The position numbers and the translations under genes were made by a program. Positions 1-64,000 of a stretch of DNA of 64,000 bases are shown one piece after another. Source of the stretch: Aquipuribacter nitratireducens (GTDB lineage: Bacteria > Actinomycetota > Actinomycetes > Actinomycetales > JBBAYJ01); the NCBI RefSeq assembly GCF_037860835.1, contig NZ_JBBEOG010000002.1:1-64000 (forward strand), in the 5' to 3' direction. Numbering within the stretch: the stretch's first letter is position 1; each line of letters begins with the position of its first letter. Below the pieces are notes generated by a model, which was not told the origin of the DNA, did no database searches, and saw nothing but the letters and a program-made list of their open reading frames with translations.

Positions 1-440
1 GTGTCGACGAGCGCCGCGAGCTGGTCGAGGCACACGTGGTACCCGGCGGCGACCTTGTCCGCCGCGGGGGCCTTGGTGCCGACGCGAACGGTGAGCGCGA
101 GGTCGGTCCCGCCGTCGACCGGCGTGAGGTCGAAGGTGAGCAGCTCGTCGTCCCACAGCCAGACGAAGCGGCGCGGCGGGTCCCAGGTGAGGATGCGGCC
201 GGTCATCACCGGTTCGTCGATGGCGTACCGCTGCGCGACGTCGTCCCAGAACGTCACGAGGACCGGCGCGCCCTCTTCGCGGGCGCCGACGATGTCCGCG
301 GGCAGCCAGTGGCGCAGCTGGTCGCTCTCGGTCAGCGCGCGCCAGACCCGCTCGGGCGGATGCCCGAGGCGACGCTCGAAGAGCAGCGCGACCCCGTCCT
401 CGTCGCGGACGATGCGTCCCAGGGGGTGGTGGGTGGTCAT
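1..440 (-). CDS. SRPBCC (AHSA1-like) protein, 3' end beyond window
   Basis: Read leftward from the ATG at 440, the frame stays open to the window edge (about 146 codons, no stop), so the C-terminus is missing. The N-terminus (MTTHHPLGRIVRDEDG) leads into ERVWRALTESDQLRHW, the usual first helix of START/Bet v1-like AHSA1 proteins. WDPPRRFVWLWDDE and a TDLALTVRV strand follow, as expected for this beta-barrel fold. Such proteins bind small hydrophobic ligands or modulate partners; the substrate cannot be read from sequence. The ATG overlaps the stop of the upstream ArsR gene by 4 nt, so the two are very likely co-translated. ArsR-SRPBCC pairs are common in actinobacteria. The family assignment is firm, the role is not. 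Confidence 0.85.
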   Translation of the reverse strand, partial: MTTHHPLGRIVRDEDGVALLFERRLGHPPERVWRALTESDQLRHWLPADIVGAREEGAPVLVTFWDDVAQRYAIDEPVMTGRILTWDPPRRFVWLWDDELLTFDLTPVDGGTDLALTVRVGTKAPAADKVAAGYHVCLDQLAALVD

Positions 441-742
441 GTCGGGTCTCCGTCCAGGTGTGTCTCCAGGGCGTCGAGGCGGGCGGACCAGAGCCGCCGG
501 TACGGCTCCAGCCAGGCGTCGAGGTCGAGCAGGGCCGCCGGGCGCAGCCGGTAGACCCGGCGGTTGGCCTCCGCCCGGACCTCGACCAGTCCCTCCTCGC
601 GCAGCACCTTGAGGTGTTGCGACACCGTGGGCTGAGCGAGGTCGAGTGCCTCGACGACGGCACCGACCGTGCGCTCCCCCTCCAGCAGCAGGTCGAGGAC
701 CTGCCGACGACGAGGGTCGGCGACCGCCGTGAATATCGTCAC
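437..742 (-). CDS. ArsR-family winged-helix regulator
   Basis: About 101 aa. After a short N-terminus (TIFTAVADPRRRQVLDLL) comes a classic ArsR winged helix: GAVVEALDLAQPTVSQHLKV is the helix-turn-helix, EEGLVEVRAEANRRVYRL the wing. No paired cysteines typical of metal-sensing ArsR proteins are present, so it is probably a ligand- or partner-responsive repressor. I chose the GTG at 742 because family homology starts there. An in-frame ATG at 790 would add 16 residues (beginning MTPGLDCRIVLRQYC) that do not look like the family. The stop overlaps the SRPBCC start (ATGA), marking a two-gene operon. Its mirror-image pair begins 119 nt away on the other strand. Confidence 0.88.
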   Translation of the reverse strand: MTIFTAVADPRRRQVLDLLLEGERTVGAVVEALDLAQPTVSQHLKVLREEGLVEVRAEANRRVYRLRPAALLDLDAWLEPYRRLWSARLDALETHLDGDPT

Positions 743-753
743 TGTGCAATATT
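732..753. promoter_or_regulatory. AT-rich inverted repeat over the ArsR start
   Basis: AATAT at 732-736 is repeated inverted as ATATT at 749-753, and the right arm is itself the palindrome CAATATTG. This AT-rich patch straddles the GTG start at 742 in an otherwise GC-rich region. ArsR proteins commonly bind short AT-rich dyads over their own promoters, so autorepression is plausible. It is less perfect than the palindrome at 830-853. Confidence 0.4.
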
Positions 754-823
754 GTCTGAGAACGATGCGGCAGTCCAGTCCTGGCGTCATTCTCGGCTCT
801 CACAGGAGGCGTCGCCCGCGCAC

Positions 824-854
824 TTGACAACATACAACCAAGCGGTTGTATGTT
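824..854 (+). promoter_or_regulatory. Promoter with perfect 10-bp palindromic operator
   Basis: TTGACA at 824-829 is a consensus -35 box. It is followed directly by ACATACAACC (830-839), a 4-nt spacer (840-843) and its exact inverse complement GGTTGTATGT (844-853). A -10-like TTGTAT or TATGTT lies inside the right arm. Transcription would therefore start close to the GTG at 861, giving a leaderless or nearly leaderless mRNA. The dyad fills the space between -35 and -10, so bound protein would block RNA polymerase. The obvious candidate is the ArsR protein encoded immediately downstream. Confidence 0.75.
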
Positions 855-860
855 GCGAGT

Positions 861-1211
861 GTGGGCGCCGACCAGGACGAGGACCGGGCCGACGCCCTGT
901 TCCACGCGCTGTCCGACCGCACCCGCCGGGACATCCTCCGTCGGGTGCTGGCCGGGGAGCAGTCGGTCTCCGCCCTCGCGGCCTCCTACGACATGAGCTT
1001 CGCCGCGGTCCAGAAGCACGTCGCCGTCCTGCAGCAGGCCGGCCTCGTCACCAAGCGACGCCGTGGCCGCGAGTCCCTCACCAGCGGCGACGTCGAGGCC
1101 GTGCGCTCGGTGGCCTCGATGCTCACCGAGCTCGAGGCCGTCTGGCGCGGCCGCATCGCCCGCATCGACGACCTGATCGCCACCGACCCACCCACCGAGA
1201 GGAACGACTGA
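861..1211 (+). CDS. ArsR-family winged-helix regulator
   Basis: 116 aa if started at GTG 861 (VGADQDEDRADALFHALSD). Upstream in-frame codons lie inside the promoter palindrome, so they are unlikely starts. The ArsR winged helix is complete: RTRRDILRRVLAGEQSV, then the recognition region YDMSFAAVQKHVAVLQQAGL and the wing VTKRRRGRESL. The C-terminal helix ends VWRGRIARIDDLIA, typical of the ArsR subfamily that precedes AHSA1/SRPBCC genes. Two nucleotides separate its stop from the next start, so the pair is an operon. It is not closely similar to the ArsR at 437-742. The palindrome at 830-853 makes autorepression likely. Confidence 0.9.
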   Translation: MGADQDEDRADALFHALSDRTRRDILRRVLAGEQSVSALAASYDMSFAAVQKHVAVLQQAGLVTKRRRGRESLTSGDVEAVRSVASMLTELEAVWRGRIARIDDLIATDPPTERND

Positions 1212-1212
1212 C

Positions 1213-1701
1213 ATGCCCGTCACCGACGTCACCCACGACATCGACACCCTCACCCTGACGATCGTCGCCGAGTTCGCCGCGCCCGTGGAACGGATCTGGC
1301 AGGTGTACGCCGACCCACGCCAGCTGGAGAAGGTGTTCGGCCCGCCCACCTACCCCGCCACGTTCGTCGACCACGCCCTGACGCCGGGGTCGCGCTCCAC
1401 CTACTACATGACCTCGCCGGAGGGGGAGAAGTTCGCCGGCGTCTGGGACATCCAGACCGTCGAACCGACCACACGGTTCACGTTCGAGGACGCCTTCGCC
1501 GACGAGCACTTCGAGGTGAACCCCGACCTGCCCGTGAGCCACAACTCCTACTCCTTCACCGCTCACGACGGCGGTACACGAGCGACCTACGTCAGCACCT
1601 ACGCCTCCGCCGAGGCGCTGCAGCAGGTCCTCGACATGGGCGTCGTCGAGGGCGCCTCCGCCGCCATCAACCAGATCGACGACCTGCTCGCCGCCGTGTG
1701 A
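1213..1701 (+). CDS. SRPBCC domain (AHSA1-like) protein
   Basis: 162 aa, full length for the family. The ATG at 1213 follows the ArsR stop by one base. The fold signature runs from LTIVAEFAAPVERIWQVYAD near the N-terminus through WGPP-like FGPPTYPATFVDH to the long C-terminal helix ALQQVLDMGVVEGASAAINQ. EGEKFAGVWDIQTVEP matches the central strand region of AHSA1-like proteins. No signal peptide or membrane segment, so cytoplasmic. It is co-regulated with the ArsR gene in front of it. The molecular function is unknown; relatives range from Hsp90 activators to toxin- and solvent-response proteins. The arrangement mirrors the leftward pair at 1-742. Confidence 0.88.
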   Translation: MPVTDVTHDIDTLTLTIVAEFAAPVERIWQVYADPRQLEKVFGPPTYPATFVDHALTPGSRSTYYMTSPEGEKFAGVWDIQTVEPTTRFTFEDAFADEHFEVNPDLPVSHNSYSFTAHDGGTRATYVSTYASAEALQQVLDMGVVEGASAAINQIDDLLAAV

Positions 1702-1785
1702 CGGGCTCACCCTCGGGAGCCGCCAGCGCCTTCTGATCCTGGCTGACGAACGCCCGGTGGTCAGGCGTGGCGGAGGGAACGAGCG

Positions 1786-2148
1786 CTAGCCGCAGGCCTC
1801 GACGTGGTCTGCCAGCCAGCCGCGGTCGGTCCGCCACACCTCCACGCGCATCTCCGCCCGCCCCCCACGCGCCACGATGACCTCGACCGCGGTGGTGTCG
1901 CCACGTCCACGCTCCTCGCCCACGATCAGGTGGGCGCCGCCGGTGCCCACGTCGGCGCGGACCGCAGCCTCCGGGCTGCCGAAGCCCGCCACCGGCTCAC
2001 CTCGATCAAGGGACCAGCCGACCCTCGTGCCGTTCGGGCAGTCCAGTCCGTCGGAGACCACCGGATCCTCCACCTCGACCGACCCGCAGCCGGCGAGCAA
2101 CCACGCCACGGCACCGACCACCAGGGACCGACCCCTCGACGAGCTCAC
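1786..2148 (-). CDS. Small secreted lipoprotein, function unknown
   Basis: 120 aa from GTG 2148, which follows an AAAGGGG ribosome site. The N-terminus SSSRGRSLVVGAVAWLLAGC is a compact lipoprotein signal with the lipobox LLAGC, so the mature protein should be anchored by Cys about 21. The remaining ~100 residues carry two more cysteines (DGLDCPNG and the terminal VEACG) that could form a disulfide. A longer frame to 2289 exists but puts the signal peptide internal, so it is rejected. I recognise no family. It faces the divergent transcription unit at 2315-2844. Confidence 0.7.
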   Translation of the reverse strand: MSSSRGRSLVVGAVAWLLAGCGSVEVEDPVVSDGLDCPNGTRVGWSLDRGEPVAGFGSPEAAVRADVGTGGAHLIVGEERGRGDTTAVEVIVARGGRAEMRVEVWRTDRGWLADHVEACG

Positions 2149-2314
2149 GTGGCCCCTTTCGCGAACGACGGCTACGGCTGTGACGCCCGGGAGGAGCGGC
2201 GCGGTTCCGCGATGGGTCGAACAGCCTGTAGGTGACCGGCCGTAGACCATGCTGGCGATGACCACGCCCCGGGTAGGGCCCGGCCGCACCGCTCGACGAC
2301 AGGAGGGACGATCC

Positions 2315-2362
2315 GTGACGCCTCCTCAGCCCACCCCTCGAGCTGGGCCTACCCCGCGGTGA
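2315..2362 (+). CDS. Putative 15-codon proline-rich leader peptide
   Basis: AGGAGG at 2301-2306 sits 8 nt before a GTG at 2315 that opens a 15-codon frame (VTPPQPTPRAGPTPR). It ends in a TGA whose last bases overlap the GTG of the next gene (GTGA, 2359-2362). This is the only good ribosome site in front of the 2359 gene, so ribosomes could reach that gene by termination-reinitiation. The peptide is rich in Pro, including one PP pair. It could instead be a chance frame with the ribosome site mis-assigned. Confidence 0.4.
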   Translation: MTPPQPTPRAGPTPR

Positions 2363-2844
2363 GGCGGCACCGGCGGCACACGTACGTCATCGGCTGGGAC
2401 ACCGGTGACGGCTGCGAGCGCACTCCCACCATGGAGGAGATCGAGGCCTTCTACCGGTCCGTCCTCACGAGCCTGCGGCCCGACAGCACACAGGTCGTCG
2501 CCGACCTCTTCGGACGGACCGGACCACTGCCGCCCGCCGCCCGGCAGGCCGCCCTCACCCTCCACCGCCGCCATCGGCCCAGCCTGTTCGTGACCATGGA
2601 CCGCAACCCCTTCCAGGGGGTGGTCGTGAACGACTCCGACCCCGTGCAGTGGGAGGCGCTCCTCACGATCGCGCCCTACGCGAGCCACCTGTCCCTCCAG
2701 GGCGGTGGCCTGCTCCGTGACCTCTTCACGTCCTCGGGCACCCTGGCCGGCGTCCGCGCCCGGCTCCGCCCGGAGCAGCACGAGAGGGTCACCGCGGCGC
2801 TTGCGGCCTCGGGCGTCACCTGTCTCCGGCTACGCCGCCGCTAG
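2359..2844 (+). CDS. Conserved-looking hypothetical protein
   Basis: 161 aa from GTG 2359; an internal ATG at 2431 (MEEIEAFYRSVLTSL) is an alternative start. No signal peptide or membrane helix. Residues 25-60 look helical (MEEIEAFYRSV to VVADLFG), followed by LPPAARQAALTLHRRHRPSLF and a later VNDSDPVQWEALLTIAPYA; the C-terminus is basic (CLRLRRR). Codon use is like its neighbours. I do not recognise a family or catalytic motif. It has no close operon partner except the leader ORF at 2315, and it converges on the MFS gene with a 20-nt gap. Confidence 0.6.
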   Translation: MRRHRRHTYVIGWDTGDGCERTPTMEEIEAFYRSVLTSLRPDSTQVVADLFGRTGPLPPAARQAALTLHRRHRPSLFVTMDRNPFQGVVVNDSDPVQWEALLTIAPYASHLSLQGGGLLRDLFTSSGTLAGVRARLRPEQHERVTAALAASGVTCLRLRRR

Positions 2845-2864
2845 CCGATCGTCCGTCGGGTGTC

Positions 2865-6305
<3,441 letters not shown>

Positions 6306-6329
6306 GCCGCCTCCCAGGTCGTGACACCG

Positions 6330-7043
6330 GTGTCCGCGCCCGACACTACCGACGTGACGGCGGAGCGGATCAGGGACATGAGGGTGACGTACGTCGCCGG
6401 GGCGCTCGTCGAGCGCGACCTCGCCGCGACCCCGCTCGAGCAGTTCGGGCGCTGGTTCGCCGACGCCGTCGCCTCGGAGCGGGTCGTGGAGCCGAACGCC
6501 ATGGTGCTGTCGACCGCCGGGCCGAAGGGTCCCTCGAGCCGGACGGTGCTGTGCAAGGGCGTCGACGGCGCCGGGTTCCGGCTCTTCACCAACCTCGTCT
6601 CGCGCAAGGCCCGGGCGCTCGCCGCCGACCCGGCGTGCGCCCTCCTGTTCGGCTGGCACGACATGGAACGGCAGGTCGGGGTCCGCGGGGTCGCCGAGCC
6701 GCTGAGCCGCGACGAGGTGCGCGACTACTTCGTCACGCGCCCCTACGGCTCGCGGATCGGGGCGTGGGCGTCGGAGCAGTCGAGCGTCGTCGACGGGCGC
6801 GAGACGCTCGAGGCGCGGGAGCGGGAGATGCGGGACCGCTTCCCCGACACCGGCTCGGTCGGCGACGTCCCCCTGCCCGACTCCTGGGGCGGCTTCGTCG
6901 TCCGCCCGGTCGAGGTCGAGTTCTGGCAGGGCCGGCCCTCGCGCCTGCACGACCGCCTCGTCTTCGTCCGTCCGGCCGGGGCCGAGGGCCCGGGGTGGCT
7001 CGACGACGCGACGGACTGGGTGGTGGAGCGCCGGGCCCCCTAG
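6330..7043 (+). CDS. pdxH: Pyridoxamine 5'-phosphate oxidase
   Basis: About 237 aa from GTG 6330; GTG 6354 (VTAERIRDMRVTY) and ATG 6378 are plausible later starts and none has a strong ribosome site. It oxidises PNP/PMP to PLP using FMN. Family landmarks: MRVTYVAGALVERDLAATPL, NAMVLSTAGPKGPSSRTVLC, FTNLVSRKARALAADP, the substrate-site RPYGSRIGAWASEQSS, and the C-terminal FWQGRPSRLHDRLVF. Full length. It is divergent from citrate synthase 2 and serC; SerC is itself PLP-dependent, a sensible functional neighbourhood. The gene ends six bases before the structured region at 7049. Confidence 0.94.
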   Translation: MSAPDTTDVTAERIRDMRVTYVAGALVERDLAATPLEQFGRWFADAVASERVVEPNAMVLSTAGPKGPSSRTVLCKGVDGAGFRLFTNLVSRKARALAADPACALLFGWHDMERQVGVRGVAEPLSRDEVRDYFVTRPYGSRIGAWASEQSSVVDGRETLEAREREMRDRFPDTGSVGDVPLPDSWGGFVVRPVEVEFWQGRPSRLHDRLVFVRPAGAEGPGWLDDATDWVVERRAP

Positions 7044-7048
7044 GCGCG

Positions 7049-7109
7049 CCCCGTCTGTCTGCGTTCTTGCCGACATCCGGGTCGATTGTCTGCAATTTTG
7101 CAGACGGGG
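7049..7109. promoter_or_regulatory. Mutually exclusive stems sharing one CAGAC arm
   Basis: Two exact inverted repeats compete here. Stem A is GTCTGCAA (7088-7095) with TTGCAGAC (7098-7105), a tight 8-bp hairpin or dyad. Stem B is CCCCGTCTG (7049-7057) with CAGACGGGG (7101-7109), 9 bp enclosing A's left arm. They share 7101-7105 and cannot form together. Stem A has no trailing U-run on either strand, so it is not a textbook terminator. As DNA, stem A also looks like an operator. It starts 6 nt after the pdxH stop. Confidence 0.5.
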
Positions 7110-7126
7110 GGGAGGTGGGCAGGGGA

Positions 7127-7188
7127 CAGCCCCCGGGGCGGTGACACGGTCACCCGTCGCGTGGACGAGGTGCGACACCCGGGGGCTG
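7127..7188. ncRNA. Candidate three-way-junction RNA element
   Basis: A closing stem of 11 perfect pairs, CAGCCCCCGGG (7127-7137) with CCCGGGGGCTG (7178-7188), encloses two hairpins. These are GGTGAC/GTCACC (7140-7145, 7149-7154, 3-nt loop) and GTCGC/GCGAC (7156-7160, 7172-7176, 11-nt loop), with junction strands of only 2, 1 and 1 nt. Two further hairpins adjoin it: CTGCCG/CGGCAG (7195-7200, 7211-7216) and CGGAGTCC/GGGCTCCG (7218-7225, 7233-7240). The last contains a G-U pair only if read on the plus strand. I do not recognise an RNA family. Strand and function are undetermined; expression is inferred from structure only. Confidence 0.4.
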
Positions 7189-7242
7189 CGGTGGCTGCCG
7201 TGGTCTACGCCGGCAGTCGGAGTCCGGTCGAAGGGCTCCGCC

Positions 7243-7281
7243 TCAGCGGACAGCCACCTCACTCGTCCGAAGGTTCTGCAT
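7243..7281 (-). CDS. Putative 12-aa leader peptide with perfect Shine-Dalgarno
   Basis: The minus strand carries ATG at 7281 opening MQNLRTSEVAVR and a TGA at 7245-7243. Upstream at 7297-7287 is GGAGGTGATCC, matching the complement of the 16S rRNA 3' end over 11 bases, with a 5-nt gap to the ATG. That is far stronger than other ribosome sites here. A candidate promoter lies at 7342-7313. The SD can also pair with CCTCCC at 7312-7307, which could hide it in read-through transcripts. The peptide matches no family I know; a regulatory leader or tiny protein are both possible. Confidence 0.45.
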   Translation of the reverse strand: MQNLRTSEVAVR

Positions 7282-7312
7282 TCCTCGGATCACCTCCCTT
7301 CCGTGTGGGAGG

Positions 7313-7342
7313 ACCGTACGTCGGGCGTCGCCGGTCCGTCGA
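7313..7342 (-). promoter_or_regulatory. Candidate promoter for the 7281 leader ORF
   Basis: On the minus strand TCGACG (7342-7337, four of six -35 consensus bases) is followed after 18 bp by TACGGT (7318-7313, a typical actinobacterial -10). Predicted transcription starts near 7306, about 25 nt before the ATG at 7281 and just downstream of the photolyase stop at 7348. Weak on its own, but its placement relative to the strong ribosome site supports an independent transcript. Confidence 0.35.
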
Positions 7343-7347
7343 GGGGA

Positions 7348-8787
7348 TTAGCGGGTGAGCTCCGACAGCCGGGCGAGCGCCTCCTCCCGCTCCGCCTTGT
7401 GGTCGACGATCCGGCGCGGGTAGCCGTCCGCGTACCCGTCCTCCGCGTCCCACGGCGAGTGCGCCGCCTTGCCACCGAGGTGCCGCAGCTCCGGGACGTA
7501 GCGGCGGACGTAGTCGCCCGACGGGTCGAACTTCTCGCCCTGCGTCACGGGATTGAAGACCCGGAAGTACGGGGCGGCGTCGGTGCCGGAGCCCGCGGCC
7601 CACTGCCAGCCGTGGTTGTTGCTCGCGAGGTCGCCGTCGCGCAGCCAGCGCAGGAACCAGCGCGCGCCGAGCTGCCACTCGAGGTGGAGGTCCTTCACGA
7701 GGAAGCTCGCGACGACCATCCGGACGCGGTTGTGCATCCACCCCTCCGCGCGCAGCTGGCGCATGCCGGCGTCGACGAACGGGAAGCCCGTCCGCCCCTC
7801 CTGCCAGGCGTGCAGGCGCTTCTCGCCCGTCGCCGACGTCGGGGAGTCGTACCGCATGTCCGCGTACTCCGTGCGGTGGTACTCCCGGGCGGTCCTCGGG
7901 TGGTGCCACAGCACGTCGGCGTAGAACTCCCGCCACGCGAGCTCGGAGCGGTACGTCTCGACCGACTCCCGCGAGGAGTCCGCGAGCCGGCCGTCGCCGA
8001 GACGCTGCCCCAGGTCGGCGAGCAGCGACCGGGGATGGACCTCGCCGTACTTCAGGTGCGCGCTCATCGCCGAGGTGCCGTCGAGGTCGGGCCGGTCGCG
8101 CGTGCCGGCGTAGTCGAGGAGCCCGTCGTCGAGGAACTCCTCCCACCGGTGCCGGGCGGCGGCCTCCCCGGCGTCGGGGAGCCTGAGGTCGCCGAGGTCG
8201 GGCTCGGACGGCCACTCGCGGCCGCGCACCTTCTCCCAGCCGACGGACGCCGGGTCGACGTCCGGTGCCGGCGCCGGCCAGCCGTGCCGCTGCCACGCCC
8301 GGTAGAAGGGCGTGAAGACCTTGTACGGGTCGCCGGAGCCGTTGACGACGCTGCCCGGACCGACGGCGTAGGCGGTGCCGGTCCGCACGAGCCGGACGGG
8401 GTCCTCGAGGCCGACGAGCGCCCTCTCGACGGCGGCGTCCCGGCGCCGTCCGTAGGGGCCGGTGTCGGCCGTCACGTGCACCTCGGCCGCGGCGGCGTCC
8501 CGCGCCACGGCCGGGACGACGTCCGCGGGGTCGCCCTCCCGCACGACGAGCCCGCCGCCGAGGCGGCCGTCGAGCGCCCGGAGCGAGCGCAGCAGCCAGG
8601 CGCGCCGCGGGTCCCCGGACGGGCCCCACAGGGCGGGGTCGACGACGAAGAGCGGGACGACCGCGCGGTCGCCTGCGCCGTGCCCGTCGGCGCCGTCGGA
8701 GCCGGTCGCGGCGAGCAGCGCCGGGTGGTCCGCCAGACGCAGGTCCCGTCGGAACCACATGACCGCGGGCGCCTCGCTGCTCGTCAC
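7348..8787 (-). CDS. phr: Deoxyribodipyrimidine photolyase (cryptochrome/photolyase family)
   Basis: 479 aa from GTG 8787 (VTSSEAPAVMWFRRDLRLAD). The N-terminal alpha/beta antenna domain begins VMWFRRDLRLADHPAL. The C-terminal FAD domain has the diagnostic WREFYADVLWHHP, GFPFVDAGMRQL, GWMHNRVRMVVASFL and NNHGWQWAAGSGTDAAPYFR. These place it among class I CPD photolyases that use light to split UV-induced pyrimidine dimers. The Trp/His/Arg positions around the FAD pocket look intact, so it should be active; (6-4) photolyase or cryptochrome activity cannot be excluded. Monocistronic, with a structured gene-free region after its 3' end. Confidence 0.95.
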   Translation of the reverse strand: MTSSEAPAVMWFRRDLRLADHPALLAATGSDGADGHGAGDRAVVPLFVVDPALWGPSGDPRRAWLLRSLRALDGRLGGGLVVREGDPADVVPAVARDAAAAEVHVTADTGPYGRRRDAAVERALVGLEDPVRLVRTGTAYAVGPGSVVNGSGDPYKVFTPFYRAWQRHGWPAPAPDVDPASVGWEKVRGREWPSEPDLGDLRLPDAGEAAARHRWEEFLDDGLLDYAGTRDRPDLDGTSAMSAHLKYGEVHPRSLLADLGQRLGDGRLADSSRESVETYRSELAWREFYADVLWHHPRTAREYHRTEYADMRYDSPTSATGEKRLHAWQEGRTGFPFVDAGMRQLRAEGWMHNRVRMVVASFLVKDLHLEWQLGARWFLRWLRDGDLASNNHGWQWAAGSGTDAAPYFRVFNPVTQGEKFDPSGDYVRRYVPELRHLGGKAAHSPWDAEDGYADGYPRRIVDHKAEREEALARLSELTR

Positions 8788-9126
8788 GCGACCGACGGTA
8801 GGTCGCGCCCCGGGCGCCCGCGACACGTCAGGTCACGCGTGCATCACAACCTGCCCGGGCGCGGGGGCCGGGGGTTACGCTCCACCCGTGCACGGTCCGC
8901 AGCACCACGAGCCGCGGGGTCACGGCGACGGCCCCGGGCGCGGTCACGTCTTCGTGCGCGGCCATGAGCACCGTTCGGTGGTGGCGCCGAGCGCGCCCCA
9001 CCGCAGCAGTCGGCCGAGCGGCCCGCGCTGCTGCCCGTCGCCCAAGGCGTCGTCCCGTCCGGGACGGCGCCTTCGTCGTCTCCGGGGCCCTCGTACCGCC
9101 CCGGTCTCCCCGTGCAGGAGGCGGTA
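8788..9126. other. Gene-poor 339-bp region before the HNH gene
   Basis: No convincing protein gene. TACGCT ends 6 nt before a GTG at 8889, which looks like a leaderless actinobacterial start. That frame (VHGPQHHEPRGHGDGPGRGH) runs 78 codons to a TAG at 9125-9127 overlapping the HNH start. The product is His/Arg/Pro-rich low complexity, so I read it as a transcribed leader, possibly with a leader peptide, rather than a real protein. The strong stem-loop at 9044-9073 lies inside it. Confidence 0.4.
9044..9073 (+). terminator. Strong stem-loop in HNH 5' region (attenuator-like)
   Basis: AAGGCGTCGTCCC (9044-9056) and GGGACGGCGCCTT (9061-9073) form 13 pairs, one of them a U-G wobble on the plus strand, around a 4-nt loop. 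The bases after it (CGTCGTCTCC) have few Ts, so an intrinsic terminator would be weak. It sits 54 nt before the HNH start, suggesting attenuation or RNA processing of a leader beginning near 8889. Confidence 0.5.
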
Positions 9127-9624
9127 GTGCGCACCCTCGTCCTCAACGCCGGCTACGAGCCGCTGGCCGTCGTGTCGTTCCGCCGGGCGGTCGTCCTCGT
9201 CCTCGCGGGGAAGGCGACGGTCCTCACGGCCCACCCGGACGAGGTGGTGGGGGCGACGTCCCGCTTCGTCCGCCCGTCGGTCATCCTCCTGCGGCGCTAC
9301 GTCCGCGCCCCGTACAGCGCGAGCGTCCCGGTGAGCCGACGGGGCGTGCTGCGCCGCGACGGGCACCGCTGCGTGTACTGCGGCGCGGGCGCGACGACCG
9401 TCGACCACGTCCTGCCCCGCAGCCGAGGCGGAGCCGACACGTGGGCGAACCTCGTCGGCTGCTGCGTGCGCTGCAACAACGTCAAGGGCAGCCGCACCCC
9501 GGAGGAGATGGGCTGGACGATGCGGATCCGCCCCTACACCCCGCGTGGCTCCGCCTGGGTCGTCAAGGGCGCCGACCAGCGCGACCCGGCCTGGGAGGAG
9601 TTCCTCGCCCCCGTCGCCGCCTGA
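9127..9624 (+). CDS. HNH endonuclease
   Basis: 165 aa from GTG 9127, chosen over the in-frame codon at 9112 because AGGAGG lies 6 nt upstream and because relatives begin MRTLVLNAGYEPL. Residues 1-65 are the conserved N-terminal part (LNAGYEPLAVVSFRRAVVLV). The zinc-stabilised HNH follows: RDGHRCVYCGAGATTVDHV, SRGGADTWANLVGCCVRCNN and VKGSRTPEEMGW. Both CxxC pairs and the DH...N catalytic positions are present. This is a widespread single-copy actinobacterial protein whose biological role is unsettled; DNA repair or RNA/DNA processing has been suggested. No restriction methylase is nearby, so it is probably not a restriction enzyme. Confidence 0.92.
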   Translation: MRTLVLNAGYEPLAVVSFRRAVVLVLAGKATVLTAHPDEVVGATSRFVRPSVILLRRYVRAPYSASVPVSRRGVLRRDGHRCVYCGAGATTVDHVLPRSRGGADTWANLVGCCVRCNNVKGSRTPEEMGWTMRIRPYTPRGSAWVVKGADQRDPAWEEFLAPVAA

Positions 9625-9680
9625 GCGCGCGGCGGGCCCGGGCGCGCCCCGGCGGGCGCGCCCGGACCGGCCACGGCACG

Positions 9681-11582
9681 ATGCCGCGGGTGCACAGCCC
9701 GACCAGCCTCGTCACCCGCCCCGAGCTCACCGGCACCTTCGGGATGGTGGCGAGCACCCACTGGCTCGCGACCGCGGTCGGGCAGTCGGTCCTCGAGCGC
9801 GGGGGCACCGCGGTCGACGCCGCCGCCGCGACCGGTCTCGCGCTGCAGGTCGTCGAACCGCACCTCAACGGGCCCGCAGGAGAGGTCCCGGTGATCGTCC
9901 GCCCGGCGGGCGGGCCGGTCCACGTCGTGTGCGGCCAGGGCACCGCACCGGCCCGTGCGAGCGTCGACGCGGTCGTCGACCTCGGCCTCGACCACGTCCC
10001 CGGCACGGGGCTGCTCGCTGCCACCGTGCCGGGCTCCTTCGGCGCGTGGGCGCTGCTCGTCCAGCGGTGGGGCACGTGGTCCGTCGCCGACGTCCTCGGC
10101 CCGGCGATCTCCCTCGCCGCCGACGGCGCGCCCGTCCTCGACCGCGTCGAGGCCACCCTGCAGCGCATGGCGGGCCACTTCCGCGAGCACTGGGGGACGT
10201 CGGCGGAGACCTACCTCGTCGGGGACGGGCCCGACGGGGTGCCCCGGGCCGGGACCCGGCTGCGGCTGCCGGTGCTCGCGGAGACGTACCGCCGTGTCGT
10301 CGACGCGGCGGGGACCGGGCCGCACGAGCAGCAGTGGGAGCGCGCCCGCGCCGCATGGTACGAGGGGTTCGTCGCCGAGGCGGTCGACGCGTTCTGCGCG
10401 AGGACGTCGTGGCTGGACTCCAGCGGCGAGGCCCACGGCGGGTTCCTCACCGGGGCCGACATGGCGGCGTGGCACGCCACCGTCGAGGAGCCCGCCACCC
10501 TCGACCTCGCCCAGCACCCCGGCGTCACCGTGTGCAAGACGGGCGCGTGGGGACAGGGCCCGGTCATGCTGCAGGTCCTCGGCATGCTCGGCGCGCTCGG
10601 CGTCGGCACCGGGCCGCTCGCCGACGCGGAGGGCCGGGAGGACCCGGCGTGGCTGCACGCGTGGGTCGAGGCGACGAAGCTCGCGCTCGCCGACCGCGAG
10701 GCGTGGTTCGGGGACTCCGGCGACGACCCGCCGCCGCTCGCCGACCTCCTCGACCCCGCCTACCTCGCCGCCCGCGCCGGTGAGATCGGCACGCACGCCG
10801 ACCTCGGCGCGCACGGACTACGCCCCGGCGCCCCCGGCGGGCGCGCGCCCGTGCTGCCGACGTCGGTGACGGCGTCGTGGGCGGACTGGTGCGCGGGCCG
10901 TGCCGGTGCGGCCGCGGGTGCCGGTGCGGGGGAGCCGACCGTCGACCGAGCGGGCGTCACCCGCGGCGACACCGTCCACCTCGACGTCGTCGACCGCTGG
11001 GGCACCGTGGTGTCGGCGACACCGAGCGGGGCGTGGCTGCAGTCCAGCCCCGTGGTCCCGGCGCTCGGCTTCCCGCTCGGCACCCGGGGGCAGATGTTCC
11101 GGGTGGAGCCCGGGCTGCCCGCCTCGCTCCGTCCCGGCCGCCGGCCGCGGACGACGCTGTCGCCGACGCTCGTCCTCCGCGACGGGGAGCCGTGGCTCGC
11201 ACTCGGTACCCCCGGTGGTGACCAGCAGGACCAGTGGACGACCGTGAGCCTCGTCCGGATGCTCGCCGCCGCCGCCCACGGCCGCCGCGAGGGCGAGCGC
11301 CCGGCTGCTCTCACCCCGCTGCAGGCGGTGCTCGACGAGCCGATGCTCCACACCGACCACGCGCCCGGCTCCTTCCATCCGCGCGGCGCGGACCCGGGCA
11401 GCCTGCTCGTCGAGGACCGCACGGCGCCGCACGTCGTCGACGACCTGCGCCGGCGCGGCCACCGGGTCGCGACGGCGGACGGGTGGTCGCTCGGCCGTAC
11501 CTGCGTCGTCGGGGTCGAGGGCGGGTTCCTCCGGGCCGCGGCGAACGCGCGCGGCGCCCAGGGGTACGCCGCCGGTCGCTGA
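9681..11582 (+). CDS. Gamma-glutamyltransferase family hydrolase
   Basis: 633 aa from ATG 9681 (GTG 9690 is an alternative). This Ntn-hydrolase makes one precursor that cleaves itself; the new N-terminal Thr is predicted in GDTVHLDVVDRWGTVVSATP around residue 430. Other family landmarks are GMVASTHWLATAVGQSVLERGG, GTAVDAAAATGLAL, TVPGSFGAWALL, SLRPGRRPRTTLSPTL and LGTPGGDQQDQW. No signal peptide is evident, so it is probably cytoplasmic, unlike periplasmic GGT. Actinobacterial members of this branch may act on gamma-glutamyl compounds or as acylases. It is 14 kb from the poly-gamma-glutamate locus, so a link to polymer turnover is only speculative. Confidence 0.88.
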   Translation: MPRVHSPTSLVTRPELTGTFGMVASTHWLATAVGQSVLERGGTAVDAAAATGLALQVVEPHLNGPAGEVPVIVRPAGGPVHVVCGQGTAPARASVDAVVDLGLDHVPGTGLLAATVPGSFGAWALLVQRWGTWSVADVLGPAISLAADGAPVLDRVEATLQRMAGHFREHWGTSAETYLVGDGPDGVPRAGTRLRLPVLAETYRRVVDAAGTGPHEQQWERARAAWYEGFVAEAVDAFCARTSWLDSSGEAHGGFLTGADMAAWHATVEEPATLDLAQHPGVTVCKTGAWGQGPVMLQVLGMLGALGVGTGPLADAEGREDPAWLHAWVEATKLALADREAWFGDSGDDPPPLADLLDPAYLAARAGEIGTHADLGAHGLRPGAPGGRAPVLPTSVTASWADWCAGRAGAAAGAGAGEPTVDRAGVTRGDTVHLDVVDRWGTVVSATPSGAWLQSSPVVPALGFPLGTRGQMFRVEPGLPASLRPGRRPRTTLSPTLVLRDGEPWLALGTPGGDQQDQWTTVSLVRMLAAAAHGRREGERPAALTPLQAVLDEPMLHTDHAPGSFHPRGADPGSLLVEDRTAPHVVDDLRRRGHRVATADGWSLGRTCVVGVEGGFLRAAANARGAQGYAAGR

Positions 11583-11664
11583 CAGCCCCTGACCTGCGGT
11601 GTCACGACGCGGCGCGCCGCGCGGTTCCTGACGTGGGCCACGAGGTCTGCAACACTCGGCTGCC

Positions 11665-12114
11665 GTGAGACCCCGACCCACCCGCCCCCTCGCCGTGGCG
11701 GCCGCCGCGCTGCTGGCGGCGGCCGGGGTCGCAGGCTGCGCCGAGGCGGAGCAGGCGGCGCGCGGCGTCGTCGAGCAGGCGGCCCGGGACGCCGTCGCCG
11801 AGGCGGAGCAGGCGGCAGGCACGGCCGCGGAGGAGTCGGCGCGGGCGGCTGCGGGGGACGCCGTCGACGAGGCCCTCCAGCGCGCGAACGGCACGTGCGA
11901 CCAGCTGCTCGACGTGCCCGTCCGGACCCGGGAGGAGAACGCGGGGGCGCTGCTGCGCGCCTACTGGCTGACCGAGCTCACTGCCGACACGCCCTCCCCG
12001 GAGACGATCGAGGCGTTCCACGACGCGGTCGTCGAGCGCTGCGAGGACTCTCTCGAGACGCAGGCGGCCGACATCATCAGCGAGGTCTGGGACACCGGCG
12101 AGTTCGCGCCGTGA
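11665..12114 (+). CDS. Secreted lipoprotein with coiled-coil region, unknown
   Basis: 149 aa from GTG 11665. Residues 1-25 form a lipoprotein signal ending LAAAGVAGC. Residues 26-75 are an Ala/Glu-rich helix with heptad-like repeats (AEQAARGVVEQAARDAVAEA), possibly a coiled coil or spacer. The C-terminal part has two cysteines (NGTCDQLL and VERCEDS) and an acidic end. No known domain recognised. It is monocistronic and converges on the metalloprotease, with a shared terminator hairpin at 12122-12140. Confidence 0.75.
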   Translation: MRPRPTRPLAVAAAALLAAAGVAGCAEAEQAARGVVEQAARDAVAEAEQAAGTAAEESARAAAGDAVDEALQRANGTCDQLLDVPVRTREENAGALLRAYWLTELTADTPSPETIEAFHDAVVERCEDSLETQAADIISEVWDTGEFAP

Positions 12115-12121
12115 CGTCGAT

Positions 12122-12140
12122 CTGACGGGTGTGCCGTCAG
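12122..12140. terminator. Bidirectional terminator-like hairpin
   Basis: CTGACGG (12122-12128) and CCGTCAG (12134-12140) form a perfect 7-bp stem with a 5-nt loop, eight bases after the lipoprotein stop and overlapping the metalloprotease stop on the other strand. There is no T-run, as is usual for actinobacterial terminators. Confidence 0.6.
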
Positions 12141-14221
12141 GGCACCGTCACCGTCGTGTCCGCGCTCGGCGACGCGGGCTCGACAGGGGCGCCCTCGACC
12201 GACGGCACCCACGCCCGGAAGGAGTAGGTCCCGGGCGGCAGCGCGACGGGCACGACGAACTCGCCGGCGCCGTTCTCCGTCGCGGCCGCCTCGGTCGTGC
12301 CGAACGCCCGGCGGACACCGCCCTGGCGCACCTCCCACGCGACGGTGCCGGGTGACGTCGCCGTGCCGCCGAACACCGTGGCCGGCACGGTGCTGCCGTC
12401 GTCGGCGGCCTGCACCGTCGGGGTGCGGAGCTCGACCTGCCGTCCGCCCGACGGCTTGGTCGGGCTCGCGGGGGCGTTGCCGTCGCGCGTGACGACGATG
12501 GTCGCGCCCGTCCCGGACTGGTTCTCCACGCGCACGGTGGTACGACCCGACGCGGTCCGCAGCGTCGTCCCCGGCCGCAGCGCCGAGCGCCAGTCGTCCG
12601 TGCGCGTGCCGGAGGTCACGGAGCCGTCGACGAGCAGGGTCTTGCGCGGGTCCTTCGGGTGGCGCCGGGTGACGAGCACTCCGGCGTCGAGCCCCTTGTA
12701 GTTGCTGCCCAGCCACGCGTCCCACCCCGTCGCGACGCGGTACTCGACGTAGTACGTGGCCGTGCCCTCGTCGATGCGGAGCACCCGCAGCCCGGCGCCG
12801 GTCTGCGGCGCGATCCGCACCCGGACGGGCTCGGTGACGACGAGCCGCTCGGTCGAGCGGAGCAGGCCGAGGGCGTCGGCGTTCGGGGCGGACAGCGACC
12901 CGAGGTTGGCCCACGACACGCCCATGACGTCGTAGTAGTTCCGGTACTCGTGGTCGGCGCAGCCGCTCTGCCAGGCGCCCGAGGCGTAGGTGCCGTCGGC
13001 GGCGCCCGTGCACAGCAGGCCGTTGGCGTGCCCCAGGCCGAGGTTGTGCCCGAGCTCGTGGGCGATGATCGACGGGGTCGGGTAGCCGACCCACGTGCGG
13101 CCGCCGCTGTCCGGGCCCGCACCGACGGTGCCGAGCCCCGCCCCGCAGCCGTTCGACGGCGGGATGTAGAGCAGCAGGTGCGAGCGCGGACCGGGCGTCC
13201 AGCCGACGGCGTCCGCGACCTCGTCCCACACCCCGAACGCGTCGGAGCACGGCGCGGAGAACGTCGTCCAGCCGACCTGGCGGACCACCCGGAAGGCGCG
13301 CTGGCCGCGGCTCTGCTGGTCCCACCAGGTGCCCGCGCGGGTGACGGCGTCGGCGAGGGCGGTGGTCGTCGTGGTGTCGGCCGACCCGCTGCGGGGCCGG
13401 GCGAGGACGACGGTGACGTCGTGCACCTGGGCGGCCGCGGCGACGCCGAAGACGTCGTCGCTGCCCGCGCCGAACACCGCCTCGTCGGCGGCGGGCGCGA
13501 CGACCTCCGCGTCGACGAGTCCCTGCCACGCGTGGACGGCCTCCGAGCCGCTCCGGGGGCCCAGGTCGGCGGTCACGACGGCGCCGTCGGGCAGCTCGGC
13601 GACGGACTCCTCCGGCACCCGGTACGCGAGGCCGTCCCCGACCTCGAGCCACGCCTGCTGCTCCGGCTCGACGTGAGCGGCGTCGGTGAGCGCCTCGCTG
13701 TGCGGCCCCGGCTCGTGGACCTCGGCCCACACGCGGACGAGGGTGCCGGTCACGCGGCCCGGTCCCTCGGTCGCGGGCAGGGAGGCGCGGGGGGCCGGGC
13801 TCGTCGTCTGCTGCCGGCTCGTCGTCGACGGGACGTCCGGGACCGGCGCGGTCGCCGGGGTGCCGCCGGGGCCGGACACGGACGCGGTGGCGGGTACGGG
13901 TGCGGTGTCGGGCGCGGAGGTGGTGACGGGTACGGACGTGGTGCCGGGCGCCGACGCGGTGCCGGGCGCCGACGGGGTGCCGGGCGCCGACGGGGTGCCG
14001 GCCTCGTGCGCCGGCTCCGCGCCGGCGGTGACGTCAGGGGCCGGTGTCGCCGGCTGCGTGACCGGCGGGCTGACCGCCGCGCCCGGAGCGACAGTGCCCG
14101 CCACCACGCCGCCGTCCGGCGCGGCCGGGACCTGCGTGCCGGGCACCGGCAGCCAGCCGCCCACGACGAGCGCCGTCGCGAGCGTGGCTGCGGTCGCCGT
14201 GCCGACGAGCCGTCGTCGCAC
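12137..14221 (-). CDS. Secreted zinc metalloprotease with Gmad2-like C-terminus
   Basis: 694 aa from GTG 14221, with AGGAGG 7 nt upstream. Residues 1-45 are a signal peptide (VRRRLVGTATAATLATALVV). Residues ~45-150 form a Pro/Thr/Ser linker with tandem PSAPGT-like repeats. The catalytic domain carries the zinc site HELGHNLGLGH followed by a Met-turn (YDVMGVSW), i.e. a metzincin-type peptidase. Several cysteines (APCSDAF, NGCGAGLG, LLCTGA, SGCADHE) suggest disulfides. The last ~100 residues (TATSPGTVAWEVRQGG to PPGTYSFRAWVPSVEG) resemble the Ig-like Gmad2 domain. It likely degrades extracellular proteins. Monocistronic. Its 5' side (14265-14315) has nested inverted repeats that could fold in the leader. 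Confidence 0.88.
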   Translation of the reverse strand: MRRRLVGTATAATLATALVVGGWLPVPGTQVPAAPDGGVVAGTVAPGAAVSPPVTQPATPAPDVTAGAEPAHEAGTPSAPGTPSAPGTASAPGTTSVPVTTSAPDTAPVPATASVSGPGGTPATAPVPDVPSTTSRQQTTSPAPRASLPATEGPGRVTGTLVRVWAEVHEPGPHSEALTDAAHVEPEQQAWLEVGDGLAYRVPEESVAELPDGAVVTADLGPRSGSEAVHAWQGLVDAEVVAPAADEAVFGAGSDDVFGVAAAAQVHDVTVVLARPRSGSADTTTTTALADAVTRAGTWWDQQSRGQRAFRVVRQVGWTTFSAPCSDAFGVWDEVADAVGWTPGPRSHLLLYIPPSNGCGAGLGTVGAGPDSGGRTWVGYPTPSIIAHELGHNLGLGHANGLLCTGAADGTYASGAWQSGCADHEYRNYYDVMGVSWANLGSLSAPNADALGLLRSTERLVVTEPVRVRIAPQTGAGLRVLRIDEGTATYYVEYRVATGWDAWLGSNYKGLDAGVLVTRRHPKDPRKTLLVDGSVTSGTRTDDWRSALRPGTTLRTASGRTTVRVENQSGTGATIVVTRDGNAPASPTKPSGGRQVELRTPTVQAADDGSTVPATVFGGTATSPGTVAWEVRQGGVRRAFGTTEAAATENGAGEFVVPVALPPGTYSFRAWVPSVEGAPVEPASPSADTTVTVP

Positions 14222-14264
14222 CGTGACACCTCCTGCGGGGCCGGGGCGGTCCCGCTCCCACGAC

Positions 14265-14315
14265 GGTGGTCGGGGCGCCCGGCCGCCCCGTTGAGGACCG
14301 GGGCGGACGACCACC
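14265..14315 (-). promoter_or_regulatory. Nested inverted repeats upstream of metalloprotease
   Basis: GGTGGTCG (14265-14272) and CGACCACC (14308-14315) are inverted copies. Inside lies CGGGGCG (14271-14277) with CGCCCCG (14284-14290). On the minus strand this would be a hairpin about 45 nt before the metalloprotease GTG. With such GC content chance stems are common, so support is modest. The rest of 14222-14420 holds no gene. Confidence 0.3.
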
Positions 14316-14420
14316 CGATGGCCTCACCCGCCCGGCGGAACGACTGCGGAGCGCGACGGGAAGCACCGGCCGCGTGGCGTCCCGTCGCCGTCAGCGCCGG
14401 GAAGTGGTGGGCTGGGGGGC

Positions 14421-15803
14421 ATGACCCGCAGCGACGCCCTCGTCCTCTTCGGGGCCACCGGCGACCTCGCGTTCAAGAAGCTGTTCCCCGCCCTCTACGA
14501 GCTGCAGGCGAAGGGACGCCTCGGTGTGCCCGTCATCGGGGTGGCGCTCAGCGAGGGCGACGACGAGACGCTCCGAGCCCGCGCCCGCGACTCCGTGCGC
14601 ACCCACGGGCGCCGCGACCCCGACCCCGAGCAGCTCGACGCCCTGTGCGCCGCACTGCGCTACGTCCAGGGCGACTACCTCAAGGACGACACGTACACGC
14701 GCCTGTGCGAGCGGCTCGAGGGGGCGGAGCACCCCGCGCACTACCTCGCGATCCCCCCGGCGCTGTTCCCGACGGTCGTCAAGGAGCTCGCCGAGCACGA
14801 CCTCGACACGGGCGCGCGCGTCATCATCGAGAAGCCGTTCGGTCGGGACCTCGCGAGCGCGTGCGAGCTCAACGCCGCCATCGCGACGGTGTTCGCCGAG
14901 GACCAGGTGTTCCGCATCGACCACTTCCTCGGCAAGGAGACCGTCGAGAACCTCCTGACGTTCCGCTTCGCCAACTCGCTCTTCGAGCCCGTGTGGAACC
15001 GCGACCACGTCGCGAGCGTCCAGATCACGATGGCCGAGTCGTTCGGGGTCGCCGGCCGCGGCGCCTTCTACGACTCCGTGGGCGCCGTCCGAGACGTCGT
15101 GCAGAACCACCTCCTGCAGATCCTCTGCGTGCTCGCGATGGAGCCACCGGCCGGCGGCGGAGCGGACCCCCTGCGCGACGAGAAGCTCAAGGTGCTGCGC
15201 GCGACGCGGCCGGTGACGCCCGACGACGTCGTGTACGGCCAGTTCGACGGCTACCTCGACGAGGACGGCGTGAAGCCCGACTCGCAGGTCGAGACGTACG
15301 CCGCGCTGCGCCTGTCGATCGACTCCTGGCGCTGGTCCGGGGTCCCGTGGTTCATCCGGACGGGGAAGATGCTCGCGAGCACGGCGCTGGAGGCCGTCGT
15401 CGAGCTGAAGCCGACGCCCACCCTGCTGTTCGCCGGCGAGGCAGCCCCCCGACCCCACCCCAACCTCATCCGCTTCCGCCTGGGCGGCTCCGGCGGGGTG
15501 TCGGTGTCGATCGAGGCGAAGCGCCCCGGCAAGACGTTCGCGACCAAGCCCGTCGACCTCCGCGTCGACTTCGAACCGAGCCTCGGGGAGAGCGACGACG
15601 CCTACGAGCGGCTGCTCGACGACATCCTCGACGGCAACCAGCGCCGCTTCGCGCGGCAGGACACCGTCGAGGAGGCGTGGCGGGTCGTGGAGCCGCTCAT
15701 CAGCGCGAGCATCCCCGTCTACGGCTACGCCCCGGGGAGCACGGGACCCAACGAGGCGGGACGGCTCCTGGAGTCCGGCCTGCACTGGTACGACCCCCGA
15801 TGA
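14421..15803 (+). CDS. zwf: Glucose-6-phosphate dehydrogenase
   Basis: 460 aa from ATG 14421. It oxidises glucose-6-phosphate to 6-phosphogluconolactone with NADP, the entry step of the oxidative pentose phosphate pathway. The dinucleotide fold begins [19 protein letters not shown]. The substrate/active-site block [15 protein letters not shown] holds the catalytic His-Asp. EKPFGRD and [16 protein letters not shown] are further signatures, and [12 protein letters not shown] closes the conserved core. Length is normal. It is not next to tal, tkt, opcA or pgl; the partner in its operon is a membrane transporter-like gene (4-nt overlap), so this may be a second, stand-alone G6PDH. Confidence 0.95.
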
Positions 15804-17113
15804 GCGCCGACACGACGACCACGACGACCACGACGACCGCGACGAAGGAGGACGTGGTGGACACGCCGACGCGCAGCCGCACGCAGGAACGCGCGTGGCG
15901 CAAGGACCGGTGGGCCGACCACTTCGGCCGCCTCGCGCTGCGCAGCGGCCAGGCGCTCCTCGTCGTCATCGCGTTCACGACGCTCGCGTACGCGCTCATC
16001 TTCCTGCGCGTCGTCGTCATCCCCGTCCTCATCGCGCTCATCCTCGGCGCGGCGCTCTGGCCGGTCGTGTCGTGGCTGGACCGCAGGGGGCTGCCGCGGG
16101 TCCTGTCGGTGCTCGTGACGTTCCTCGCCGCGCTCGGCATCATCGGCGGGGTCTTCACGCTCGTCGGTACTGCGGTGGCCGGCCAGGCCGACGAGCTGAC
16201 CGAAGGGGTGTCCGGCGGTCTCGAGCAGCTGCAGGAGCTCGGCGAGAACCTGCCGTTCGGCCTCACGCAGGCCGACGTCGACCAGCTGCTCGAGCAGGCG
16301 CGGAACGCCCTGCAGGGTGCGCAGATCGGCTCGGGTGTCCTGAGCGGGGCCACCGTGGCGGCGAACATCGCCACCGGGACCGTCCTCGCCCTCTTCGTCC
16401 TCTTCTTCGTGCTGAAGGACGGCGAGACGCTCTACCGCTGGCTCCGCGAGCAGCTGCCCGCGAGCACCCACGAGCGGGTCGACGCGGTCAGCGACCACTC
16501 CCTCCACGTCCTCGGCAGCTACGTGCGGGGGACCGCCCTCATCGCCTTCGTCGACGCGACCGGCATCGGCATCGCACTGGTCGTCCTCGACGTGCCGCTC
16601 GCGCTGCCCCTCGCGCTCATCACGTTCATCGCGTCGTTCGTCCCGATCGTCGGCGCCGTCTCCGCGGGTCTGCTCGCCGCGCTCGTCGCGCTCGTCGCCA
16701 ACGGGCCGGTCAACGCGCTGCTCGTGGTGGCGGCGATCGTCGTCGTCCAGCAGATCGAGGGCAACATCCTCCAGCCCTTCATCCAGGGCAAGGCGCTCAA
16801 GCTCCACCCGCTCGCGATCCTGCTGGCGGTGGCCGCCGGCACCATCGCCGCCGGCATCATCGGCGCGATCCTCGCGGTGCCGCTCCTCGCGGTGGCGTGG
16901 GGCGCGGTCACGGTGCTGCGGCGGCTGCGCGCCGAGCGGGACGGGCCGGTGCACGTCCACACCCACCGCCATCGTGGCGACACGGGCCCCGGCCACGGCG
17001 GTCCGCCGGAGCTCGCGACGGGGCACGCGCACGAGGTCGACGAGCCGGCCGCGCCGGACGGGCCGGACGGGCCCGACGAGCCCGCGGACACCCGGCAGGG
17101 CTCGCGCGCTTGA
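15800..17113 (+). CDS. AI-2E family (TqsA-like) membrane protein
   Basis: 437 aa from ATG 15800, overlapping the zwf stop (ATGA). The first 25 residues are a Thr run encoded by repeated ACG/ACC codons, so a later start (GTG near 15857) is possible. About eight membrane helices follow: [53 protein letters not shown], then [16 protein letters not shown] and a C-terminal bundle including [18 protein letters not shown] and the conserved [20 protein letters not shown]. The hydrophilic C-tail is His/Pro/Asp-rich ([12 protein letters not shown]). The family name comes from AI-2 export, but most members have unknown or ion-antiport roles. Confidence 0.9.
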
Positions 17114-17140
17114 CCCTCACGCGACGTGAGGCGCCACGCT
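17110..17140 (+). promoter_or_regulatory. MerR/TipA-type promoter with operator in a 19-bp spacer
   Basis: TTGACC (17110-17115) and CACGCT (17135-17140) are separated by exactly 19 bp, the long spacer typical of MerR-activated promoters. Between them CCTCACG (17115-17121) and CGTGAGG (17125-17131) form a perfect dyad with a 3-bp centre. From memory, the Streptomyces tipA promoter carries a very similar CCTCACG-N3-CGTGAGG dyad. Transcription would begin near 17147, just before the regulator's start, so autoactivation by the downstream protein is the natural reading. Confidence 0.75.
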
Positions 17141-17159
17141 CCCCGTCATGAGGAGCACC

Positions 17160-17939
17160 ATGGCAGGCGTGGAGGGGCGCACCGTCGGGTCGGCCGCAGC
17201 GGCGGTCGGCACGAGCGTGCGCGCCCTCCACCACTACGACGCGATCGGCCTTGTGCGCCCCTCGGGGCGCACGACCGGCGGGTACCGCGTGTACTCCGAC
17301 GCCGACCTCGACCGGCTCCGCGCCGTGCTCGTGTACCGCGAGCTCGACGTGCCGCTGGAGGAGGTCGGGGTGCTCCTCGACGCGGACGACGAGGCGCGCC
17401 GGCAGGTCCTCGAGGACCAGCTGGTGCTCGTCGGCGCCCGCATCGACCGCCTGCAGCAGGTGCGGGCGGCGCTGGAGAGGGAGAGGGAGGCGCACGTGAG
17501 CGGCGTCAGGCTGAGCCAGGAGGAGAAGCGCGAGCTGTTCGGCGACTCCTGGACGGAGAACGAGCAGGAGTACGCCCGCGAGGCGCAGGAGCGCTGGGGC
17601 GACACCGACGCGTGGCGGCAGTCGCGCGAGCGATCCGCGCGCTACACGGCGGACGACTGGGCGCGGATGCGCGCGGAGGCGGACGAGATCGACGCGCGCT
17701 TCGTCGCGCTGCTGGGCGCCGGGGAGCCCGCCGACGGCCCGGCGGCCCGCGAGGCCGCGGAGGCGCACCGGCAGCTCATCAGCCGCTGGCACTACGACTG
17801 CACCCCCGAGATGCACGCGGCGCTCGGCCGCACGTACGTCGAGGACGAGCGGTTCACGGCCACGTACGAGGCGAAGGCGCCCGGTCTCGCGCAGTACGTG
17901 TCGACGGCCGTGCAGGCGAACGCGGCGGCGCGGGCCTGA
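17160..17939 (+). CDS. MerR-family regulator with TipAS drug-binding domain
   Basis: 259 aa from ATG 17160 (GAGGAG at 17150-17155); an ATG at 17148 is in frame but has no room for a ribosome site. The N-terminal MerR winged helix (residues ~6-75) reads VGSAAAAVGTSVRALHHYDA, GLVRPSGRTTGGYRVYSDAD. A long dimerisation helix follows (ARIDRLQQVRAALEREREAH). The C-terminal TipAS domain (residues ~115-259) starts LSQEEKRELFGDSWTENEQE and carries the RWGDTDAWRQSRERSARYTADDW block. TipA proteins bind thiopeptide-like antibiotics and activate their own promoter. The operator at 17115-17131 fits that model. Confidence 0.92.
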   Translation: MAGVEGRTVGSAAAAVGTSVRALHHYDAIGLVRPSGRTTGGYRVYSDADLDRLRAVLVYRELDVPLEEVGVLLDADDEARRQVLEDQLVLVGARIDRLQQVRAALEREREAHVSGVRLSQEEKRELFGDSWTENEQEYAREAQERWGDTDAWRQSRERSARYTADDWARMRAEADEIDARFVALLGAGEPADGPAAREAAEAHRQLISRWHYDCTPEMHAALGRTYVEDERFTATYEAKAPGLAQYVSTAVQANAAARA

Positions 17940-18001
17940 GCGAGGCGTCCCGGGCGGTGGACACGCTGTCCACCCCCCGGGACGCCCCGTACCCTGGCGG
18001 C

Positions 18002-19476
<1,475 letters not shown>

Positions 19477-19477
<1 letters not shown>

Positions 19478-19869
19478 TGCCCCTCGGCCGTGCGGCACGG
19501 CCCGAGGAGCACCGCGGTCTCGCGGCGCTCCTGGTCGGCGCCGGGGTGCTGCACGTGCTGAGGCCCAGGGTCTTCGACGCCATCGTGCCGCGCTGGCTCC
19601 CGCCCTCCCAGCGGTTCTGGACGCTCGCCAGCGGGGTCGCGGAGGTCGGTACCGGGCTTGCCGTCGCCCACCCCCGCACGCGCCGCCTCGGTGGCCTCGC
19701 CGCGGCCGGCCTGTTCGTCGCCGTCTTCCCCGGCAACCTGTGGATGGCGTGGTTGTGGCGCCGCCGGCCCTGGCCCTACCGGGCCGCGGCGCTCGCCCGC
19801 CTACCGCTGCAGGCGCCGCTCGTCGCGTGGGGCGTGCGGGTCTCCCGCGCGGCCGTCCCAGGCGGCTGA
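19477..19869 (+). CDS. DoxX-like small membrane protein
   Basis: 130 aa from GTG 19477, which shares its first base with the gltD stop (TAGTG), implying coupled translation. About four membrane segments: GLAALLVGAGVLHVL, FWTLASGVAEVGTGLAVA, LGGLAAAGLFVAVFPGNLWM, and a C-terminal LARLPLQAPLVAWGVRV. The motif PRVFDAIVPRWLPPSQRFWT resembles DoxX/DUF4267-type membrane proteins linked to redox or sulfur metabolism. Its function is unknown; the association with gltD may be incidental. It overlaps the end of the convergent MFS gene by 69 bp. Confidence 0.8.
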
Positions 19870-21204
19870 CGGACGCGCCGTCGCGAGGACCCCGATCGCG
19901 ACGACGGGCGCCAGCGCCGCGACCGCCAGGGCCCCCGGCAGACCGAGCAGGTCCCCGAGGCCGCCGACGACCGCGGACCCGAGCCCGGCGCCGATGAAGA
20001 ACACGAGGGTGAACAGACCGAGCGCCGCCCCCCGCAGGCCGTCGCCGACGGCCGCCGCCACCGAGCCCACCAGCGACGGCTGGGCGAGCGCGTAGCCGGT
20101 CGACATCCCGACGAAGCCGACGCCCGCCAGCCACGGGCTGAACCCGACCCCGGCCGACACGAGGCCGCCGACGACCGAGAGGCCGAGCCCGAGCGTCGCG
20201 GTGCCCCGCCGGCCGAGGCGGGCCAGCACCCGGGCGCTGTTGAACGACACCGTGGCGCCGAGCAGGGCGCCCGGCAGGAGCAGCAACCCGTTCTGCAGCG
20301 GGTCCCAGCCGCGGGCGGCCAGCTGCAGGGGGACCGCGACGAGGCCCGCGAAGTAGACGACCGGCATCGCGGCCGCGGCCACCCCGGCCCGCAGGACGAC
20401 GTCCTCCCGCAGCACGGCGAGGGGCACGAAGCCGTCCGGGTGGCGGCGCACGCGCAGGGCGAGCACGGCGAGGAGCGGCACGAGCACGAGAGCAGCCCCC
20501 GCCGTCACGGCGCTCGGGTCGCCGACGGTCTGGACGACGGCGAGCAGCGCCGCGGCCGACCCGGCGACGAGGCCGGCCCCCACCACGTCGACCGGGGCGC
20601 CGGTGCCGCGCGCGGGCGTGAAGCGGTAGGCGACGGGGAGCAGGAGCAGGCAGAGGACGGGCAGGAGGATCGCGGCCCGCCACCCGACGACGACCCCGAG
20701 GGTGCCGCCGAGCAGCGGTCCGAGGCTCGTGAGGACGAGGACGACGGAGTTCGTCCGGCCCAGCGCCACCGCCCGGTCGCGGCCGGCGAAGCGCGCGGAC
20801 AGGGTGGTCGTCGCGAGCACGGGGACCGCGCCCGCGCCGACGCCCTGCACGAGCCGGCCGAGGAGGAGCACCTCGAACGTCGTCGCCGCCGCGGCGACGC
20901 CGGCGCCCACGCACAGCAGCACGACCCCGAGGACGAAGGGCCCGCGCACGCCGACGGAGTCCGCGACCCGGCCCCACACGGCCGTCGACGCGGCGAAGGT
21001 GAGGGCGAACGCGGTGAGCACCCACGCGCTGCCGGCGGTGCCGAGGCCCAGCTCGTCGGACAGCGGTCCGATGACGACGCTCGCGGCCGACGTGCCGAGG
21101 GAGTCCAGGCCCCACAGGACGCCGAGGACGACCGCGGCCCGCGTGGGGGTCCACGCGGCAGCGGGGGCGAGACCGGGCGGCCCGGGCTCGGGGGAGGTGC
21201 GCAC
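19801..21204 (-). CDS. MFS exporter, 14-TM DHA2-like
   Basis: 467 aa from GTG 21204 (VRTSPEPGPPGLAPAAAWT), with AGGA 8 nt upstream; an upstream in-frame extension looks non-coding. I count about 14 hydrophobic segments, the pattern of the DHA2 (EmrB/QacA) drug:proton antiporters. Motif A is AVWGRVADSVGVRGPFV, and motif C-like GLGPLLGG appears as TSLGPLLGGTLGVVVGWR. It probably exports drugs or metabolites, substrate unknown. Divergent from the SDR/VKOR pair and convergent with the DoxX-like gene, overlapping its 3' end. Confidence 0.9.
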   Translation of the reverse strand: MRTSPEPGPPGLAPAAAWTPTRAAVVLGVLWGLDSLGTSAASVVIGPLSDELGLGTAGSAWVLTAFALTFAASTAVWGRVADSVGVRGPFVLGVVLLCVGAGVAAAATTFEVLLLGRLVQGVGAGAVPVLATTTLSARFAGRDRAVALGRTNSVVLVLTSLGPLLGGTLGVVVGWRAAILLPVLCLLLLPVAYRFTPARGTGAPVDVVGAGLVAGSAAALLAVVQTVGDPSAVTAGAALVLVPLLAVLALRVRRHPDGFVPLAVLREDVVLRAGVAAAAMPVVYFAGLVAVPLQLAARGWDPLQNGLLLLPGALLGATVSFNSARVLARLGRRGTATLGLGLSVVGGLVSAGVGFSPWLAGVGFVGMSTGYALAQPSLVGSVAAAVGDGLRGAALGLFTLVFFIGAGLGSAVVGGLGDLLGLPGALAVAALAPVVAIGVLATARPSAAWDGRAGDPHAPRDERRLQR

Positions 21205-21266
21205 CGTCCTGATCCTGCGGCCACGGTCCCGGGTCGGCACCCCGGACCCGGTGGCATGCTCGGACG

Positions 21267-21968
21267 GTGACGACCGAGGTGACCCCTGCCCGCCCCGTCG
21301 CGTGCGTCGTCGGCGCAGGTCCCGGTCTCGGCCTCGCTGCGTCCCGCGCGTTCGCCCGCGCCGGGTACGACGTCGCCCTCGTGGCCCGCGACGAGGGTCG
21401 GCTCGCGCAGCTCGCCGGCCGGGTCGAGGTGCCCGGGGCGTCGATCGGCTGGGCGGCCGCGGACGTCGCCGACCCCGTCGGCCTGACCGCCGCGCTCCAG
21501 CGCCTCGTCGCCCACACCGGGCGGCTCGACGTGCTCCACCACAACGTCAGCGTCTACAGGGCGGGTCGCGCGCCGGACGTCACGGCGGACGACCTCCTCA
21601 CCGACGTCGCGGCCGGGGTGGGCAGCCTGCTCACGAGCGTGCGGGCGACGCTGCCCGTGCTGGAGGCGAGCCGGGGCAGCGTCGTCGTCACCGGTGGCGG
21701 GGCGGCGGACCGGCCCGTGACCGACGCCGTCACCCTCGGCGTGCAGAAGGCGGGCGTGCGGGCCCTGCTGCAGGCGATGGCGCCCGACCTCGCCGACCGT
21801 GGCGTCCACGCCGCGACGCTCACCGTGCGCGGGTTCCTCCGTGAGGGGACGGCCTTCGACCCCGCCGTCGTCGCCGAGCGGCTCGTCGACCTCGCCGAGC
21901 GGCGGCACGACGACCCGTCCACCTGGCAGGTGCTCCACGACTTCACCGGGGAGGAGGGGCCGCGTTGA
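21267..21968 (+). CDS. SDR-fold protein lacking the catalytic Ser-Tyr
   Basis: 233 aa from GTG 21267. The Rossmann start VACVVGAGPGLGLAASRAFARAG and LVARDEGRL are typical of short-chain dehydrogenases. AAADVADPVGL matches the adenine-site Asp-Val. The usual NNAG is HNVS. The catalytic S-Y-K triad is broken: the Ser region reads VVVTGGGAADRP and YxxxK reads LGVQK, so Lys is kept but Ser and Tyr are gone. It likely binds NAD(P)(H) without classic dehydrogenase activity, or uses another mechanism. Coupled with the VKOR gene by a 4-nt overlap, which hints at a redox or thiol role. Confidence 0.85.
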   Translation: MTTEVTPARPVACVVGAGPGLGLAASRAFARAGYDVALVARDEGRLAQLAGRVEVPGASIGWAAADVADPVGLTAALQRLVAHTGRLDVLHHNVSVYRAGRAPDVTADDLLTDVAAGVGSLLTSVRATLPVLEASRGSVVVTGGGAADRPVTDAVTLGVQKAGVRALLQAMAPDLADRGVHAATLTVRGFLREGTAFDPAVVAERLVDLAERRHDDPSTWQVLHDFTGEEGPR

Positions 21969-22600
21969 GCGCGCCCGCGGGTACCCGAGCCGAGGCGGCG
22001 GTCCGCTCGGAGGTCGTCCCGCGCCTGCTCCCGTGGGTGCTGACGGTCGCCGGTGCCGCAGGGCTCCTCGCCGCACTCGACCTGTCGTACGAGCGGCTGC
22101 TGCTCGCCGTCGACCCGTCGTACCGGCCGACGTGCTCGGTCAACCCGCTGCTCGACTGCGGCGCGGTGGCGAGCTCGGACCAGGCGAGCCTGTTCGGCAC
22201 CTTTCCCAACACGTTGATCGGCGTCGCGTCGTTCGCGGTCGTCGTGACGCTCGGTGTGCTCGGCCTGTGGGGGGTGCGGCTGCCGCGCGGCGTGCGACTC
22301 GGGCTGCAGGTCGGGGTCGTGCTGGGCGCGGTGTTCGTCCACTGGCTCGTGGTCGTGAGCGTCTTCCGGCTCGGCGTCCTGTGCCCGTACTGCATGGTCG
22401 TGTGGGTGGCGACCATGACGCTCTTCTCCTACGTCACGCTCGCGAACGCCGCGGACGGGCTGCTGGGGCGACGCGTGGCGGCCTCGACCGCGGTGCGCAC
22501 GCTCGTGCTCGCCCACCCCCTGCCGGTCCTGCTCTGGGTGGCGCTCGTGGCCGCACTGGTCGGAGTCCGGTTCGCCGACCAGTGGGCGCTCATGCTCTGA
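21965..22600 (+). CDS. Vitamin K epoxide reductase family protein
   Basis: 211 aa from TTG 21965, which overlaps the SDR stop (TTGA). An integral membrane protein with about five helices. The quinone-linked CPYC active-site pair is in GVLCPYCMVVWVATM, and the partner loop cysteines are in TCSVNPLLDCGAVASSD. VKOR re-oxidises DsbA-like thiol oxidases and passes electrons to quinone, supporting disulfide formation in exported proteins. Unlike fused bacterial VKORs it has no thioredoxin domain, so a separate DsbA is needed. The 3' end overlaps the convergent DUF4126 gene by 11 bp. Confidence 0.92.
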   Translation: MSAPAGTRAEAAVRSEVVPRLLPWVLTVAGAAGLLAALDLSYERLLLAVDPSYRPTCSVNPLLDCGAVASSDQASLFGTFPNTLIGVASFAVVVTLGVLGLWGVRLPRGVRLGLQVGVVLGAVFVHWLVVVSVFRLGVLCPYCMVVWVATMTLFSYVTLANAADGLLGRRVAASTAVRTLVLAHPLPVLLWVALVAALVGVRFADQWALML

Positions 22601-23189
22601 GGCCGCCGCTCGGCGCCTCGCGGCGTCGCCGGCTCCTGCTGCGCGTCCGGACGACCGCCACGACGAGCACGACGAGGAGGACGAGGACGAGGACGGGCAG
22701 GAGCAGCGCCGCGAGGCTCAGCCCGATGCTGAGGGCGTCCTCCGCGGTGCTCGCGACCGGTGCGCCGACCCCCGCGGTCGTCGCGTTGACGACGGCCCGG
22801 CCGCCCGCCTTCAACGCGTGCACCGCGAGGGCGATGCCCATCCCGACGAGGACGGGCACCCAGTCCCCGGACTCGACGAACGCGGACGGGTCGCTCAGGA
22901 GCGACTCCTGCCCTGTGCCGGCGCCGACCACGAGGCCGCCGGACACCGGCCGCACGACCGTCTGCAGGAGGTCGTTGACGTGGTCGAGGCCCGGGATCTT
23001 GTCGGCGGTCACCTCCACGAGCAGGAGCACGCCGAGGACGCCGAGGGCCCACGGGTCGGCGAGCCAGCCCCAGCCCGCCGGTAGCGCCACCAGCTCCGTG
23101 TAGCGCGCCAGCAGGCCGAGCGCGAGCAGCGGGACGTACGCGTTGAGCCCCGCCGCCGACGCGAGCCCGAGCGCGGTGAGGACCTCCAT
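22590..23189 (-). CDS. DUF4126 membrane protein
   Basis: 199 aa from ATG 23189. Hydrophobic segments include VLTALGLASAAGLNAYVPLL, ALGVLGVLLLVEVTADK and a C-terminal helix followed by a basic tail (RTRSRSRRRRE). The motifs GLNAYVPLL, DKIPGLDHVNDLLQT and HALKAGGRAVVNATTAGVG are characteristic of DUF4126. Function unknown. Transcribed in the same direction as the CapA gene that lies upstream of it (40 nt gap), so the two may share a transcript. Confidence 0.88.
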   Translation of the reverse strand: MEVLTALGLASAAGLNAYVPLLALGLLARYTELVALPAGWGWLADPWALGVLGVLLLVEVTADKIPGLDHVNDLLQTVVRPVSGGLVVGAGTGQESLLSDPSAFVESGDWVPVLVGMGIALAVHALKAGGRAVVNATTAGVGAPVASTAEDALSIGLSLAALLLPVLVLVLLVVLVVAVVRTRSRSRRRREAPSGGLRA

Positions 23190-23228
23190 CGTCTGCCACC
23201 TCCGTGCCTGCGAGGGTACGCGGGACGG

Positions 23229-25046
23229 CTACGGCGCGAGCAGCCTGACGTCGTCGACGGCGAGGCGCGAGGAGCCCTGCAGACCCTCGGGCGGCCGCAG
23301 GCGCAGGAAGGGCTGCACGGCGACGGTCCCCGGCGGCGTCGTCGTCTCGAGGGTCACGGTCCGGCAGCCGGCGCCGGTGTGCCGGGGGACGGGGACCGAC
23401 ACGACCGTGCTGCTGCCGCCGGTGGAGCCCTCGTACGTGCGCAGCTCCAGCACGGCGTCGCCGCTCGCGGCGCGCACGTCGACCTCCAGGCGCAGGGGTA
23501 CCCCGGCCCCCACGGGCTGGCGGTGGTCGGGCGTGAGGACGCCGTCCTGCGTGCTGAGCGTGCCGCGGCGCAGCTCCACGCCCGTGCTCCCGGAGCAGGC
23601 GGCCTGCGGCGACAGGCGACCGGCAGGCGCACCGAACGTCCACGCGGGTGCCGCGTCACGCTGGTCGTCGGCCGTCACGTCCTCGAAGCCGCCCGTCCCG
23701 AGGAGCAGGTCGCGGTCGCCGACCGAACCGGGAGCCTCCTGCAGCGGGGCCGTACCGGGGGGTGCGAGGTCGCGCGCCACCGCCCGCGCCGCCTCGGCCA
23801 CGGGGCCCGTGACCGGCCGGGGCACGTAGTCGTCGACGAGGACGGGGTCGAGGTCGGCGGACACCACGCGGCCGTCGGTGAGGGCGAGGTGGAGCAGGTA
23901 GGACTGGAACGTCGGCCACAGGTCCTGGTCGAAGAGCAGGTTCCCCGTCGACTCCGCCACCAGGCGCCCGTCCTCGGTCAGCCCCACCCCGCCGACGACG
24001 TGCGGGTGGCTGTTGACGACGGCGGTCGCGCCCGCCTCGAGCGCCACCTCCGTGGCGGTCCGGACGCGGTCGTCCTGGATCCGTTCGTACTCGGTCCCCC
24101 CGTGGACCATGACGACGGTGGCGTCGGCGGACCCGGCTGCGTCCGCCACTTCCCGCCGCAGCCGCGCCTCCTCGCACGCGGCGGCACCGCCCTGCCTCGC
24201 CCCGGCGACGTAGCGGATGTCGTGCTGGGCCCCGCGGACGGTCGTGCACGCCACGAGGGCGACCGTGCGGTCACCGACGTCGAGCACCGCCGGCTCCCAA
24301 GCCTCGTCGGGGGTGAGCCCGGCACCGGTGTGGGCGATGCCTGCCGCGTCCAGCGCCTCGAGGGTGCTGCGCAGGCCGCGGTCGAGCGCGTCGTAGGAGT
24401 GGTTGTTGCCGAGGGAGACCGCGTCGACGCCGCTGTCGCGCAGCGCCTCCGCGAGAGCGACGGCGCTCCCGAACGCCAACGCCTTGGTCGGGTGCCACCC
24501 GGGTGGGCGTTCGCCGGGCCCGCCCTCGACGAGCGGGTCGTCGACGAGCGGTGTCTCGAGGTTGACCACCGTGAGGTCGGCGTCGGCCAGCAGCGGCGCG
24601 ACGGCGGCCAGCAGCGTCGTGTGGTCGGCGGCGTCCGCGCCGGGAGGGAGCAGGGGGGAGCCGGCCTCGCCGCTGTCGGCGTAGTACCGACGTCCCGCCA
24701 TGACGTCGCCGCCGAAGCGGATGGTGAGGGCCCCGTCCGCCAGGACGACGCTCCGCTCCTCGCCCGGCGCCAGCGCGAGAGTCCGCTCCTCGCCCTCCGG
24801 CCCCCTCAGCTCCAGCAGCGTGGGGCCGTCGAGCGGGAGGTCGGCCGCGCCGTCGCCGTCGGTCGTCGCCGTCACGTCGCCGGCCGTGACGCCCACACCC
24901 GTCAGGGGCTGCCCGTCCGGGTCGACGACACGCACGGTCGCGGGAACGGTGCCGTCCGGGACCGAGCCCGACAGCTCGAGCGCCCCGAGGCCCACCACGG
25001 CGACCACGGCGACGCCGGTCAGCACGAACCGCCCGGTCGTCCGCAT
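23229..25046 (-). CDS. CapA-family poly-gamma-glutamate protein with extra domains
   Basis: 605 aa from ATG 25046 (ribosome site AAGGTGGGCGGG). Residues ~4-26 form a signal anchor (RFVLTGVAVVAVVGLGALEL). Residues ~35-100 are an Ig-like segment (ATVRVVDPDGQPLTGVGVT). Residues ~110-430 are the CapA/metallophosphoesterase-like domain: IRFGGDVMAGRRYY, VNLETPL, SLGNNHSYDALDRGL, VVMVHGGTEYE and NSHPHVVGG. The C-terminal ~130 residues look like a beta-sandwich (VDVRAASGDAVLELRTY), possibly carbohydrate-binding. CapA/PgsA is needed for polymer export or anchoring. It diverges from the PgsB/PgsC operon across an 85-bp region. It is longer than typical CapA. Confidence 0.9.
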   Translation of the reverse strand: MRTTGRFVLTGVAVVAVVGLGALELSGSVPDGTVPATVRVVDPDGQPLTGVGVTAGDVTATTDGDGAADLPLDGPTLLELRGPEGEERTLALAPGEERSVVLADGALTIRFGGDVMAGRRYYADSGEAGSPLLPPGADAADHTTLLAAVAPLLADADLTVVNLETPLVDDPLVEGGPGERPPGWHPTKALAFGSAVALAEALRDSGVDAVSLGNNHSYDALDRGLRSTLEALDAAGIAHTGAGLTPDEAWEPAVLDVGDRTVALVACTTVRGAQHDIRYVAGARQGGAAACEEARLRREVADAAGSADATVVMVHGGTEYERIQDDRVRTATEVALEAGATAVVNSHPHVVGGVGLTEDGRLVAESTGNLLFDQDLWPTFQSYLLHLALTDGRVVSADLDPVLVDDYVPRPVTGPVAEAARAVARDLAPPGTAPLQEAPGSVGDRDLLLGTGGFEDVTADDQRDAAPAWTFGAPAGRLSPQAACSGSTGVELRRGTLSTQDGVLTPDHRQPVGAGVPLRLEVDVRAASGDAVLELRTYEGSTGGSSTVVSVPVPRHTGAGCRTVTLETTTPPGTVAVQPFLRLRPPEGLQGSSRLAVDDVRLLAP

Positions 25047-25131
25047 CCCGCCCACCTTGCCACGCACCGCCCCGAGCGCACTGTGCTGCACCGGACTGCG
25101 GGACCCGGGGCGGCCCGTTAGCGTGCCCCGC

Positions 25132-25272
25132 GTGATCGTCGACGGCTCCTGGCAGGACGACCTGCTCCGTGGTCTGGCCGCGCTCGCCGTCTTCGTCGCG
25201 CTGTTCTCGGGGGCCAGGCTTCGATTCAGGAGGACCACCCCGCGTGAGACATCAGACAGCGGGCTCGACTGA
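25132..25272 (+). CDS. 46-aa single-TM protein, possible PgsE/CapE counterpart
   Basis: GTG 25132 lies 7 nt after TAGCGT, a typical leaderless actinobacterial promoter. The product is 46 aa: a short N-terminus (VIVDGSWQDDLL), one hydrophobic helix (GLAALAVFVALFSGARL) and a charged tail (RFRRTTPRETSDSGLD). It is the first frame of the PGA operon and overlaps the next gene by 29 nt; the ribosome site of that gene lies within it. Bacillus PGA synthetases include a ~55-aa single-TM subunit PgsE/CapE in the same operon, so position, size and topology suggest an analogue. There is no sequence similarity I can confirm. Confidence 0.55.
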   Translation: MIVDGSWQDDLLRGLAALAVFVALFSGARLRFRRTTPRETSDSGLD

Positions 25273-26134
25273 GCCGCGACGACGTCGTCCCTGGGGCGAG
25301 CGGCAGGCGTTCGCGGCCGTCGCCCTCGTCACCGCCGCCGTGGTCGGCGCCCTGACCGTCGGCGACCCCGCCGTCCCCGCCACTGCCACGCTCGTCGCGG
25401 TGGCGGTGTGCGCGGTCGTCCCGGTGGCCGCCGACGGGCTGGTCGGGCTCCTCGTCGGCCTGCTGTCCGCCGCTGCCCTCGTCGTCGTCAGGCAGTGGAC
25501 CGGTGCGTGGACGCCGGAGTCGTTCGGGCGCTCGCTGGCCACGACCGTCCTCCTCCTTCTCCTCGGCTGGGCGGTGGGCCGGCTCGGCAAGCGCCTGCGG
25601 GGGTCCTCGCGTCCCGAACCCTCCCTCGCCCAGGCCGCGGCCTTCGGTTCGATGGGGCTGGTCACCGAGGTCGTCGCCGAGGCGCGTCTGGAGGAGGAGG
25701 CGCTGCGCGCCCAGCGCCATCGCAGGGTGCTGTCGGTCATGCTGGTCCGCACGAGCGTGGTCGACGGCTCGGCGGACCGGGCGGACGCCGCGCAGCGTGT
25801 GGCCGCCCGGCACGTCGAGGCGGCCCTGCGGCGCACCGACGTCCCGTTCGCCCTCGCGCCCGACCTCGTCGGGGCGATCCTCCCGGAGACTCCGGCCGAG
25901 GGGGCGTGGCAGGTCGCCGGCTCCCTGCTCGAGCGGGTGGCCGACACGACCTTCACCGACCGCGACGAGCGCTCGCGGCAGCGCCTCGGCGACCACGCGA
26001 CCGTCGCGGTCGGCATCGCCACGCTGCCCGACGACGGGGCGGACGCCCGCACGCTGCTCGCCGCGGCCCTGCGCTCGCTCGGCGGTGACGAGCAGGAGCC
26101 GGCGCGCGCGCCCCACGGGGAGTCCGTCCGGTGA
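25244..26134 (+). CDS. Membrane protein with degenerate GGDEF-like domain
   Basis: 296 aa from GTG 25244 (AGGAGG at 25228-25233). Residues ~20-110 hold three to four membrane helices (FAAVALVTAAVVGALTV, ATLVAVAVCAVVPVAADGLV, LATTVLLLLLGWAVGRL). After a linker helix (LVTEVVAEARLEEEALRAQRH) the cytoplasmic part has the spacing of a GGDEF domain. LRRTDVPFALAPDLVGAILP fits the R-x-D-x-F...LLP block and TVAVGIATLPDDGADARTLL the C-terminal SIGVA block. The GGDEF signature itself is missing, so it should not make c-di-GMP. Its stop overlaps the pgsB start (GTGA). Probably a structural or sensory partner of the polymer synthase. Confidence 0.75.
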   Translation: MRHQTAGSTEPRRRRPWGERQAFAAVALVTAAVVGALTVGDPAVPATATLVAVAVCAVVPVAADGLVGLLVGLLSAAALVVVRQWTGAWTPESFGRSLATTVLLLLLGWAVGRLGKRLRGSSRPEPSLAQAAAFGSMGLVTEVVAEARLEEEALRAQRHRRVLSVMLVRTSVVDGSADRADAAQRVAARHVEAALRRTDVPFALAPDLVGAILPETPAEGAWQVAGSLLERVADTTFTDRDERSRQRLGDHATVAVGIATLPDDGADARTLLAAALRSLGGDEQEPARAPHGESVR

Positions 26135-27456
26135 TCGCCGACCTCGACGCCATCGGACTCCTCCTCGCGCTCGCCGTCGGCACCTTCGGCTACTGGCGCG
26201 TGTCGGTGTCGCGGCACCAGCAGCGGCTGCGCCAGCTCGACGTGCGGGTCCACGTCAACGGCATCCGCGGCAAGTCGACGGTGACCCGCCTCGTCGCGGG
26301 CGTGCTGCGCGAGGGCGGCTTCTACACCGTGGCGAAGACGACCGGGAGCGCCGCCCGGGTCATCGGTCCCCGCGGTGAGGAGACACCGATCGCGCGGCGC
26401 GGCGCCGCGACGATCAACGAGCAGGTCGACGTCGTCGCCGCCCACGTCCACGACGACGTGGAGGCCCTCGTCATCGAGTGCATGGCGGTGCGGCCGCTCT
26501 ACCAGCAGTACTCCCAGGAGTTCATGGTCCAGTCCGACGTCACCGTCATCACGAACGTGCGCGAGGACCACCAGGAGGAGATGGGGGAGACGCTCGAGGA
26601 GATCGCCGACAGCATGTCCGTGACGATCCCCCGCAACGGGGTCCTCATCACGGCCGAGGACCGTCCCCACCTGCGGGAGCGGCTGCGTCGCAACGCCGAG
26701 GCGCGTGGCTCCCGGCTCGTGTACGCCGACCCCGAGCAGGTCGCGGACGAGGACATGCGGGGTTTCGACTACCTGCAGTTCAAGTCCAACGTGGCCGTCG
26801 GGCTCACCCTCGCGCGCCTGCTCGGGATAGGACGCGACACGGCGCTGCGCGGCATGTGGAAGTCGGTCCCCGACGTCGGGGTCGTGCGGTTGCGGACGTA
26901 CCCGGTCGGCGACGCGCAGCTGCTGTGGGTGCCGATGTTCGCCGCCAACGACCGCGAGAGCGTCGTCCTCACCTTCGAGACGCTGCGTCCCCAGTTCCCC
27001 CCCGGTGCCCCTGTCATCGGCATCCTCAACAACCGTCGCGACCGGGGCCGTCGGGCCGAGCTCTTCGCGACCATGGTGCCGACCGACCTCGCCGACCACC
27101 TCGACCACGTCGTCACCTTCGGCGCCTACGAGGAGACCGTGCAGCAGCGGATCGTCGACGGGGGCTACCCGGCCGACCGGGTCCACCTCCTGGGCGAGAC
27201 CGTGCAACCGACGCTCGAGAAGATCCTCACGACCATCGAGGGACTGGCCGTGGACGGCAGGGCGGTCCTCGTCGGAATGGTCAACATCCACACCGACCAG
27301 GCGGAGCTCCTCATCCACCACTTCGAGCAGCTGCGCGGCTCGCACGGGTCCGACGAGCTGGACGAGTCCCGCGACCCCGCGCGGATGCCGTTGGGTCACG
27401 TCCGGCTGCGGGGCGTGGCCGCCCGTGGGCGCGGCGGAGGGGGGCCGGGGGCGTGA
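26131..27456 (+). CDS. pgsB: Poly-gamma-glutamate synthase ligase subunit PgsB/CapB
   Basis: 441 aa from GTG 26131. An N-terminal membrane anchor (LDAIGLLLALAVGTFGYWRV) precedes a Mur-ligase-like ATP-dependent amide ligase domain. The P-loop is HVNGIRGKSTVTRLVAG. EALVIECMAVRPLYQQY, VITNVREDHQEEMGETLEEI and GIGRDTALRGMWK match the PgsB family. It activates and joins glutamate through gamma-amide bonds at the inner membrane face, working with PgsC. Full length with intact P-loop. It overlaps the preceding gene and pgsC by 4 nt each, so the four genes form one coupled operon. Confidence 0.94.
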   Translation: MIADLDAIGLLLALAVGTFGYWRVSVSRHQQRLRQLDVRVHVNGIRGKSTVTRLVAGVLREGGFYTVAKTTGSAARVIGPRGEETPIARRGAATINEQVDVVAAHVHDDVEALVIECMAVRPLYQQYSQEFMVQSDVTVITNVREDHQEEMGETLEEIADSMSVTIPRNGVLITAEDRPHLRERLRRNAEARGSRLVYADPEQVADEDMRGFDYLQFKSNVAVGLTLARLLGIGRDTALRGMWKSVPDVGVVRLRTYPVGDAQLLWVPMFAANDRESVVLTFETLRPQFPPGAPVIGILNNRRDRGRRAELFATMVPTDLADHLDHVVTFGAYEETVQQRIVDGGYPADRVHLLGETVQPTLEKILTTIEGLAVDGRAVLVGMVNIHTDQAELLIHHFEQLRGSHGSDELDESRDPARMPLGHVRLRGVAARGRGGGGPGA

Positions 27457-28463
27457 CGGAGTACCTCTTCCGACCGGAGGTCGTCCGGGTCGCCCTCGTC
27501 GTCGGCGTCGTCGTCAGCGTGCTGTTCTACGAGCGCGTCCAGCTGACGACGGGCGGCGCGGTGGTGCCCGCCTACCTCGCCATCAGCCTGCCCGCGCCGC
27601 TGCACGTCCTCAGCACGCTGCTGGCGGGCTTCGGGGCGTACCTCCTGGTGAGCGTCGTCCTCAGCAGGAGGCTGATCGTGTACGGGCGGCGCAAGTTCGA
27701 GCTGGAGGTGCTCGCGGGACTCGTGCTCGTCGCGCTGCTGAGCTCGGCGGCGGCGCTGCTCGACGACGTCGACCCCGCCCTCGCGGGCGTCGCGGCCCTC
27801 GGCTACCTCGTGCCCGGGGTCATCGCGCACGACATGTCGCGGCAGCGGCCCGGGAGGACGCTGTTCGCCGTCGCGGTCACGACCGTCGTGCTCGGCGCCG
27901 TCGTCTACCTCTACGCGTCGCTGCTCGCCATCTCGCCGCTGCGCGACGAGCCGCTCGACGACCTCGCGGCGCTCACCGCCTACCCGCCGGAGCTGACGCT
28001 GCCGGCCGCCTTCGCCTCGGTCGCCGTCGGCATGCTCGTCTTCAGCCGGCTCGGCCTGCGCTCGGGCGGCTTCATCTCGGGCGCCTACCTCGCCATGGTG
28101 GCACCGCGCTGGGGCGACATCGTCTTCGCCCTCGCCGCCGCCGTCGTGACGTGGGCCCTCGTCGTCCACGTCATCATGCCGCGGCTCCTCGTCTTCGGTC
28201 GGCGCAAGCTCAGCACGATGGTGCTGGTGGGCGCCCTCGTCGCGTGGACGGGAGAGGTCCTCGTCGCGACCCTGACGGCCGGCGACCACGTGCCGTGGCG
28301 CGGACTCCCGATCATGGCGCTCATGGTCCCCGCCCTGCTCGCGAACGACGCCCAGCGGCAGGGCTGGGAGCGGACCCTGTGGGGGGCGGGGCTCACGACC
28401 GTCGGCGTGCTCGGCCTCGTGTGGCTGTCGGCCGGCGTGGCACGGCTCCTCGGCTGGTTGTGA
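27453..28463 (+). CDS. pgsC: Double-length PgsC/CapC poly-gamma-glutamate membrane subunit
   Basis: 336 aa from GTG 27453, about twice the ~150 aa of Bacillus PgsC. The two halves are recognisable repeats. YERVQLTTGGAVVPAYLA (residues ~22-39) matches FSRLGLRSGGFISGAYLA in the second half, and RLIVYGRRKFELEVLAG matches RLLVFGRRKLSTMVLVG. Each half has four to five membrane helices. PgsC forms the membrane part of the PGA synthase with PgsB. The protein therefore looks like an internal duplication or fusion. It is the last gene of the operon, followed by a hairpin at 28475-28493. Confidence 0.9.
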   Translation: MTEYLFRPEVVRVALVVGVVVSVLFYERVQLTTGGAVVPAYLAISLPAPLHVLSTLLAGFGAYLLVSVVLSRRLIVYGRRKFELEVLAGLVLVALLSSAAALLDDVDPALAGVAALGYLVPGVIAHDMSRQRPGRTLFAVAVTTVVLGAVVYLYASLLAISPLRDEPLDDLAALTAYPPELTLPAAFASVAVGMLVFSRLGLRSGGFISGAYLAMVAPRWGDIVFALAAAVVTWALVVHVIMPRLLVFGRRKLSTMVLVGALVAWTGEVLVATLTAGDHVPWRGLPIMALMVPALLANDAQRQGWERTLWGAGLTTVGVLGLVWLSAGVARLLGWL

Positions 28464-28474
28464 CCCGGTGGGGC

Positions 28475-28493
28475 GACGGTCGAGCCGACCGTC
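28475..28493. terminator. Bidirectional terminator-like hairpin
   Basis: GACGGTC (28475-28481) and GACCGTC (28487-28493) form a perfect 7-bp stem with a 5-nt loop. It lies between the convergent pgsC and GAF-sensor genes and overlaps the latter's stop. No T-run. Confidence 0.6.
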
Positions 28494-29697
28494 AGCGGGT
28501 GTCGTGCACGGCCATGACGGCCCGGACCGCGGCGTACTCCGGTGACACCTCTCCCTCGACGTCCCCGGCCACGGCACGCACGGCACCGTCCACCAGGCGC
28601 ACGCCGGTAGGCCGCCCTGCTCCCTGGCCCACTGGCTGGACGGCGGCCGCGAGCCGGCCGACCGCACGCCCGAGCTGCCCGGTGGGCAGGTGCCCCGCGT
28701 CGGTGGCGAGCGTGAGCCGCGCCAGGTCGCCGTCCCGCTCGAGCGTCACCGTCGGCACGGCGTCCCCGCTGTGGTGGAGGAGAGCGAGCATGACGTGGGA
28801 CAACGCACGCTCGAGCGCGAGCACGTCGCCGTCGACCTCCGTGCCGTGGAGCGCGGGATCGGTCTCGAGCCTCAGGTCGGCCCCGGTGGCGGCCCGCGTC
28901 CCCTGCACGGTGCGCCGGACGGTGCGCACGAGGTCGACCCGACCCCGCACCGCCGGGGTCGTGGCGACGGGTGCTGCGGCCATGTCCTCGTGCACGGCGG
29001 ACGCCGCGCGCACGAGCCGGTCCGCGCGCGCCGACGCCGTGGCCGCCAGACGCTGGAGCCGGGGGTCCTCGCTGCGGTCCGCCGCGCCGCTCAGCAGGCG
29101 GACCGCCTCGTGGGTCGGGGGCACCTCGGCGAGGACGGCCACCACTTCGTCGCGGAGGGCGTCCAGACGCGAGCGCGTGATGCGGTGCTCGAGCTCCTGG
29201 ACGACCAGGGCGGACAGCTCGCGCAGGCTCCGCATCTCCTCCTCCGACCAGTGGCGTGCCGAGCGGTCGACGACGCACAGGTTGCCGAGCACGTACCCGT
29301 CCTCGGTGGTGAGCGGATACCCGGCGTAGGCCGCGTAGTCGAGGTCCCGGAAGCGGTCGTTGTCGCGGACGAGCGGGTCGGTCGCCATGTCCTCGATCAC
29401 CAGCTCGTCACCGGTCGCGACGGAGAACGCGCACACCGAGTCCTCGAGGGCGAGCGTCCGGCGCTCGCCCCCGCCGTCGAGGGCCACGGCGCCGGGCATG
29501 ACCTGGCGGTCGTGCCCCACGAGGGAGACGTAGGAGACCGGGGCGTCGAGCAGCGTCGCCGCGAGGCGGGCGAAGCGGTCGAAGACCTCGTCGGAGCGGC
29601 CGTCGGCGACACCGGTGCGGCGCAGCACCTCCAGTCGTCCCGGATCGGCGGTGACGGGCAGCGCACCCGTCTCGGACATCTGCGTGGTGGACGACAT
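28492..29697 (-). CDS. GAF-domain sensor with kinase-like C-terminus
   Basis: 401 aa from ATG 29697 (MSSTTQMSETGALPVTADPG); ATG 29679 is an alternative. A -10 box TAGGGT lies about 45 nt upstream. Residues ~20-170 form a GAF domain: FDRFARLAATLLDAPVSYVS, VCAFSVATGDELVIEDMATD, FYAGYPL-like YAAYAGYPLTTEDGYVLGNL and CVVDRSARHWSEEEM. After a helical linker (VQELEHRITRSRLDALRDEV) the last ~150 residues have HATPase-like secondary pattern (DLVRTVRRTVQGTRAATGAD) but no clear H, N or G boxes, so kinase activity is doubtful. It converges on the PGA operon and could sense signals for it, but that is inference. Confidence 0.78.
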   Translation of the reverse strand: MSSTTQMSETGALPVTADPGRLEVLRRTGVADGRSDEVFDRFARLAATLLDAPVSYVSLVGHDRQVMPGAVALDGGGERRTLALEDSVCAFSVATGDELVIEDMATDPLVRDNDRFRDLDYAAYAGYPLTTEDGYVLGNLCVVDRSARHWSEEEMRSLRELSALVVQELEHRITRSRLDALRDEVVAVLAEVPPTHEAVRLLSGAADRSEDPRLQRLAATASARADRLVRAASAVHEDMAAAPVATTPAVRGRVDLVRTVRRTVQGTRAATGADLRLETDPALHGTEVDGDVLALERALSHVMLALLHHSGDAVPTVTLERDGDLARLTLATDAGHLPTGQLGRAVGRLAAAVQPVGQGAGRPTGVRLVDGAVRAVAGDVEGEVSPEYAAVRAVMAVHDTR

Positions 29698-29768
29698 CTC
29701 CTGCTTCCCGTACCGGCTGCATGTCCCCGACCCCAGCACCCTAGGGCGGTCGCGCTGCCGCGCCGAGC

Positions 29769-30755
29769 TCAGGGGCGGCGGACGGCCCGGAAGGCGGTGG
29801 CGTACAGCCCGGTCCCGCTCAGCGTCGAGCGCCCCCCGACGTCCCCCAACGTCGGGCCGTCGACGGTCTTCCGGCTCGACACGAAGCGCGGAGCGCCGGC
29901 GCTATCCGTGCCGAGGTGGATGCCGACGTGGTCCACGCGCGTGCCGTCGTCCGTGCTCGCGTCGAAGAAGACGAGGTCCCCGGGGCGCAGCCCCGACACC
30001 GGCGCGCGGGCTCCCGTGTCGGCCGCGACCACGACCCCGGGGCCCGACGCCAGCATCTCGAAGGAGCGCCTCGGCAGCCGCTGACCGTCGGGGCGCAGGG
30101 ACAGGGGCAGGCCCGACCGGACGCCGAGGACCATGCGGACGAAGCCGGAGCAGTCCATGGCGCCGAGCTGCGCCGGCTCGGGCGCGTCGGTCGTGCCGTC
30201 GGGGTACGTCCAGATCTCGCCCAGGAAGTCGTTGGCGTCGGAGCCCTCCTGCCTCGCACCGTCGACGAGCGGGCCGTACGACGCGTCACCGGCGACACGT
30301 CGACCGGTGTCGTCGACCACGTCGGGGGCGCCGGTCACGTACTGCACGGCGACCGCGAGGACGTCCGGTGTGCGGTCCTGCAGCGCGACGCCCAGCCACG
30401 ACCAGTTGATGCTGCCCGAGAAGGGGGCCGGCAGCAGACGGACCCAGGTCGTCGACGTCACCATGGCGGTGGTCGTGCTCTCGGCGAACGAGCGGGCGGG
30501 CCCGCGGACGCCGACCGTCCGGGCGCCGCGCGTGAAGGTCGCGACGACGCCGCGGTCGTCACGCACGGTCGTGACCGCCGGCGTGCCGGAGGTCCAGACC
30601 CGCAGCGTGCCCGTGGTGCCGGGCAGCTGACGCGGCGCCGCGGCCTTGGCGGTGAGGTGCGCGTGCGAGGGCGGACCGGGCACGACCAGCAGACCGGCGA
30701 CGAGGGCGAGCAGCAGGGCGAGGACGACGCCGGAGCGGCGCGCGGCGATGGGCAC
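29769..30755 (-). CDS. Secreted NlpC/P60 (C40) peptidase
   Basis: 328 aa from GTG 30755 (TGGAGG 6 nt upstream); ATG 30779 is an in-frame alternative. A signal peptide covers the N-terminus (VVLALLLALVAGLLVV, cleaved near SHAHL). Residues ~30-190 are an N-terminal SH3-like/unknown region. The C40 domain follows: catalytic Cys in LGAMDCSGFVRMVLG, then LRPGDLVFFDAS and His in RVDHVGIHLG. Such enzymes cut gamma-D-Glu linkages in peptidoglycan. Bacillus PgdS, which depolymerises poly-gamma-glutamate, is also in this family, so proximity to pgsB/C raises a possible polymer-hydrolase role. It lies upstream of the GAF gene on the same strand. Confidence 0.88.
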   Translation of the reverse strand: MPIAARRSGVVLALLLALVAGLLVVPGPPSHAHLTAKAAAPRQLPGTTGTLRVWTSGTPAVTTVRDDRGVVATFTRGARTVGVRGPARSFAESTTTAMVTSTTWVRLLPAPFSGSINWSWLGVALQDRTPDVLAVAVQYVTGAPDVVDDTGRRVAGDASYGPLVDGARQEGSDANDFLGEIWTYPDGTTDAPEPAQLGAMDCSGFVRMVLGVRSGLPLSLRPDGQRLPRRSFEMLASGPGVVVAADTGARAPVSGLRPGDLVFFDASTDDGTRVDHVGIHLGTDSAGAPRFVSSRKTVDGPTLGDVGGRSTLSGTGLYATAFRAVRRP

Positions 30756-30823
30756 GGGACCTCCAGGGGGACACGACATACCCTCCGTGCCTCGGCGCGC
30801 GGGCGTGCCCGGGCGAGCCCGTG

Positions 30824-30849
30824 CCGTGGCGACCACACCGGTGCCACGG
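30824..30849. terminator. Stem-loop after the ABC transporter operon
   Basis: CCGTGGC (30824-30830) and GCCACGG (30843-30849) form a 7-bp stem with a 12-nt loop, about 125 nt beyond the ABC ATPase stop on the leftward strand and upstream of the NlpC gene. TCACG/CGTGA nearby may add a second small stem. A GC-type terminator is likely. The rest of the 218-bp gap (30756-30973) holds no gene. Confidence 0.4.
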
Positions 30850-30973
30850 GGCTGGACGGCAGCCCTCACGGGCCGTGACGGCACCGTCCTGCGACTCGCC
30901 GACCGGGCGAGGCGCACGTCGTGCGGACGGTCGAGCCCGTCACCGGCAGGAGCGTCCCGGTGCGGGACCGCGC

Positions 30974-31786
30974 TCACAGCCGCCCGGCGTCGACCACCCG
31001 TCGGAGGAACTGCTGGGTGCGGGGCTGCGTGGGCTCCCCGAGCACCTGGGCCGGCGGCCCTTCCTCGCACACCCGGCCGCCGTCGAGGAAGACCACGTGG
31101 TCGGCGACCCGGCGGGCGAACCCCATCTCGTGGGTGGCCATGAGGATCGTCGCGCCGCCCTCGGCGAGCTCGCGGACCAGGGCGAGGACCTCGCCGACGA
31201 GCTCGGGGTCGAGCGCGGACGTCACCTCGTCGAGGAGCAGGACCCGCGGCTCGACGGCGACGGCGCGGGCGATCGCAGCCCGCTGCTGCTGGCCGCCGGA
31301 GAGCCGGTCGGGGTACGCGTCCGCCTTGTCGGCGAGACCGACCCGCTCGAGCAGCTCGAGGGCCCTGGCGTCCGCCTCCCCGGCGGGTACGCCGTGGACG
31401 ACCCGCGGGGCGAGGGTGATGTTCTGCCGCACCGTCATGTGCGGGAACAGGTTGAAGGCCTGGAAGACGACGCCGAAGCGCGAGCGGACGCGGTCGGCGT
31501 CGACACCGGGGTCGGTGATGTCGTCGCCGTCGAGGAGGACCTGCCCGTCGGTCACCTCCTCCAGCAGGGCCGCGCACCGCAGCAGCGTCGACTTGCCGGA
31601 GCCGGAGGAGCCGATGAGGGCGACGACCTCGTGCTCGGCGACGGTGAGGTCGACCCCGTGCAGGACCGGGGTGTCGTCGTAGTGCTTGACGAGGCCCCGG
31701 ACGTCGAGGACGACGTCACCGCGGACGGCGCCCTGCGGCAGCCACAGCGACCTGTCCGCGTCGGGTCGGTCCGCGGTGCGGCTCAC
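30974..31786 (-). CDS. Polar amino-acid ABC transporter ATPase
   Basis: 270 aa from GTG 31786, overlapping the permease stop (GTGA). Walker A is GSSGSGKSTLLRC, the Q-loop VFQAFNLFPHMTV, the signature LSGGQQQRAAIARAVA, Walker B VLLLDEVTSALDPE, and the H-loop is in MATHEMGFARRVADHVVFLD. The VFQAFNLFPHMT and MATHEMGFAR forms are hallmarks of the polar amino-acid (PAAT/GlnQ-like) subfamily. It powers import with the permease at 31783 and the binding protein at 32670. The unusual ~20-residue N-terminal extension (SRTADRPDADRSLWLPQGAV) precedes the standard start. Confidence 0.94.
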   Translation of the reverse strand: MSRTADRPDADRSLWLPQGAVRGDVVLDVRGLVKHYDDTPVLHGVDLTVAEHEVVALIGSSGSGKSTLLRCAALLEEVTDGQVLLDGDDITDPGVDADRVRSRFGVVFQAFNLFPHMTVRQNITLAPRVVHGVPAGEADARALELLERVGLADKADAYPDRLSGGQQQRAAIARAVAVEPRVLLLDEVTSALDPELVGEVLALVRELAEGGATILMATHEMGFARRVADHVVFLDGGRVCEEGPPAQVLGEPTQPRTQQFLRRVVDAGRL

Positions 31787-32673
31787 AGCACGCCCCCCGC
31801 CTGCTCGCGGCGGGTCGCCCGCAGCGCCGCCCAGTCCGCCAGGCGCGCCGTCGGGACGCTCAGCAGGACGAACAGCAGGGCCGCGACGACGTACGGGGTG
31901 AAGTTGAAGGAGTCGAGCGCACCGATCTGCGCCGCGCGGACGGCGTCGACGGCGCCGAGGACGGAGATGAGGCCGACGTCCTTCTGCATCGCGACGAAGT
32001 CGTTGAGCAGCGGCGGCGTCACCCGGCGCACGGCCTGGGGCAGGACCACGAGGCGCAGGGACTGGGCGTACGACAGGCCGAGCGAGCGGGCGCCGAGCCG
32101 CTGGCTCGGGTGCACCGTCTCGATGCCCGCGCGGAAGACCTCCGCGACGTACGCCGAGTACGTGAGGACGATCGCGGCCGCGCCGAGCACGACGGGGCTG
32201 ATGCGGCCCTCGGTGAAGCGGAGGGCGGGGACCCCGAAGCCGACGAGGTACAGCAGGACGATGAGCGGGATGCCGCGGAACAGGTCGACGTAGGCGGTGG
32301 CGAGCAGCCGCACCGGCAGCCAGACGGGCCCGCGCAGCGTGCGCAGGACCGCCAGCAGCAGCGCGAGCGCGAGGGTCAGCACCGCGGCGACGGCGAGCAC
32401 GCGGATGTTGAGCCAGAGCCCGCGCAGGATGCTCGGCAGCCACTCGCGCGCCACGGCCGGGTCGAAGAACGTCTCCTGCACCCGCGGCCAGCCGGGGGCG
32501 CTCGTCACCGACACGTACAGCAGCACCGCGAAGACGACGGTGCTCGCGAGCGACGTCAGCACCGAGCGGCGGGTCCGTGCGCGCCGCACCCGGGCCCGGT
32601 GCTGCTCGAGCGGGGTCAGGAGGAGCCGGTCGGCGCCTCCCGACCCCGCACGCGTGAGCGGGGGGACGCTCAC
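31783..32673 (-). CDS. Polar amino-acid ABC transporter permease
   Basis: 296 aa from GTG 32673, overlapping the binding-protein stop by 4 nt. About 30 cytoplasmic residues (basic: QHRARVRRARTRRSVL) lead to helix 1 (SLASTVVFAVLLYVSV). The core has the HisM/GlnP pattern: GLWLNIRVLAVAAVLTLALA, YVDLFRGIPLIVLLYLVGFG, and the EAA loop YVAEVFRAGIETVHPSQRLGA followed by RSLGLSYAQSLRLVVLPQA. One permease gene implies a homodimer. Together with the neighbouring genes it forms a complete importer, probably for an amino acid. Confidence 0.94.
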   Translation of the reverse strand: MSVPPLTRAGSGGADRLLLTPLEQHRARVRRARTRRSVLTSLASTVVFAVLLYVSVTSAPGWPRVQETFFDPAVAREWLPSILRGLWLNIRVLAVAAVLTLALALLLAVLRTLRGPVWLPVRLLATAYVDLFRGIPLIVLLYLVGFGVPALRFTEGRISPVVLGAAAIVLTYSAYVAEVFRAGIETVHPSQRLGARSLGLSYAQSLRLVVLPQAVRRVTPPLLNDFVAMQKDVGLISVLGAVDAVRAAQIGALDSFNFTPYVVAALLFVLLSVPTARLADWAALRATRREQAGGVL

Positions 32674-33638
32674 CCCAGCTCGGGGGCCCCGGCGACGTCG
32701 GCGAGCCACTCCTCCTGCAGCGCGTCGAGCGTCCCGTCGGCCTCGAGGGCGTCGACGGCGCGGCTCACGCAGTCGGTGAGCGGGCTGCCGAGGTCGAGGA
32801 CCATGCCGAACTGCTCGGGGTCCTCGCCCAGCTCGGGCAGCTGCCCGACGATCACGCCGTCGTCCAGCTGCACCGCCGTGACGAAGAAGGCCGTCGGCAG
32901 GTCGACGACGATCGCGTCGACCTGACCGTTCTGCAGGGCGGTGACCGCGTCCTCGTTGCTGTTGAAGACCTGCGGCTGCATCGTCGGCCCGATGAGCTCT
33001 TCGATGGCCTGCAGGCTCGTGGTGCCGACCTGCGCGCCGATGAGGACCTCGCCCAGCTCGCCGGTCGTCGTCGCGCCGTCGGCGGGGGAGCCGGCGGTCG
33101 TCACGACGGCCTGGCGGACGTCGTAGTACGGGCTGGAGAAGTCGACGGCCTGCCGGCGCTCCTCGGTGATGGAGAACTGGTTGATCGCGACGTCGAAGTC
33201 CTTGGGGCCGGGTGCGATCGCGGCCTCGAACGGCACGCGGACCCACTCCACGGCGTCGTCGGCGTAGCCGAGCCGCTCGGCGACGGCGTACGCGACGGCG
33301 GACTCGTAGCCCTGCTCGTTCGTCGGGTCGTTCTCGACCATCCACGGCTCGAAGGCCGGCTCGCTCGTCGCCATCGTGAGGGTGCCCTCGGTGAGGGTCT
33401 CGAGCGATGCGGGGTCGCAGCCCTCGATCGCGCCGCCGGCCGCGGCGTCGGTGGCCGCGTCGGTGGCGGTGTCCGTGGCGGTGTCGGTGGCCGCGTCGGT
33501 GGCGGCGTCCATCGTGGCGGGTGCGCCGGTCGCGGCGGGCTCGTCGGCCGTGTCGTCGGCGCAGGCGGCGAGGACGAGGGCCGTGGCGCCGAGGAGCGCG
33601 GCGGCGCGGACGGTGCGCGAGGGCAGGGGTCGGGGCAC
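32670..33638 (-). CDS. Amino-acid ABC transporter substrate-binding lipoprotein
   Basis: 322 aa from GTG 33638 with GGAGG 7 nt upstream. The signal ends in the lipobox VLAAC (residues ~22-26). Residues ~30-65 are an Ala/Thr/Asp linker built from near-identical ATDAATDTATDT units, encoded by repeats at about 33448-33512. The periplasmic binding fold follows: LTEGTLTMATSEPAFEPWMV, FDVAINQFSITEERRQAVDF, SSPYYDVRQAVVTT, GAQVGTTSLQAIEE. This is the PAAT solute-binding family. The ligand is unknown; divergence from the homogentisate genes suggests an aromatic amino acid, but only by context. Head gene of the leftward operon. Confidence 0.93.
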   Translation of the reverse strand: MPRPLPSRTVRAAALLGATALVLAACADDTADEPAATGAPATMDAATDAATDTATDTATDAATDAAAGGAIEGCDPASLETLTEGTLTMATSEPAFEPWMVENDPTNEQGYESAVAYAVAERLGYADDAVEWVRVPFEAAIAPGPKDFDVAINQFSITEERRQAVDFSSPYYDVRQAVVTTAGSPADGATTTGELGEVLIGAQVGTTSLQAIEELIGPTMQPQVFNSNEDAVTALQNGQVDAIVVDLPTAFFVTAVQLDDGVIVGQLPELGEDPEQFGMVLDLGSPLTDCVSRAVDALEADGTLDALQEEWLADVAGAPELG

Positions 33639-33671
33639 GGGAGACCTCCGGTGAGGCGGTGACCAGGGGGA

Positions 33672-33688
33672 GACCGGCTGCGCCGGTC
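33672..33688. promoter_or_regulatory. 7-bp dyad upstream of the ABC operon
   Basis: GACCGGC (33672-33678) and GCCGGTC (33682-33688) are a perfect inverted repeat with a 3-bp centre, 34 bp before the binding-protein start. It could be an operator or a leader hairpin. Confidence 0.4.
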
Positions 33689-33755
33689 GGGGGACATCAT
33701 CGCAGGTGAGCACCCTCACACCCGCACGGAGGACCGGGGGCCGGGATGCGGCGGC

Positions 33756-33799
33756 TAGGCTGAGGCATCGCCAGGCCAACAGGCGTCGACGACGACGCC
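33756..33799 (+). promoter_or_regulatory. hmgA promoter region with dyad
   Basis: TAGGCT (33756-33761) is a plausible -10 for hmgA; no good -35 is visible. Downstream, GGCGTC (33782-33787) and GACGCC (33794-33799) form a 6-bp dyad in what would be the 5' leader, where a bound repressor would block transcription. GAGGTGAG near 33809 is the likely ribosome site for GTG 33823. Confidence 0.4.
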
Positions 33800-33822
33800 C
33801 TGACGGATGAGGTGAGACCGCG

Positions 33823-35088
33823 GTGGCCCACTACCGCACCATGGGGGACGTGCCGCCCAAGCGGCACACGCAGCACCGGGACGGCCAGGGGAGGCTCTAC
33901 CACGAGGAGCTGATGGGGGAGGAGGGCTTCTCGTCCGACTCCTCCCTGCTCTACCACGTGGGGGTGCCGTCGGCCCTCGTCGACGCCCGGCCCTGGGAGC
34001 TGCCCGACCAGCGCACCACGCCCAACCACCCGCTGCAGCCGCGGCACCTGCAGCTGCACGGGCTCTTCCCGGGCGGCAGCGGCACCGAGGCCTCGCAGGT
34101 CGCCGACGTCGACGTCGTCCGCGGGCGGCGGCTCGTCCTCGGCAACGCCGACGTGAGGCTGTCGTACGTCGTCGCGGCGGCCGACTCCCCGCTCTACCGC
34201 AACGCCGTCGGCGACGAGTGCGTGTACGTCGAGCGGGGCGCGGCGCGCGTCGAGACGGTGTTCGGCCACCTCGACGCGACCGAGGGCGACTACGTCCTCC
34301 TGCCCCGCGGCACCACGCACCGCTGGCTGCCCGTCGACGTCGCCGCGAACGGGCCTGTGCGCGCGTACTGCATCGAGGCGAACAGCCACATCGCACCGCC
34401 GAAGAAGTACCTGTCGCGCTACGGCCAGCTCCTGGAGCACGCGCCGTACTGCGAGCGGGACCTCCACGGCCCGAGCGCCCCCGAGGTGCGCGACGAGGCC
34501 GACGTCGAGGTGTACGTCAAGCACCGCGGACCGGGTCCGGGCGGGCTCGCCGGCACCGTCCACGTCGTGCCGCGGCACCCGTTCGACGTCGTCGGCTGGG
34601 ACGGGTGCCTGTACCCGTACACGTTCAGCGTCCACGACTTCGAGCCCATCACCGGCCGGGTCCACCAGCCGCCGCCCGTCCACCAGGTCTTCGAGGGATG
34701 GAACTTCGTCATCTGCAACTTCGTGCCCCGCAAGGTCGACTACCACCCCCTCGCGGTCCCCGTGCCCTACTACCACGCCAACGTCGACAGCGACGAGATC
34801 ATGTTCTACGTCGACGGCGACTACGAGGCGCGCAAGGGCTCGGGCATCGCGAAGGGGTCGATCACCGTCCACCCCGGCGGCCACAGCCACGGCCCGCAGC
34901 CGTCGGCCATCGAGGCCTCGCTCGGTGCGGAGCGGTTCGACGAGCTCGCCGTCATGGTCGACACGTTCCGTCCGCTCGAGCTCGGCGAGGGCGGGCTGGC
35001 CGCCGACGACGGCCGCTACGCGTGGACGTGGAGCGGGCGCGGCCCCACAGGTCCCGTGCCGCCGGCCGGCGGGGGTGCGACCGCGTGA
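33823..35088 (+). CDS. hmgA: Homogentisate 1,2-dioxygenase
   Basis: 421 aa from GTG 33823. It opens the ring of homogentisate to maleylacetoacetate in tyrosine/phenylalanine breakdown using Fe(II). The N-terminus (MAHYRTMGDVPPKRHTQHR) is that of the actinobacterial branch. The cupin core includes DECVYVERGAARVETVFGHL, LLPRGTTHRWLPVD, and the iron-binding region YYHANVDSDEIMFYVDGDYE with HPGGHSHGPQPS. GWDGCLYPYTFSVHDFEPI is another family block. Full length. It leads a coupled three-gene operon with an unknown gene and fahA; hpd and a maleylacetoacetate isomerase are not in the window. Confidence 0.95.
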   Translation: MAHYRTMGDVPPKRHTQHRDGQGRLYHEELMGEEGFSSDSSLLYHVGVPSALVDARPWELPDQRTTPNHPLQPRHLQLHGLFPGGSGTEASQVADVDVVRGRRLVLGNADVRLSYVVAAADSPLYRNAVGDECVYVERGAARVETVFGHLDATEGDYVLLPRGTTHRWLPVDVAANGPVRAYCIEANSHIAPPKKYLSRYGQLLEHAPYCERDLHGPSAPEVRDEADVEVYVKHRGPGPGGLAGTVHVVPRHPFDVVGWDGCLYPYTFSVHDFEPITGRVHQPPPVHQVFEGWNFVICNFVPRKVDYHPLAVPVPYYHANVDSDEIMFYVDGDYEARKGSGIAKGSITVHPGGHSHGPQPSAIEASLGAERFDELAVMVDTFRPLELGEGGLAADDGRYAWTWSGRGPTGPVPPAGGGATA

Positions 35089-35969
35089 GCCCGCTGCCCT
35101 GCCCGCTCGTCGCGGGCCTCCTCGACGACGCCGCCCTGTTCCCGCCCGGCAACGCCGCGCCCGCCGACGCGGTGGCAGCGCGCGGCATGTACGAGTCGAG
35201 CTGGTACGCCCCGCTCGTCGGTGCCTTCGTCGTCCGCGCCGACCGCGTGCCGGAGCTCCTGGCGGCCCTGGAGGCGACCGACGACGGCCCTGTCCGGCCT
35301 CTGCCCGTGGTCGTCGTGACGCCCGGCGGGCTCGACGAGGTGGCGGGCGCGGTGGCGGCGGCCGCCGACGAGCGGCTGCGCCTCGCGGGGGTCGACGTGC
35401 CGCTGGGGGCGGTGGCACCCGACACCGTCCTGCTCCTGCGCACCCGCATGGAGGTGCCCGCCGGTGTCCCGCTCCACGTCGAGCTGTCGTCGACGGTCGA
35501 CCCGGCCGTCGCCATGCCGGTCCTCGCCGAGGCGGGAGTGCGCGCGAAGATCCGTACGGGCGGCATCACGGCTGCGGCGTTCCCCCCGGTCAGGGGCGTG
35601 GCGCGGTTCGTCCACGCCGCCGTGACCGCGGGCGTGCCGTTCAAGGCGACCGCGGGGCTGCACAACGCCCTGCGCCACCGCGACGAGGACACCGGCTTCG
35701 AGCACCACGGCTTCCTCAACCTGCTCGCCGCGACGTCGGCCGCACTGCTGGGCGGTGCCGACCTCGCCCGTGTCGAGGCGCTCGTCGCCGCGACCGACGC
35801 CGACGTCCTCGTCCGCGAGCTCGAGCACCTCGACGACGACGACGCGGTCCGGGTCCGTCGGGCCTTCACGTCGTTCGGGACGTGCTCGACCGTGGAGCCG
35901 GTCGAGGACCTCGCCGGGCTCGGGCTGCTCCGCCGACCCGGGGTCGGGCTCGTCGGGGCGGGGACGTGA
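35085..35969 (+). CDS. Unknown protein embedded in the homogentisate operon
   Basis: 294 aa from GTG 35085, overlapping both hmgA and fahA by 4 nt (GTGA each side). No signal peptide. The sequence has the feel of an alpha/beta barrel: LVGAFVVRADRVPELLAALE, VPLHVELSSTVDPAVAMPVL, VRAKIRTGGITAAAFPPV, GVPFKATAGLHNALRH, then HHGFLNLLAATSAALLGG. The repeated Lys-containing strands (AKIRTGG, FKATAGLHN) resemble class I aldolase-type barrels, but I recognise no named family. Strict coupling to both pathway genes suggests a pathway-related enzyme, perhaps filling the isomerase step or handling a side product. Confidence 0.75.
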   Translation: MSPLPCPLVAGLLDDAALFPPGNAAPADAVAARGMYESSWYAPLVGAFVVRADRVPELLAALEATDDGPVRPLPVVVVTPGGLDEVAGAVAAAADERLRLAGVDVPLGAVAPDTVLLLRTRMEVPAGVPLHVELSSTVDPAVAMPVLAEAGVRAKIRTGGITAAAFPPVRGVARFVHAAVTAGVPFKATAGLHNALRHRDEDTGFEHHGFLNLLAATSAALLGGADLARVEALVAATDADVLVRELEHLDDDDAVRVRRAFTSFGTCSTVEPVEDLAGLGLLRRPGVGLVGAGT

Positions 35970-37228
35970 CGGCCGCGGACCTCGTGCCCGCGGAGCCCGC
36001 CGAGCCCCACGACGCGACCGACGCCGAGGACCTCTTCGGTCCCGTCACGCAGGCGCACGGGGTCTTCTCGCTGCCGGGTCTCCTGCCCAGGGTCGGGGTG
36101 CGGCTCCACGACAGCGTCGTCGACGTCGGCGCCCTGGCGCGCCGGGACGGCCTGCCGTGGGCGGACGCCCTCGCGTCGCCGTCGCTCAACCCGTTCATGG
36201 CGCTCGGTCCGGACGCGTGGGCGGAGGAGCGCGACTGGCTCTCGACGCTGCTCACCGACCCGGGACGCGCGGTGGAGGTGCGGGAGGCGTCGTACCCGCT
36301 CGGCGGGCCCGCCCCCGTCGCGCTCCACCTGCCGGTGGAGGTCGCCGACTACGTCGACTTCTACGCCTCGCGGGAGCACGCCTCCAACCTCGGCGCGATG
36401 TTCCGCCCCGGCCAGCCCGCCCTCACGCCGAACTGGACGCACCTGCCGATCGGGTACCACGGCCGTTCCGGCACCGTCGTCGTGTCCGGCACACCGGTGC
36501 GTCGCCCGGTCGGGCAGGTCCGCCCTCCCGGTACCGACGAGCCGCAGGTGGTGGCGTCGCGCCGGCTCGACATCGAGGCGGAGGTCGGTTTCGTCGTCGG
36601 CGCCGGCTCACCGCTGGGGGAGCCGGTCGGCGTCGCCGACCTGCCCGCGCACGTCTTCGGCGTGTGCCTGGTCAACGACTGGTCCGCGCGGGACCTGCAG
36701 GCGTGGGAGTACGTGCCGCTCGGGCCGTTCCTCGGCAAGTCGTTCGCCACGACGACGTCGGCGTGGGTGACCCCGCTCGCGTCGCTCGCCGCGGCGCGCG
36801 TTGCGCCGCCGGCCCGCGAGCACGCCGTCCAGCCGTACCTCGACGACGCGGCCGCCCCGTGGGGTCTCGACCTGCGGCTCGAGGTGCGGCTCAACGGGCA
36901 CGTCGTGTCGCGTCCCCCGTTCGCCGGCATGTACTGGACCGCGGCCCAGCAGCTCGCGCACATGACGGTCAACGGGGCCTCGACGCGGACGGGGGACCTC
37001 TTCGCCTCCGGCACGGTGAGCGGGGCGGCGCGGGACGAGCGCGGGTCGCTCATCGAGCTCACGTGGAACGGCGAGGAGCCGCTCGTGCTGCCGGACGGGA
37101 CCACGCGGGCGTTCCTCGAGGACGGCGACGAGGTGGTGCTCCGCGGCTGGGCGCCGGGCCCGGACGGCGCGCGCGTCGGCCTCGGCGAGGTGAGCGGTCG
37201 GGTGCTGCCCGCCCGGGCGCTCCGCTGA
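35966..37228 (+). CDS. fahA: Fumarylacetoacetase
   Basis: 420 aa from GTG 35966. It hydrolyses fumarylacetoacetate to fumarate and acetoacetate, the last step of tyrosine catabolism. The N-terminal SH3-like domain begins EDLFGPVTQAHGVFSLPGL. The catalytic domain has YVDFYASREHASNLGAMFRP (catalytic His), LPIGYHGRSGTVV, metal-binding DIEAEVGFVVG, and CLVNDWSARDLQAWEYVPLG followed by FLGKSFATTTSAWV. All are near-identical to the family pattern. Third gene of the hmgA operon. Confidence 0.96.
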   Translation: MTAADLVPAEPAEPHDATDAEDLFGPVTQAHGVFSLPGLLPRVGVRLHDSVVDVGALARRDGLPWADALASPSLNPFMALGPDAWAEERDWLSTLLTDPGRAVEVREASYPLGGPAPVALHLPVEVADYVDFYASREHASNLGAMFRPGQPALTPNWTHLPIGYHGRSGTVVVSGTPVRRPVGQVRPPGTDEPQVVASRRLDIEAEVGFVVGAGSPLGEPVGVADLPAHVFGVCLVNDWSARDLQAWEYVPLGPFLGKSFATTTSAWVTPLASLAAARVAPPAREHAVQPYLDDAAAPWGLDLRLEVRLNGHVVSRPPFAGMYWTAAQQLAHMTVNGASTRTGDLFASGTVSGAARDERGSLIELTWNGEEPLVLPDGTTRAFLEDGDEVVLRGWAPGPDGARVGLGEVSGRVLPARALR

Positions 37229-37242
37229 GCCCGGCCCGGACG

Positions 37243-38010
37243 TCAGGCGGCGCTGCCGCCGCCCATGACCGCGAAGGTCGCGCCCCACGGGTCGCGGACG
37301 GTCGCCATCCGGCCGAACTCGGTGTCGAAGGGCCCGGACACGACGCTCGCGCCCCGATCCTTCGCGGCGGCGACGAAGGCGTCGGTGTCGGCGACCGAGA
37401 AGTACGTGAGCCAGTGGGGCGGCACGTCCTTACCGGGCAGCCCGCCGAGGCCCCCGAGCGGCCGCCCGGTCTCCGTCGCGAACGTGCAGTAGTCGTCCGG
37501 CGCACCCGGCACCGGCTCCCACACGAACCCGAACACCTGGCTGTAGAAGGTGCGCGCGGTCGCGGGGTCGGGCTCCGCGGCCTCGTTCCACGTGAGCCCA
37601 CCGGGCTCGTTGACGACCCGGGCGCCGATGTGACGGCCCGCCTGCCACACGCCGAGCACGGCGCCCTGCGGGTCGGCGACGACCGACATGCGGCCGAGGT
37701 CGCCGACGTCGAACGGCGGGGCGAGGACGGTGGCGCCGGCGTCGGCGGCCCGGGTCGTCGTCGTGTCGACGTCGGTGGAGGCGAGGTACGTCGTCCACGC
37801 CGCGGGGGCGCCCTCCTGCGCCGGGCCGATCCCCGCGGCGTCGCGGTCCCCGACCCGGCACATGACGTAGCCGCCGTACTCGGGCCCGCTCGCCTCGGCG
37901 GTCCAGTCGAGCACCTCGGTGTAGAAGCGGACGGCGGCGTCGACGTCGACGGCTCCGTAGTCGACCCAGCAGGGCGTGCCGGCGGGCCACGGCTCGTCAC
38001 GTGTGCTCAT
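37243..38010 (-). CDS. Two-domain VOC (glyoxalase/bleomycin-resistance) protein
   Basis: 255 aa from ATG 38010; the upstream in-frame ATG at 38058 adds a non-family tail. It contains two VOC modules. The first runs from GTPCWVDYGAVDVDAAVRFY to GRMSVVADPQGAVLGVWQ, the second from GLTWNEAAEPDPATARTFYS to GRMATVRDPWGATFAVM. Tandem VOC proteins of this size are common in actinobacteria; substrates are mostly unknown and metal ligands are not obvious. It is convergent with fahA but is not 4-hydroxyphenylpyruvate dioxygenase, which is longer with a different C-terminus. Confidence 0.9.
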   Translation of the reverse strand: MSTRDEPWPAGTPCWVDYGAVDVDAAVRFYTEVLDWTAEASGPEYGGYVMCRVGDRDAAGIGPAQEGAPAAWTTYLASTDVDTTTTRAADAGATVLAPPFDVGDLGRMSVVADPQGAVLGVWQAGRHIGARVVNEPGGLTWNEAAEPDPATARTFYSQVFGFVWEPVPGAPDDYCTFATETGRPLGGLGGLPGKDVPPHWLTYFSVADTDAFVAAAKDRGASVVSGPFDTEFGRMATVRDPWGATFAVMGGGSAA

Positions 38011-38096
38011 GTCCGTGAGCGTGGCACCGACCCCGGACGGACGGAACCCCTCGGCCACCGGTTGCGGCGCGGTCCGCGGGTCGTGAGGGTGAGGGC

Positions 38097-38387
38097 GTGC
38101 TCGCCGTGCCGCTGTCGACGAACGCCGTCCCGCTGTCCGAGGCCGGGTGGCTCGTCGTCCTGTGGGTGAGCGTCGCCCTCGCCGTCGCGTGGCTCGTGTT
38201 CGTCGCGGCCTTCACCCGCTACCGGGAGCGGTCCCGCCCGCACTCGACGGGCGAGTCCCACACCCGCGGGGTCGAGACGCGGGTGACGAGGCGAACCACC
38301 AGCGTCGTCGTCGCCGTCGTGGCGGTCGTCCTCGTCGTCGCGCTCCTGCTGTTCGTGCTGGGCCGGGTGGGCGACCTCGCCGCCTGA
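38097..38387 (+). CDS. Small two-TM membrane protein, unknown
   Basis: 96 aa from GTG 38097. Two hydrophobic helices, GWLVVLWVSVALAVAWLVFV and SVVVAVVAVVLVVALLLFVL, flank a charged loop (RYRERSRPHSTGESHTRG). The N-terminus has no cleavable signal. No recognisable family. It is followed 41 nt later by the DHH phosphoesterase gene and may share its transcript. Confidence 0.7.
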   Translation: MLAVPLSTNAVPLSEAGWLVVLWVSVALAVAWLVFVAAFTRYRERSRPHSTGESHTRGVETRVTRRTTSVVVAVVAVVLVVALLLFVLGRVGDLAA

Positions 38388-38428
38388 GGCGCCTCAAGGT
38401 GGGTCGGCGACCGGCCGATCACCCGCAC

Positions 38429-39394
38429 GTGACCGACACCCTCGTGCAGGACCCCGCCGCGCTCCTCGGGTCCGGGCCCTACCGCCTCGTGACGCGCAGC
38501 GACTTCGACGGGCTCGTGTGCGCGGTGCTGCTGCGCCAGGCCGGGCTCATCGACGACATCACGTTCGTCCACCCGAAGGACGTGCAGGACGGCACGGTGG
38601 AGATCACCGACCGCGACGTGCTGACGAACCTGCCGTTCGACCCGCGCGCGCACCTCGTCTTCGACCACCACCTGTCCGAGACGGTCCGCAACGGCGCCTC
38701 CGAGCGCCACGTCATCGACCCCTCGGCGCCGTCCGCGGCGCGCGTCGTCCACACGTTCCTCGGCGGCCCCGAGCGCGTGCCCGGCGTGTCGTACGGGCTC
38801 ATGCGGGCCGTCGACCAGGCCGACTCCGCCGACTACTCCCTCGAGGACGTCCTCGAGCCGACCGGCTGGACGCTGCTCAACTTCCTCATGGACAGCCGCA
38901 CCGGTCTCGGCCGCTTCCGCGACTTCCGCATCTCGAACTACCAGCTGATGATGCAGCTCATCGACCACTGCATCGAGTACCAGGACGTGGACGAGATCCT
39001 CGCCCTGCCCGACGTCGCCGAGCGCGTCGAGCTGTACCGGGCGCAGGCGGACCTGTTCCGCGAGCAGCTGCTGCGCGTCACGACGCTCCACGGCGACGTC
39101 GCCGTCGTCGACCTCCGCGACGAGGACGTCATCCACGCCGGCAACCGCTTCCTCGTGTACGCCCTCTTCCCGCAGGCGCGGGTCTCGGTCCACGTCATGT
39201 GGGGCCGGGACAAGCAGAACACCGTCCTCGCCGTCGGCCGGTCGATCCTCGACCGCAGCTCGACGGTCGACATCGGTGCGGTGTGCCTCGCACACGGCGG
39301 CGGGGGCCACGCCGCCGCGGGCACGTGCCAGGTCGCGCACGAGGACGCCGAGCGCTCGCTCACCGAGGTCGTCGCCGCGCTCCGGGGCCGCTGA
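38429..39394 (+). CDS. DHH-family phosphoesterase
   Basis: 321 aa from GTG 38429 (VTDTLVQDPAALLGSGPYRL). The DHH core is present: LVTRSDFDGLVCAVLL (motif I), HLVFDHHLSET (DHH motif III), and AVDQADSADYSLEDVL. The DHHA1-like end contains IGAVCLAHGGGGHAAAGTCQ, the GGGH substrate loop. These proteins hydrolyse phosphodiester or phosphoanhydride bonds in nanoRNA, cyclic dinucleotides or polyphosphate; the exact substrate is unclear. Full length, no membrane segment. The next 119 bp (39395-39513) contain no gene. Confidence 0.9.
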   Translation: MTDTLVQDPAALLGSGPYRLVTRSDFDGLVCAVLLRQAGLIDDITFVHPKDVQDGTVEITDRDVLTNLPFDPRAHLVFDHHLSETVRNGASERHVIDPSAPSAARVVHTFLGGPERVPGVSYGLMRAVDQADSADYSLEDVLEPTGWTLLNFLMDSRTGLGRFRDFRISNYQLMMQLIDHCIEYQDVDEILALPDVAERVELYRAQADLFREQLLRVTTLHGDVAVVDLRDEDVIHAGNRFLVYALFPQARVSVHVMWGRDKQNTVLAVGRSILDRSSTVDIGAVCLAHGGGGHAAAGTCQVAHEDAERSLTEVVAALRGR

Positions 39395-39513
39395 GGTCGC
39401 GCCTGCGGTCGTCGGCCGGCCACACCACAGGGCCTGGCGGCCGCCGTGGCAGCCGACCTGCGGCGACGCCAGCGACGTCCTGCGCTGTGGCCGTTGGTGA
39501 GGGTGCCGCCGCC

Positions 39514-39729
39514 TCAGTAGGGCTCGGGCTCGGAGTCCGGGTGGACGCCGAGAACCGGCGGGCAGTCGAGCCGGCGCGGCAGGTCGACCGGTCCCTCGGC
39601 GAACACCACGAGCTCCTCCGGTCCCATCGGGACGGCGTCGAGGTCGCGGAGGGAGCCGTGCGCGGCCCGCACGAGCGCGTCGAGCTGCTGCAGGTCCGTG
39701 CCCGAGGCGACCGTGATGAGCCAGCGCAT
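39514..39729 (-). CDS. Small protein coupled to the subtilase gene
   Basis: 71 aa from ATG 39729, which overlaps the protease stop (TGATG). Sequence starts MRWLITVASGTDLQQLDALV and ends with an acidic tail (GVHPDSEPEPY). A beta-alpha-beta pattern (LITVAS, LDALVRAAHGSL, EELVVFAEGP) is reminiscent of the ferredoxin-like fold of subtilisin propeptides/I9 inhibitors, but similarity is too weak to claim. Translational coupling suggests it acts with the protease, for example as chaperone or inhibitor. Confidence 0.6.
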   Translation of the reverse strand: MRWLITVASGTDLQQLDALVRAAHGSLRDLDAVPMGPEELVVFAEGPVDLPRRLDCPPVLGVHPDSEPEPY

Positions 39730-41108
39730 CAGCGGACGAGCGAGGAGTACGACGCCGCCGCGTTGACGATGCCGCGGCCGTAGCCGGCGTCCCACGCCGC
39801 GCCGGTGACGTTCGTGAGCCCGGCATAGAGGGCGTCCCGGAGGCCGTCGGGGGTGAGGCCGGGCGCTGCGGACAGCAGGAGCGCCGCGACGCCCGCGGCG
39901 ACCGGTGTCGCCGCCGACGTGCCGTTGTCGAACGGGTTGCTGCTCGTGCCGCCGGGGCGGTCGGGACCGAAGTTGCCGAAGAAGTGCGAGTAGCTCGCGA
40001 GGTCCGGCTTCTCGGCGTGGAACATGCCCGGTCCCTGCGAGGAGTACCCGATCCGCTCGTGACGGGTGTTGACCGCCGCGACCGTGATGACCTCCGCCAG
40101 GCTGTTCGAGGCGTGGATCGAACGCCCGGGTCCGATGCCGCTGCTGTGGCAGGCGCCGCTCGGGCAGTCCGCACCGCAGTTGCCGGCCGCGAACAGGCAG
40201 GCGGCGCCGGACGCGACGACCTCGCGGACCTTGCGGTGGACCGGGTGCTGCGGGTCGTGGACCTCGTGGTTGGGGAAGTCCGCGACGGGGGGGATCCCGG
40301 TGTAGCCGTAGCTGTTCGTCGTGAGGTGCGGCGTGCCGTCGAGGCGCCGCTGGTCGAGGACCGCCTGGAACATCGTGAGGACGCCCCCGGAGTTCGCGAC
40401 CCCGAGGAACGGGTAGTCGTACAGCCGCGCCGCGGGGGCCGCGACGAGGACGTCCGCGGCGCACATCGAGCCGTGGCTCGTGATGGGGGCGGCGCCGGGC
40501 TGGCGGGCGGCGTTGGGGCGGGCGAAGCCGCCGACCACGGGGTAGACGACCCCGTTCACCCCCTCGTCGATGATGCCGACCGCGACGTTCTGGCCCCGGT
40601 AGCCGTCCCACCACGCCCGGTGGACCCCGAGCATCGCCCGGACGACCTCGAGGTCGACGGCGTCGCGGAACGGACGGCAGTCGAGGCCCGGCCGCGACCG
40701 GGCGAGGTCCACGGCGTCGTCGTGCTCGTGGTGGTCGAGCGTGACGGGGGAGTTCGGCCACACGGTCACCCCCTCGCGGTCCCGCAGCTCGGCCAGCTGC
40801 GAGCTGTTGACCTCGGCGGCCACCACGACGCTCGTCGCCGCCAGGTCGGCGTTGGTCTCGGGACCGGCGAACGCGCGCAGCGAGCCGGCCGGCGCACCGC
40901 CCCACGGCGCGGAGCCGTCGCGCGTGCCGAACATCGGGACGGGCGGCAGCGGCTCGTCGAGCTCGACGCCCAGCCCGGCGACGCGGTCGAGCGCCGGTCT
41001 GGCCGCCCGGTCTGCGGCGACGAGCGACTCCGTCGCGCTCTCGAACAGCTCGAAGCCCACCGGCTGGTCCGGCGCCTCGACCTCCAGCAGCACCTTCACC
41101 ACGGCCAC
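39729..41108 (-). CDS. Cytoplasmic S8 (subtilisin-like) serine protease
   Basis: 459 aa from GTG 41108 (CAGGAGG 6 nt upstream). There is no signal peptide, so it should stay inside the cell. Residues ~1-130 are an N-terminal region ending in a propeptide-like strand (SVVVAAEVNSSQLAELRDRE). The catalytic domain has Asp in VAVGIIDEGVNGVV (DEG rather than DTG/DSG), His in ITSHGSMCAADVLV, the oxyanion Asn region CLFAAGNCGADCPS and the Ser in NGTSAATPVAAGVAALL. The triad is complete. Several cysteines (NCGADCPSGACHSS) are unusual. Its 5' end is 39 bp from a divergent LuxR-type gene. Confidence 0.88.
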   Translation of the reverse strand: MAVVKVLLEVEAPDQPVGFELFESATESLVAADRAARPALDRVAGLGVELDEPLPPVPMFGTRDGSAPWGGAPAGSLRAFAGPETNADLAATSVVVAAEVNSSQLAELRDREGVTVWPNSPVTLDHHEHDDAVDLARSRPGLDCRPFRDAVDLEVVRAMLGVHRAWWDGYRGQNVAVGIIDEGVNGVVYPVVGGFARPNAARQPGAAPITSHGSMCAADVLVAAPAARLYDYPFLGVANSGGVLTMFQAVLDQRRLDGTPHLTTNSYGYTGIPPVADFPNHEVHDPQHPVHRKVREVVASGAACLFAAGNCGADCPSGACHSSGIGPGRSIHASNSLAEVITVAAVNTRHERIGYSSQGPGMFHAEKPDLASYSHFFGNFGPDRPGGTSSNPFDNGTSAATPVAAGVAALLLSAAPGLTPDGLRDALYAGLTNVTGAAWDAGYGRGIVNAAASYSSLVR

Positions 41109-41147
41109 GCCGTCCTCCTGATCCCGCTGTCGTCCGGCCCGGCCATC

Positions 41148-41471
41148 GTGGCACCGAACCGCCGCGTGATCGAGTCCTTCGACGAGCGCGACCGCCAGGT
41201 CCTGTCGCTGCTGCGGCCCCACCTGTACGAGGTGTGGCAGCGGGCCGAGCGTCGCCGGGTGGGCGCACCCTCGCTCACCCCCCGGCAGGAGGAGGTCCTC
41301 CGGCTCGTCGGTCGGGGTCTGTCGTACGCCGAGGTCGCGGCGCGCCTCGTCGTCTCGCGGGGCACCGTGCGGGCGCACATGGACCACATCCGCCGTCGCC
41401 TGGGCGTGAGCTCGGCGGCCGAGGCAGCGGCGGCCCTGGCGCTGTCGTCGGCGGGCAGCGCGGGCAGGTAG
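41148..41471 (+). CDS. LuxR-type HTH protein, probably N-terminally truncated
   Basis: 107 aa from GTG 41148 (VAPNRRVIESFDERDRQVLS). The C-terminal half is a complete LuxR/GerE helix-turn-helix: LTPRQEEVLRLVGRGLSYAE, VAARLVVSRGTVRAHMDHI, RRRLGVSSAAEAA. The N-terminal 40 residues (FDERDRQVLSLLRPHLYEVW) match only the last helix of the GAF-like sensor domain in larger regulators of this type. Codons upstream (VLLIPLSSGPAI) continue that homology but run into the divergent protease start without a start codon. So this is likely a remnant or a minimal DNA-binding protein. It ends one base before the tRNA gene. Confidence 0.65.
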   Translation: MAPNRRVIESFDERDRQVLSLLRPHLYEVWQRAERRRVGAPSLTPRQEEVLRLVGRGLSYAEVAARLVVSRGTVRAHMDHIRRRLGVSSAAEAAAALALSSAGSAGR

Positions 41472-41545
41472 CGCCCCCGACAGGACTCGAACCTGTGGCC
41501 CGCGAATTAGAAGTTCGCCGCTCTATCCAGCTGAGCTACGGGGGC
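41472..41545 (-). tRNA. tRNA-Arg (anticodon TCT)
   Basis: Read on the minus strand, the acceptor GCCCCCG (41545-41539) pairs with CGGGGGC (41479-41473), with discriminator base G. D-arm TAGCTCAGCTGGATAGAGCG, anticodon arm GCGAA-CTTCTAA-TTCGC with anticodon TCT, and T-arm CAGG-TTCGAGT-CCTG are all standard. CCA is not encoded. It reads AGA, a rare codon in such GC-rich DNA. Confidence 0.97.
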
Positions 41546-41594
41546 ATCGCAGCACAACGGTAGACGGTCGGCGCTGTCGGGTCGCCGACGTCGC

Positions 41595-41762
41595 TCAGCC
41601 GCCGCCCATGCCGATCCCCGCGCCCGGGGACCACATGCGCTCCTTGCCGCAGCGGGAGCAGCCCCAGTACGGCTCGACGCCCGGCGGGCGCACGACCACC
41701 CACCGGTGCAGCCGCAGCGTGCACCAGAACCTGCCGACACCGCCCGCGCCTCCGGCCGCCAC
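41595..41762 (-). CDS. 55-aa basic protein with a CxxC pair
   Basis: GTG 41762 opens VAAGGAGGVGRFWCTLRLHR, continuing to PPGVEPYWGCSRCGKERMWS and a Gly-rich end (GIGMGGG). The Trp/His/CxxC pattern (RLHRW...YWGCSRCGKE) is seen in short actinobacterial proteins with half a zinc ribbon; here a third Cys (FWC) is present. Codon positions fit coding use in this frame far better than the alternatives. No strong ribosome site. The gene lies just upstream of the tRNA on the same strand. Function unknown. Confidence 0.6.
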   Translation of the reverse strand: MAAGGAGGVGRFWCTLRLHRWVVVRPPGVEPYWGCSRCGKERMWSPGAGIGMGGG

Positions 41763-41848
41763 CGCCCCAGCGTCCGGGAAGACCGTGGTGTCGTCATCCG
41801 TGCCAGCACGGTCGCACCGTCGACCGACCCGTCTGGCAGCATCCGAGG

Positions 41849-42406
41849 GTGGGCAGGCTCCGCTACTCCGCGCTGTGCTCCCTCGACGGCTACGTCGCCG
41901 ACCGCGACGGCGGCTTCGAGTGGGCGTTCCCGGACGAGGAGGTCATGGCCCTCGTCAACGACCTCGGCGACGAGACGCCGGTCCAGGTCTACGGCCGGCG
42001 CACGTACGAGCTCATGACGGTGTGGGAGACCGACCCGTCCGTCGGCGACACCCCTCAGGCCGCGCGGTTCGCCGAGCAGTGGGTGCGGGCGCGCAAGGTC
42101 GTCGTGTCCCGCACGCTCGACGCCGTCACCACGTCCCGCACCGAGCTCGTCCGCGAGCTCGACGGGGCGCTCGTCAGCGACCTGACCGCCGACGCCGACG
42201 CGGTGATCGGCGGCCCGACCGTCGCGTCGGCGGCGTTCCGGCAGGGCCTCGTCGACCGGGTCGACCTCGTGGTGTTCCCCGTCACGGTCGGCGGCGGCCT
42301 CGCCGCCATGCCGACCGACCTCCGCGTCGACCTCCGCCTCGTGACCGAGCGACGCTTCGCCGGCGGCGCGGTCCACCTCGGCTACGACGTGCGGCGCGAG
42401 CCCTGA
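41849..42406 (+). CDS. Dihydrofolate reductase-like (RibD C-terminal) protein
   Basis: 185 aa from GTG 41849. The DHFR/RibD fold is indicated by YSALCSLDGYVADRDGGFEW at the N-terminus, VYGRRTYELM, KVVVSRTLDAV, DAVIGGPTVASAAFRQGLVD and LVVFPVTVGGGLAAMP. Such stand-alone proteins bind NADPH and reduce unknown pterin-like or other substrates; they are not the essential FolA. It overlaps the mug gene by 4 nt, implying coupled expression. Confidence 0.9.
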   Translation: MGRLRYSALCSLDGYVADRDGGFEWAFPDEEVMALVNDLGDETPVQVYGRRTYELMTVWETDPSVGDTPQAARFAEQWVRARKVVVSRTLDAVTTSRTELVRELDGALVSDLTADADAVIGGPTVASAAFRQGLVDRVDLVVFPVTVGGGLAAMPTDLRVDLRLVTERRFAGGAVHLGYDVRREP

Positions 42407-42969
42407 GCAGCCCCGCCCGGCCGACGCGCGAGCAGCTCCTCGCGAGCGTCGACCGGACCATCCCCGACGTCATCGGCCCCGGTCTCCGCGTCCTGTTCTG
42501 CGGCATCAACCCGGGTCTGTGGTCGGGCTGGAGCGGCCACCACTTCGCCCGGCCGGGCAACCGGTTCTGGCCCGCGCTGCACGCGTCCGGGTTCACGCCG
42601 CGACGGCTCGACCCGGGCGAGGAGCAGGAGGTGCTCGGGCTCGGCCTCGGGATCACGAACGTCGTCGCCCGGGCGACCGCCGCCGCGGCCGACCTCACCG
42701 ACGACGAGCTGCGGGCCGGTCGCCACGAGCTGGAGCGGAAGGTCCTCGCGCACGCGCCGCGGACCCTCGCCGTCCTCGGCATCACCGCGTACCGAACCGC
42801 CTTCGGGCGGCCGCGCGCCGCCCTCGGGGAGCAGCCCGACCACGTGATCGGCACGACGCGTGTCTGGGTGCTGCCGAACCCGAGCGGCCTCAACGCCCAC
42901 CACACCCCCGCCGACCTCGCCCGTCTCTTCGCCACGCTGCGGGAGGCGGTGCAGCCGCCGCACGGGTGA
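42403..42969 (+). CDS. mug: G/U mismatch-specific DNA glycosylase
   Basis: 188 aa if started at CTG 42403, which overlaps the previous TGA (CTGA). No in-frame ATG, GTG or TTG lies between the previous stop region and the conserved core, so a CTG start looks necessary. The sequence SSPARPTREQLLASVDRTIP leads into LRVLFCGINPGLWSGWSG, HHFARPGNRFWPALHASGF and VLPNPSGLNAHHT. These are the Mug/TDG signatures including the catalytic GINPG and the NPSGL loop. It excises uracil or thymine mispaired with G and ethenocytosine. Co-translated with the DHFR-like gene. Confidence 0.9.
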   Translation: MSSPARPTREQLLASVDRTIPDVIGPGLRVLFCGINPGLWSGWSGHHFARPGNRFWPALHASGFTPRRLDPGEEQEVLGLGLGITNVVARATAAAADLTDDELRAGRHELERKVLAHAPRTLAVLGITAYRTAFGRPRAALGEQPDHVIGTTRVWVLPNPSGLNAHHTPADLARLFATLREAVQPPHG

Positions 42970-42998
42970 GACGCCGCCGACGGGGTACGGCACGGGTC

Positions 42999-44486
42999 GT
43001 GACCGACACCCTGCAGCGGCCCGCCGACCCCGACGCGCACGACACGACCGTCCACCACGCCCGCCACCTCGTCGCCGGCGAGCGGCCCGACCCGCTCGAC
43101 GCGCCCGTCCTCGAGCGCCGCGACCCGGCCACCGGCGACCCGACGAGCACCGCCCCGGTCGGCGACGACGTCACCGTCGCGGCCGCCGTCGCCGCCGCCC
43201 GTGCCGCCGCACCCGACTGGGCGCGCACCCCCGCCGCCGAGCGCGCCGCCGCGCTCGCCCGGGCCGCCGACGCCGTCGAGGCCGTCGCCGAGCAGCTCGC
43301 CGAGGACAGCCGCCTCGACATGGGCCGCCCACCCGCACTGGCACGCGACGGCGTCGCCGCCGGGGTCGCCACCATGCGCGAGTACGCCGTCCTCGGCCCC
43401 CTGCACCGCGGGCGCAGGCTCAACGGCTCCCCGGACGCGTGGGACGTCATGGAGCTGCGCCCGCGGGGCGTCGCCGCCGTCGTCACCGCGTGGAACGACC
43501 CCGTCGCCGCCACCGTCGGTCTCCTCGCGGCGGCCCTCGTCACGGGCAACACCGTGGTGTGGAAGCCGTCCGAGCGGGCCGTCCGCACGAGCGACCGGCT
43601 CGCCGGGCTGCTCGCCGCGTCGTTCCCGCCCGGCGTGGTGAACGTCGTCCACGGCGACGCCACGACCGGTGCGCTCCTCGTCGAGCAGCACGTCGACGTC
43701 GTGGCGCACGTCGGCTCGACCGCCGCCGGCCGCGCCATCGCGGCGGCGGCCGCGCGCACCGGCGCGCACACCCTGCTCGAGAACGGGGGCAAGGACCCGC
43801 TCGTCGTCGACCGCGGGCTCGACCCGCAGTGGGTGGCGCAGCAGATCGCGCTCGGCGGGCTCATCAACTCCGGGCAGCTGTGCACGGCGGTCGAGCGGGT
43901 CTACGTCCACACCGACGCCTACGACGCCGTCCGCGAGGCCCTCCTCACCGAGGTCGAGCGGTGGGCACCCGGCGGTGAGCAGGCCATCGGCCCGCTCGTC
44001 GACACCGCGCACCGCGACGCCGTCCACGCCCACGTGAGCGCGGCCCGCGACGCGGGTGCGCGGGTCCTCCGGGGCGGGGAGGTTGCCGACGGTCCCGGCG
44101 CGTTCTACCCGCCGACGGTCCTCGAGGACGTCCCGGCCGACGCCGCCGTCCTCACCGAGGAGACCTTCGGTCCCGTGCTCCCCCTCGTGCGCGTCGAGGA
44201 CGTCGACGAGGGGCTGAGGCTGGCGGGGGCGGGCCGGTACGGCCTCGCCGCGACCGTCCTCACGGCCGACCTCGTCGTCGCGCGACGTGCGTGCACCGCG
44301 CTCGACGTCGGCACCGTCAAGGTGAACGACGTCTTCGGCGGCGCCCCGGGCGGGGCGGCGACCCCGCGCCGGGGCTCCGGCACCGGACTGGGCTACGGCC
44401 CCGAGCTGCTCGACGAGATGACCGCCGTCACCGTGTGCCACCTGGGGCCGCCACGAGCGGCTGCCCCGTCTCCAGCAGCGTCTTGA
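42999..44486 (+). CDS. Aldehyde dehydrogenase
   Basis: 495 aa from GTG 42999. NAD(P)-binding features: VVTAWNDPVAATVGLLAAAL, VVWKPSERAVRTSD, and AHVGSTAAGRAIAAAAA. The general base Glu is in LLENGGKDPLVV and the catalytic Cys in GLINSGQLCTAVERVYVH. EETFGPVLPLVRVED is the conserved C-terminal block. It oxidises an aldehyde to the acid; the substrate is not evident. Full length. The 3' end overlaps the convergent SRPBCC gene by 59 bp. No operon partner. Confidence 0.92.
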   Translation: MTDTLQRPADPDAHDTTVHHARHLVAGERPDPLDAPVLERRDPATGDPTSTAPVGDDVTVAAAVAAARAAAPDWARTPAAERAAALARAADAVEAVAEQLAEDSRLDMGRPPALARDGVAAGVATMREYAVLGPLHRGRRLNGSPDAWDVMELRPRGVAAVVTAWNDPVAATVGLLAAALVTGNTVVWKPSERAVRTSDRLAGLLAASFPPGVVNVVHGDATTGALLVEQHVDVVAHVGSTAAGRAIAAAAARTGAHTLLENGGKDPLVVDRGLDPQWVAQQIALGGLINSGQLCTAVERVYVHTDAYDAVREALLTEVERWAPGGEQAIGPLVDTAHRDAVHAHVSAARDAGARVLRGGEVADGPGAFYPPTVLEDVPADAAVLTEETFGPVLPLVRVEDVDEGLRLAGAGRYGLAATVLTADLVVARRACTALDVGTVKVNDVFGGAPGGAATPRRGSGTGLGYGPELLDEMTAVTVCHLGPPRAAAPSPAAS

Positions 44487-44931
44487 GGCCGGACAGGATC
44501 GCCACCCACCCGATCTCGAGGTGGTCCGCGGCCGCGCCGGCGGGCAGGCCCTCGTGGGTGCAGCGGAGCACGGTCACGCCCGGCATCGGCATGAACGGCT
44601 CCACCACCTCGAAGGTGACGCGCGAGGTCGGCAGCTCCGCGATGTCCGGGGCCCACACCCCGTCGAAGGTGAGGACGAGGCGCCGGCCGAGCTCGACGTC
44701 CTCGACGACACCGGTGATCATGTCGCCGCCCCCGGCCGTGTACCGGTAGGCGGCCCCGGCCTGCAGCGCGGGGAAGTGCGCCTCGAAGCCGTAGTAGTAG
44801 GCGGGCGTCACGCTGCCGTCGACGAGCGCCTGCCACACCGCCTCGGGCTCGGCGCGGACGGCGTAGGCGAGCCGGACGGTCGCGGTCGCGCTCGTCGACG
44901 GGGCGGGGGCAGCGGTCGTGGTCGTGCTCAT
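44428..44931 (-). CDS. SRPBCC domain protein
   Basis: 167 aa from ATG 44931, with GAGGAGG 6 nt upstream. An Ala/Thr/Ser-rich start (MSTTTTAAPAPSTSA) leads to the fold: VRLAYAVRAEPEAVWQALVD, YYYGFEAHFPALQAGAAYRY, LVLTFDGVWAPDIAELPTSR, and the terminal helix WVAILSGLKTLLETG. This is an AHSA1-like START-domain protein. It is divergent from the YCII/sigma-factor operon, with a 10-bp palindrome between them, so it may be part of the same regulon. Ligand unknown. Confidence 0.9.
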   Translation of the reverse strand: MSTTTTAAPAPSTSATATVRLAYAVRAEPEAVWQALVDGSVTPAYYYGFEAHFPALQAGAAYRYTAGGGDMITGVVEDVELGRRLVLTFDGVWAPDIAELPTSRVTFEVVEPFMPMPGVTVLRCTHEGLPAGAAADHLEIGWVAILSGLKTLLETGQPLVAAPGGTR

Positions 44932-45006
44932 GGTGACCTCCTCGGTCGGTACCCCGCGCCGGTCCCTCCGGGCGGTGGCACCCTCATGACGCGGACGCCC
45001 CCCGCA

Positions 45007-45037
45007 TTTCGACACCGGCAGCCGCGAGGTGTCGAAA
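45007..45037. promoter_or_regulatory. 10-bp inverted repeat in divergent promoter region
   Basis: TTTCGACACC (45007-45016) and GGTGTCGAAA (45028-45037) are exact inverted copies separated by 11 bp, about 75 bp from both divergent start codons. It likely binds a dimeric regulator controlling SRPBCC and/or YCII-sigma genes. As RNA it could also fold. Confidence 0.6.
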
Positions 45038-45113
45038 CGGCCGGGGCCCGCGCGTCATTGAGGTGCGGCACCGTGCCGCCCCGGCCGGGCCGGGAGGACC
45101 GAAGGAGTGGGCC

Positions 45114-45485
45114 GTGGAGTTCCTGCTGCTGGCCGTCGAGACCGAGGCCGCCTTCGCCGAGCGCGACGACCCCGACCGCGCCCCCGCCTACTGGGCGGGC
45201 TGGCAGGGCTACGTCACCGCCCTGGAGGAGGCCGGCGTGCTGCGGGGCGCCAACGGCCTCCACCCGCCCGCCACGGCCACGACCGTCCGCGTCGTCGAGG
45301 GCCGTGTCGACGTCCAGGACGGGCCCTACGCCGACACCAAGGAGCAGCTCGGCGGCTACTTCGTCGTCGACGTCCCCGACCTCGACGCCGCGCTCGGCTG
45401 GGCCGGGCGCTGCCCGTCGGCCGCCGCGGGCGGGTCGTGCGAGGTCCGGCCCGTCCTGCCGCCGCCCCGGCCCGCTGGTGCGTGA
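45114..45485 (+). CDS. YCII (DGPF) family protein
   Basis: 123 aa from GTG 45114 (GAAGGAG 7 nt upstream). YCII domain features: EFLLLAVETEAAFAERDDPD, YWAGWQGYVTALEEAGVLRG, and the DGPF-type motif VQDGPYADTKEQLGGYFVVD. YCII proteins have a ferredoxin-like fold with a putative His-Asp active site. They are the regular genetic partner of ECF42 sigma factors, which is what follows here with an 8-bp overlap. Biochemical role unknown. Confidence 0.92.
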   Translation: MEFLLLAVETEAAFAERDDPDRAPAYWAGWQGYVTALEEAGVLRGANGLHPPATATTVRVVEGRVDVQDGPYADTKEQLGGYFVVDVPDLDAALGWAGRCPSAAAGGSCEVRPVLPPPRPAGA

Positions 45486-46719
45486 GGAGGACGGCGACGC
45501 GAGCCGCGACGCGGTGGAGGTCGTCGTGCGGGAGTCGTACGGGCGCCTCGTCGCGTACCTGGCCGTGCGGACCCGCGACGTCGCTGCGGCGGAGGACGCC
45601 CTGTCGGACGCGCTGGTGGCGGCCCTCCGGACGTGGCCCGAGCGCGGGGTGCCGGAGCGGCCGGAGGCGTGGCTGCTGACGGCCGCCCGGCGCGGTCACC
45701 TCGACACCCTGCGGCGGCGCACGACGGCGGAGCGCGCCCTGCCCGAGCTCGCACGCCTCGCCGACGAGCACGCGCAGGCGGGCCCGGCCAGCACCGTCCC
45801 GGACACGCGGCTGCAGCTGATGTTCGCCTGCGCGCACCCGGCGATCGCGCCGGCCGTCCGGGGCCCGCTCATGCTCCAGGTCGTCCTCGGTCTCGACGCC
45901 GTCCGGATCGGGCGGGTCCACCTCGTGCCCGCGACCACCATGGGGCAACGGCTCGTGCGCGCGAAGGCGAAGATCGCGGCCGCCGGCATCCCGTTCGCGG
46001 TGCCGGAGGGGGCGGAGCTGCCGGCGCGGCTCGGCGCCGTCCTCGACGCCCTCCATGCCGCCTACACCGCCGGCTGGGACGAGGCGGCGACACCGGACGG
46101 GGAGCCCCCGGGCCGCGGGGACGACCTCACGGGCGAGGTGCTGCGCCTCACGCGACTCGTGGTCCGCCGCCTGCCCGAGGAGCCGGAGGCGCGGGGCCTG
46201 CTCGCCGCCGTGCTCCACGTCCACGCACGACGCGGGGCCCGGCGGGACGGCGCGGGCCGTTTCGTCCCGCTCGCGGAGCAGGACCCGCAGCGCTGGGACG
46301 CCGACCTCGTGCGCGAGGCCGAGGAGCACCTGCTGCTCGCCCAGCAGGCCGGGGTCGTCGGCCCCTACCAGCTGATGGGGGCCGTGCAGTCCGTGCACGC
46401 GCACCGGGCGGTGACCGGGCGCACCGACCACGTCGCGCTCGCGCGGCTGTACGAGGGCCTCGTCGCGCTGCAGCCCACCACCGGGGCGAAGGTCGCCCAC
46501 GCGGCCGCCGTCCTCGCCGCGCACGGGTCCGTGCCCGCGCTGGCCATCCTCGACGCGCTGGCACGCGAGGACGCCCGCAGCGCGGGCTACCAGCCGTACT
46601 GGGTCGTGCGGGCCGCGACCCTCGCCGACCTCGACCCGGCCGCGGCCGGTGCCGCCCGGCGCCGGGCCGCGGACCTCACGCACGACCCGGCCGTCCGCGA
46701 CCACCTCGTGCGGGCGTGA
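45478..46719 (+). CDS. ECF sigma factor, ECF42-like with helical C-terminal extension
   Basis: 413 aa from GTG 45478, overlapping the YCII stop. Sigma region 2 spans VVRESYGRLVAYLAVRTRDV to AWLLTAARRGHLDTLRRR. Region 4 includes LQLMFACAHPAIAPAVRGPL and HLVPATTMGQRLVRAKAKI. The remaining ~230 residues are an all-helical TPR-like extension (LDALHAAYTAGWDEAATP, LLLAQQAGVVGPYQLMGAVQ, LYEGLVALQPTTGAKVAHAA) characteristic of the ECF41/42-type long sigma factors. In ECF42 this extension controls activity and no anti-sigma factor is needed; none is seen here. The YCII-sigma pairing is diagnostic. The regulon is unknown. Confidence 0.93.
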   Translation: MREEDGDASRDAVEVVVRESYGRLVAYLAVRTRDVAAAEDALSDALVAALRTWPERGVPERPEAWLLTAARRGHLDTLRRRTTAERALPELARLADEHAQAGPASTVPDTRLQLMFACAHPAIAPAVRGPLMLQVVLGLDAVRIGRVHLVPATTMGQRLVRAKAKIAAAGIPFAVPEGAELPARLGAVLDALHAAYTAGWDEAATPDGEPPGRGDDLTGEVLRLTRLVVRRLPEEPEARGLLAAVLHVHARRGARRDGAGRFVPLAEQDPQRWDADLVREAEEHLLLAQQAGVVGPYQLMGAVQSVHAHRAVTGRTDHVALARLYEGLVALQPTTGAKVAHAAAVLAAHGSVPALAILDALAREDARSAGYQPYWVVRAATLADLDPAAAGAARRRAADLTHDPAVRDHLVRA

Positions 46720-46810
46720 GCGCCCGCTCTCACCACCGCCTCACGACCACCGGGGCAGGCTCGGGTCCGTGGGCACCATCGCGTACGGCGGGCTGGCTAG
46801 CCTCGGCTCC

Positions 46811-47515
46811 GTGCGCCTGCTCGTGGTGGAGGACGACGCCGCGCTCGCCGCCACGCTGCGGCGCGCGCTCGAGCGCGAGGGGCACGCCGTCGACACCGCG
46901 GCCGATGGTGACGAGGCGCTGTGGTTCGCGTGCGAGCAGGACTACGACGTCGTCGTCCTCGACGTCATGCTCCCCGGCCCCGACGGCTTCGAGGTGGTGC
47001 GTCGCATGCGGGGGGCAGGGCGCTGGGCGCCCGTCCTCCTGCTGACGGCCCGGGACGGGGTCGTCGACCGGATCGCGGGCCTGGACGCCGGCGCCGACGA
47101 CTACCTCACGAAGCCGTTCTCGGTAGGGGAGCTCGCCGCGCGTGTGCGCGCCCTCGCCCGGCGCGCCCCGCAGGAGCGCCCGGTGGTGCTGCGCGTCGGC
47201 GACCTCGTCCTCGACCCCGCATCCCGTGAGGTCACCCGGGCCGGGGTCCCGGTCGACCTGTCGCCCAAGGAGTTCGCCCTCCTCCAGGCGCTCATGCGCC
47301 GCCCCGGCGAGGCGCTGTCCCGGTCGGCCCTCATCGAGCAGGTGTGGGACTTCGCCTACGACGGCACCTCGAACGTCGTCGACGTCTACATCGGCTACCT
47401 GCGGGACAAGGTCGACCGGCCCTTCGGGCGACGGTCGGTCCTCACGGTCCGCGGCGCCGGGTACCGGGTCGTCGACGACACGTCCGGGGCTGCCCCCGAG
47501 GCACCCGGTGGGTGA
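46811..47515 (+). CDS. OmpR/PhoB-family response regulator
   Basis: 234 aa from GTG 46811; TAGCCT at about 46797-46802 ends 8 nt before it, suggesting a leaderless mRNA. The receiver domain starts VRLLVVEDDAALAATLRRAL, with phospho-acceptor Asp in DYDVVVLDVMLPGPDGF and the switch Lys in ADDYLTKPFSVGEL. The winged helix (residues ~130-225) has VDLSPKEFALLQALMRRPGE, SNVVDVYIGYLRDKVD and LTVRGAGYRV. It controls transcription on phosphorylation by the histidine kinase encoded 142 bp downstream. The stimulus is unknown. Confidence 0.94.
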   Translation: MRLLVVEDDAALAATLRRALEREGHAVDTAADGDEALWFACEQDYDVVVLDVMLPGPDGFEVVRRMRGAGRWAPVLLLTARDGVVDRIAGLDAGADDYLTKPFSVGELAARVRALARRAPQERPVVLRVGDLVLDPASREVTRAGVPVDLSPKEFALLQALMRRPGEALSRSALIEQVWDFAYDGTSNVVDVYIGYLRDKVDRPFGRRSVLTVRGAGYRVVDDTSGAAPEAPGG

Positions 47516-47656
47516 GCCACGGGCCCTGGTCCTCGGCATGGTCGTCGTCAGCGACCGCGGGCCGTCGGGGAGCTCGACGCGGTCCTCGTCGAGCACCACC
47601 CGAGCGCCGGCCGCCGGGTGACGCGCCGGCCGCGGTCGCGACCCTACGATCCCCGG

Positions 47657-49009
47657 GTGCCGGGGCTGCCGGTGGCCTTGCGGTCACGCCTCACGGTCGT
47701 GGTGGGCATCGCGACGCTCCTCGCCGCGGCCGCGTCCTTCGGCGCGCTCGCCGTCCTCGCGCCCCGGCAGCTGCTCGACGCCGTCGACGAGGGGCTCGAC
47801 CAGCGGGTGGCCGTCCTGCTGGCGGAGCTGTCCGCGGGGGAGGAGCTACGGGACCCCTTCACCCAGCTGCTCGCGGCGGACGGGTCCGTGATCGACGGCT
47901 CTCCCGGGGTCCCGCTCGTCCCGGCCGCGGAGGTGTCGAGGAGCCGGGACGAGCCCGTCCGCGACGTCGTCACCGTCCCCGGCGTCCCCGGTGAGGTCCG
48001 TGTCCTCGTCGTGCCTCTCCCGGACGGTGTCGCGGAGGCCCCGCTGGCGACCGCGCTCGTCACGGGGACGCGGCTGGAGACCCTCGCCCGCGTCTCCGAG
48101 CGGGTGTCCGTCGGTCTGGCCGCGGTCCTCGCCGGAACGCTCGTCGCCGCGGTCGTCGGGACGTGGCTCGTCGTCGGCGCCGCCCTCAGGCCCGTCGCCG
48201 ACATGACCCGGACGGCCGCCGGGATCGGCAGCTCCCCGGGCGGGCGCCGCCTGCCTCGTCCCGGCACGGGTGACGAGGTGGACGAGCTCGCCCGCACGCT
48301 CAACGACCTCCTCGACCGGGTCGAGGCGGGGCTGCGGCGCGAACGCGCCTTCGTCGACGACGCGAGCCACGAGCTGCGTACCCCGCTCGCGGTGGTCCAG
48401 GCGGAGCTCGAGCTCGCGGCGGACGACCCCGACCCCGTCCGCGCACGGGAGAGCGTCCTCGCCGCGCTCGCGGCGACGCAGCGGCTCAGCGGTCTCGCGA
48501 CGGACCTCCTCGTCCTGGCGCGGGCCGACGCCGGTGCGACGGGAGCAGCGCCGGAGCCGGCCGCGGTCGTGCCGCACCTGCGCGCTGCGGCCGAGCGGGC
48601 CGGGACCGCGCTCGCGGTCACCGTCGAGCCGGTCGACGACGCCGGGAGGGGGCGGCTCGACGTCCGCGTCGAGCCGGGATCGCTCGACCGGGCGCTCGAC
48701 AACCTCCTGCGCAACGCGGTCCGGGCCGGCGCCCGGAGCGTGCGGCTGCGGTGCGGGCGAGAGGGCGACGAGGTCGTCGTGAGCGTCGAGGACGACGGTC
48801 CCGGGTTCCCCGCCGCGGTGCTCGACGACCCCTTCCAGCGCTTCCGCCGCGGCGACGCCGCCCGGTCCCCGGGCGGCACCGGGCTCGGGCTGGCGATCGT
48901 GGCCGCCACCGTCCGCGCCCACGGTGGGTCCGTGGGCGCGGACAACGCCTCGGCGCTCGGCGGCGCGTGCGTGACGCTGCGGCTGCCGGCGGCCACGGAC
49001 CTCAGTTGA
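47657..49009 (+). CDS. Sensor histidine kinase
   Basis: 450 aa from GTG 47657; TACGAT (47645-47650) ends 6 nt upstream, a leaderless-type promoter, so it may be transcribed separately from the regulator. An upstream GTG at 47618 is in frame. Topology: helix 1 (LTVVVGIATLLAAAASFGAL), an extracytoplasmic domain of ~110 residues, helix 2 (VSVGLAAVLAGTLVAAVVGT), HAMP, then the H-box VDDASHELRTPLAVVQAEL, N-box LDRALDNLLRNAVRAGA, and G boxes VEDDGPGF and GGTGLGLAIVAATVRAHGG. All catalytic motifs are intact. It pairs with the regulator at 46811. The ligand is unknown. Confidence 0.93.
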   Translation: MPGLPVALRSRLTVVVGIATLLAAAASFGALAVLAPRQLLDAVDEGLDQRVAVLLAELSAGEELRDPFTQLLAADGSVIDGSPGVPLVPAAEVSRSRDEPVRDVVTVPGVPGEVRVLVVPLPDGVAEAPLATALVTGTRLETLARVSERVSVGLAAVLAGTLVAAVVGTWLVVGAALRPVADMTRTAAGIGSSPGGRRLPRPGTGDEVDELARTLNDLLDRVEAGLRRERAFVDDASHELRTPLAVVQAELELAADDPDPVRARESVLAALAATQRLSGLATDLLVLARADAGATGAAPEPAAVVPHLRAAAERAGTALAVTVEPVDDAGRGRLDVRVEPGSLDRALDNLLRNAVRAGARSVRLRCGREGDEVVVSVEDDGPGFPAAVLDDPFQRFRRGDAARSPGGTGLGLAIVAATVRAHGGSVGADNASALGGACVTLRLPAATDLS

Positions 49010-49682
49010 GGATGCCGCCGCAGAGGACGGGGACGGTCGCCTCGAGCGGGACGGACGCGACGAGCGAGGACGGCATCGCGGCGAAGTAGTCGTCCGGGTT
49101 GAAGGCGTAGCCGCCGCTGCCGTCGAAGTCGGCGCCGTGGACGACCACCTGGACGCTGCCGGCCTGGGCGAAGGCCGCCGGGTCGGCGGGGGTGAAGGTG
49201 CGGCTGTACGACAGCGTGCCGTCGGCCTCCGCCACGGGGAAGCGGTCGAGCGCGAGGCCGCTCGCGGCGGACGTGTCGCCGGTCGTGGTGAGCGAGGCGA
49301 TGATGCCGCCGTAGAACGGGCCGCCCTCGACGACCGTCACGACGCCGTTCCCGTCGGTGTCCGCGTCGACGGGGCACTGCGACGGGTCGCGGTCGGTGCC
49401 GGTGGTGTCGTGCAGGTGCACGGCGTGCGGCAGACCCGGCGCGAGGCCGCTCGCCTCCACCTTGACCTGCAGCTTGCCGTTGGGGAGCGCCGTGATGCGG
49501 GTCGAGCCGGTCGCGTCGGTGCCGGGGACGCCGGACTGCACCTGGTCGAGGTCGTAGGCGTAGGCGGCGACTCTGTCCGACGGGTTGCCGTCGTGACCGG
49601 CCACCGCCGGGGCGGCGAGCGCGAGGGCGGCGGTGGCGCCGAGGGCGGTGGCGAGGGCGAGGGCGGGGCTGGGGCTGGACAT
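49002..49682 (-). CDS. Secreted CHRD-domain protein
   Basis: 226 aa from ATG 49682 (GAAGGA upstream). The signal peptide is ALALATALGATAALALAAPA, cleaved near VAGHD. The mature part is a CHRD (chordin-like) beta domain: GSTRITALPNGKLQVKVEAS, GLAPGLPHAVHLHDTTGTD, GPFYGGIIASLTTTGDTSA and VQVVVHGADFDGSGGY. Two cysteines (SQCPVDAD and VPVLCGGIL) could form a disulfide. Such proteins are extracellular; their function is unknown, though the HVHLH-like strand recalls metal-binding superoxide-dismutase folds. It overlaps the kinase 3' end by 8 bp. Confidence 0.88.
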   Translation of the reverse strand: MSSPSPALALATALGATAALALAAPAVAGHDGNPSDRVAAYAYDLDQVQSGVPGTDATGSTRITALPNGKLQVKVEASGLAPGLPHAVHLHDTTGTDRDPSQCPVDADTDGNGVVTVVEGGPFYGGIIASLTTTGDTSAASGLALDRFPVAEADGTLSYSRTFTPADPAAFAQAGSVQVVVHGADFDGSGGYAFNPDDYFAAMPSSLVASVPLEATVPVLCGGILN

Positions 49683-49701
49683 GGTGGGGTCCTTCCGTCT
49701 G

Positions 49702-49718
49702 GGCCCCTCGAGGGGGCC
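49702..49718. terminator. GC hairpin between amidohydrolase and CHRD gene
   Basis: CCCCTCGAGGGG (49704-49715) is a perfect 12-bp palindrome flanked by GG/CC, forming a stable stem. It lies in the 88-bp gap after the amidohydrolase stop and before the CHRD start on the same strand, so it may terminate one or sit in the other's leader. Confidence 0.45.
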
Positions 49719-49770
49719 GCGTCGATCCCTGGACGTCAGGGGTACGACGCGGCCCCGTCACCCGGATGGG

Positions 49771-51225
49771 TCAGCCGCGACCCGCGTGCGTCGAGGCGCT
49801 GCGGTACTCCGTGTACTGGTACGGGTTGTCGAGCACCTTGGTCTCGGGGATGTCGGGGTTCATCCCCTTCTCCCACGCGTCGTCGCCCATCGCCGAGCGC
49901 AGGTGGTCGATCGTCGCCCCGACCTGTGCGCGGACCGCCGCCAGGTCGACGCCGACGAGGCGCCCGTCGCGCTTCACGACGCGCCCGTCGACGAGCACCG
50001 TGTGGACGTCGCTGCGCTGCGCCTGCATCGCGACGTGGCCGTACGGGTTGAGCACCGGGAAGGAGACCGGGCTGTCGTCGTTCCTCAGCAGCACGACGTC
50101 GGCCTTCTTGCCCGGCTCGAGGCTGCCGACCAGGTCGCTCATGCCGAGCGCCTGCGCACCGCCACGCGTCGCCCACTCGACGACCTGGTCCGCCCGGAGG
50201 TGGCAGTGCGTGACGGTGTCGCCCTTCTTGTGCGCCTCCAGGTGCTCCCGGCTGCGGTCGGCGCCCAGCGTCGAGCGCATCGCGCTGAAGAGGTCGCCGC
50301 TCATCCACACGCTGGTGTCCATGGAGATCGACACGGGGATGCCGTGCTCCCGCAGCGTCCAGGTGGGGGGGTACCCCTGCCCGCAGCTCTGCTCGGACTC
50401 CGTCGCCACCGACACCGAGCCGCCCGTGGCCGCGATGCGGTGGTAGGAGTCGTGCGACAGCGTGGCCGCGTGGACGTAGACCGTCCGCTCCTCCATGAAC
50501 CCGTTCTCGTGCATGAGCCTGATGCCGTCGTCGTTGGTCGCGCCCCACACGCCCGCGTGCGTCGTGACGGCGAGGTCGAGCTCGCGGGCCGCCTCGAAGG
50601 CCGCCTTCTCGGGGAAGGCCGGGTCGCCCGTGACGTCGAAGGCGAGCTGCAGCCCGAGCATGTCGCTGCGCGGCACGCGCTGGAGGAACGAGCGGACGTC
50701 GGCGTCGGCGGTCCACTCCCACGGTGCCGCCTGGATGTTGCCGTAGGCGAGGACGAAGCGCCCCGGCACGGAGCGCAGGGCGTCCACCGCCGCCTCGGCG
50801 TGCTCGACCGACTGCAGCCCGTGCGACCAGTCGACGGTCGTCGTCACCCCGGCGTCGAGGGACTCCAGCGCGCTCAGCAGGTTGCCCGCCGCGATGTCCT
50901 CGGGCCGGAAGTGGCGGCCGTGCTCGAGGTAGTACCAGACGAAGTACTGCGTGAGGGTCCAGTCGGCGCCGTACCCGCGCATCGCGGTCTGCCACATGTG
51001 GCGGTGGGTGTCGACCATCCCGGGCATCACGATGCCGCCGCGCGCGTCCACCTCCTCGGTGCCGGTCGGCACGTCGAGAGCCGGCCCCACCGCCTCGACC
51101 CGGTCGCCGACGACGAGCACGTCGGTGTCGGGCAGCACGCTGCGGGCGGTGTCCATCGGCAGCACCGTGCCGCCGCGGAACACGACGCCGGGACGGGGGC
51201 CGGAGCTGGTTGCTGAGTGGTCCAC
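49771..51225 (-). CDS. TRZ/ATZ-family amidohydrolase
   Basis: 484 aa from GTG 51225 (AAGGAG 7 nt upstream). A metal-dependent amidohydrolase: the HxH motif in GMVDTHRHMWQTAMRGY, metal ligand in LAVTTHAGVWGATNDDG, VYVHAATLSHDSYHRI, and the final Asp in VSISMDTSVWMSGDLFSA. The flanking beta-sandwich supplies VVFRGGTVLPMDTARSVLP and LEPGKKADVVLL. This subgroup deaminates or dechlorinates N-heterocycles (guanine, 8-oxoguanine, cytosine, triazines). Substrate undetermined. It is divergent from an MDR-type reductase, with a repeated palindrome in the intergenic region, so both may be under one regulator. Confidence 0.9.
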   Translation of the reverse strand: MDHSATSSGPRPGVVFRGGTVLPMDTARSVLPDTDVLVVGDRVEAVGPALDVPTGTEEVDARGGIVMPGMVDTHRHMWQTAMRGYGADWTLTQYFVWYYLEHGRHFRPEDIAAGNLLSALESLDAGVTTTVDWSHGLQSVEHAEAAVDALRSVPGRFVLAYGNIQAAPWEWTADADVRSFLQRVPRSDMLGLQLAFDVTGDPAFPEKAAFEAARELDLAVTTHAGVWGATNDDGIRLMHENGFMEERTVYVHAATLSHDSYHRIAATGGSVSVATESEQSCGQGYPPTWTLREHGIPVSISMDTSVWMSGDLFSAMRSTLGADRSREHLEAHKKGDTVTHCHLRADQVVEWATRGGAQALGMSDLVGSLEPGKKADVVLLRNDDSPVSFPVLNPYGHVAMQAQRSDVHTVLVDGRVVKRDGRLVGVDLAAVRAQVGATIDHLRSAMGDDAWEKGMNPDIPETKVLDNPYQYTEYRSASTHAGRG

Positions 51226-51266
51226 GGGCGACTCCTTCGTCGGACGGCGACCGCTTCGGCTCATCA

Positions 51267-51282
51267 GCGGACGACTGTCCGC
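51267..51282. promoter_or_regulatory. Palindrome copy 1 (CGGAC-N4-GTCCG)
   Basis: GCGGAC (51267-51272) and GTCCGC (51277-51282) form a perfect 6-bp dyad with a 4-bp centre, about 40 bp before the amidohydrolase start. The same core recurs at 51371-51384, so this is likely an operator. Confidence 0.6.
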
Positions 51283-51370
51283 ACAACGGTCGCTCGGCTG
51301 CAGCGTCCGCCGACGCGGGGCCGCTGTCAAGCGGTGCGGGCCCCCGGGACCCCACTACGCTCGGCCGGAT

Positions 51371-51384
51371 CGGACAGATGTCCG
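51371..51384. promoter_or_regulatory. Palindrome copy 2 (CGGAC-N4-GTCCG)
   Basis: CGGACA (51371-51376) and TGTCCG (51379-51384) form a perfect dyad with a 2-bp centre. It lies just after the -10 box TACGCT (51356-51361) and before the GGAGGAG ribosome site of the 51402 gene, so binding would block early elongation. Confidence 0.65.
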
Positions 51385-51401
51385 CAGATCGGAGGAGCGG
51401 C

Positions 51402-52352
51402 ATGGACGCACTGGTCCTCGAGAGCCACGGCGGGCCGCCGGTGCCGCGCACGCTGCCCGATCCGTCGCCCGGCGCGGGACGGACGCTGGTCGCCGTGCGG
51501 GCGGCCGCGCTCGCCCCGCTCGACGTGCTCGCGGGCAGCGGCGCCTCCTACCTCGGCGCCCCGGCGCTGCCCTACGTGCCGGGTGTCGCGGGGGTCGGGC
51601 GCGTCGTCGCCTCCGGTGCCCACCCGGTGGGGGCGCGGGTGCACGTCACGACCTCCGCCGGCCTGGCCCCGGGGGACGGCACGTTCGCCGGGCTCGTCGT
51701 CGTGCCCGACGACGTGTGCGTCCTGCTGGGCGACGAGGTCACCGACGACGCCGCCGTCGCCGCGCTCGGCATGAGCGCCGTCGCCGCGTGGCACGCCCTC
51801 GCCGTGCGAGGCCGCCTCGCCGCCGGGCAGCGGGTGCTCGTCCTCGGCGCCGGCGGGACCGTGGGGCAGGTCGCCGTCCAGGTCGCGCGGCACCTCGTCG
51901 GGGCGACGGGCCGGGTCGTGGCGGCGGCGCGGTCGGCCGGAGCCCGCGCCGCCGCGCTCGGGCTCGGGGCCGACGAGGCGCTCGACGTCACCGCGGAGGC
52001 GCTCGCCGCCGGGTCCGGCTGGGACGTCGTCCTCGACCCGCTCGGCGGGCCGCCCGCGACCGCCGCGCTCCTCGGGCTGGCCGTCGGCGGGCGGTTCGTC
52101 CACCTCGGCTCCTCCGCCGGGCCGTCGTTCGAGGTCTCGTCCGCCGCGCTGCGCGGGCGGGCCGCCGAGGTGCTCGGCCACACGAACGCCCTCCTCACCG
52201 GCGCGGAGATCGGGACCGCACTGACCTCGGCGCTCGCGGTGCCGGGCGTCCGTGTCGCGCACGAGACCGTGCCGCTGGAGCAGGGCGGCGACGCGTGGCG
52301 GCGGCAGGCCGAGGGCCGGGCGCCGCGCCGGCAGGTGCTCGTCCTGCCCTGA
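51402..52352 (+). CDS. Zinc-less MDR (quinone-oxidoreductase-like) reductase
   Basis: 316 aa from ATG 51402 (GGAGGAG upstream). The N-terminal GroES-like part includes TLVAVRAAALAPLDVLAGSG and LPYVPGVAGVGRVVASG. The Rossmann part has VLVLGAGGTVGQVAVQVARH and GWDVVLDPLGGPPATAALL. Catalytic zinc cysteine/histidine residues are absent, placing it with the NADPH:quinone reductase-like MDR proteins. It is slightly shorter than average. Substrate unknown. The operator-like palindromes upstream tie it to the divergent amidohydrolase. Confidence 0.9.
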   Translation: MDALVLESHGGPPVPRTLPDPSPGAGRTLVAVRAAALAPLDVLAGSGASYLGAPALPYVPGVAGVGRVVASGAHPVGARVHVTTSAGLAPGDGTFAGLVVVPDDVCVLLGDEVTDDAAVAALGMSAVAAWHALAVRGRLAAGQRVLVLGAGGTVGQVAVQVARHLVGATGRVVAAARSAGARAAALGLGADEALDVTAEALAAGSGWDVVLDPLGGPPATAALLGLAVGGRFVHLGSSAGPSFEVSSAALRGRAAEVLGHTNALLTGAEIGTALTSALAVPGVRVAHETVPLEQGGDAWRRQAEGRAPRRQVLVLP

Positions 52353-52366
52353 GCGGGCGCCTCAGC

Positions 52367-53554
52367 TCACACGCGGCCTCGCAGCAGCAGGTGCCAGTAG
52401 ACGCGCGGCTCGACGTAGCGGTCGACGACGAAGGTCGCGAGGCCCGGGCGGGTGAGGTCGGGCCACGGGACGGTCGGCGTCGGCCGGGCGTCGCGGTCGT
52501 GCTCGGCGAGCAGCAGGCGGCGTCGTGACGTGACGACCGGCGCGACGGTGTAGCCGTCGTAGCGCCGCAGCGGCTGTCCGAGCCGCTGTGCGGCGACGTT
52601 GTGGGCGACCACCGGCACCTGCCGGCGCAGCGCGCCTCCCGACGACAGCGTGCGGTGGGCCGCGACGTCGCCGAGGGCCCACACCCTCGGGTGGGCACGG
52701 TGCCGCAGGGTGTCCGGGTCGACGGCCACGAGACCGTCCGACCCCGGCGACGTGAGGCCGCTGCCGGCCACCCACCGCGGCGCCCGGTAGGGCGGGGCGA
52801 GGTAGAAGGCGTCGTACGGCTGCTCGGTCACGCCGTCGACCGTGCGGACCCGGAGGACGCGGGCCTGCGGGTCGACGCGCTCGACGACGCTCGACGTGCG
52901 CACCCGCACGCCGAGCTCCTCCGCCGCCTCCCGCAGCCGACGGTCGGCGCGCGCCTCGGCGACCAGCCGGTCCGCCTCGACGAGGAGCTCGATGCGCACG
53001 TCGGGCAGGACCCCGCTGCGGCGCCAGTGGTCCGCGGCGAGGAAGAGCGGCTTGAGCCCGACGGGGCTGCACGGGGTGTGACGCGACGACAGCGCGAACA
53101 CCGCGGTGCCCGCGCGCAGCCCCGCGAGCAGCGGCCAGGTCCGTTCGGCGAGGTCGGGCTCGTAGCTCGTGGCGGCGTGCGGCGTCGCCATGGCGGCCCG
53201 GGCGCCTGGGACCGCGTCCCAGTCGACCTCGGAGCCGGGGCACAGGACGAGGTCGCCGTACGCGAGGTCCCCGCCATCGGCGAGGCGGACGGTCGAGCGG
53301 TCCGCGTCCACCGCGACGACCCGGTCCCGGTACCAGCGACAGCCGCGCGGGACCAGCCCGGCCTGCGGTCGGCTCGCCTCCGCGAGCGTGGCCTGGCCAC
53401 CGGCGACGTACGACAGCAGCGGACGGTAGACGTGGACCTCGCGCGGGTCGACGAGCGCGACGTCGCGACAGCCGTCGCGCCGCAGCCGTGCGGCGAGGGA
53501 GAGCCCCGCGTTGCCGCCGCCGACGACCACGACGTCGTGCCGGCGGGTCTGCAT
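52367..53554 (-). CDS. Sulfide:quinone reductase-like flavoprotein missing one redox Cys
   Basis: 395 aa from ATG 53554; TAGCGT near 53600 is a likely -10. FAD binding is at VVVVGGGNAGLSLAARL and VWALGDVAAHRTLSSGGALR. It follows the type of SQR found in mitochondria and many bacteria: VHVYRPLLSYVAGGQ, VLCPGSEVDWDAVPG, HTPCSPVGLKPLFLAADHWR, and the C-terminal VEPRVYWHLLLRGRV. The first redox Cys (about residue 162) is kept. The second, normally in YDGYTSCPLVT, is replaced by Ala in YDGYTVAPVVT (about residue 338). Sulfide oxidation by the usual trisulfide mechanism is therefore doubtful. It is divergent from the Nuo-like operon. Confidence 0.88.
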   Translation of the reverse strand: MQTRRHDVVVVGGGNAGLSLAARLRRDGCRDVALVDPREVHVYRPLLSYVAGGQATLAEASRPQAGLVPRGCRWYRDRVVAVDADRSTVRLADGGDLAYGDLVLCPGSEVDWDAVPGARAAMATPHAATSYEPDLAERTWPLLAGLRAGTAVFALSSRHTPCSPVGLKPLFLAADHWRRSGVLPDVRIELLVEADRLVAEARADRRLREAAEELGVRVRTSSVVERVDPQARVLRVRTVDGVTEQPYDAFYLAPPYRAPRWVAGSGLTSPGSDGLVAVDPDTLRHRAHPRVWALGDVAAHRTLSSGGALRRQVPVVAHNVAAQRLGQPLRRYDGYTVAPVVTSRRRLLLAEHDRDARPTPTVPWPDLTRPGLATFVVDRYVEPRVYWHLLLRGRV

Positions 53555-53665
53555 GCGGGGGTGCTCCAGGTGGTCCGGGTGCGGCGGGCCCGCTCCACGC
53601 TAGGCGCAGGCGCTGCGGCGCGCGCCCGCTGGCGAGGTCCGCTGCGGCGGTGTTGCGTGGGGCGC

Positions 53666-54016
53666 GTGGAGGGCTACGTCGCGCTGACCGTCGTGCTCGG
53701 CTGCGCCTTCGCGGTCGTCGGGATCGCCCACCTCGTGCACCGGCGGACCGCCGTGGCGCCGGACGCGGTCGGAGCGTCGCCGGCTCAGTCGGGGGAGCGG
53801 CCGCGCGAGCACGCCCTCAGCCGGTTCCACGTCCGCTGGTACGCCCTCACCGTCGTCTTCCTCGCCTTCGACGTCGAGATGCTCTTCATGTACCCGTGGG
53901 CCGTCGTCGTCGCCGCCGAGGGCTGGGCGGCCGTCGTCGAGATGTTCGTCTTCCTCGTCGTCCTCATGGCCGGCGTCGTGTGGGCGCGACGGGAGGGCGC
54001 CTTCCGGTGGTCGTGA
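53666..54016 (+). CDS. nuoA: NADH-quinone oxidoreductase subunit A-like
   Basis: 116 aa from GTG 53666 (GTG 53657 is also in frame). Three membrane helices: YVALTVVLGCAFAVVGIAHL, FHVRWYALTVVFLAFDVEML and EMFVFLVVLMAGVVWARREG. FHVRWY...FLAFDVEMLFMYPWAV is the NuoA hallmark, with the conserved Asp-Val-Glu. The loop between helices 1 and 2 is long (HRRTAVAPDAVGASPAQSGE). First gene of the membrane-arm operon; its stop overlaps the next start. Confidence 0.93.
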   Translation: MEGYVALTVVLGCAFAVVGIAHLVHRRTAVAPDAVGASPAQSGERPREHALSRFHVRWYALTVVFLAFDVEMLFMYPWAVVVAAEGWAAVVEMFVFLVVLMAGVVWARREGAFRWS

Positions 54017-55134
54017 CACGCCTCGCGCGGGCGGCGGTCGCCCGGGCGCACGTGCTGGCGGTGGAGGTGCCGGGCCACCGGGCGGTCCGCGCGGGCGTCG
54101 AGGCGGCGGCCGACGCGCGTGGCTGGGTGCTCGCCGCGAGCCCGGCGGACGCCGACGTGCTCGCCGTCTGCGGTCCGCTCCACGGTCGGCTCGGCGACGC
54201 CGTCGCGACCGTGTGGGAGGACCTGCCGGGACCGCGGGCCCGGGTCGACGTCTCCGCCGCCGACGCCGCGGTCGCCGCGCTCGACGTCGCGGCAGCGGCG
54301 CTCCTCGACGACGACGCGGCGCGCGACGACGCGGCGGGCCGCTCGAGCGAGCCTCCCGGCGACGACCGCGACATGGCGTCGGAGGCCGACGACCGCGACG
54401 GCCTCGAGATGGACGTGCTCCACGTGCCCCTCGGCCCGGTCCTGCCCGCGTGGCCGGCGGGGCTGCGACTGCGCTGCGTTCTGGCCGGGGACGTCGTCAC
54501 CCGCGCGGCGGTGGAGGGCGTCGGTCCGCGCGTCGGTGCCGACCCTGGACCGTCCCCTCCGGTGGGTGGCCTGCCTGCGGCGGCTCGGCACCTCGACGCG
54601 GTGGCCGGGATGCTCCGGGTGGCCGGCTGGGACGGTGCGGCGCGGCGGGCACGGGCGCTGCGTGACGCCGTCGCGACGGGGGGCAGCGCGGTCGGCAGCA
54701 CGGTCGGCAGCACGGCGGGCGGCGACGCCGTGCGCGACCTCGCGGCGCTGCGGGCGCGGATCGCGCGGTCGTGGGTGCTGCGGTGGTCGACGCGGGGACT
54801 CGGCGTCCACGAGGGGCTCGACGTGCGTGACCGGCTGCTGGGACGGCTCGACCGGGCGGTCGCCGCGGTCGGGGACGGGAACCCGGACCTCGACGAAGCG
54901 GTGGAACGGGCCGAGTCGCAGGCCGCGGTCGACGCGCTGCCCGGTCTCGTCACCGGTCTCGACCTCGGCGCCGTCCGCCTCGTCGTCGCGTCCTTCGACC
55001 CCGACCTGTCGCTCGTGGCGGTGCCCGAGCCGCAGCCGGAGCCGGAGAGCGCAGGTCACGGGGGTCACGGGGGTCACGGGGGTCACGGGGGTCACGGGGG
55101 TCACGAGGGTCACGGGGGTCACGGCCATGGCTGA
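54013..55134 (+). CDS. Degenerate NuoB/NuoD-like fusion with His-Gly tail
   Basis: 373 aa from GTG 54013 (GTGA overlap; GTG 54007 also possible). It occupies the nuoBCD position. Residues ~10-75 (VLAASPADADVLAVCGPLHG) recall the NuoB segment ADVLLVTGPV but lack cluster cysteines. After an acidic linker, MDVLHVPLGPVLPAWPAG and LRCVLAGDVVTRAAVEG resemble the NuoD N-terminus (GPqHP...LdGEvV). AARHLDAVAGMLRVAGWDGA and RSWVLRWSTRGLGVHEGLDV resemble the core of the 49-kDa/hydrogenase large subunit. No Cys/His ligand set survives. The end is a run of GGH repeats. A decayed, possibly structural adaptor; function inferred only from position and weak similarity. Confidence 0.7.
   Translation: MTRLARAAVARAHVLAVEVPGHRAVRAGVEAAADARGWVLAASPADADVLAVCGPLHGRLGDAVATVWEDLPGPRARVDVSAADAAVAALDVAAAALLDDDAARDDAAGRSSEPPGDDRDMASEADDRDGLEMDVLHVPLGPVLPAWPAGLRLRCVLAGDVVTRAAVEGVGPRVGADPGPSPPVGGLPAAARHLDAVAGMLRVAGWDGAARRARALRDAVATGGSAVGSTVGSTAGGDAVRDLAALRARIARSWVLRWSTRGLGVHEGLDVRDRLLGRLDRAVAAVGDGNPDLDEAVERAESQAAVDALPGLVTGLDLGAVRLVVASFDPDLSLVAVPEPQPEPESAGHGGHGGHGGHGGHGGHEGHGGHGHG
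55054..55124 (+). repeat. 9-bp tandem repeat encoding the His-Gly tail
   Basis: About eight copies of GGTCACGGG (one variant GGTCACGAG at 55099-55107, last copy cut short) run through the end of the 54013 gene, giving a GHG/GGH repeat of roughly 24 residues. In-phase unit length means copy-number change would alter tail length without frameshift. The stretch ends at the nuoH start. Confidence 0.95.
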
Positions 55135-56041
55135 GGCGCTGCTCTTCCCGCTCGGCCTCACCGCCGTGCTCCTCGCCCTCGCGGCCCTCGCCGCCGGCCT
55201 CGACGCGGTGCTCGTCGAGGGGCCCGCGGCCTGGCGGGCCCCGTGGCAGGAGACCGCCCGCCTCGCCCGGCAACGGCGCCGCGCCCTCGCGTCCGCCGAC
55301 CGGCTCCTGTGGCGCCTCGGCGGTGCCGGGCTCCTCGTCGCCGCGCTGCTCATGGCCGCCGTCGTGCCGGTCGGCGGGCGGCCGGTCGCCGACGTGCCCG
55401 TGGGCGTCGTGTGGTTCAACGCCATGGACGTCGTCGTGTGGGCGGCCGTGTGGTGCCTCGGCTGGGGCGCCAACGCCGTGCACGGCCTCGTCGGCGGCTA
55501 CCGGTTCCTCGCGCAGGCCCTCTCCTACGAGCTGCCGCTCATGTTCGCCCTCACGGCGCCGGCGGTGGCGGCGGCGAGCCTGCGCATGACGGACGTCGCC
55601 GCCGCGCAGGCCGACCGCTGGTTCGTCGTCGAGATGCCCGTCGCGTTCCTCGTGTTCTGCGTCGGCGTGGTCGGGTTCTCCGTGCACGGGCCCTTCGCCC
55701 ACCCCGCCGGCGCGGACGTCCACGGCGGCGTGCTCGCCGAGCTGTCCGGCGTCGACCGCTGGGTCGTCCAGGCAGGCCGGTACGCGCTGCTCGCCGCCGG
55801 CGCCGCCTTCGGGGCGGCGCTGTTCCTCGGCGGCGGCACCGGCCCGTGGCTGCCGGGGTGGGTGTGGTCGCTCGTCACGACGCTCGCGCTCCTCGCGGTG
55901 CTCGTCGCCGGGCGCCGGCTGCTGCCCGTGGTGCGACCGGACCGGTTCGTCGAGGCCGGCTGGCTCGTGCTCCTGCCCCTCACCCTCGCCCAGGTGTTCG
56001 TCGTCTCGGTCGTCGCGGTCCTCCGCGCGGGCGGGGCCTGA
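55127..56041 (+). CDS. nuoH: NADH-quinone oxidoreductase subunit H-like
   Basis: 304 aa from ATG 55127, overlapping the upstream gene by 8 nt. About eight membrane helices. VVWFNAMDVVVWAAVWCLGW, GGYRFLAQALSYELPLMFAL and VVGFSVHGPFAHPAG correspond to the NuoH blocks lining the quinone channel, though the loop sequences are divergent (respiratory NuoH has RAAAQMISYE; here RFLAQALSYE). NuoH joins quinone reduction to proton pumping and normally contacts NuoB/D/I; here the only candidate partner is the degenerate protein at 54013. Confidence 0.9.
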   Translation: MAEALLFPLGLTAVLLALAALAAGLDAVLVEGPAAWRAPWQETARLARQRRRALASADRLLWRLGGAGLLVAALLMAAVVPVGGRPVADVPVGVVWFNAMDVVVWAAVWCLGWGANAVHGLVGGYRFLAQALSYELPLMFALTAPAVAAASLRMTDVAAAQADRWFVVEMPVAFLVFCVGVVGFSVHGPFAHPAGADVHGGVLAELSGVDRWVVQAGRYALLAAGAAFGAALFLGGGTGPWLPGWVWSLVTTLALLAVLVAGRRLLPVVRPDRFVEAGWLVLLPLTLAQVFVVSVVAVLRAGGA

Positions 56042-56054
56042 CCAGGAGGACCCG

Positions 56055-56651
56055 ATGACCGACCTCGTGACCGACCCCCTCCGCCTCGTCGAGGTGGTGG
56101 CGTTCTGGGCGCTCGCGGCGCTCGCCGTCGTGGCCGGTGTCCTCGTCTTCCGATGGGACTCGATGGCCCGGGTGACGTACGCCCTCGCGACGTCGTTCGT
56201 CGCCGTCGGTCTCGCGCTCGTCGTCGTCGACCTCCACTACATCGGGGCCGTCACGGTGCTCATGATGGTGATGGAGATGGCGATCATGGCCGTCTTCATG
56301 ATCATGTTCATGGGGATGAACCCGGCGCTCATGCCGATGGACATGACGCACCGGAAACGTCCCGCCGCGGTCGTCGCCGTGGCGACGTTCGTCGTGCTCG
56401 CCGGGGGTGCGCTGCTCGTGCCGTGGGAACGGCTCGCCGACCCGGTGCCGGGGGCCGGGAGCGCGAGCGCCGTCGGCGAGGCGGTCATGGGTCCGAAGAT
56501 GCTCGTGATGATGACGGTGAGCCCGCTGCTCTTCGCCACCCTCGTCGCCGGGGTCGTCCTCGCCTCCCACCGCACCCGCTACGACCGGCTCGGCGACGAC
56601 CTGCGCCGACGACCCGCCGACGACCCCCAGCCGGGCGGGGTGGGCCGGTGA
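56055..56651 (+). CDS. nuoJ: NADH-quinone oxidoreductase subunit J-like
   Basis: 198 aa from ATG 56055 with AGGAGG 7 nt upstream. Five membrane helices, including VVAFWALAALAVVAGVLVF, ALATSFVAVGLALVVVDLHY and an unusually Met-rich helix (TVLMMVMEMAIMAVFMIMFM). The HYIGAVTVLMMVMEM stretch matches NuoJ helix 3 (normally YvGAvmVLflFvvMm). A hydrophilic C-tail (RRRPADDPQPGGVGR) ends the protein, overlapping nuoK by 4 nt. Confidence 0.88.
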   Translation: MTDLVTDPLRLVEVVAFWALAALAVVAGVLVFRWDSMARVTYALATSFVAVGLALVVVDLHYIGAVTVLMMVMEMAIMAVFMIMFMGMNPALMPMDMTHRKRPAAVVAVATFVVLAGGALLVPWERLADPVPGAGSASAVGEAVMGPKMLVMMTVSPLLFATLVAGVVLASHRTRYDRLGDDLRRRPADDPQPGGVGR

Positions 56652-56950
56652 GCCTCGAGGCGGTGCTCGTCGTCGCGTCCGCGTTGTTCAGCGTCGGGCT
56701 GTACGGGGCGCTCACGCAGCAGGTCGTCGTCATGGTGATGATGGGCCTCGAGCTCATGCTCAACGGCGTCATCCTCGCCGTCGCAGGGTTCTGGTACTTC
56801 CTCGCGCCCGAGCCGACCGGGCAGGTCCTGCTCCTCGTCGTCATCGCGGCGATGACGGTCGAGATGGCGATGGGCTTCGCCGTCGCGACGCTGCTCCACC
56901 GCTCCGCCGGTACGGACATGGTCGACATGGCCACGGAGCTGTCCGGGTGA
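56648..56950 (+). CDS. nuoK: NADH-quinone oxidoreductase subunit K-like
   Basis: 100 aa from GTG 56648. Three membrane helices: AVLVVASALFSVGLYGALTQ, MGLELMLNGVILAVAGFWYF and LLLVVIAAMTVEMAMGFAVA. The two buried glutamates needed for proton transfer are present (GLELMLNGV and MTVEMAMGF). Standard NuoK length. Overlaps nuoJ and nuoL by 4 nt each. Confidence 0.94.
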   Translation: MSLEAVLVVASALFSVGLYGALTQQVVVMVMMGLELMLNGVILAVAGFWYFLAPEPTGQVLLLVVIAAMTVEMAMGFAVATLLHRSAGTDMVDMATELSG

Positions 56951-58896
56951 GCGCGGCCCTCGGCGGTGCCGCGCTGTGGGCGCTCGTCCTCCTGCCGGGG
57001 CTCGTCGGCGCCGTGCTGTGCGCGGCCGGCCGCCGGGCCGGGCCGCTCGCGGGGCCGGTCGCGCTCGTCACCGTCGTCGTCGTCGCCGGCCTCGCCGCAG
57101 CCGTCGCGTGGTGGACGCCGACCGTCGCGGCGCCGTTCGTGCTCGCCGAGCTCGGCCTCGCCGTCGACGCCCTCGCGGCGCTCGTCGTGCCCGCGGTCGC
57201 GGTCGTCACCGCGCTCGTCGTGGCGTGGGTCGTGGCGTCGGGGGCCCGCGAGGAGCGCGTCGCGGCCGCGCCGGCGGCCGTGCACGGCGTGCTCCTGCTC
57301 TTCCTCGCCGCGGTCCTCCTCACGGCGACCGCGAGCACCCTGCCGGCGCTGCTCCTCGGCTGGGAGGTGATGGGCGCGGCGTCGTACGCGCTCATCGCCG
57401 CGCCGTGGCGCGAGCACCGGGCCGCTGACGCGGGGCTCACCGCGTTCCTCACGACGCGTGCGGCGGACCTCGGGCTCTACGTCGCGGTCGCCGCCGCCCT
57501 CGCCGGCGGTGCGGGCCTCGGCCTCGCCGACCTCCCCGACGCACAGGGGATCTGGCGGGACGTCGCGGCCGCCGGGCTGCTCGTCGCGGCGCTCGGCAAG
57601 GCCGCCCAGCTGCCGTTCAGCGCGTGGCTGTCGCGGGCGATGGAGGGTCCGAGCCCGGTGAGCGCGCTCCTGCACTCCGCGGCCATGGTCGCGATGGGCG
57701 GGTACCTCCTGCTCCGGACGAGCGACCTGCTCGCCGCCACCGGGTGGGCGGCGACCGCGGCGGCGTGGGTGGGGGTGCTCACCGCGCTGCTGCTCGGGCT
57801 GGTCGCCCTGACCCAGAGCGACCTCAAGCAGGTCCTCGCGGCCTCCACCGCCTCGCAGCTCGGGTTCGTCGTGCTCGCCGCCGGGACGTCGCCCTCGGGC
57901 GGCGCCGCCCACCTCGTCGCCCACGCCGCCACCAAGGCGGCGCTGTTCCTCGCCGCCGGCGTGTGGCTGCAGGTGCTCGGGACGAAGGCCCTCGACCGGC
58001 TCGACGGGGCGGCCCGGCGGACGCCCGGCGTGGGTGCCGCTGCCGTGGTCGCCGGGTGCGCCCTCGCCGGCGTCGCCCCGCTCAGCCTGTGGGCGACGAA
58101 GGACGCCGTCCTCGCCGGCGCCCTCGAGACGTCGCCGTGGCTGTACGCGTGCGGGCTGGCCGCCGCGGCGGTCGCCGCGGCGTACGCCGCCCGTCTCGTC
58201 ACCGTGCTGCTGCGCCGCCCTCCGGCGGAGTCCCCCACGCCGACGGCGCCCGTCTCGGGCGGGCAGACCGCCGCGGTCGTCGCCCTCGCCGCCGGCGCGG
58301 CGGGGCTGGGGGTGCTCGCCCTGCCCGGCCTCCTCGACCCGCTCGGTCGCGCGCTGACGGGCGCGGCGCCCCCGCACCCGGGCGTGGTGGAGGTGGTCGG
58401 GACGGCCGTCCTCGTGCTCGTCGTCGGGGCCGTGGTCGTGGTCCTGACCCGTCGGGACGCGTTCCCTCGGGCGACGTGGGCGGAGGGGTGGCTCGGCCTC
58501 GGCCGCCTCACCCACGCCGGTGTCGTCCGACCCGTGCTCGGGCTCGCGGGATGGTGCGCGCGCGTCGACGACCACGGCGTCGACCGGGCCGTCCACGCCG
58601 TCGCGACCCTGGCGCTCGCCGCCGGCGCCGGCGCGGCGCGTGCCGACGACGGCGGTCTCGACGCTGCCGTGACCCGGACGTCGCGCGGGACCGTCGGCCT
58701 GGCCGGCGCCTCCGCGCGCGTCGACGACGGCGTCGTCGACGCAGGCGTGGAGCGGGTCGCGGCAGGCGCGCGCGGGCTCGGGCGCCTGGCCCGCCGACCG
58801 CAGACCGGCCGCGTCGACGAGTACTACCTCCAGCTCGTCACCGGTCTCGCCGTCCTCCTCGGTCTCGCCGTCGTCCTCCTTCTGGTGGTGGTGTGA
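56947..58896 (+). CDS. nuoL: NADH-quinone oxidoreductase subunit L-like
   Basis: 649 aa from GTG 56947. An antiporter-like subunit of about 14 membrane helices plus a C-terminal arm. Core motifs: LLLGWEVMGAASYALIA (conserved Glu), ALGKAAQLPFSAWLSRAMEG (Lys) and PSPVSALLHSAAMVAMGGYL. HATKAALFLAAGVW carries the second Lys. The C-terminal ~110 residues are unusual: three related units ARVDDHGVDRAV, ARADDGGLDAAV and ARVDDGVVDAGV, in a long amphipathic stretch before the last helix (YYLQLVTGLAVLLGLAVVLL). That segment corresponds to the lateral helix region of NuoL. Confidence 0.94.
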   Translation: MSAALGGAALWALVLLPGLVGAVLCAAGRRAGPLAGPVALVTVVVVAGLAAAVAWWTPTVAAPFVLAELGLAVDALAALVVPAVAVVTALVVAWVVASGAREERVAAAPAAVHGVLLLFLAAVLLTATASTLPALLLGWEVMGAASYALIAAPWREHRAADAGLTAFLTTRAADLGLYVAVAAALAGGAGLGLADLPDAQGIWRDVAAAGLLVAALGKAAQLPFSAWLSRAMEGPSPVSALLHSAAMVAMGGYLLLRTSDLLAATGWAATAAAWVGVLTALLLGLVALTQSDLKQVLAASTASQLGFVVLAAGTSPSGGAAHLVAHAATKAALFLAAGVWLQVLGTKALDRLDGAARRTPGVGAAAVVAGCALAGVAPLSLWATKDAVLAGALETSPWLYACGLAAAAVAAAYAARLVTVLLRRPPAESPTPTAPVSGGQTAAVVALAAGAAGLGVLALPGLLDPLGRALTGAAPPHPGVVEVVGTAVLVLVVGAVVVVLTRRDAFPRATWAEGWLGLGRLTHAGVVRPVLGLAGWCARVDDHGVDRAVHAVATLALAAGAGAARADDGGLDAAVTRTSRGTVGLAGASARVDDGVVDAGVERVAAGARGLGRLARRPQTGRVDEYYLQLVTGLAVLLGLAVVLLLVVV

Positions 58897-60423
58897 GTGC
58901 TCTCCCTCGTCGTCTTCCTCCCGGCGCTGGCCGCCGCCGTCCTCGGGCTCGCGCGCGGGCTTCCCGACCGGGTCGCGCGCTGGGCGTGGGTGCTCGTCGC
59001 CGCCGTCGAGACCGTCCTCGTGCTGGGGCTGTGGCTCGCCTTCGAGGACCCGGGCCGGGGGCGGCTCGCGTTCGAGGAGCAGGTCCGCTGGCTGCCCTCG
59101 CTCGGCAGCAGCTACCACGTCGGTCTGGACGGGCTCAGCCTGCCGCTCGTCCTCATGACGAACGTCGTGTTCCTCGCGTGCGCCGTCCACGCCCTCACGG
59201 AGCGGCGGCGACCCCGCGCGCAGGCCGCACTGTTCCTCTTCCTCCAGGCCACGTGCCTCGGGGTGTTCGCCGCCGCGGACCTGCTCGTCTTCTTCGTGTT
59301 CTTCGACCTGTCGATCGTCGGCATGTACGCCGTCATCGCCGGCTGGGGGCACCGGGACGCCGCCCGGTCGGCTCTCAAGTTTTTCCTCTACACGTTCCTC
59401 GGCAGCCTCGTGCTCCTCCTCGGCTTCATCGGGCTGTTCGCCGCATCCGGCGACGCCGGCCCCCGCACGTTCGACATGGTCGAGCTCGCCGCGCGCCCGC
59501 CCCTCGTCGACCGGCCGCTCGCGGGCGGCCTCGTCCTCGTCGCCGTCCTCGTCGGGCTGGCCGTCAAGATCCCCACCGTCCCGTTCCACACGTGGCTGCC
59601 GCCCGCCCACACCGACGCACCCGCCGTCGGCTCGGCCGTCCTCGCCGGCGTGCTCCTCAAGCTCGGCACGTACGGCCTCGTCCGCATCGCGGTGCCGATG
59701 CTGCCGGAGGCGTGGCGCTCCCTCGCGTGGGTCGTCGTCGCGCTCGGGGTGGTGTCGGTGCTGTGGGGCGCACTGGTCGCCCTCGCCCAGACCGACGTCA
59801 AGCGCATGATCGCCTACACGTCCGTCAACCACATGGGCTACGTCGTGCTCGGGCTCGGGGTGGCGGGTCTGCTCGCCGACGGCGCCCCCGACGCGTCCCG
59901 CGAGGAGGCCGCGGTGACGGCGGTGTCCGGGGCGCTCACGCAGATGGTGAGCCACGGCCTCATCACCGCCGCGCTGTTCCTCCTCGTCGACCTCCTGTGG
60001 CAGCAGCGCGAGGACTACTCCCTCGACGCCTACGGCGGGCTCGCGCGCGTCGCGCCGGTGTTCTCCGGCCTGTTCGCCGTGGGGGCGTTCGCCTCCCTCG
60101 GGCTGCCCGGGTTCAGCGGCTTCGTCGCGGAGGTCCAGGTGTTCGCCGGCAGCATCGCGCTCGCGCCGGTGACGGCGGTCGCTCTCCTCGGGATCCTCCT
60201 CACGGCGGCCCTGTACCTGCGCGCGCTGCAGCGCCTCGTCGTGGGGCCCGTGGCGGGCCGCTCGGTCGGGCTCGCCGACCTCGCGCCGCACGCCACCGTC
60301 GCCGTCGCCGGGCTGCTCGCCCTGTCGGTGCTCGTCGGGCTCCTGCCCGCGGTGCTGCTCGACGTCGTCGCCCCCGCCGCACAGCACGTCGTCGACGCCC
60401 TGTCGGGGGCGGACCTGCCGTGA
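58897..60423 (+). CDS. nuoM: NADH-quinone oxidoreductase subunit M-like
   Basis: 508 aa from GTG 58897, starting right after the nuoL stop. About 14 membrane helices. LGSSYHVGLDGLSLPLVLMT near the N-terminus, FFDLSIVGMYAVIAGWG, VKIPTVPFHTWLPPAHTDAP, AVLLKL-like GVLLKLGTYGLVRIAVPMLP and DVKRMIAYTSVNHMGYVVLG are all NuoM blocks with the pumping lysines. Normal length and intact. Coupled to nuoN by overlap (GTGA). Confidence 0.95.
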   Translation: MLSLVVFLPALAAAVLGLARGLPDRVARWAWVLVAAVETVLVLGLWLAFEDPGRGRLAFEEQVRWLPSLGSSYHVGLDGLSLPLVLMTNVVFLACAVHALTERRRPRAQAALFLFLQATCLGVFAAADLLVFFVFFDLSIVGMYAVIAGWGHRDAARSALKFFLYTFLGSLVLLLGFIGLFAASGDAGPRTFDMVELAARPPLVDRPLAGGLVLVAVLVGLAVKIPTVPFHTWLPPAHTDAPAVGSAVLAGVLLKLGTYGLVRIAVPMLPEAWRSLAWVVVALGVVSVLWGALVALAQTDVKRMIAYTSVNHMGYVVLGLGVAGLLADGAPDASREEAAVTAVSGALTQMVSHGLITAALFLLVDLLWQQREDYSLDAYGGLARVAPVFSGLFAVGAFASLGLPGFSGFVAEVQVFAGSIALAPVTAVALLGILLTAALYLRALQRLVVGPVAGRSVGLADLAPHATVAVAGLLALSVLVGLLPAVLLDVVAPAAQHVVDALSGADLP

Positions 60424-61886
60424 CCGGGATGTCGATGCACGGCGCCGACACGCTCCTCGTCCTGCCCGAGCTCGTCGTGCTCGTCGGCGCCGTCGCGACG
60501 CTCCTGCTCGGGTCCTTCCTGCCACGGCAGCGGCAGTGGACAGCACGGCTCCTCGCCGTGGCGGTGCTGGCCGGTGCCGTGGTCGTGAGCGTCGTCGCCC
60601 CGCGCGTCGGTGCGGGCGCGGAGGGCCCCACCACCGCCTTCTCCGGCACGTTCGCCGTCGACGGCGCCACGACGGTCGTCCGCGTCGTCCTCTGCCTCTC
60701 GACGCTGCTGGTCGTCGGGCTCGGCGTCGACGAGCTCGCCGGCGTCCCGCGCGAGTCCGACACGTACGCGCTGCTCCTCCTCGGCACGCTCGGCGGGCTC
60801 GTGCTCGCCTCCGCCACCGACCTGCTCGTCCTCGCCGTCGCGTTCCTGCTGTCGAGCGTGCCGCTGTACGGGCTCATCGGCCTCGCCGGCACGAGCCGTG
60901 CGGCCGAGGCCGTCCTCAAGGCCTACCTCCTGGGCGCGCTCCTCGGCATCGTCATGCTCCTCGGGGTCGGCCTCCTCTACGCCGGCACGGCGGGCACGAC
61001 GTACGCCGAGCTCGCCGAGCGGCTCCCCGCCTCTCCCGCGGCGCTCGCGGGCGCCGGGCTCGTCGCCGTCCTCGTCGGGCTCCTCTTCGAGGCCGGGGCG
61101 GTGCCCGCCCACTTCTGGGTGCCCGACGCCGCCCAGGGCGCCTCGACGACGGCGGCGGCGTTCCTCACGACCGTGCCGAAGGTGGCGGCGCTGCTCGCGG
61201 CGTACCGGTTCCTCGAGGCCGCCACCGCCGGCGGCACCGACCCGGGCCTGACCCGCACCGCGCTCGTGGTCGTGGGCGTCGTCGCGGTCGCGTCCATGAC
61301 GCTCGGGAACCTCGCGGCGTTCTGGCAGGACGACGTCCGGCGGCTGCTCGGCTGGTCGACCGTGAGCCAGGTCGGCTACGTCCTCCTGCCGGTCGCCGTG
61401 GTCGGCGCCGAGCTCGCCCTCGCGAGCCTCCTCGTCTACCTCGCCGGGTACGCCGTCACGAACCTCACGGCCTTCGCCGTCGTGGCGGCGCACCGGGACG
61501 CCCGCTCGATCGCGGACTGGGCGGGTCTGGCTCGCCGGTACCCGGTGACGGGGGTGGCGCTCGTCGTCGCGCTGCTCGGGCTCGTCGGCACCCCGCCGAC
61601 GGCGGTGTTCGTCGGCAAGCTCGCGACGTTCGGCGCCGCCTGGGACGCCGGCGCGGGCTGGCTCGCCGTCGTCGCCGTCCTCAACACCGTGGCGAGTCTC
61701 TTCTACTACCTGCGCTGGCTCGCTCCCGCCTTCCGTGCGGTCGCCGACGCGCCGGGCGGCGACGACCCCCGGCGTCCGCTCGCGTGGGCGTCACGGGCGG
61801 CCGCGGCCGGCTCGGTCGGCGTGCTCGTGGTCGGGCTCGCCGCGGGCGTCGTCGTGGCCGCGGGCGGTGGGGCACCGGTCCGCTGA
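60420..61886 (+). CDS. nuoN: NADH-quinone oxidoreductase subunit N-like
   Basis: 488 aa from GTG 60420 (ATG 60429 also in frame). Around 14 membrane helices. Conserved parts: LLVLPELVVLVGAVATLLLG, VPAHFWVPDAAQGASTTAAA, FLTTVPKVAALLAAYRFLEA and QDDVRRLLGWSTVSQVGYVL. Third antiporter-like subunit and last gene of the operon; the next gene follows after 55 bp with its own likely promoter. No nuoB, C, D, E, F, G or I appears on either side. Confidence 0.94.
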   Translation: MTGMSMHGADTLLVLPELVVLVGAVATLLLGSFLPRQRQWTARLLAVAVLAGAVVVSVVAPRVGAGAEGPTTAFSGTFAVDGATTVVRVVLCLSTLLVVGLGVDELAGVPRESDTYALLLLGTLGGLVLASATDLLVLAVAFLLSSVPLYGLIGLAGTSRAAEAVLKAYLLGALLGIVMLLGVGLLYAGTAGTTYAELAERLPASPAALAGAGLVAVLVGLLFEAGAVPAHFWVPDAAQGASTTAAAFLTTVPKVAALLAAYRFLEAATAGGTDPGLTRTALVVVGVVAVASMTLGNLAAFWQDDVRRLLGWSTVSQVGYVLLPVAVVGAELALASLLVYLAGYAVTNLTAFAVVAAHRDARSIADWAGLARRYPVTGVALVVALLGLVGTPPTAVFVGKLATFGAAWDAGAGWLAVVAVLNTVASLFYYLRWLAPAFRAVADAPGGDDPRRPLAWASRAAAAGSVGVLVVGLAAGVVVAAGGGAPVR

Positions 61887-61941
61887 CCCCCCGCCCGCGA
61901 GTCCGCTCGCCTCACGTTGATCACTTCGGCACAGTGGGGCC

Positions 61942-63639
61942 GTGACGACTGGTGACGGCTCGGCGCTCGTGAGCGCCCTCGGGGGGCTGCGGGCGGAGCT
62001 CGACACCGTCGCGCTGCCGTACGAGGTGCCGGGTGTCGCGGCCTCCCGCGAGCTCGTCGACGCGGTGTGCCGGCAGGTCGACGACTACCTCCTGCCGCGG
62101 CTGGAGCGCCTCGAGGCGCCACTGCTCGTCGTCGTCGGCGGGTCCACGGGCGCCGGCAAGTCGACGCTCGTCAACAGCCTCGTGCGCAACGCGGTGAGCC
62201 GGTCCGGCGTCCTCCGCCCCACGACACGCGCGCCCGTGCTGGTCCACAACCCCGCCGACGCCCACTGGTTCGACGACCGGCGCATCCTTCCCGGGCTCGC
62301 CCGCGTGCACGGCCCCGAGGAGGACCTGCCGCCGGACCGGCCCATCACGACGGTGAGGCTGGTGAGCGAGGAGGCCCTCCCGGCCGGGCTCGCCGTCCTC
62401 GACGCCCCCGACGTCGACTCGGTCGTCGACTCCAACCGGGAGCTCGCCGCGCAGCTGCTCGCCGCCGCGGACCTCTGGCTGTTCGTCACCACCGCCGCCC
62501 GCTACGCCGACGCGGTCCCGTGGGGGCTGCTGCAGGAGGCCGCGGCCCGCGCGGCCGCGCTCGCCGTGGTCCTCAACCGCGTCCCCGCCGCCGCGATGAC
62601 CGACGTGCGGGACGACCTCGCGTCGATGCTGGCCGCGAACGGGCTCGGCGCGTCCCCGATGTTCACCATCGCCGACTCCGACGTCGAGCACGGTCTGCTG
62701 CCGCGCCGTGCCGTCGCGGGGCTGCACGCGTGGCTCACCGGCCTCGCCGCGGACGAGGCCGCGCGCGGTGTCGTCATCCGCCGCACCGTCACCGGCGCCC
62801 TCAACACCCTCGGCGAGCGGGTCGCCGTCGTCGCGGAGGCCGCCGACGCGCAGAACGCCGCCGCGACGGAGCTGCGGACGGTCGCGCGCGAGCGGTACGC
62901 CGAGGCGCGGCGCCGGCTCGACACCGCCCTGTCCGACGGCTCGGTCCTGCGCGGCGAGGTGCTCGCCCGCTGGCAGGAGGCGCTCGGCACGGGCGAGCTG
63001 TGGCGCGGCCTGGAGTCCGGCGTCTCCCGGGTGCGCGACCGGCTGGTCGGCTTCGTCCGCGGTCGCCGCGCGCCGGTGGAGCGGCTCGGCGAGGCGTTGC
63101 AGTCCTCGACGCACGCCCTCGTCGTCTCCGAGCTGACCGCGGCGGCCGGCGACACGGCCCGCGAGTGGCGGGCCCGCCCCGCCGGAGCGGCCCTGCTCCG
63201 TCTCGACCCCACGCTCGCGCGTCCCTCCGACGGCTCCGACGAGCGGGTGGAGCGGCTCGTGCGGGACTGGCAGAGCGCCGTCATCGACCTGGTCTCGGAG
63301 CTCGGCGAGGGCAAGAAGGCCCAGGCCCGTGCGGTCAGCCTCGGTGTCAACGGTCTCGGCTTCGTCCTCATGCTCGCGGTCTTCAGCCAGACCGCCGGGC
63401 TCACCGGCGGCGAGGTCGCGATCGCCGGCGGGACCGCGGTCGTCAGCCAGCGCCTCCTCGAGGCGATCCTCGGCGACGAGGCGGTCCGCACCATGGCGGC
63501 GAAGGCTCGCGCCGACCTCCTCGACCGGGTCGGCGTCCTCCTCGAGGGCGAGCGTCGCCGCTGGGTCGACGCCGCCCCCGTCGCCGACGCCGGCGCACGG
63601 GTCCGGGCGTCCCTCGAGCTCCTGCAGGAGGCCCGGTGA
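61942..63639 (+). CDS. Dynamin-like GTPase
   Basis: 565 aa from GTG 61942; TTGATC and CACAGT (61930-61935) upstream look like a promoter. The GTPase domain has G1 VVGGSTGAGKSTLVNSLV, a G2-like VLRPTTRAPVLVHNP, G3 VLDAPDVDSV and a G4-like VVLNRVP. A long helical stalk follows (ATELRTVARERYAEARRRLD, ALQSSTHALVVSELTAAAGD). Near residues 465-500 a hydrophobic hairpin (VSLGVNGLGFVLMLAVF, VAIAGGTAVVSQRLLE) could insert into membrane. This matches the actinobacterial dynamin-like pairs (DynA/DynB type). It overlaps the next GTPase gene by 4 nt. Confidence 0.85.
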   Translation: MTTGDGSALVSALGGLRAELDTVALPYEVPGVAASRELVDAVCRQVDDYLLPRLERLEAPLLVVVGGSTGAGKSTLVNSLVRNAVSRSGVLRPTTRAPVLVHNPADAHWFDDRRILPGLARVHGPEEDLPPDRPITTVRLVSEEALPAGLAVLDAPDVDSVVDSNRELAAQLLAAADLWLFVTTAARYADAVPWGLLQEAAARAAALAVVLNRVPAAAMTDVRDDLASMLAANGLGASPMFTIADSDVEHGLLPRRAVAGLHAWLTGLAADEAARGVVIRRTVTGALNTLGERVAVVAEAADAQNAAATELRTVARERYAEARRRLDTALSDGSVLRGEVLARWQEALGTGELWRGLESGVSRVRDRLVGFVRGRRAPVERLGEALQSSTHALVVSELTAAAGDTAREWRARPAGAALLRLDPTLARPSDGSDERVERLVRDWQSAVIDLVSELGEGKKAQARAVSLGVNGLGFVLMLAVFSQTAGLTGGEVAIAGGTAVVSQRLLEAILGDEAVRTMAAKARADLLDRVGVLLEGERRRWVDAAPVADAGARVRASLELLQEAR

Positions 63640-64000
63640 GCACGGCGGCGGGGACGGGGGAGGACCGCGTCGTCGGGGACCGGCGGTCCCGGCCGCGGCG
63701 CGGCGCCCGGGAACGTCGCGGCGGCGGGGTGGACCCGGCGGTGGAGGTGCCCGACCTCACCGGCCGCATCCGCAGCGCGCTCGAGCTCGCCGGCGACCGC
63801 TTCCCGCCCGACCGGGTCCGCGCCGCGAACGAGGAGCTGGAGCGGACGGAGGCCCGCGCCGGGCTCGGTGCCGAGCACACCGTGGTCGCGCTCATGGGCG
63901 CGACCGGCTCGGGCAAGTCGAGCCTGTTCAACGCCGTGGCCGGCTTCACGATCTCCCAGGTCGGGGTGCGGCGGCCCACGACGAGCGACCCGGTGGCGTG
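63636..64000 (+). CDS. YfjP-type/dynamin-like GTPase, C-terminus beyond window
   Basis: Open from GTG 63636 (overlap GTGA) to the right edge, about 121 codons. The N-terminal ~40 residues are basic and disordered-looking (RRSRPRRGARERRGGG). Then PDLTGRIRSALELAGDRFPP leads to the P-loop VVALMGATGSGKSSLFNAVA and the G2 region GVRRPTTSDPVA. This is the YfjP/dynamin-like family that pairs with the preceding protein; two coupled GTPases are typical. The rest is outside the window. Confidence 0.85.
   Translation, partial: MSTAAGTGEDRVVGDRRSRPRRGARERRGGGVDPAVEVPDLTGRIRSALELAGDRFPPDRVRAANEELERTEARAGLGAEHTVVALMGATGSGKSSLFNAVAGFTISQVGVRRPTTSDPVA

Follow-up and report, generated by a model that had tools for sequence, protein, structure and literature searches.

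A reduced, complex I-derived operon of Actinomycetota with a possible role in copper(I) handling

What might the membrane arm of respiratory complex I do when none of the subunits carrying flavin or Fe-S clusters is encoded with it? An operon in a 64,000-nucleotide stretch of the Aquipuribacter nitratireducens genome (hereafter, the window) raises this question. Eight genes on the + strand (53666-61886) follow the order NuoA, X, NuoH, NuoJ, NuoK, NuoL, NuoM, NuoN. A preliminary description of this DNA regarded the operon as a distinct, reduced complex, in which X and perhaps another donor replace the usual electron input, or as a pure antiporter-like assembly.

Gene content of the operon and the composition of X

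The eight genes, with the evidence for each assignment, are as follows.

53666-54016, + strand: NuoA-like subunit (Pfam PF00507, E 5.9e-25)
54010-55134, + strand: X, fused and shortened NuoB-like plus NuoD-like protein (AlphaFold model, structure matches, hhalign)
55127-56041, + strand: NuoH-like subunit (Pfam PF00146, E 1.6e-41)
56055-56651, + strand: NuoJ-like, methionine-rich subunit (Pfam PF00499, E 3.2e-9)
56648-56950, + strand: NuoK-like subunit (Pfam PF00420, E 1e-13)
56947-58896, + strand: NuoL-like antiporter subunit (PF00361, E 3.5e-45; TIGR01974, E 4.8e-68, below cut-off)
58897-60423, + strand: NuoM-like antiporter subunit (TIGR01972, E 3.2e-134, above cut-off)
60420-61886, + strand: NuoN-like antiporter subunit (PF00361, above cut-off; TIGR01770, E 5.3e-80, below cut-off)

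All seven membrane subunits pass their Pfam cut-offs, and L, M and N have Nuo models as their best matches; at the level of sequence comparison, the membrane arm (A, H, J, K, N, M, L) is shown to be complete. Five of the seven gene junctions overlap by 4-8 nt, L and M abut, and a 13-nt gap separates H from J, in agreement with the contiguous and mostly overlapping arrangement first described. The reported absence of NuoB, C, D, E, F, G and I is also correct for the window cassette. A check of the genome for a complete nuo operon located a full 14-gene one on this contig, starting ~47 kb further downstream, which includes the full set of NADH/Fe-S subunits C, E, F, G and I. In a search of the 3.83-Mb genome (98.95% complete) at E <= 0.001, the only matches to PF00346 (NuoD) and PF01058 (NuoB), one each, sit in this canonical operon. 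The preliminary description had held that dedicated nuo genes elsewhere would speak against a distinct complex; for nuoB and nuoD, which the genome-wide search covered, no second copy was found. Contig 6 carries a further pair of genes with antiporter domains, by inference Mrp.

The AlphaFold model of X (pLDDT 86.8, pTM 0.85) has a NuoB-like domain at about residues 1-110 and a NuoD-like domain at about residues 122-338. Residues 123-337 match the NuoD fold with a Z score of 16.3, and the VIA-align table mainly covers residues 126-338. Assignment of the NuoB half draws on Foldseek, hhalign, in which X aligns to NuoB, profile matches and one tblastn match; in Foldseek, NuoB chains match the X model with a probability of 1.00 but at E 0.01-0.02, with no match at E <= 0.001. 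The predicted fold thereby matches both NuoB and NuoD, where an unrelated structure had been named in advance as evidence against the initial proposal. The operon encodes no NuoB that carries the N2 cysteine ligands, and X has no conserved cysteine set: among 50 members, no cysteine column is common to all, the best is occupied in 41, and one member has no cysteine at all. The position of the NuoD GPQHP motif reads GPVLP in X, in a segment where the alignment to NuoD is weak. On sequence and predicted structure, we conclude that X is a fused, shrunken NuoB-NuoD protein that lacks the Fe-S cysteine set. Group 4 hydrogenase and Ehr complexes have a NuoB-type Fe-S subunit and a separate NuoD-type large subunit, from which X differs in being fused and in lacking the cysteine set.

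X often contains stretches rich in His, Met and Asp. The window protein ends in a His-rich tail (9 His in 40 residues), a variable feature that reaches at least 6 His in 40 residues in 37 of 70 X proteins; proteins with late annotated starts were excluded from these counts and from the X alignment. In all three distant proteins tested, a heavy-metal-binding domain (HMBD; PF19335, E 8e-23 to 3e-12) and NuoD (PF00346, E 4e-17 to 1e-13) occur in one X protein. We saw the HMBD only in a single distant family (4/10 distant loci, including one recognized by eye), and neither the window X nor the X of locus L043 has a Pfam match.

Residues lost and gained in the membrane subunits

NuoH lacks the quinone loop between TM1 and TM2, its counterpart of the canonical ETNRxPFDLxExE loop has lost most charges, and E229, R232, D236, E239, E241 and E264 are replaced in most of 72 X-type rows. 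Because X is without Fe-S cysteines and the quinone-pocket loops and charges of NuoH are lost, electron input through X is unlikely. The suggestion that X replaces the electron input is accordingly not supported, with the apparent loss of GPQHP, in its weak alignment, pointing the same way.

These losses also bear on whether the operon could encode a quinone oxidoreductase fed by another donor through X, for which a copper redox centre or a flavoprotein such as the SQR-like product of a gene divergent beside the window operon might be imagined. The resemblance of X to the NuoB/NuoD fold and the multicopper oxidases encoded beside 11 of 80 related loci are consistent with such an enzyme. We consider it improbable, given that X has no conserved set of residues that could hold a fixed metal centre, that the NuoH quinone loops and apparently the NuoD quinone motif are lost, and that a relative of the SQR-like gene lies near only one of 80 other loci.

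Among the antiporter-like subunits, NuoL retains E140, K218, H243, K294, H326, K330 and K385 in all 72 rows. NuoM keeps K224, K255 and E412, and its TM5 Glu is replaced by Asp (D137) in 71 of 72 rows. In NuoN, K254 and K400 are kept; the TM5 Glu is lost (L143 in the window; Leu or Phe in 72/72 rows), as it is in all seven distant NuoN rows, from which L208 and L214 were left out because their contigs end before NuoN. The TM7 Lys of NuoN is E224 in the window, with Glu there in 12 of 72 rows. Of the pumping residues that had been called intact in K, L, M and N, those named here for K and L are kept; the TM5 Glu is changed in M and lost in N, and the window NuoN is also altered at TM7. NuoK keeps E35 and E72, and NuoA keeps D69 and E71.

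The membrane part has conserved soft-metal residues (Met and His) in NuoJ, NuoK and NuoA. Relative to canonical subunits, methionine columns gained and lost number 15 and 4 in NuoJ, 6 and 1 in NuoK, 2 and 1 in NuoA, 2 and 4 in NuoH, 2 and 10 in NuoL, 4 and 4 in NuoM, and 0 and 3 in NuoN. The gained methionines of NuoJ are M37, M70, M71, M73, M75, M78, M82, M86, M88, M93, M95, M97, M145, M149 and M152, of which M37, M70, M71, M75, M78, M82, M86, M88, M95, M97 and M149, together with H99, are kept in all nine distant rows (from eight genomes outside the class). A new glutamate, E74, is present in 72/72 X-type rows, where 16/16 canonical rows have Ala. Gained methionines of NuoK include M29, M31, M69, M73 and M75, and NuoA carries H49, H55, M72 and M75, which are typical of X-type operons (72/72 rows; H55, 70/72). 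A one-face methionine stripe in NuoJ TM3 was considered and rejected, as 34% of random sets were as extreme; the structure model of NuoJ, of low confidence (pLDDT 66.9), was used for helix borders only.

Measured against complex I (NDH-1), the operon thus shares seven homologous membrane subunits and a protein related to NuoB and NuoD, and differs in having no Fe-S or flavin subunits, in the loss of quinone-pocket residues and of the TM5 Glu of NuoN, and in a methionine-rich NuoJ and NuoK.

Distribution, copper neighbourhood and earlier descriptions

From 222 loci found, we examined 80, with 34 genus labels. All eight genes occur in the same order in 72, and the other eight are cut by contig ends. 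The order A-X-H-J-K-L-M-N therefore recurs in 80/80 loci as far as contigs reach, which argues for more than a chance arrangement. Automatic gene starts are wrong in places: that of X is too late in eight loci, as is that of NuoM in L040. Canonical NuoC, D, E, F, G and I queries found no match inside the 80 cassettes (tblastn, E <= 1e-5), and the sole match, a weak one to NuoB, falls in the X of L059. This conservation, and that of the new residues even outside the class, makes it scarcely credible that the operon is a decaying relic without function, whatever the loss of canonical motifs in X and NuoH might suggest.

In a NuoM tree, a branch supported at 100/97 has the 30 X-type operons on one side and separates them from canonical nuo and from the second nuo cluster of Streptomyces type. 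Such placement supports, on sequence grounds, the view of the operon as a distinct, reduced complex, as originally proposed. The Streptomyces-type cluster (A-B-C-H-I-J-K-L-M-N) is likewise an additional, reduced actinobacterial complex I; it differs in keeping NuoB, C and I, in a methionine-poor NuoJ (0.6%) and in its separate NuoM branch, on which ground it was rejected as direct parent. The earlier statement that these clusters keep B, D and I fails in the five examined, where B, C and I are present and NuoD was not found. In a class sample, NuoD is present in 19/19 X carriers (X at E < 1e-30); this co-occurrence with canonical complex I says little, because 278 of 296 genomes have NuoD anyway. 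Another 83 genomes of the sample have weak X-profile matches (E 9.5e-6 to 1e-3), which we did not score as X; they mostly cover profile positions 44-85, and the one in the window genome falls in canonical NuoB.

Copper-resistance families occur near 42 of the 80 loci, with at least two families in 29, as against 0 of 40 control windows; the families were chosen from the same flanks in which they were later counted, the controls were preset positions in other genomes, and related genomes are not independent of one another. None of these families lies near the other 38 loci or near the window operon. In 9/80 loci, a copA-type gene on the operon's strand precedes it by no more than 500 bp; none is found within the searched flanks in 61/80. 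At L213 and L214, the operon lies behind copA-csoR-copZ, with gaps of 137 and 210 bp. On plasmid pC1a, a heavy-metal ATPase gene is 81 bp ahead of the operon, and 7 of 10 annotated plasmid regions contain metal-related genes.

Within the window, an SQR-like gene (52367-53554) diverges from the operon; it was considered as a partner and rejected on its rarity near other loci. A GTPase gene downstream of the operon is common to the nearest relative (G001) and has no match in the 80 loci.

The same gene order has been published as a "partial NDH-1 operon" (nuoA-hypothetical-nuoHJKLMN) in Salinispora, Kocuria and Streptomyces, with proton or sodium pumping proposed for salt adaptation (PMC3314556, Penn and Jensen 2012; PMC4018334, Ian 2014; PMC6002675, Sun 2018; PMC6676996, SM17/SM18 paper 2019). 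In the portions of these papers available to us, X is a hypothetical protein or is not mentioned, and neither its origin nor a copper role for the operon appears. Loci of all three genera are among those we examined. In the open-licence literature, as far as its text was available, the operon is presented as a trait of salt or marine life, and we found no paper linking it to copper; nor did we find an experiment on it. The recognition of X as a NuoB-NuoD fusion without Fe-S cysteines, the methionine gain of NuoJ and NuoK and the copper-gene neighbourhood appear to be new.

A possible proton-coupled copper(I) complex and its alternatives

We propose, with confidence evenly balanced against doubt, that the operon encodes a redox-inactive, proton-coupled complex derived from complex I that functions in copper(I) handling, probably in efflux, the transport step being the conjectural part. 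X would accept copper(I), or silver(I), from the cytosol and hand the metal to a Met/His-rich path in NuoJ, NuoK, NuoA and NuoH. Proton influx through NuoL and NuoM would drive the metal out, with complex I's long-range coupling working backwards, and NuoN, its residue pair broken, may relay rather than pump. The more specific formulation is tentative and falls somewhat short of that balance: a proton-driven copper(I)/silver(I) exporter, in which the quinone module has become a metal-loading cap and the E-channel region a methionine path, and which copper islands and plasmids carry throughout Actinomycetota. Of the two guesses in the preliminary description, the pure antiporter-like assembly was the closer, since nothing is left of the machinery for electrons and quinone. 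That description missed the link to copper and was unaware of the operon's earlier publication.

CopA and CusABC are copper efflux systems with HMBDs, methionine-rich paths and control by CsoR. Shared features here are the heavy-metal-binding domain of some distant X proteins and the csoR, copZ, copA and multicopper oxidase genes that adjoin some loci. To our knowledge, no copper efflux system of the CopA/CusABC type uses the membrane arm of complex I as its scaffold.

An unlikely alternative, although the one that survives best, is a redox-free cation/H+ antiporter of Mrp type, exchanging Na+ or K+ for H+ under salt or pH stress, a role that the literature proposes for marine actinomycetes, with copper genes as neighbours through shared stress islands. 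Mrp antiporters make redox-free use of NuoL/M/N/K-type subunits, and the antiporter-like NuoL, M and N fit this reading, as do the loci with no copper family nearby. So does the published record, as far as its available text goes: it reports the operon from Salinispora, Kocuria and Streptomyces of sponges, and its absence from some land relatives. The operon is nevertheless common outside marine genera, for example in Mycobacterium (8/80 loci) and Curtobacterium (3/80). Its NuoH, NuoA and NuoB-NuoD-derived subunit set it apart from Mrp, whose gene set is without NuoH and NuoA, and the invariant methionines of NuoJ and NuoK and the HMBD of some distant X proteins have no evident role with Na+ or K+.

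We also doubt that the operon is an accessory to copper export, in which X would sense cytosolic copper and gate proton flow, or pass copper to an adjoining ATPase. Flexible, metal-binding-like stretches or an HMBD in some X proteins, and the copA-type genes closely upstream of some loci, would suit such a role. It leaves unexplained why the most conserved methionines sit in the membrane subunits J and K, and most loci have no copA-type gene in the searched flanks.

If a copper(I)-handling complex is indeed what these genes encode, they would represent a new type of copper resistance system on actinobacterial chromosomes and plasmids, hidden under the label NADH-quinone oxidoreductase. How chemistry at one end of complex I is coupled over a long range to distant proton movement is an old question. 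A natural, redox-free version in which the proximal acidic residues and two of the antiporter-like subunits are retained, and which appears to place metal ions where quinone once acted, would make this coupling testable with a titratable ligand.

Origin of the X protein

The operon and other features noted are:
53666-61886 (+): nuoA-X-H-J-K-L-M-N
54010-55134 (+): X, between nuoA and nuoH
about 109-126 kb, same contig: complete canonical (standard complex I) nuoA-N operon
52367-53554 (-): divergent gene for an FAD oxidoreductase similar to type III sulfide:quinone reductase (below the cut-off at E 4.4e-36); only one of the other 80 X loci has a relative nearby
61942-63639 (+): dynamin-type GTPase, 55 bp 3' of nuoN, with a second GTPase apparently next; also kept in the nearest relative (G001, L030), there separate from nuoN
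4412-4505: tRNA-Ala(GGC) called by ARAGORN; at 94 nt, unusually long for a tRNA-Ala

Every protein of the operon except X passed the Pfam cut-offs for complex I membrane subunits. X gave no Pfam match, and its most telling hint from NCBIfam was a weak NuoB match (E 0.017 to 0.019). Using an alignment of 50 X proteins, we obtained an AlphaFold model (pLDDT 86.8, pTM 0.85) in which residues 123-337 resemble NuoD of mycobacterial complex I (Z 16.3, rmsd 3.1, 204 residues, 18% identity); chains of complex I, NDH or formate hydrogenlyase make up all 50 structure matches listed. For roughly the first 110 residues, Foldseek matched NuoB chains at probability 1.00, but with E of only 0.01 to 0.02. Profile comparison linked X 26-86 to NuoB 57-109 (probability 88.8, pairwise E 2.5e-6) and X to NuoD through three collinear segments, each weak alone, and found nothing for NuoC or NuoI. 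All three X proteins tested from outside the window's class matched NuoD significantly (PF00346, E 4e-17 to 1e-13). X is therefore a NuoB-NuoD fusion, which has become shorter in the window's class. The preliminary description's reading depended on such a relationship, which the predicted structure bears out.

Loss of redox parts

The window genome (3.83 Mb, 26 contigs, 98.95% complete) contains a single NuoD match and a single NuoB match, both within the canonical operon; the preliminary description had suggested looking for such a full nuo operon. Of the seven membrane subunits, tblastn aligned A, H, L, M and N to the canonical operon at 27-37% identity.

The X-type complex has lost its redox parts. 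No Cys column is common to all 50 X sequences (the best reaches 41), one member has no Cys at all, and the GPQHP segment of NuoD is GPVLP in X by a weak alignment. In NuoH, for which we compared 72 X-type with 16 canonical rows, the loop between transmembrane helices (TM) 1 and 2 (Q58, R60, R65, canonical numbering) is lost, E229, R232, D236, E239 and E241 are mostly lost, E264 is replaced by Arg in 70 X-type rows, and D93, R171, E180 and E251 are retained. Nine distant NuoH rows differ in which residues persist (E180 kept in one, D236 in seven, E239 as Asp in four), and the losses in NuoH were therefore stepwise. TM labels follow the general topology of complex I.

In the ion path, NuoA D69/E71, NuoK E35/E72 and NuoL E140, K218, H243, K294, H326, K330 and K385 persist in at least 71 of the 72 rows; other polar NuoL positions have changed, for example canonical K189, which is Thr in 62. 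The TM5 Glu is Asp in 71 NuoM rows and Leu or Phe in all NuoN rows, and the NuoN TM7 Lys is Glu in 12, the window among them. Pumping residues had been described as intact in K, L, M and N, which holds for K and L but not for M, with its TM5 Asp, or N, where the TM5 Glu is gone.

Distribution and copper-gene neighborhood

X is present in nine of 59 genomes (the window genome and its relatives), and loci fetched from this set have identical gene order as far as contigs permit. In a scan of named genomes, we examined the best 80 of 222 loci: 72 carry all eight genes in order (counting L098, whose contig stops within NuoN), and the remaining eight stop at a contig border. The order A-X-H-J-K-L-M-N, noted from the window alone, is thus a recurring operon architecture. 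Inside the 80 cassettes, searches with canonical NuoB, C, D, E, F, G and I gave a single match, to NuoB (E 1.4e-6), and it falls in X of locus L059; two NuoG matches lie outside cassettes. The loci span 34 genus and 17 family labels and include Salinispora, Streptomyces, Mycobacterium, Micromonospora, Nocardioides, Cryobacterium and Curtobacterium. In a class sample, 19 of 296 genomes carry X (E < 1e-30), all with NuoD (278 of 296 overall); in a phylum sample, 12 of 296 carry it (E up to 1e-15), nine of them outside the class. In a NuoM tree, a branch with support 100/97 separates the 30 X-type rows (eight of them distant, the other 22 from the class scan and window) from 16 canonical rows and five Streptomyces-type second operons.

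Second nuo operons at L132, L134, L136, L138 and L143 (Streptomyces-type and others) read A-B-C-H-I-J-K-L-M-N with no detectable NuoD; at L143, NuoA was undetected and the stretch stops before N. In the three of these genomes that were checked, the sole other PF00346 match lies elsewhere, in an apparently hydrogenase-like place.

X operons are associated genomically with copper resistance. The commonest flanking families at the 80 loci (five representatives were named by Pfam and the others by eye, some of them also by annotation) include DUF305, an HMA-type P-ATPase, an ArsR-type regulator, CsoR, an HMA chaperone, a multicopper oxidase and a Csp-like protein. Of eight copper families, one or more occur at 42 of 80 loci, two or more at 29 and three or more at 18, versus none in 40 control windows, each 20 kb long and placed at preset positions in ten genomes (800,000 bases in all; the X flanks total 917,580). 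The Fisher values (p = 3.6e-10 and 1.7e-6) overstate independence, because the families were picked from the counted flanks and the genomes are related. With stricter cluster lists, 24 loci with at least two families represent 15 of 34 genus and 11 of 17 family labels. Five of ten loci from outside the class have at least two copper families. Of these ten, L212, L213 and L214 carry copA-csoR-copZ upstream on the same strand, about 2.5 kb, 137 bp and 210 bp from nuoA, respectively. An ArsR-family gene, often divergent and close, flanks 18 of 80 loci (e.g., L080, L081, L083, L087, L111, L119) and is possibly a metal-responsive regulator, also at loci without a copper family. None of the eight families was found in the window and the next 38 kb, and the ArsR and MerR matches there are over 30 kb away from the operon.

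Fourteen plasmid records carry X, and for seven of the ten regions inspected the gene tables, which are incomplete, list metal-related genes within 12-14 kb. Curtobacterium pC1a (L215) has a multicopper oxidase, DUF305, a metal-sensitive regulator and an HMA protein near the operon, with a heavy-metal ATPase 81 bp upstream of nuoA; the conjugative Arthrobacter FB24 plasmid 1 (L217) has a multicopper oxidase and DUF305; on an M. paragordonae plasmid, genes for an ArsR/SmtB regulator and a heavy-metal ATPase lie immediately 3' of the operon. Annotation of the Gordonia and two Rhodococcus plasmids, also incomplete, contains no clear metal genes. The operons of L215, L217 and plasmid locus L218 sit among recombinase, conjugation or IS genes, a setting that points to horizontal spread.

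Metal-binding features and a possible role

Some X proteins contain metal-binding domains. Pfam detects a heavy-metal-binding domain (HMBD) in X of L212, L213 and L214; the motif is visible by eye in L211, and none was seen in the remaining distant X proteins inspected. The L213 protein (8244-10373) has two HMBD matches. X of the window ends in a His-rich tail (nine His in 40 residues). At least six His in 40 residues occur in 37 of 70 X proteins, compared with 40 of 805 flanking proteins; nearly half of the X proteins are not His-rich.

New and invariant Met, His and Glu residues mark the A-J-K region. Columns where Met occupies at least 80% of the 72 X-type rows but less than 20% of the 16 canonical rows number 15 in NuoJ, 6 in NuoK, 2 each in NuoA, NuoH and NuoL, 4 in NuoM and 0 in NuoN; by the opposite criterion, losses are J 4, K 1, A 1, H 4, L 10, M 4 and N 3. 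NuoJ TM3 and the loop behind it read LMMVMEMAIMAVFMIMFMGMNPALMPMDMTH in the window, whose NuoJ holds all conserved Met. E74 of NuoJ (window numbering) is present in all 72 X-type rows and is Ala in all 16 canonical ones. All nine distant NuoJ rows (eight genomes) keep M37, M70, M71, M75, M78, M82, M86, M88, M95, M97, H99 and M149, with M73, M93, M145 and M152 absent or kept just in part; distant NuoK keeps M29, M31, M32 and M69. The TM3 Met show no preference for one helix face, and the predicted NuoJ structure is weak.

Across four papers (PMC3314556; PMC4018334; PMC6002675; PMC6676996), the gene order is already given, with X as a hypothetical protein, and a role in marine or osmotic adaptation is proposed; among them, one strain came from copper-rich mine fluids and a Kocuria from copper mineral, and the authors' reading was osmotic. 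In the openly licensed literature searched, we found no report of where X comes from, of the Met-rich NuoJ or of a link to copper, which are apparently new. Salt antiport, as proposed in print, is the main rival to the role we suggest; a copper-gated accessory role comes second. We propose that X would load Cu(I) from the cytosol, that the metal would cross near the former E-channel in NuoJ/K/A/H, and that proton influx via NuoL and NuoM would drive it outward.
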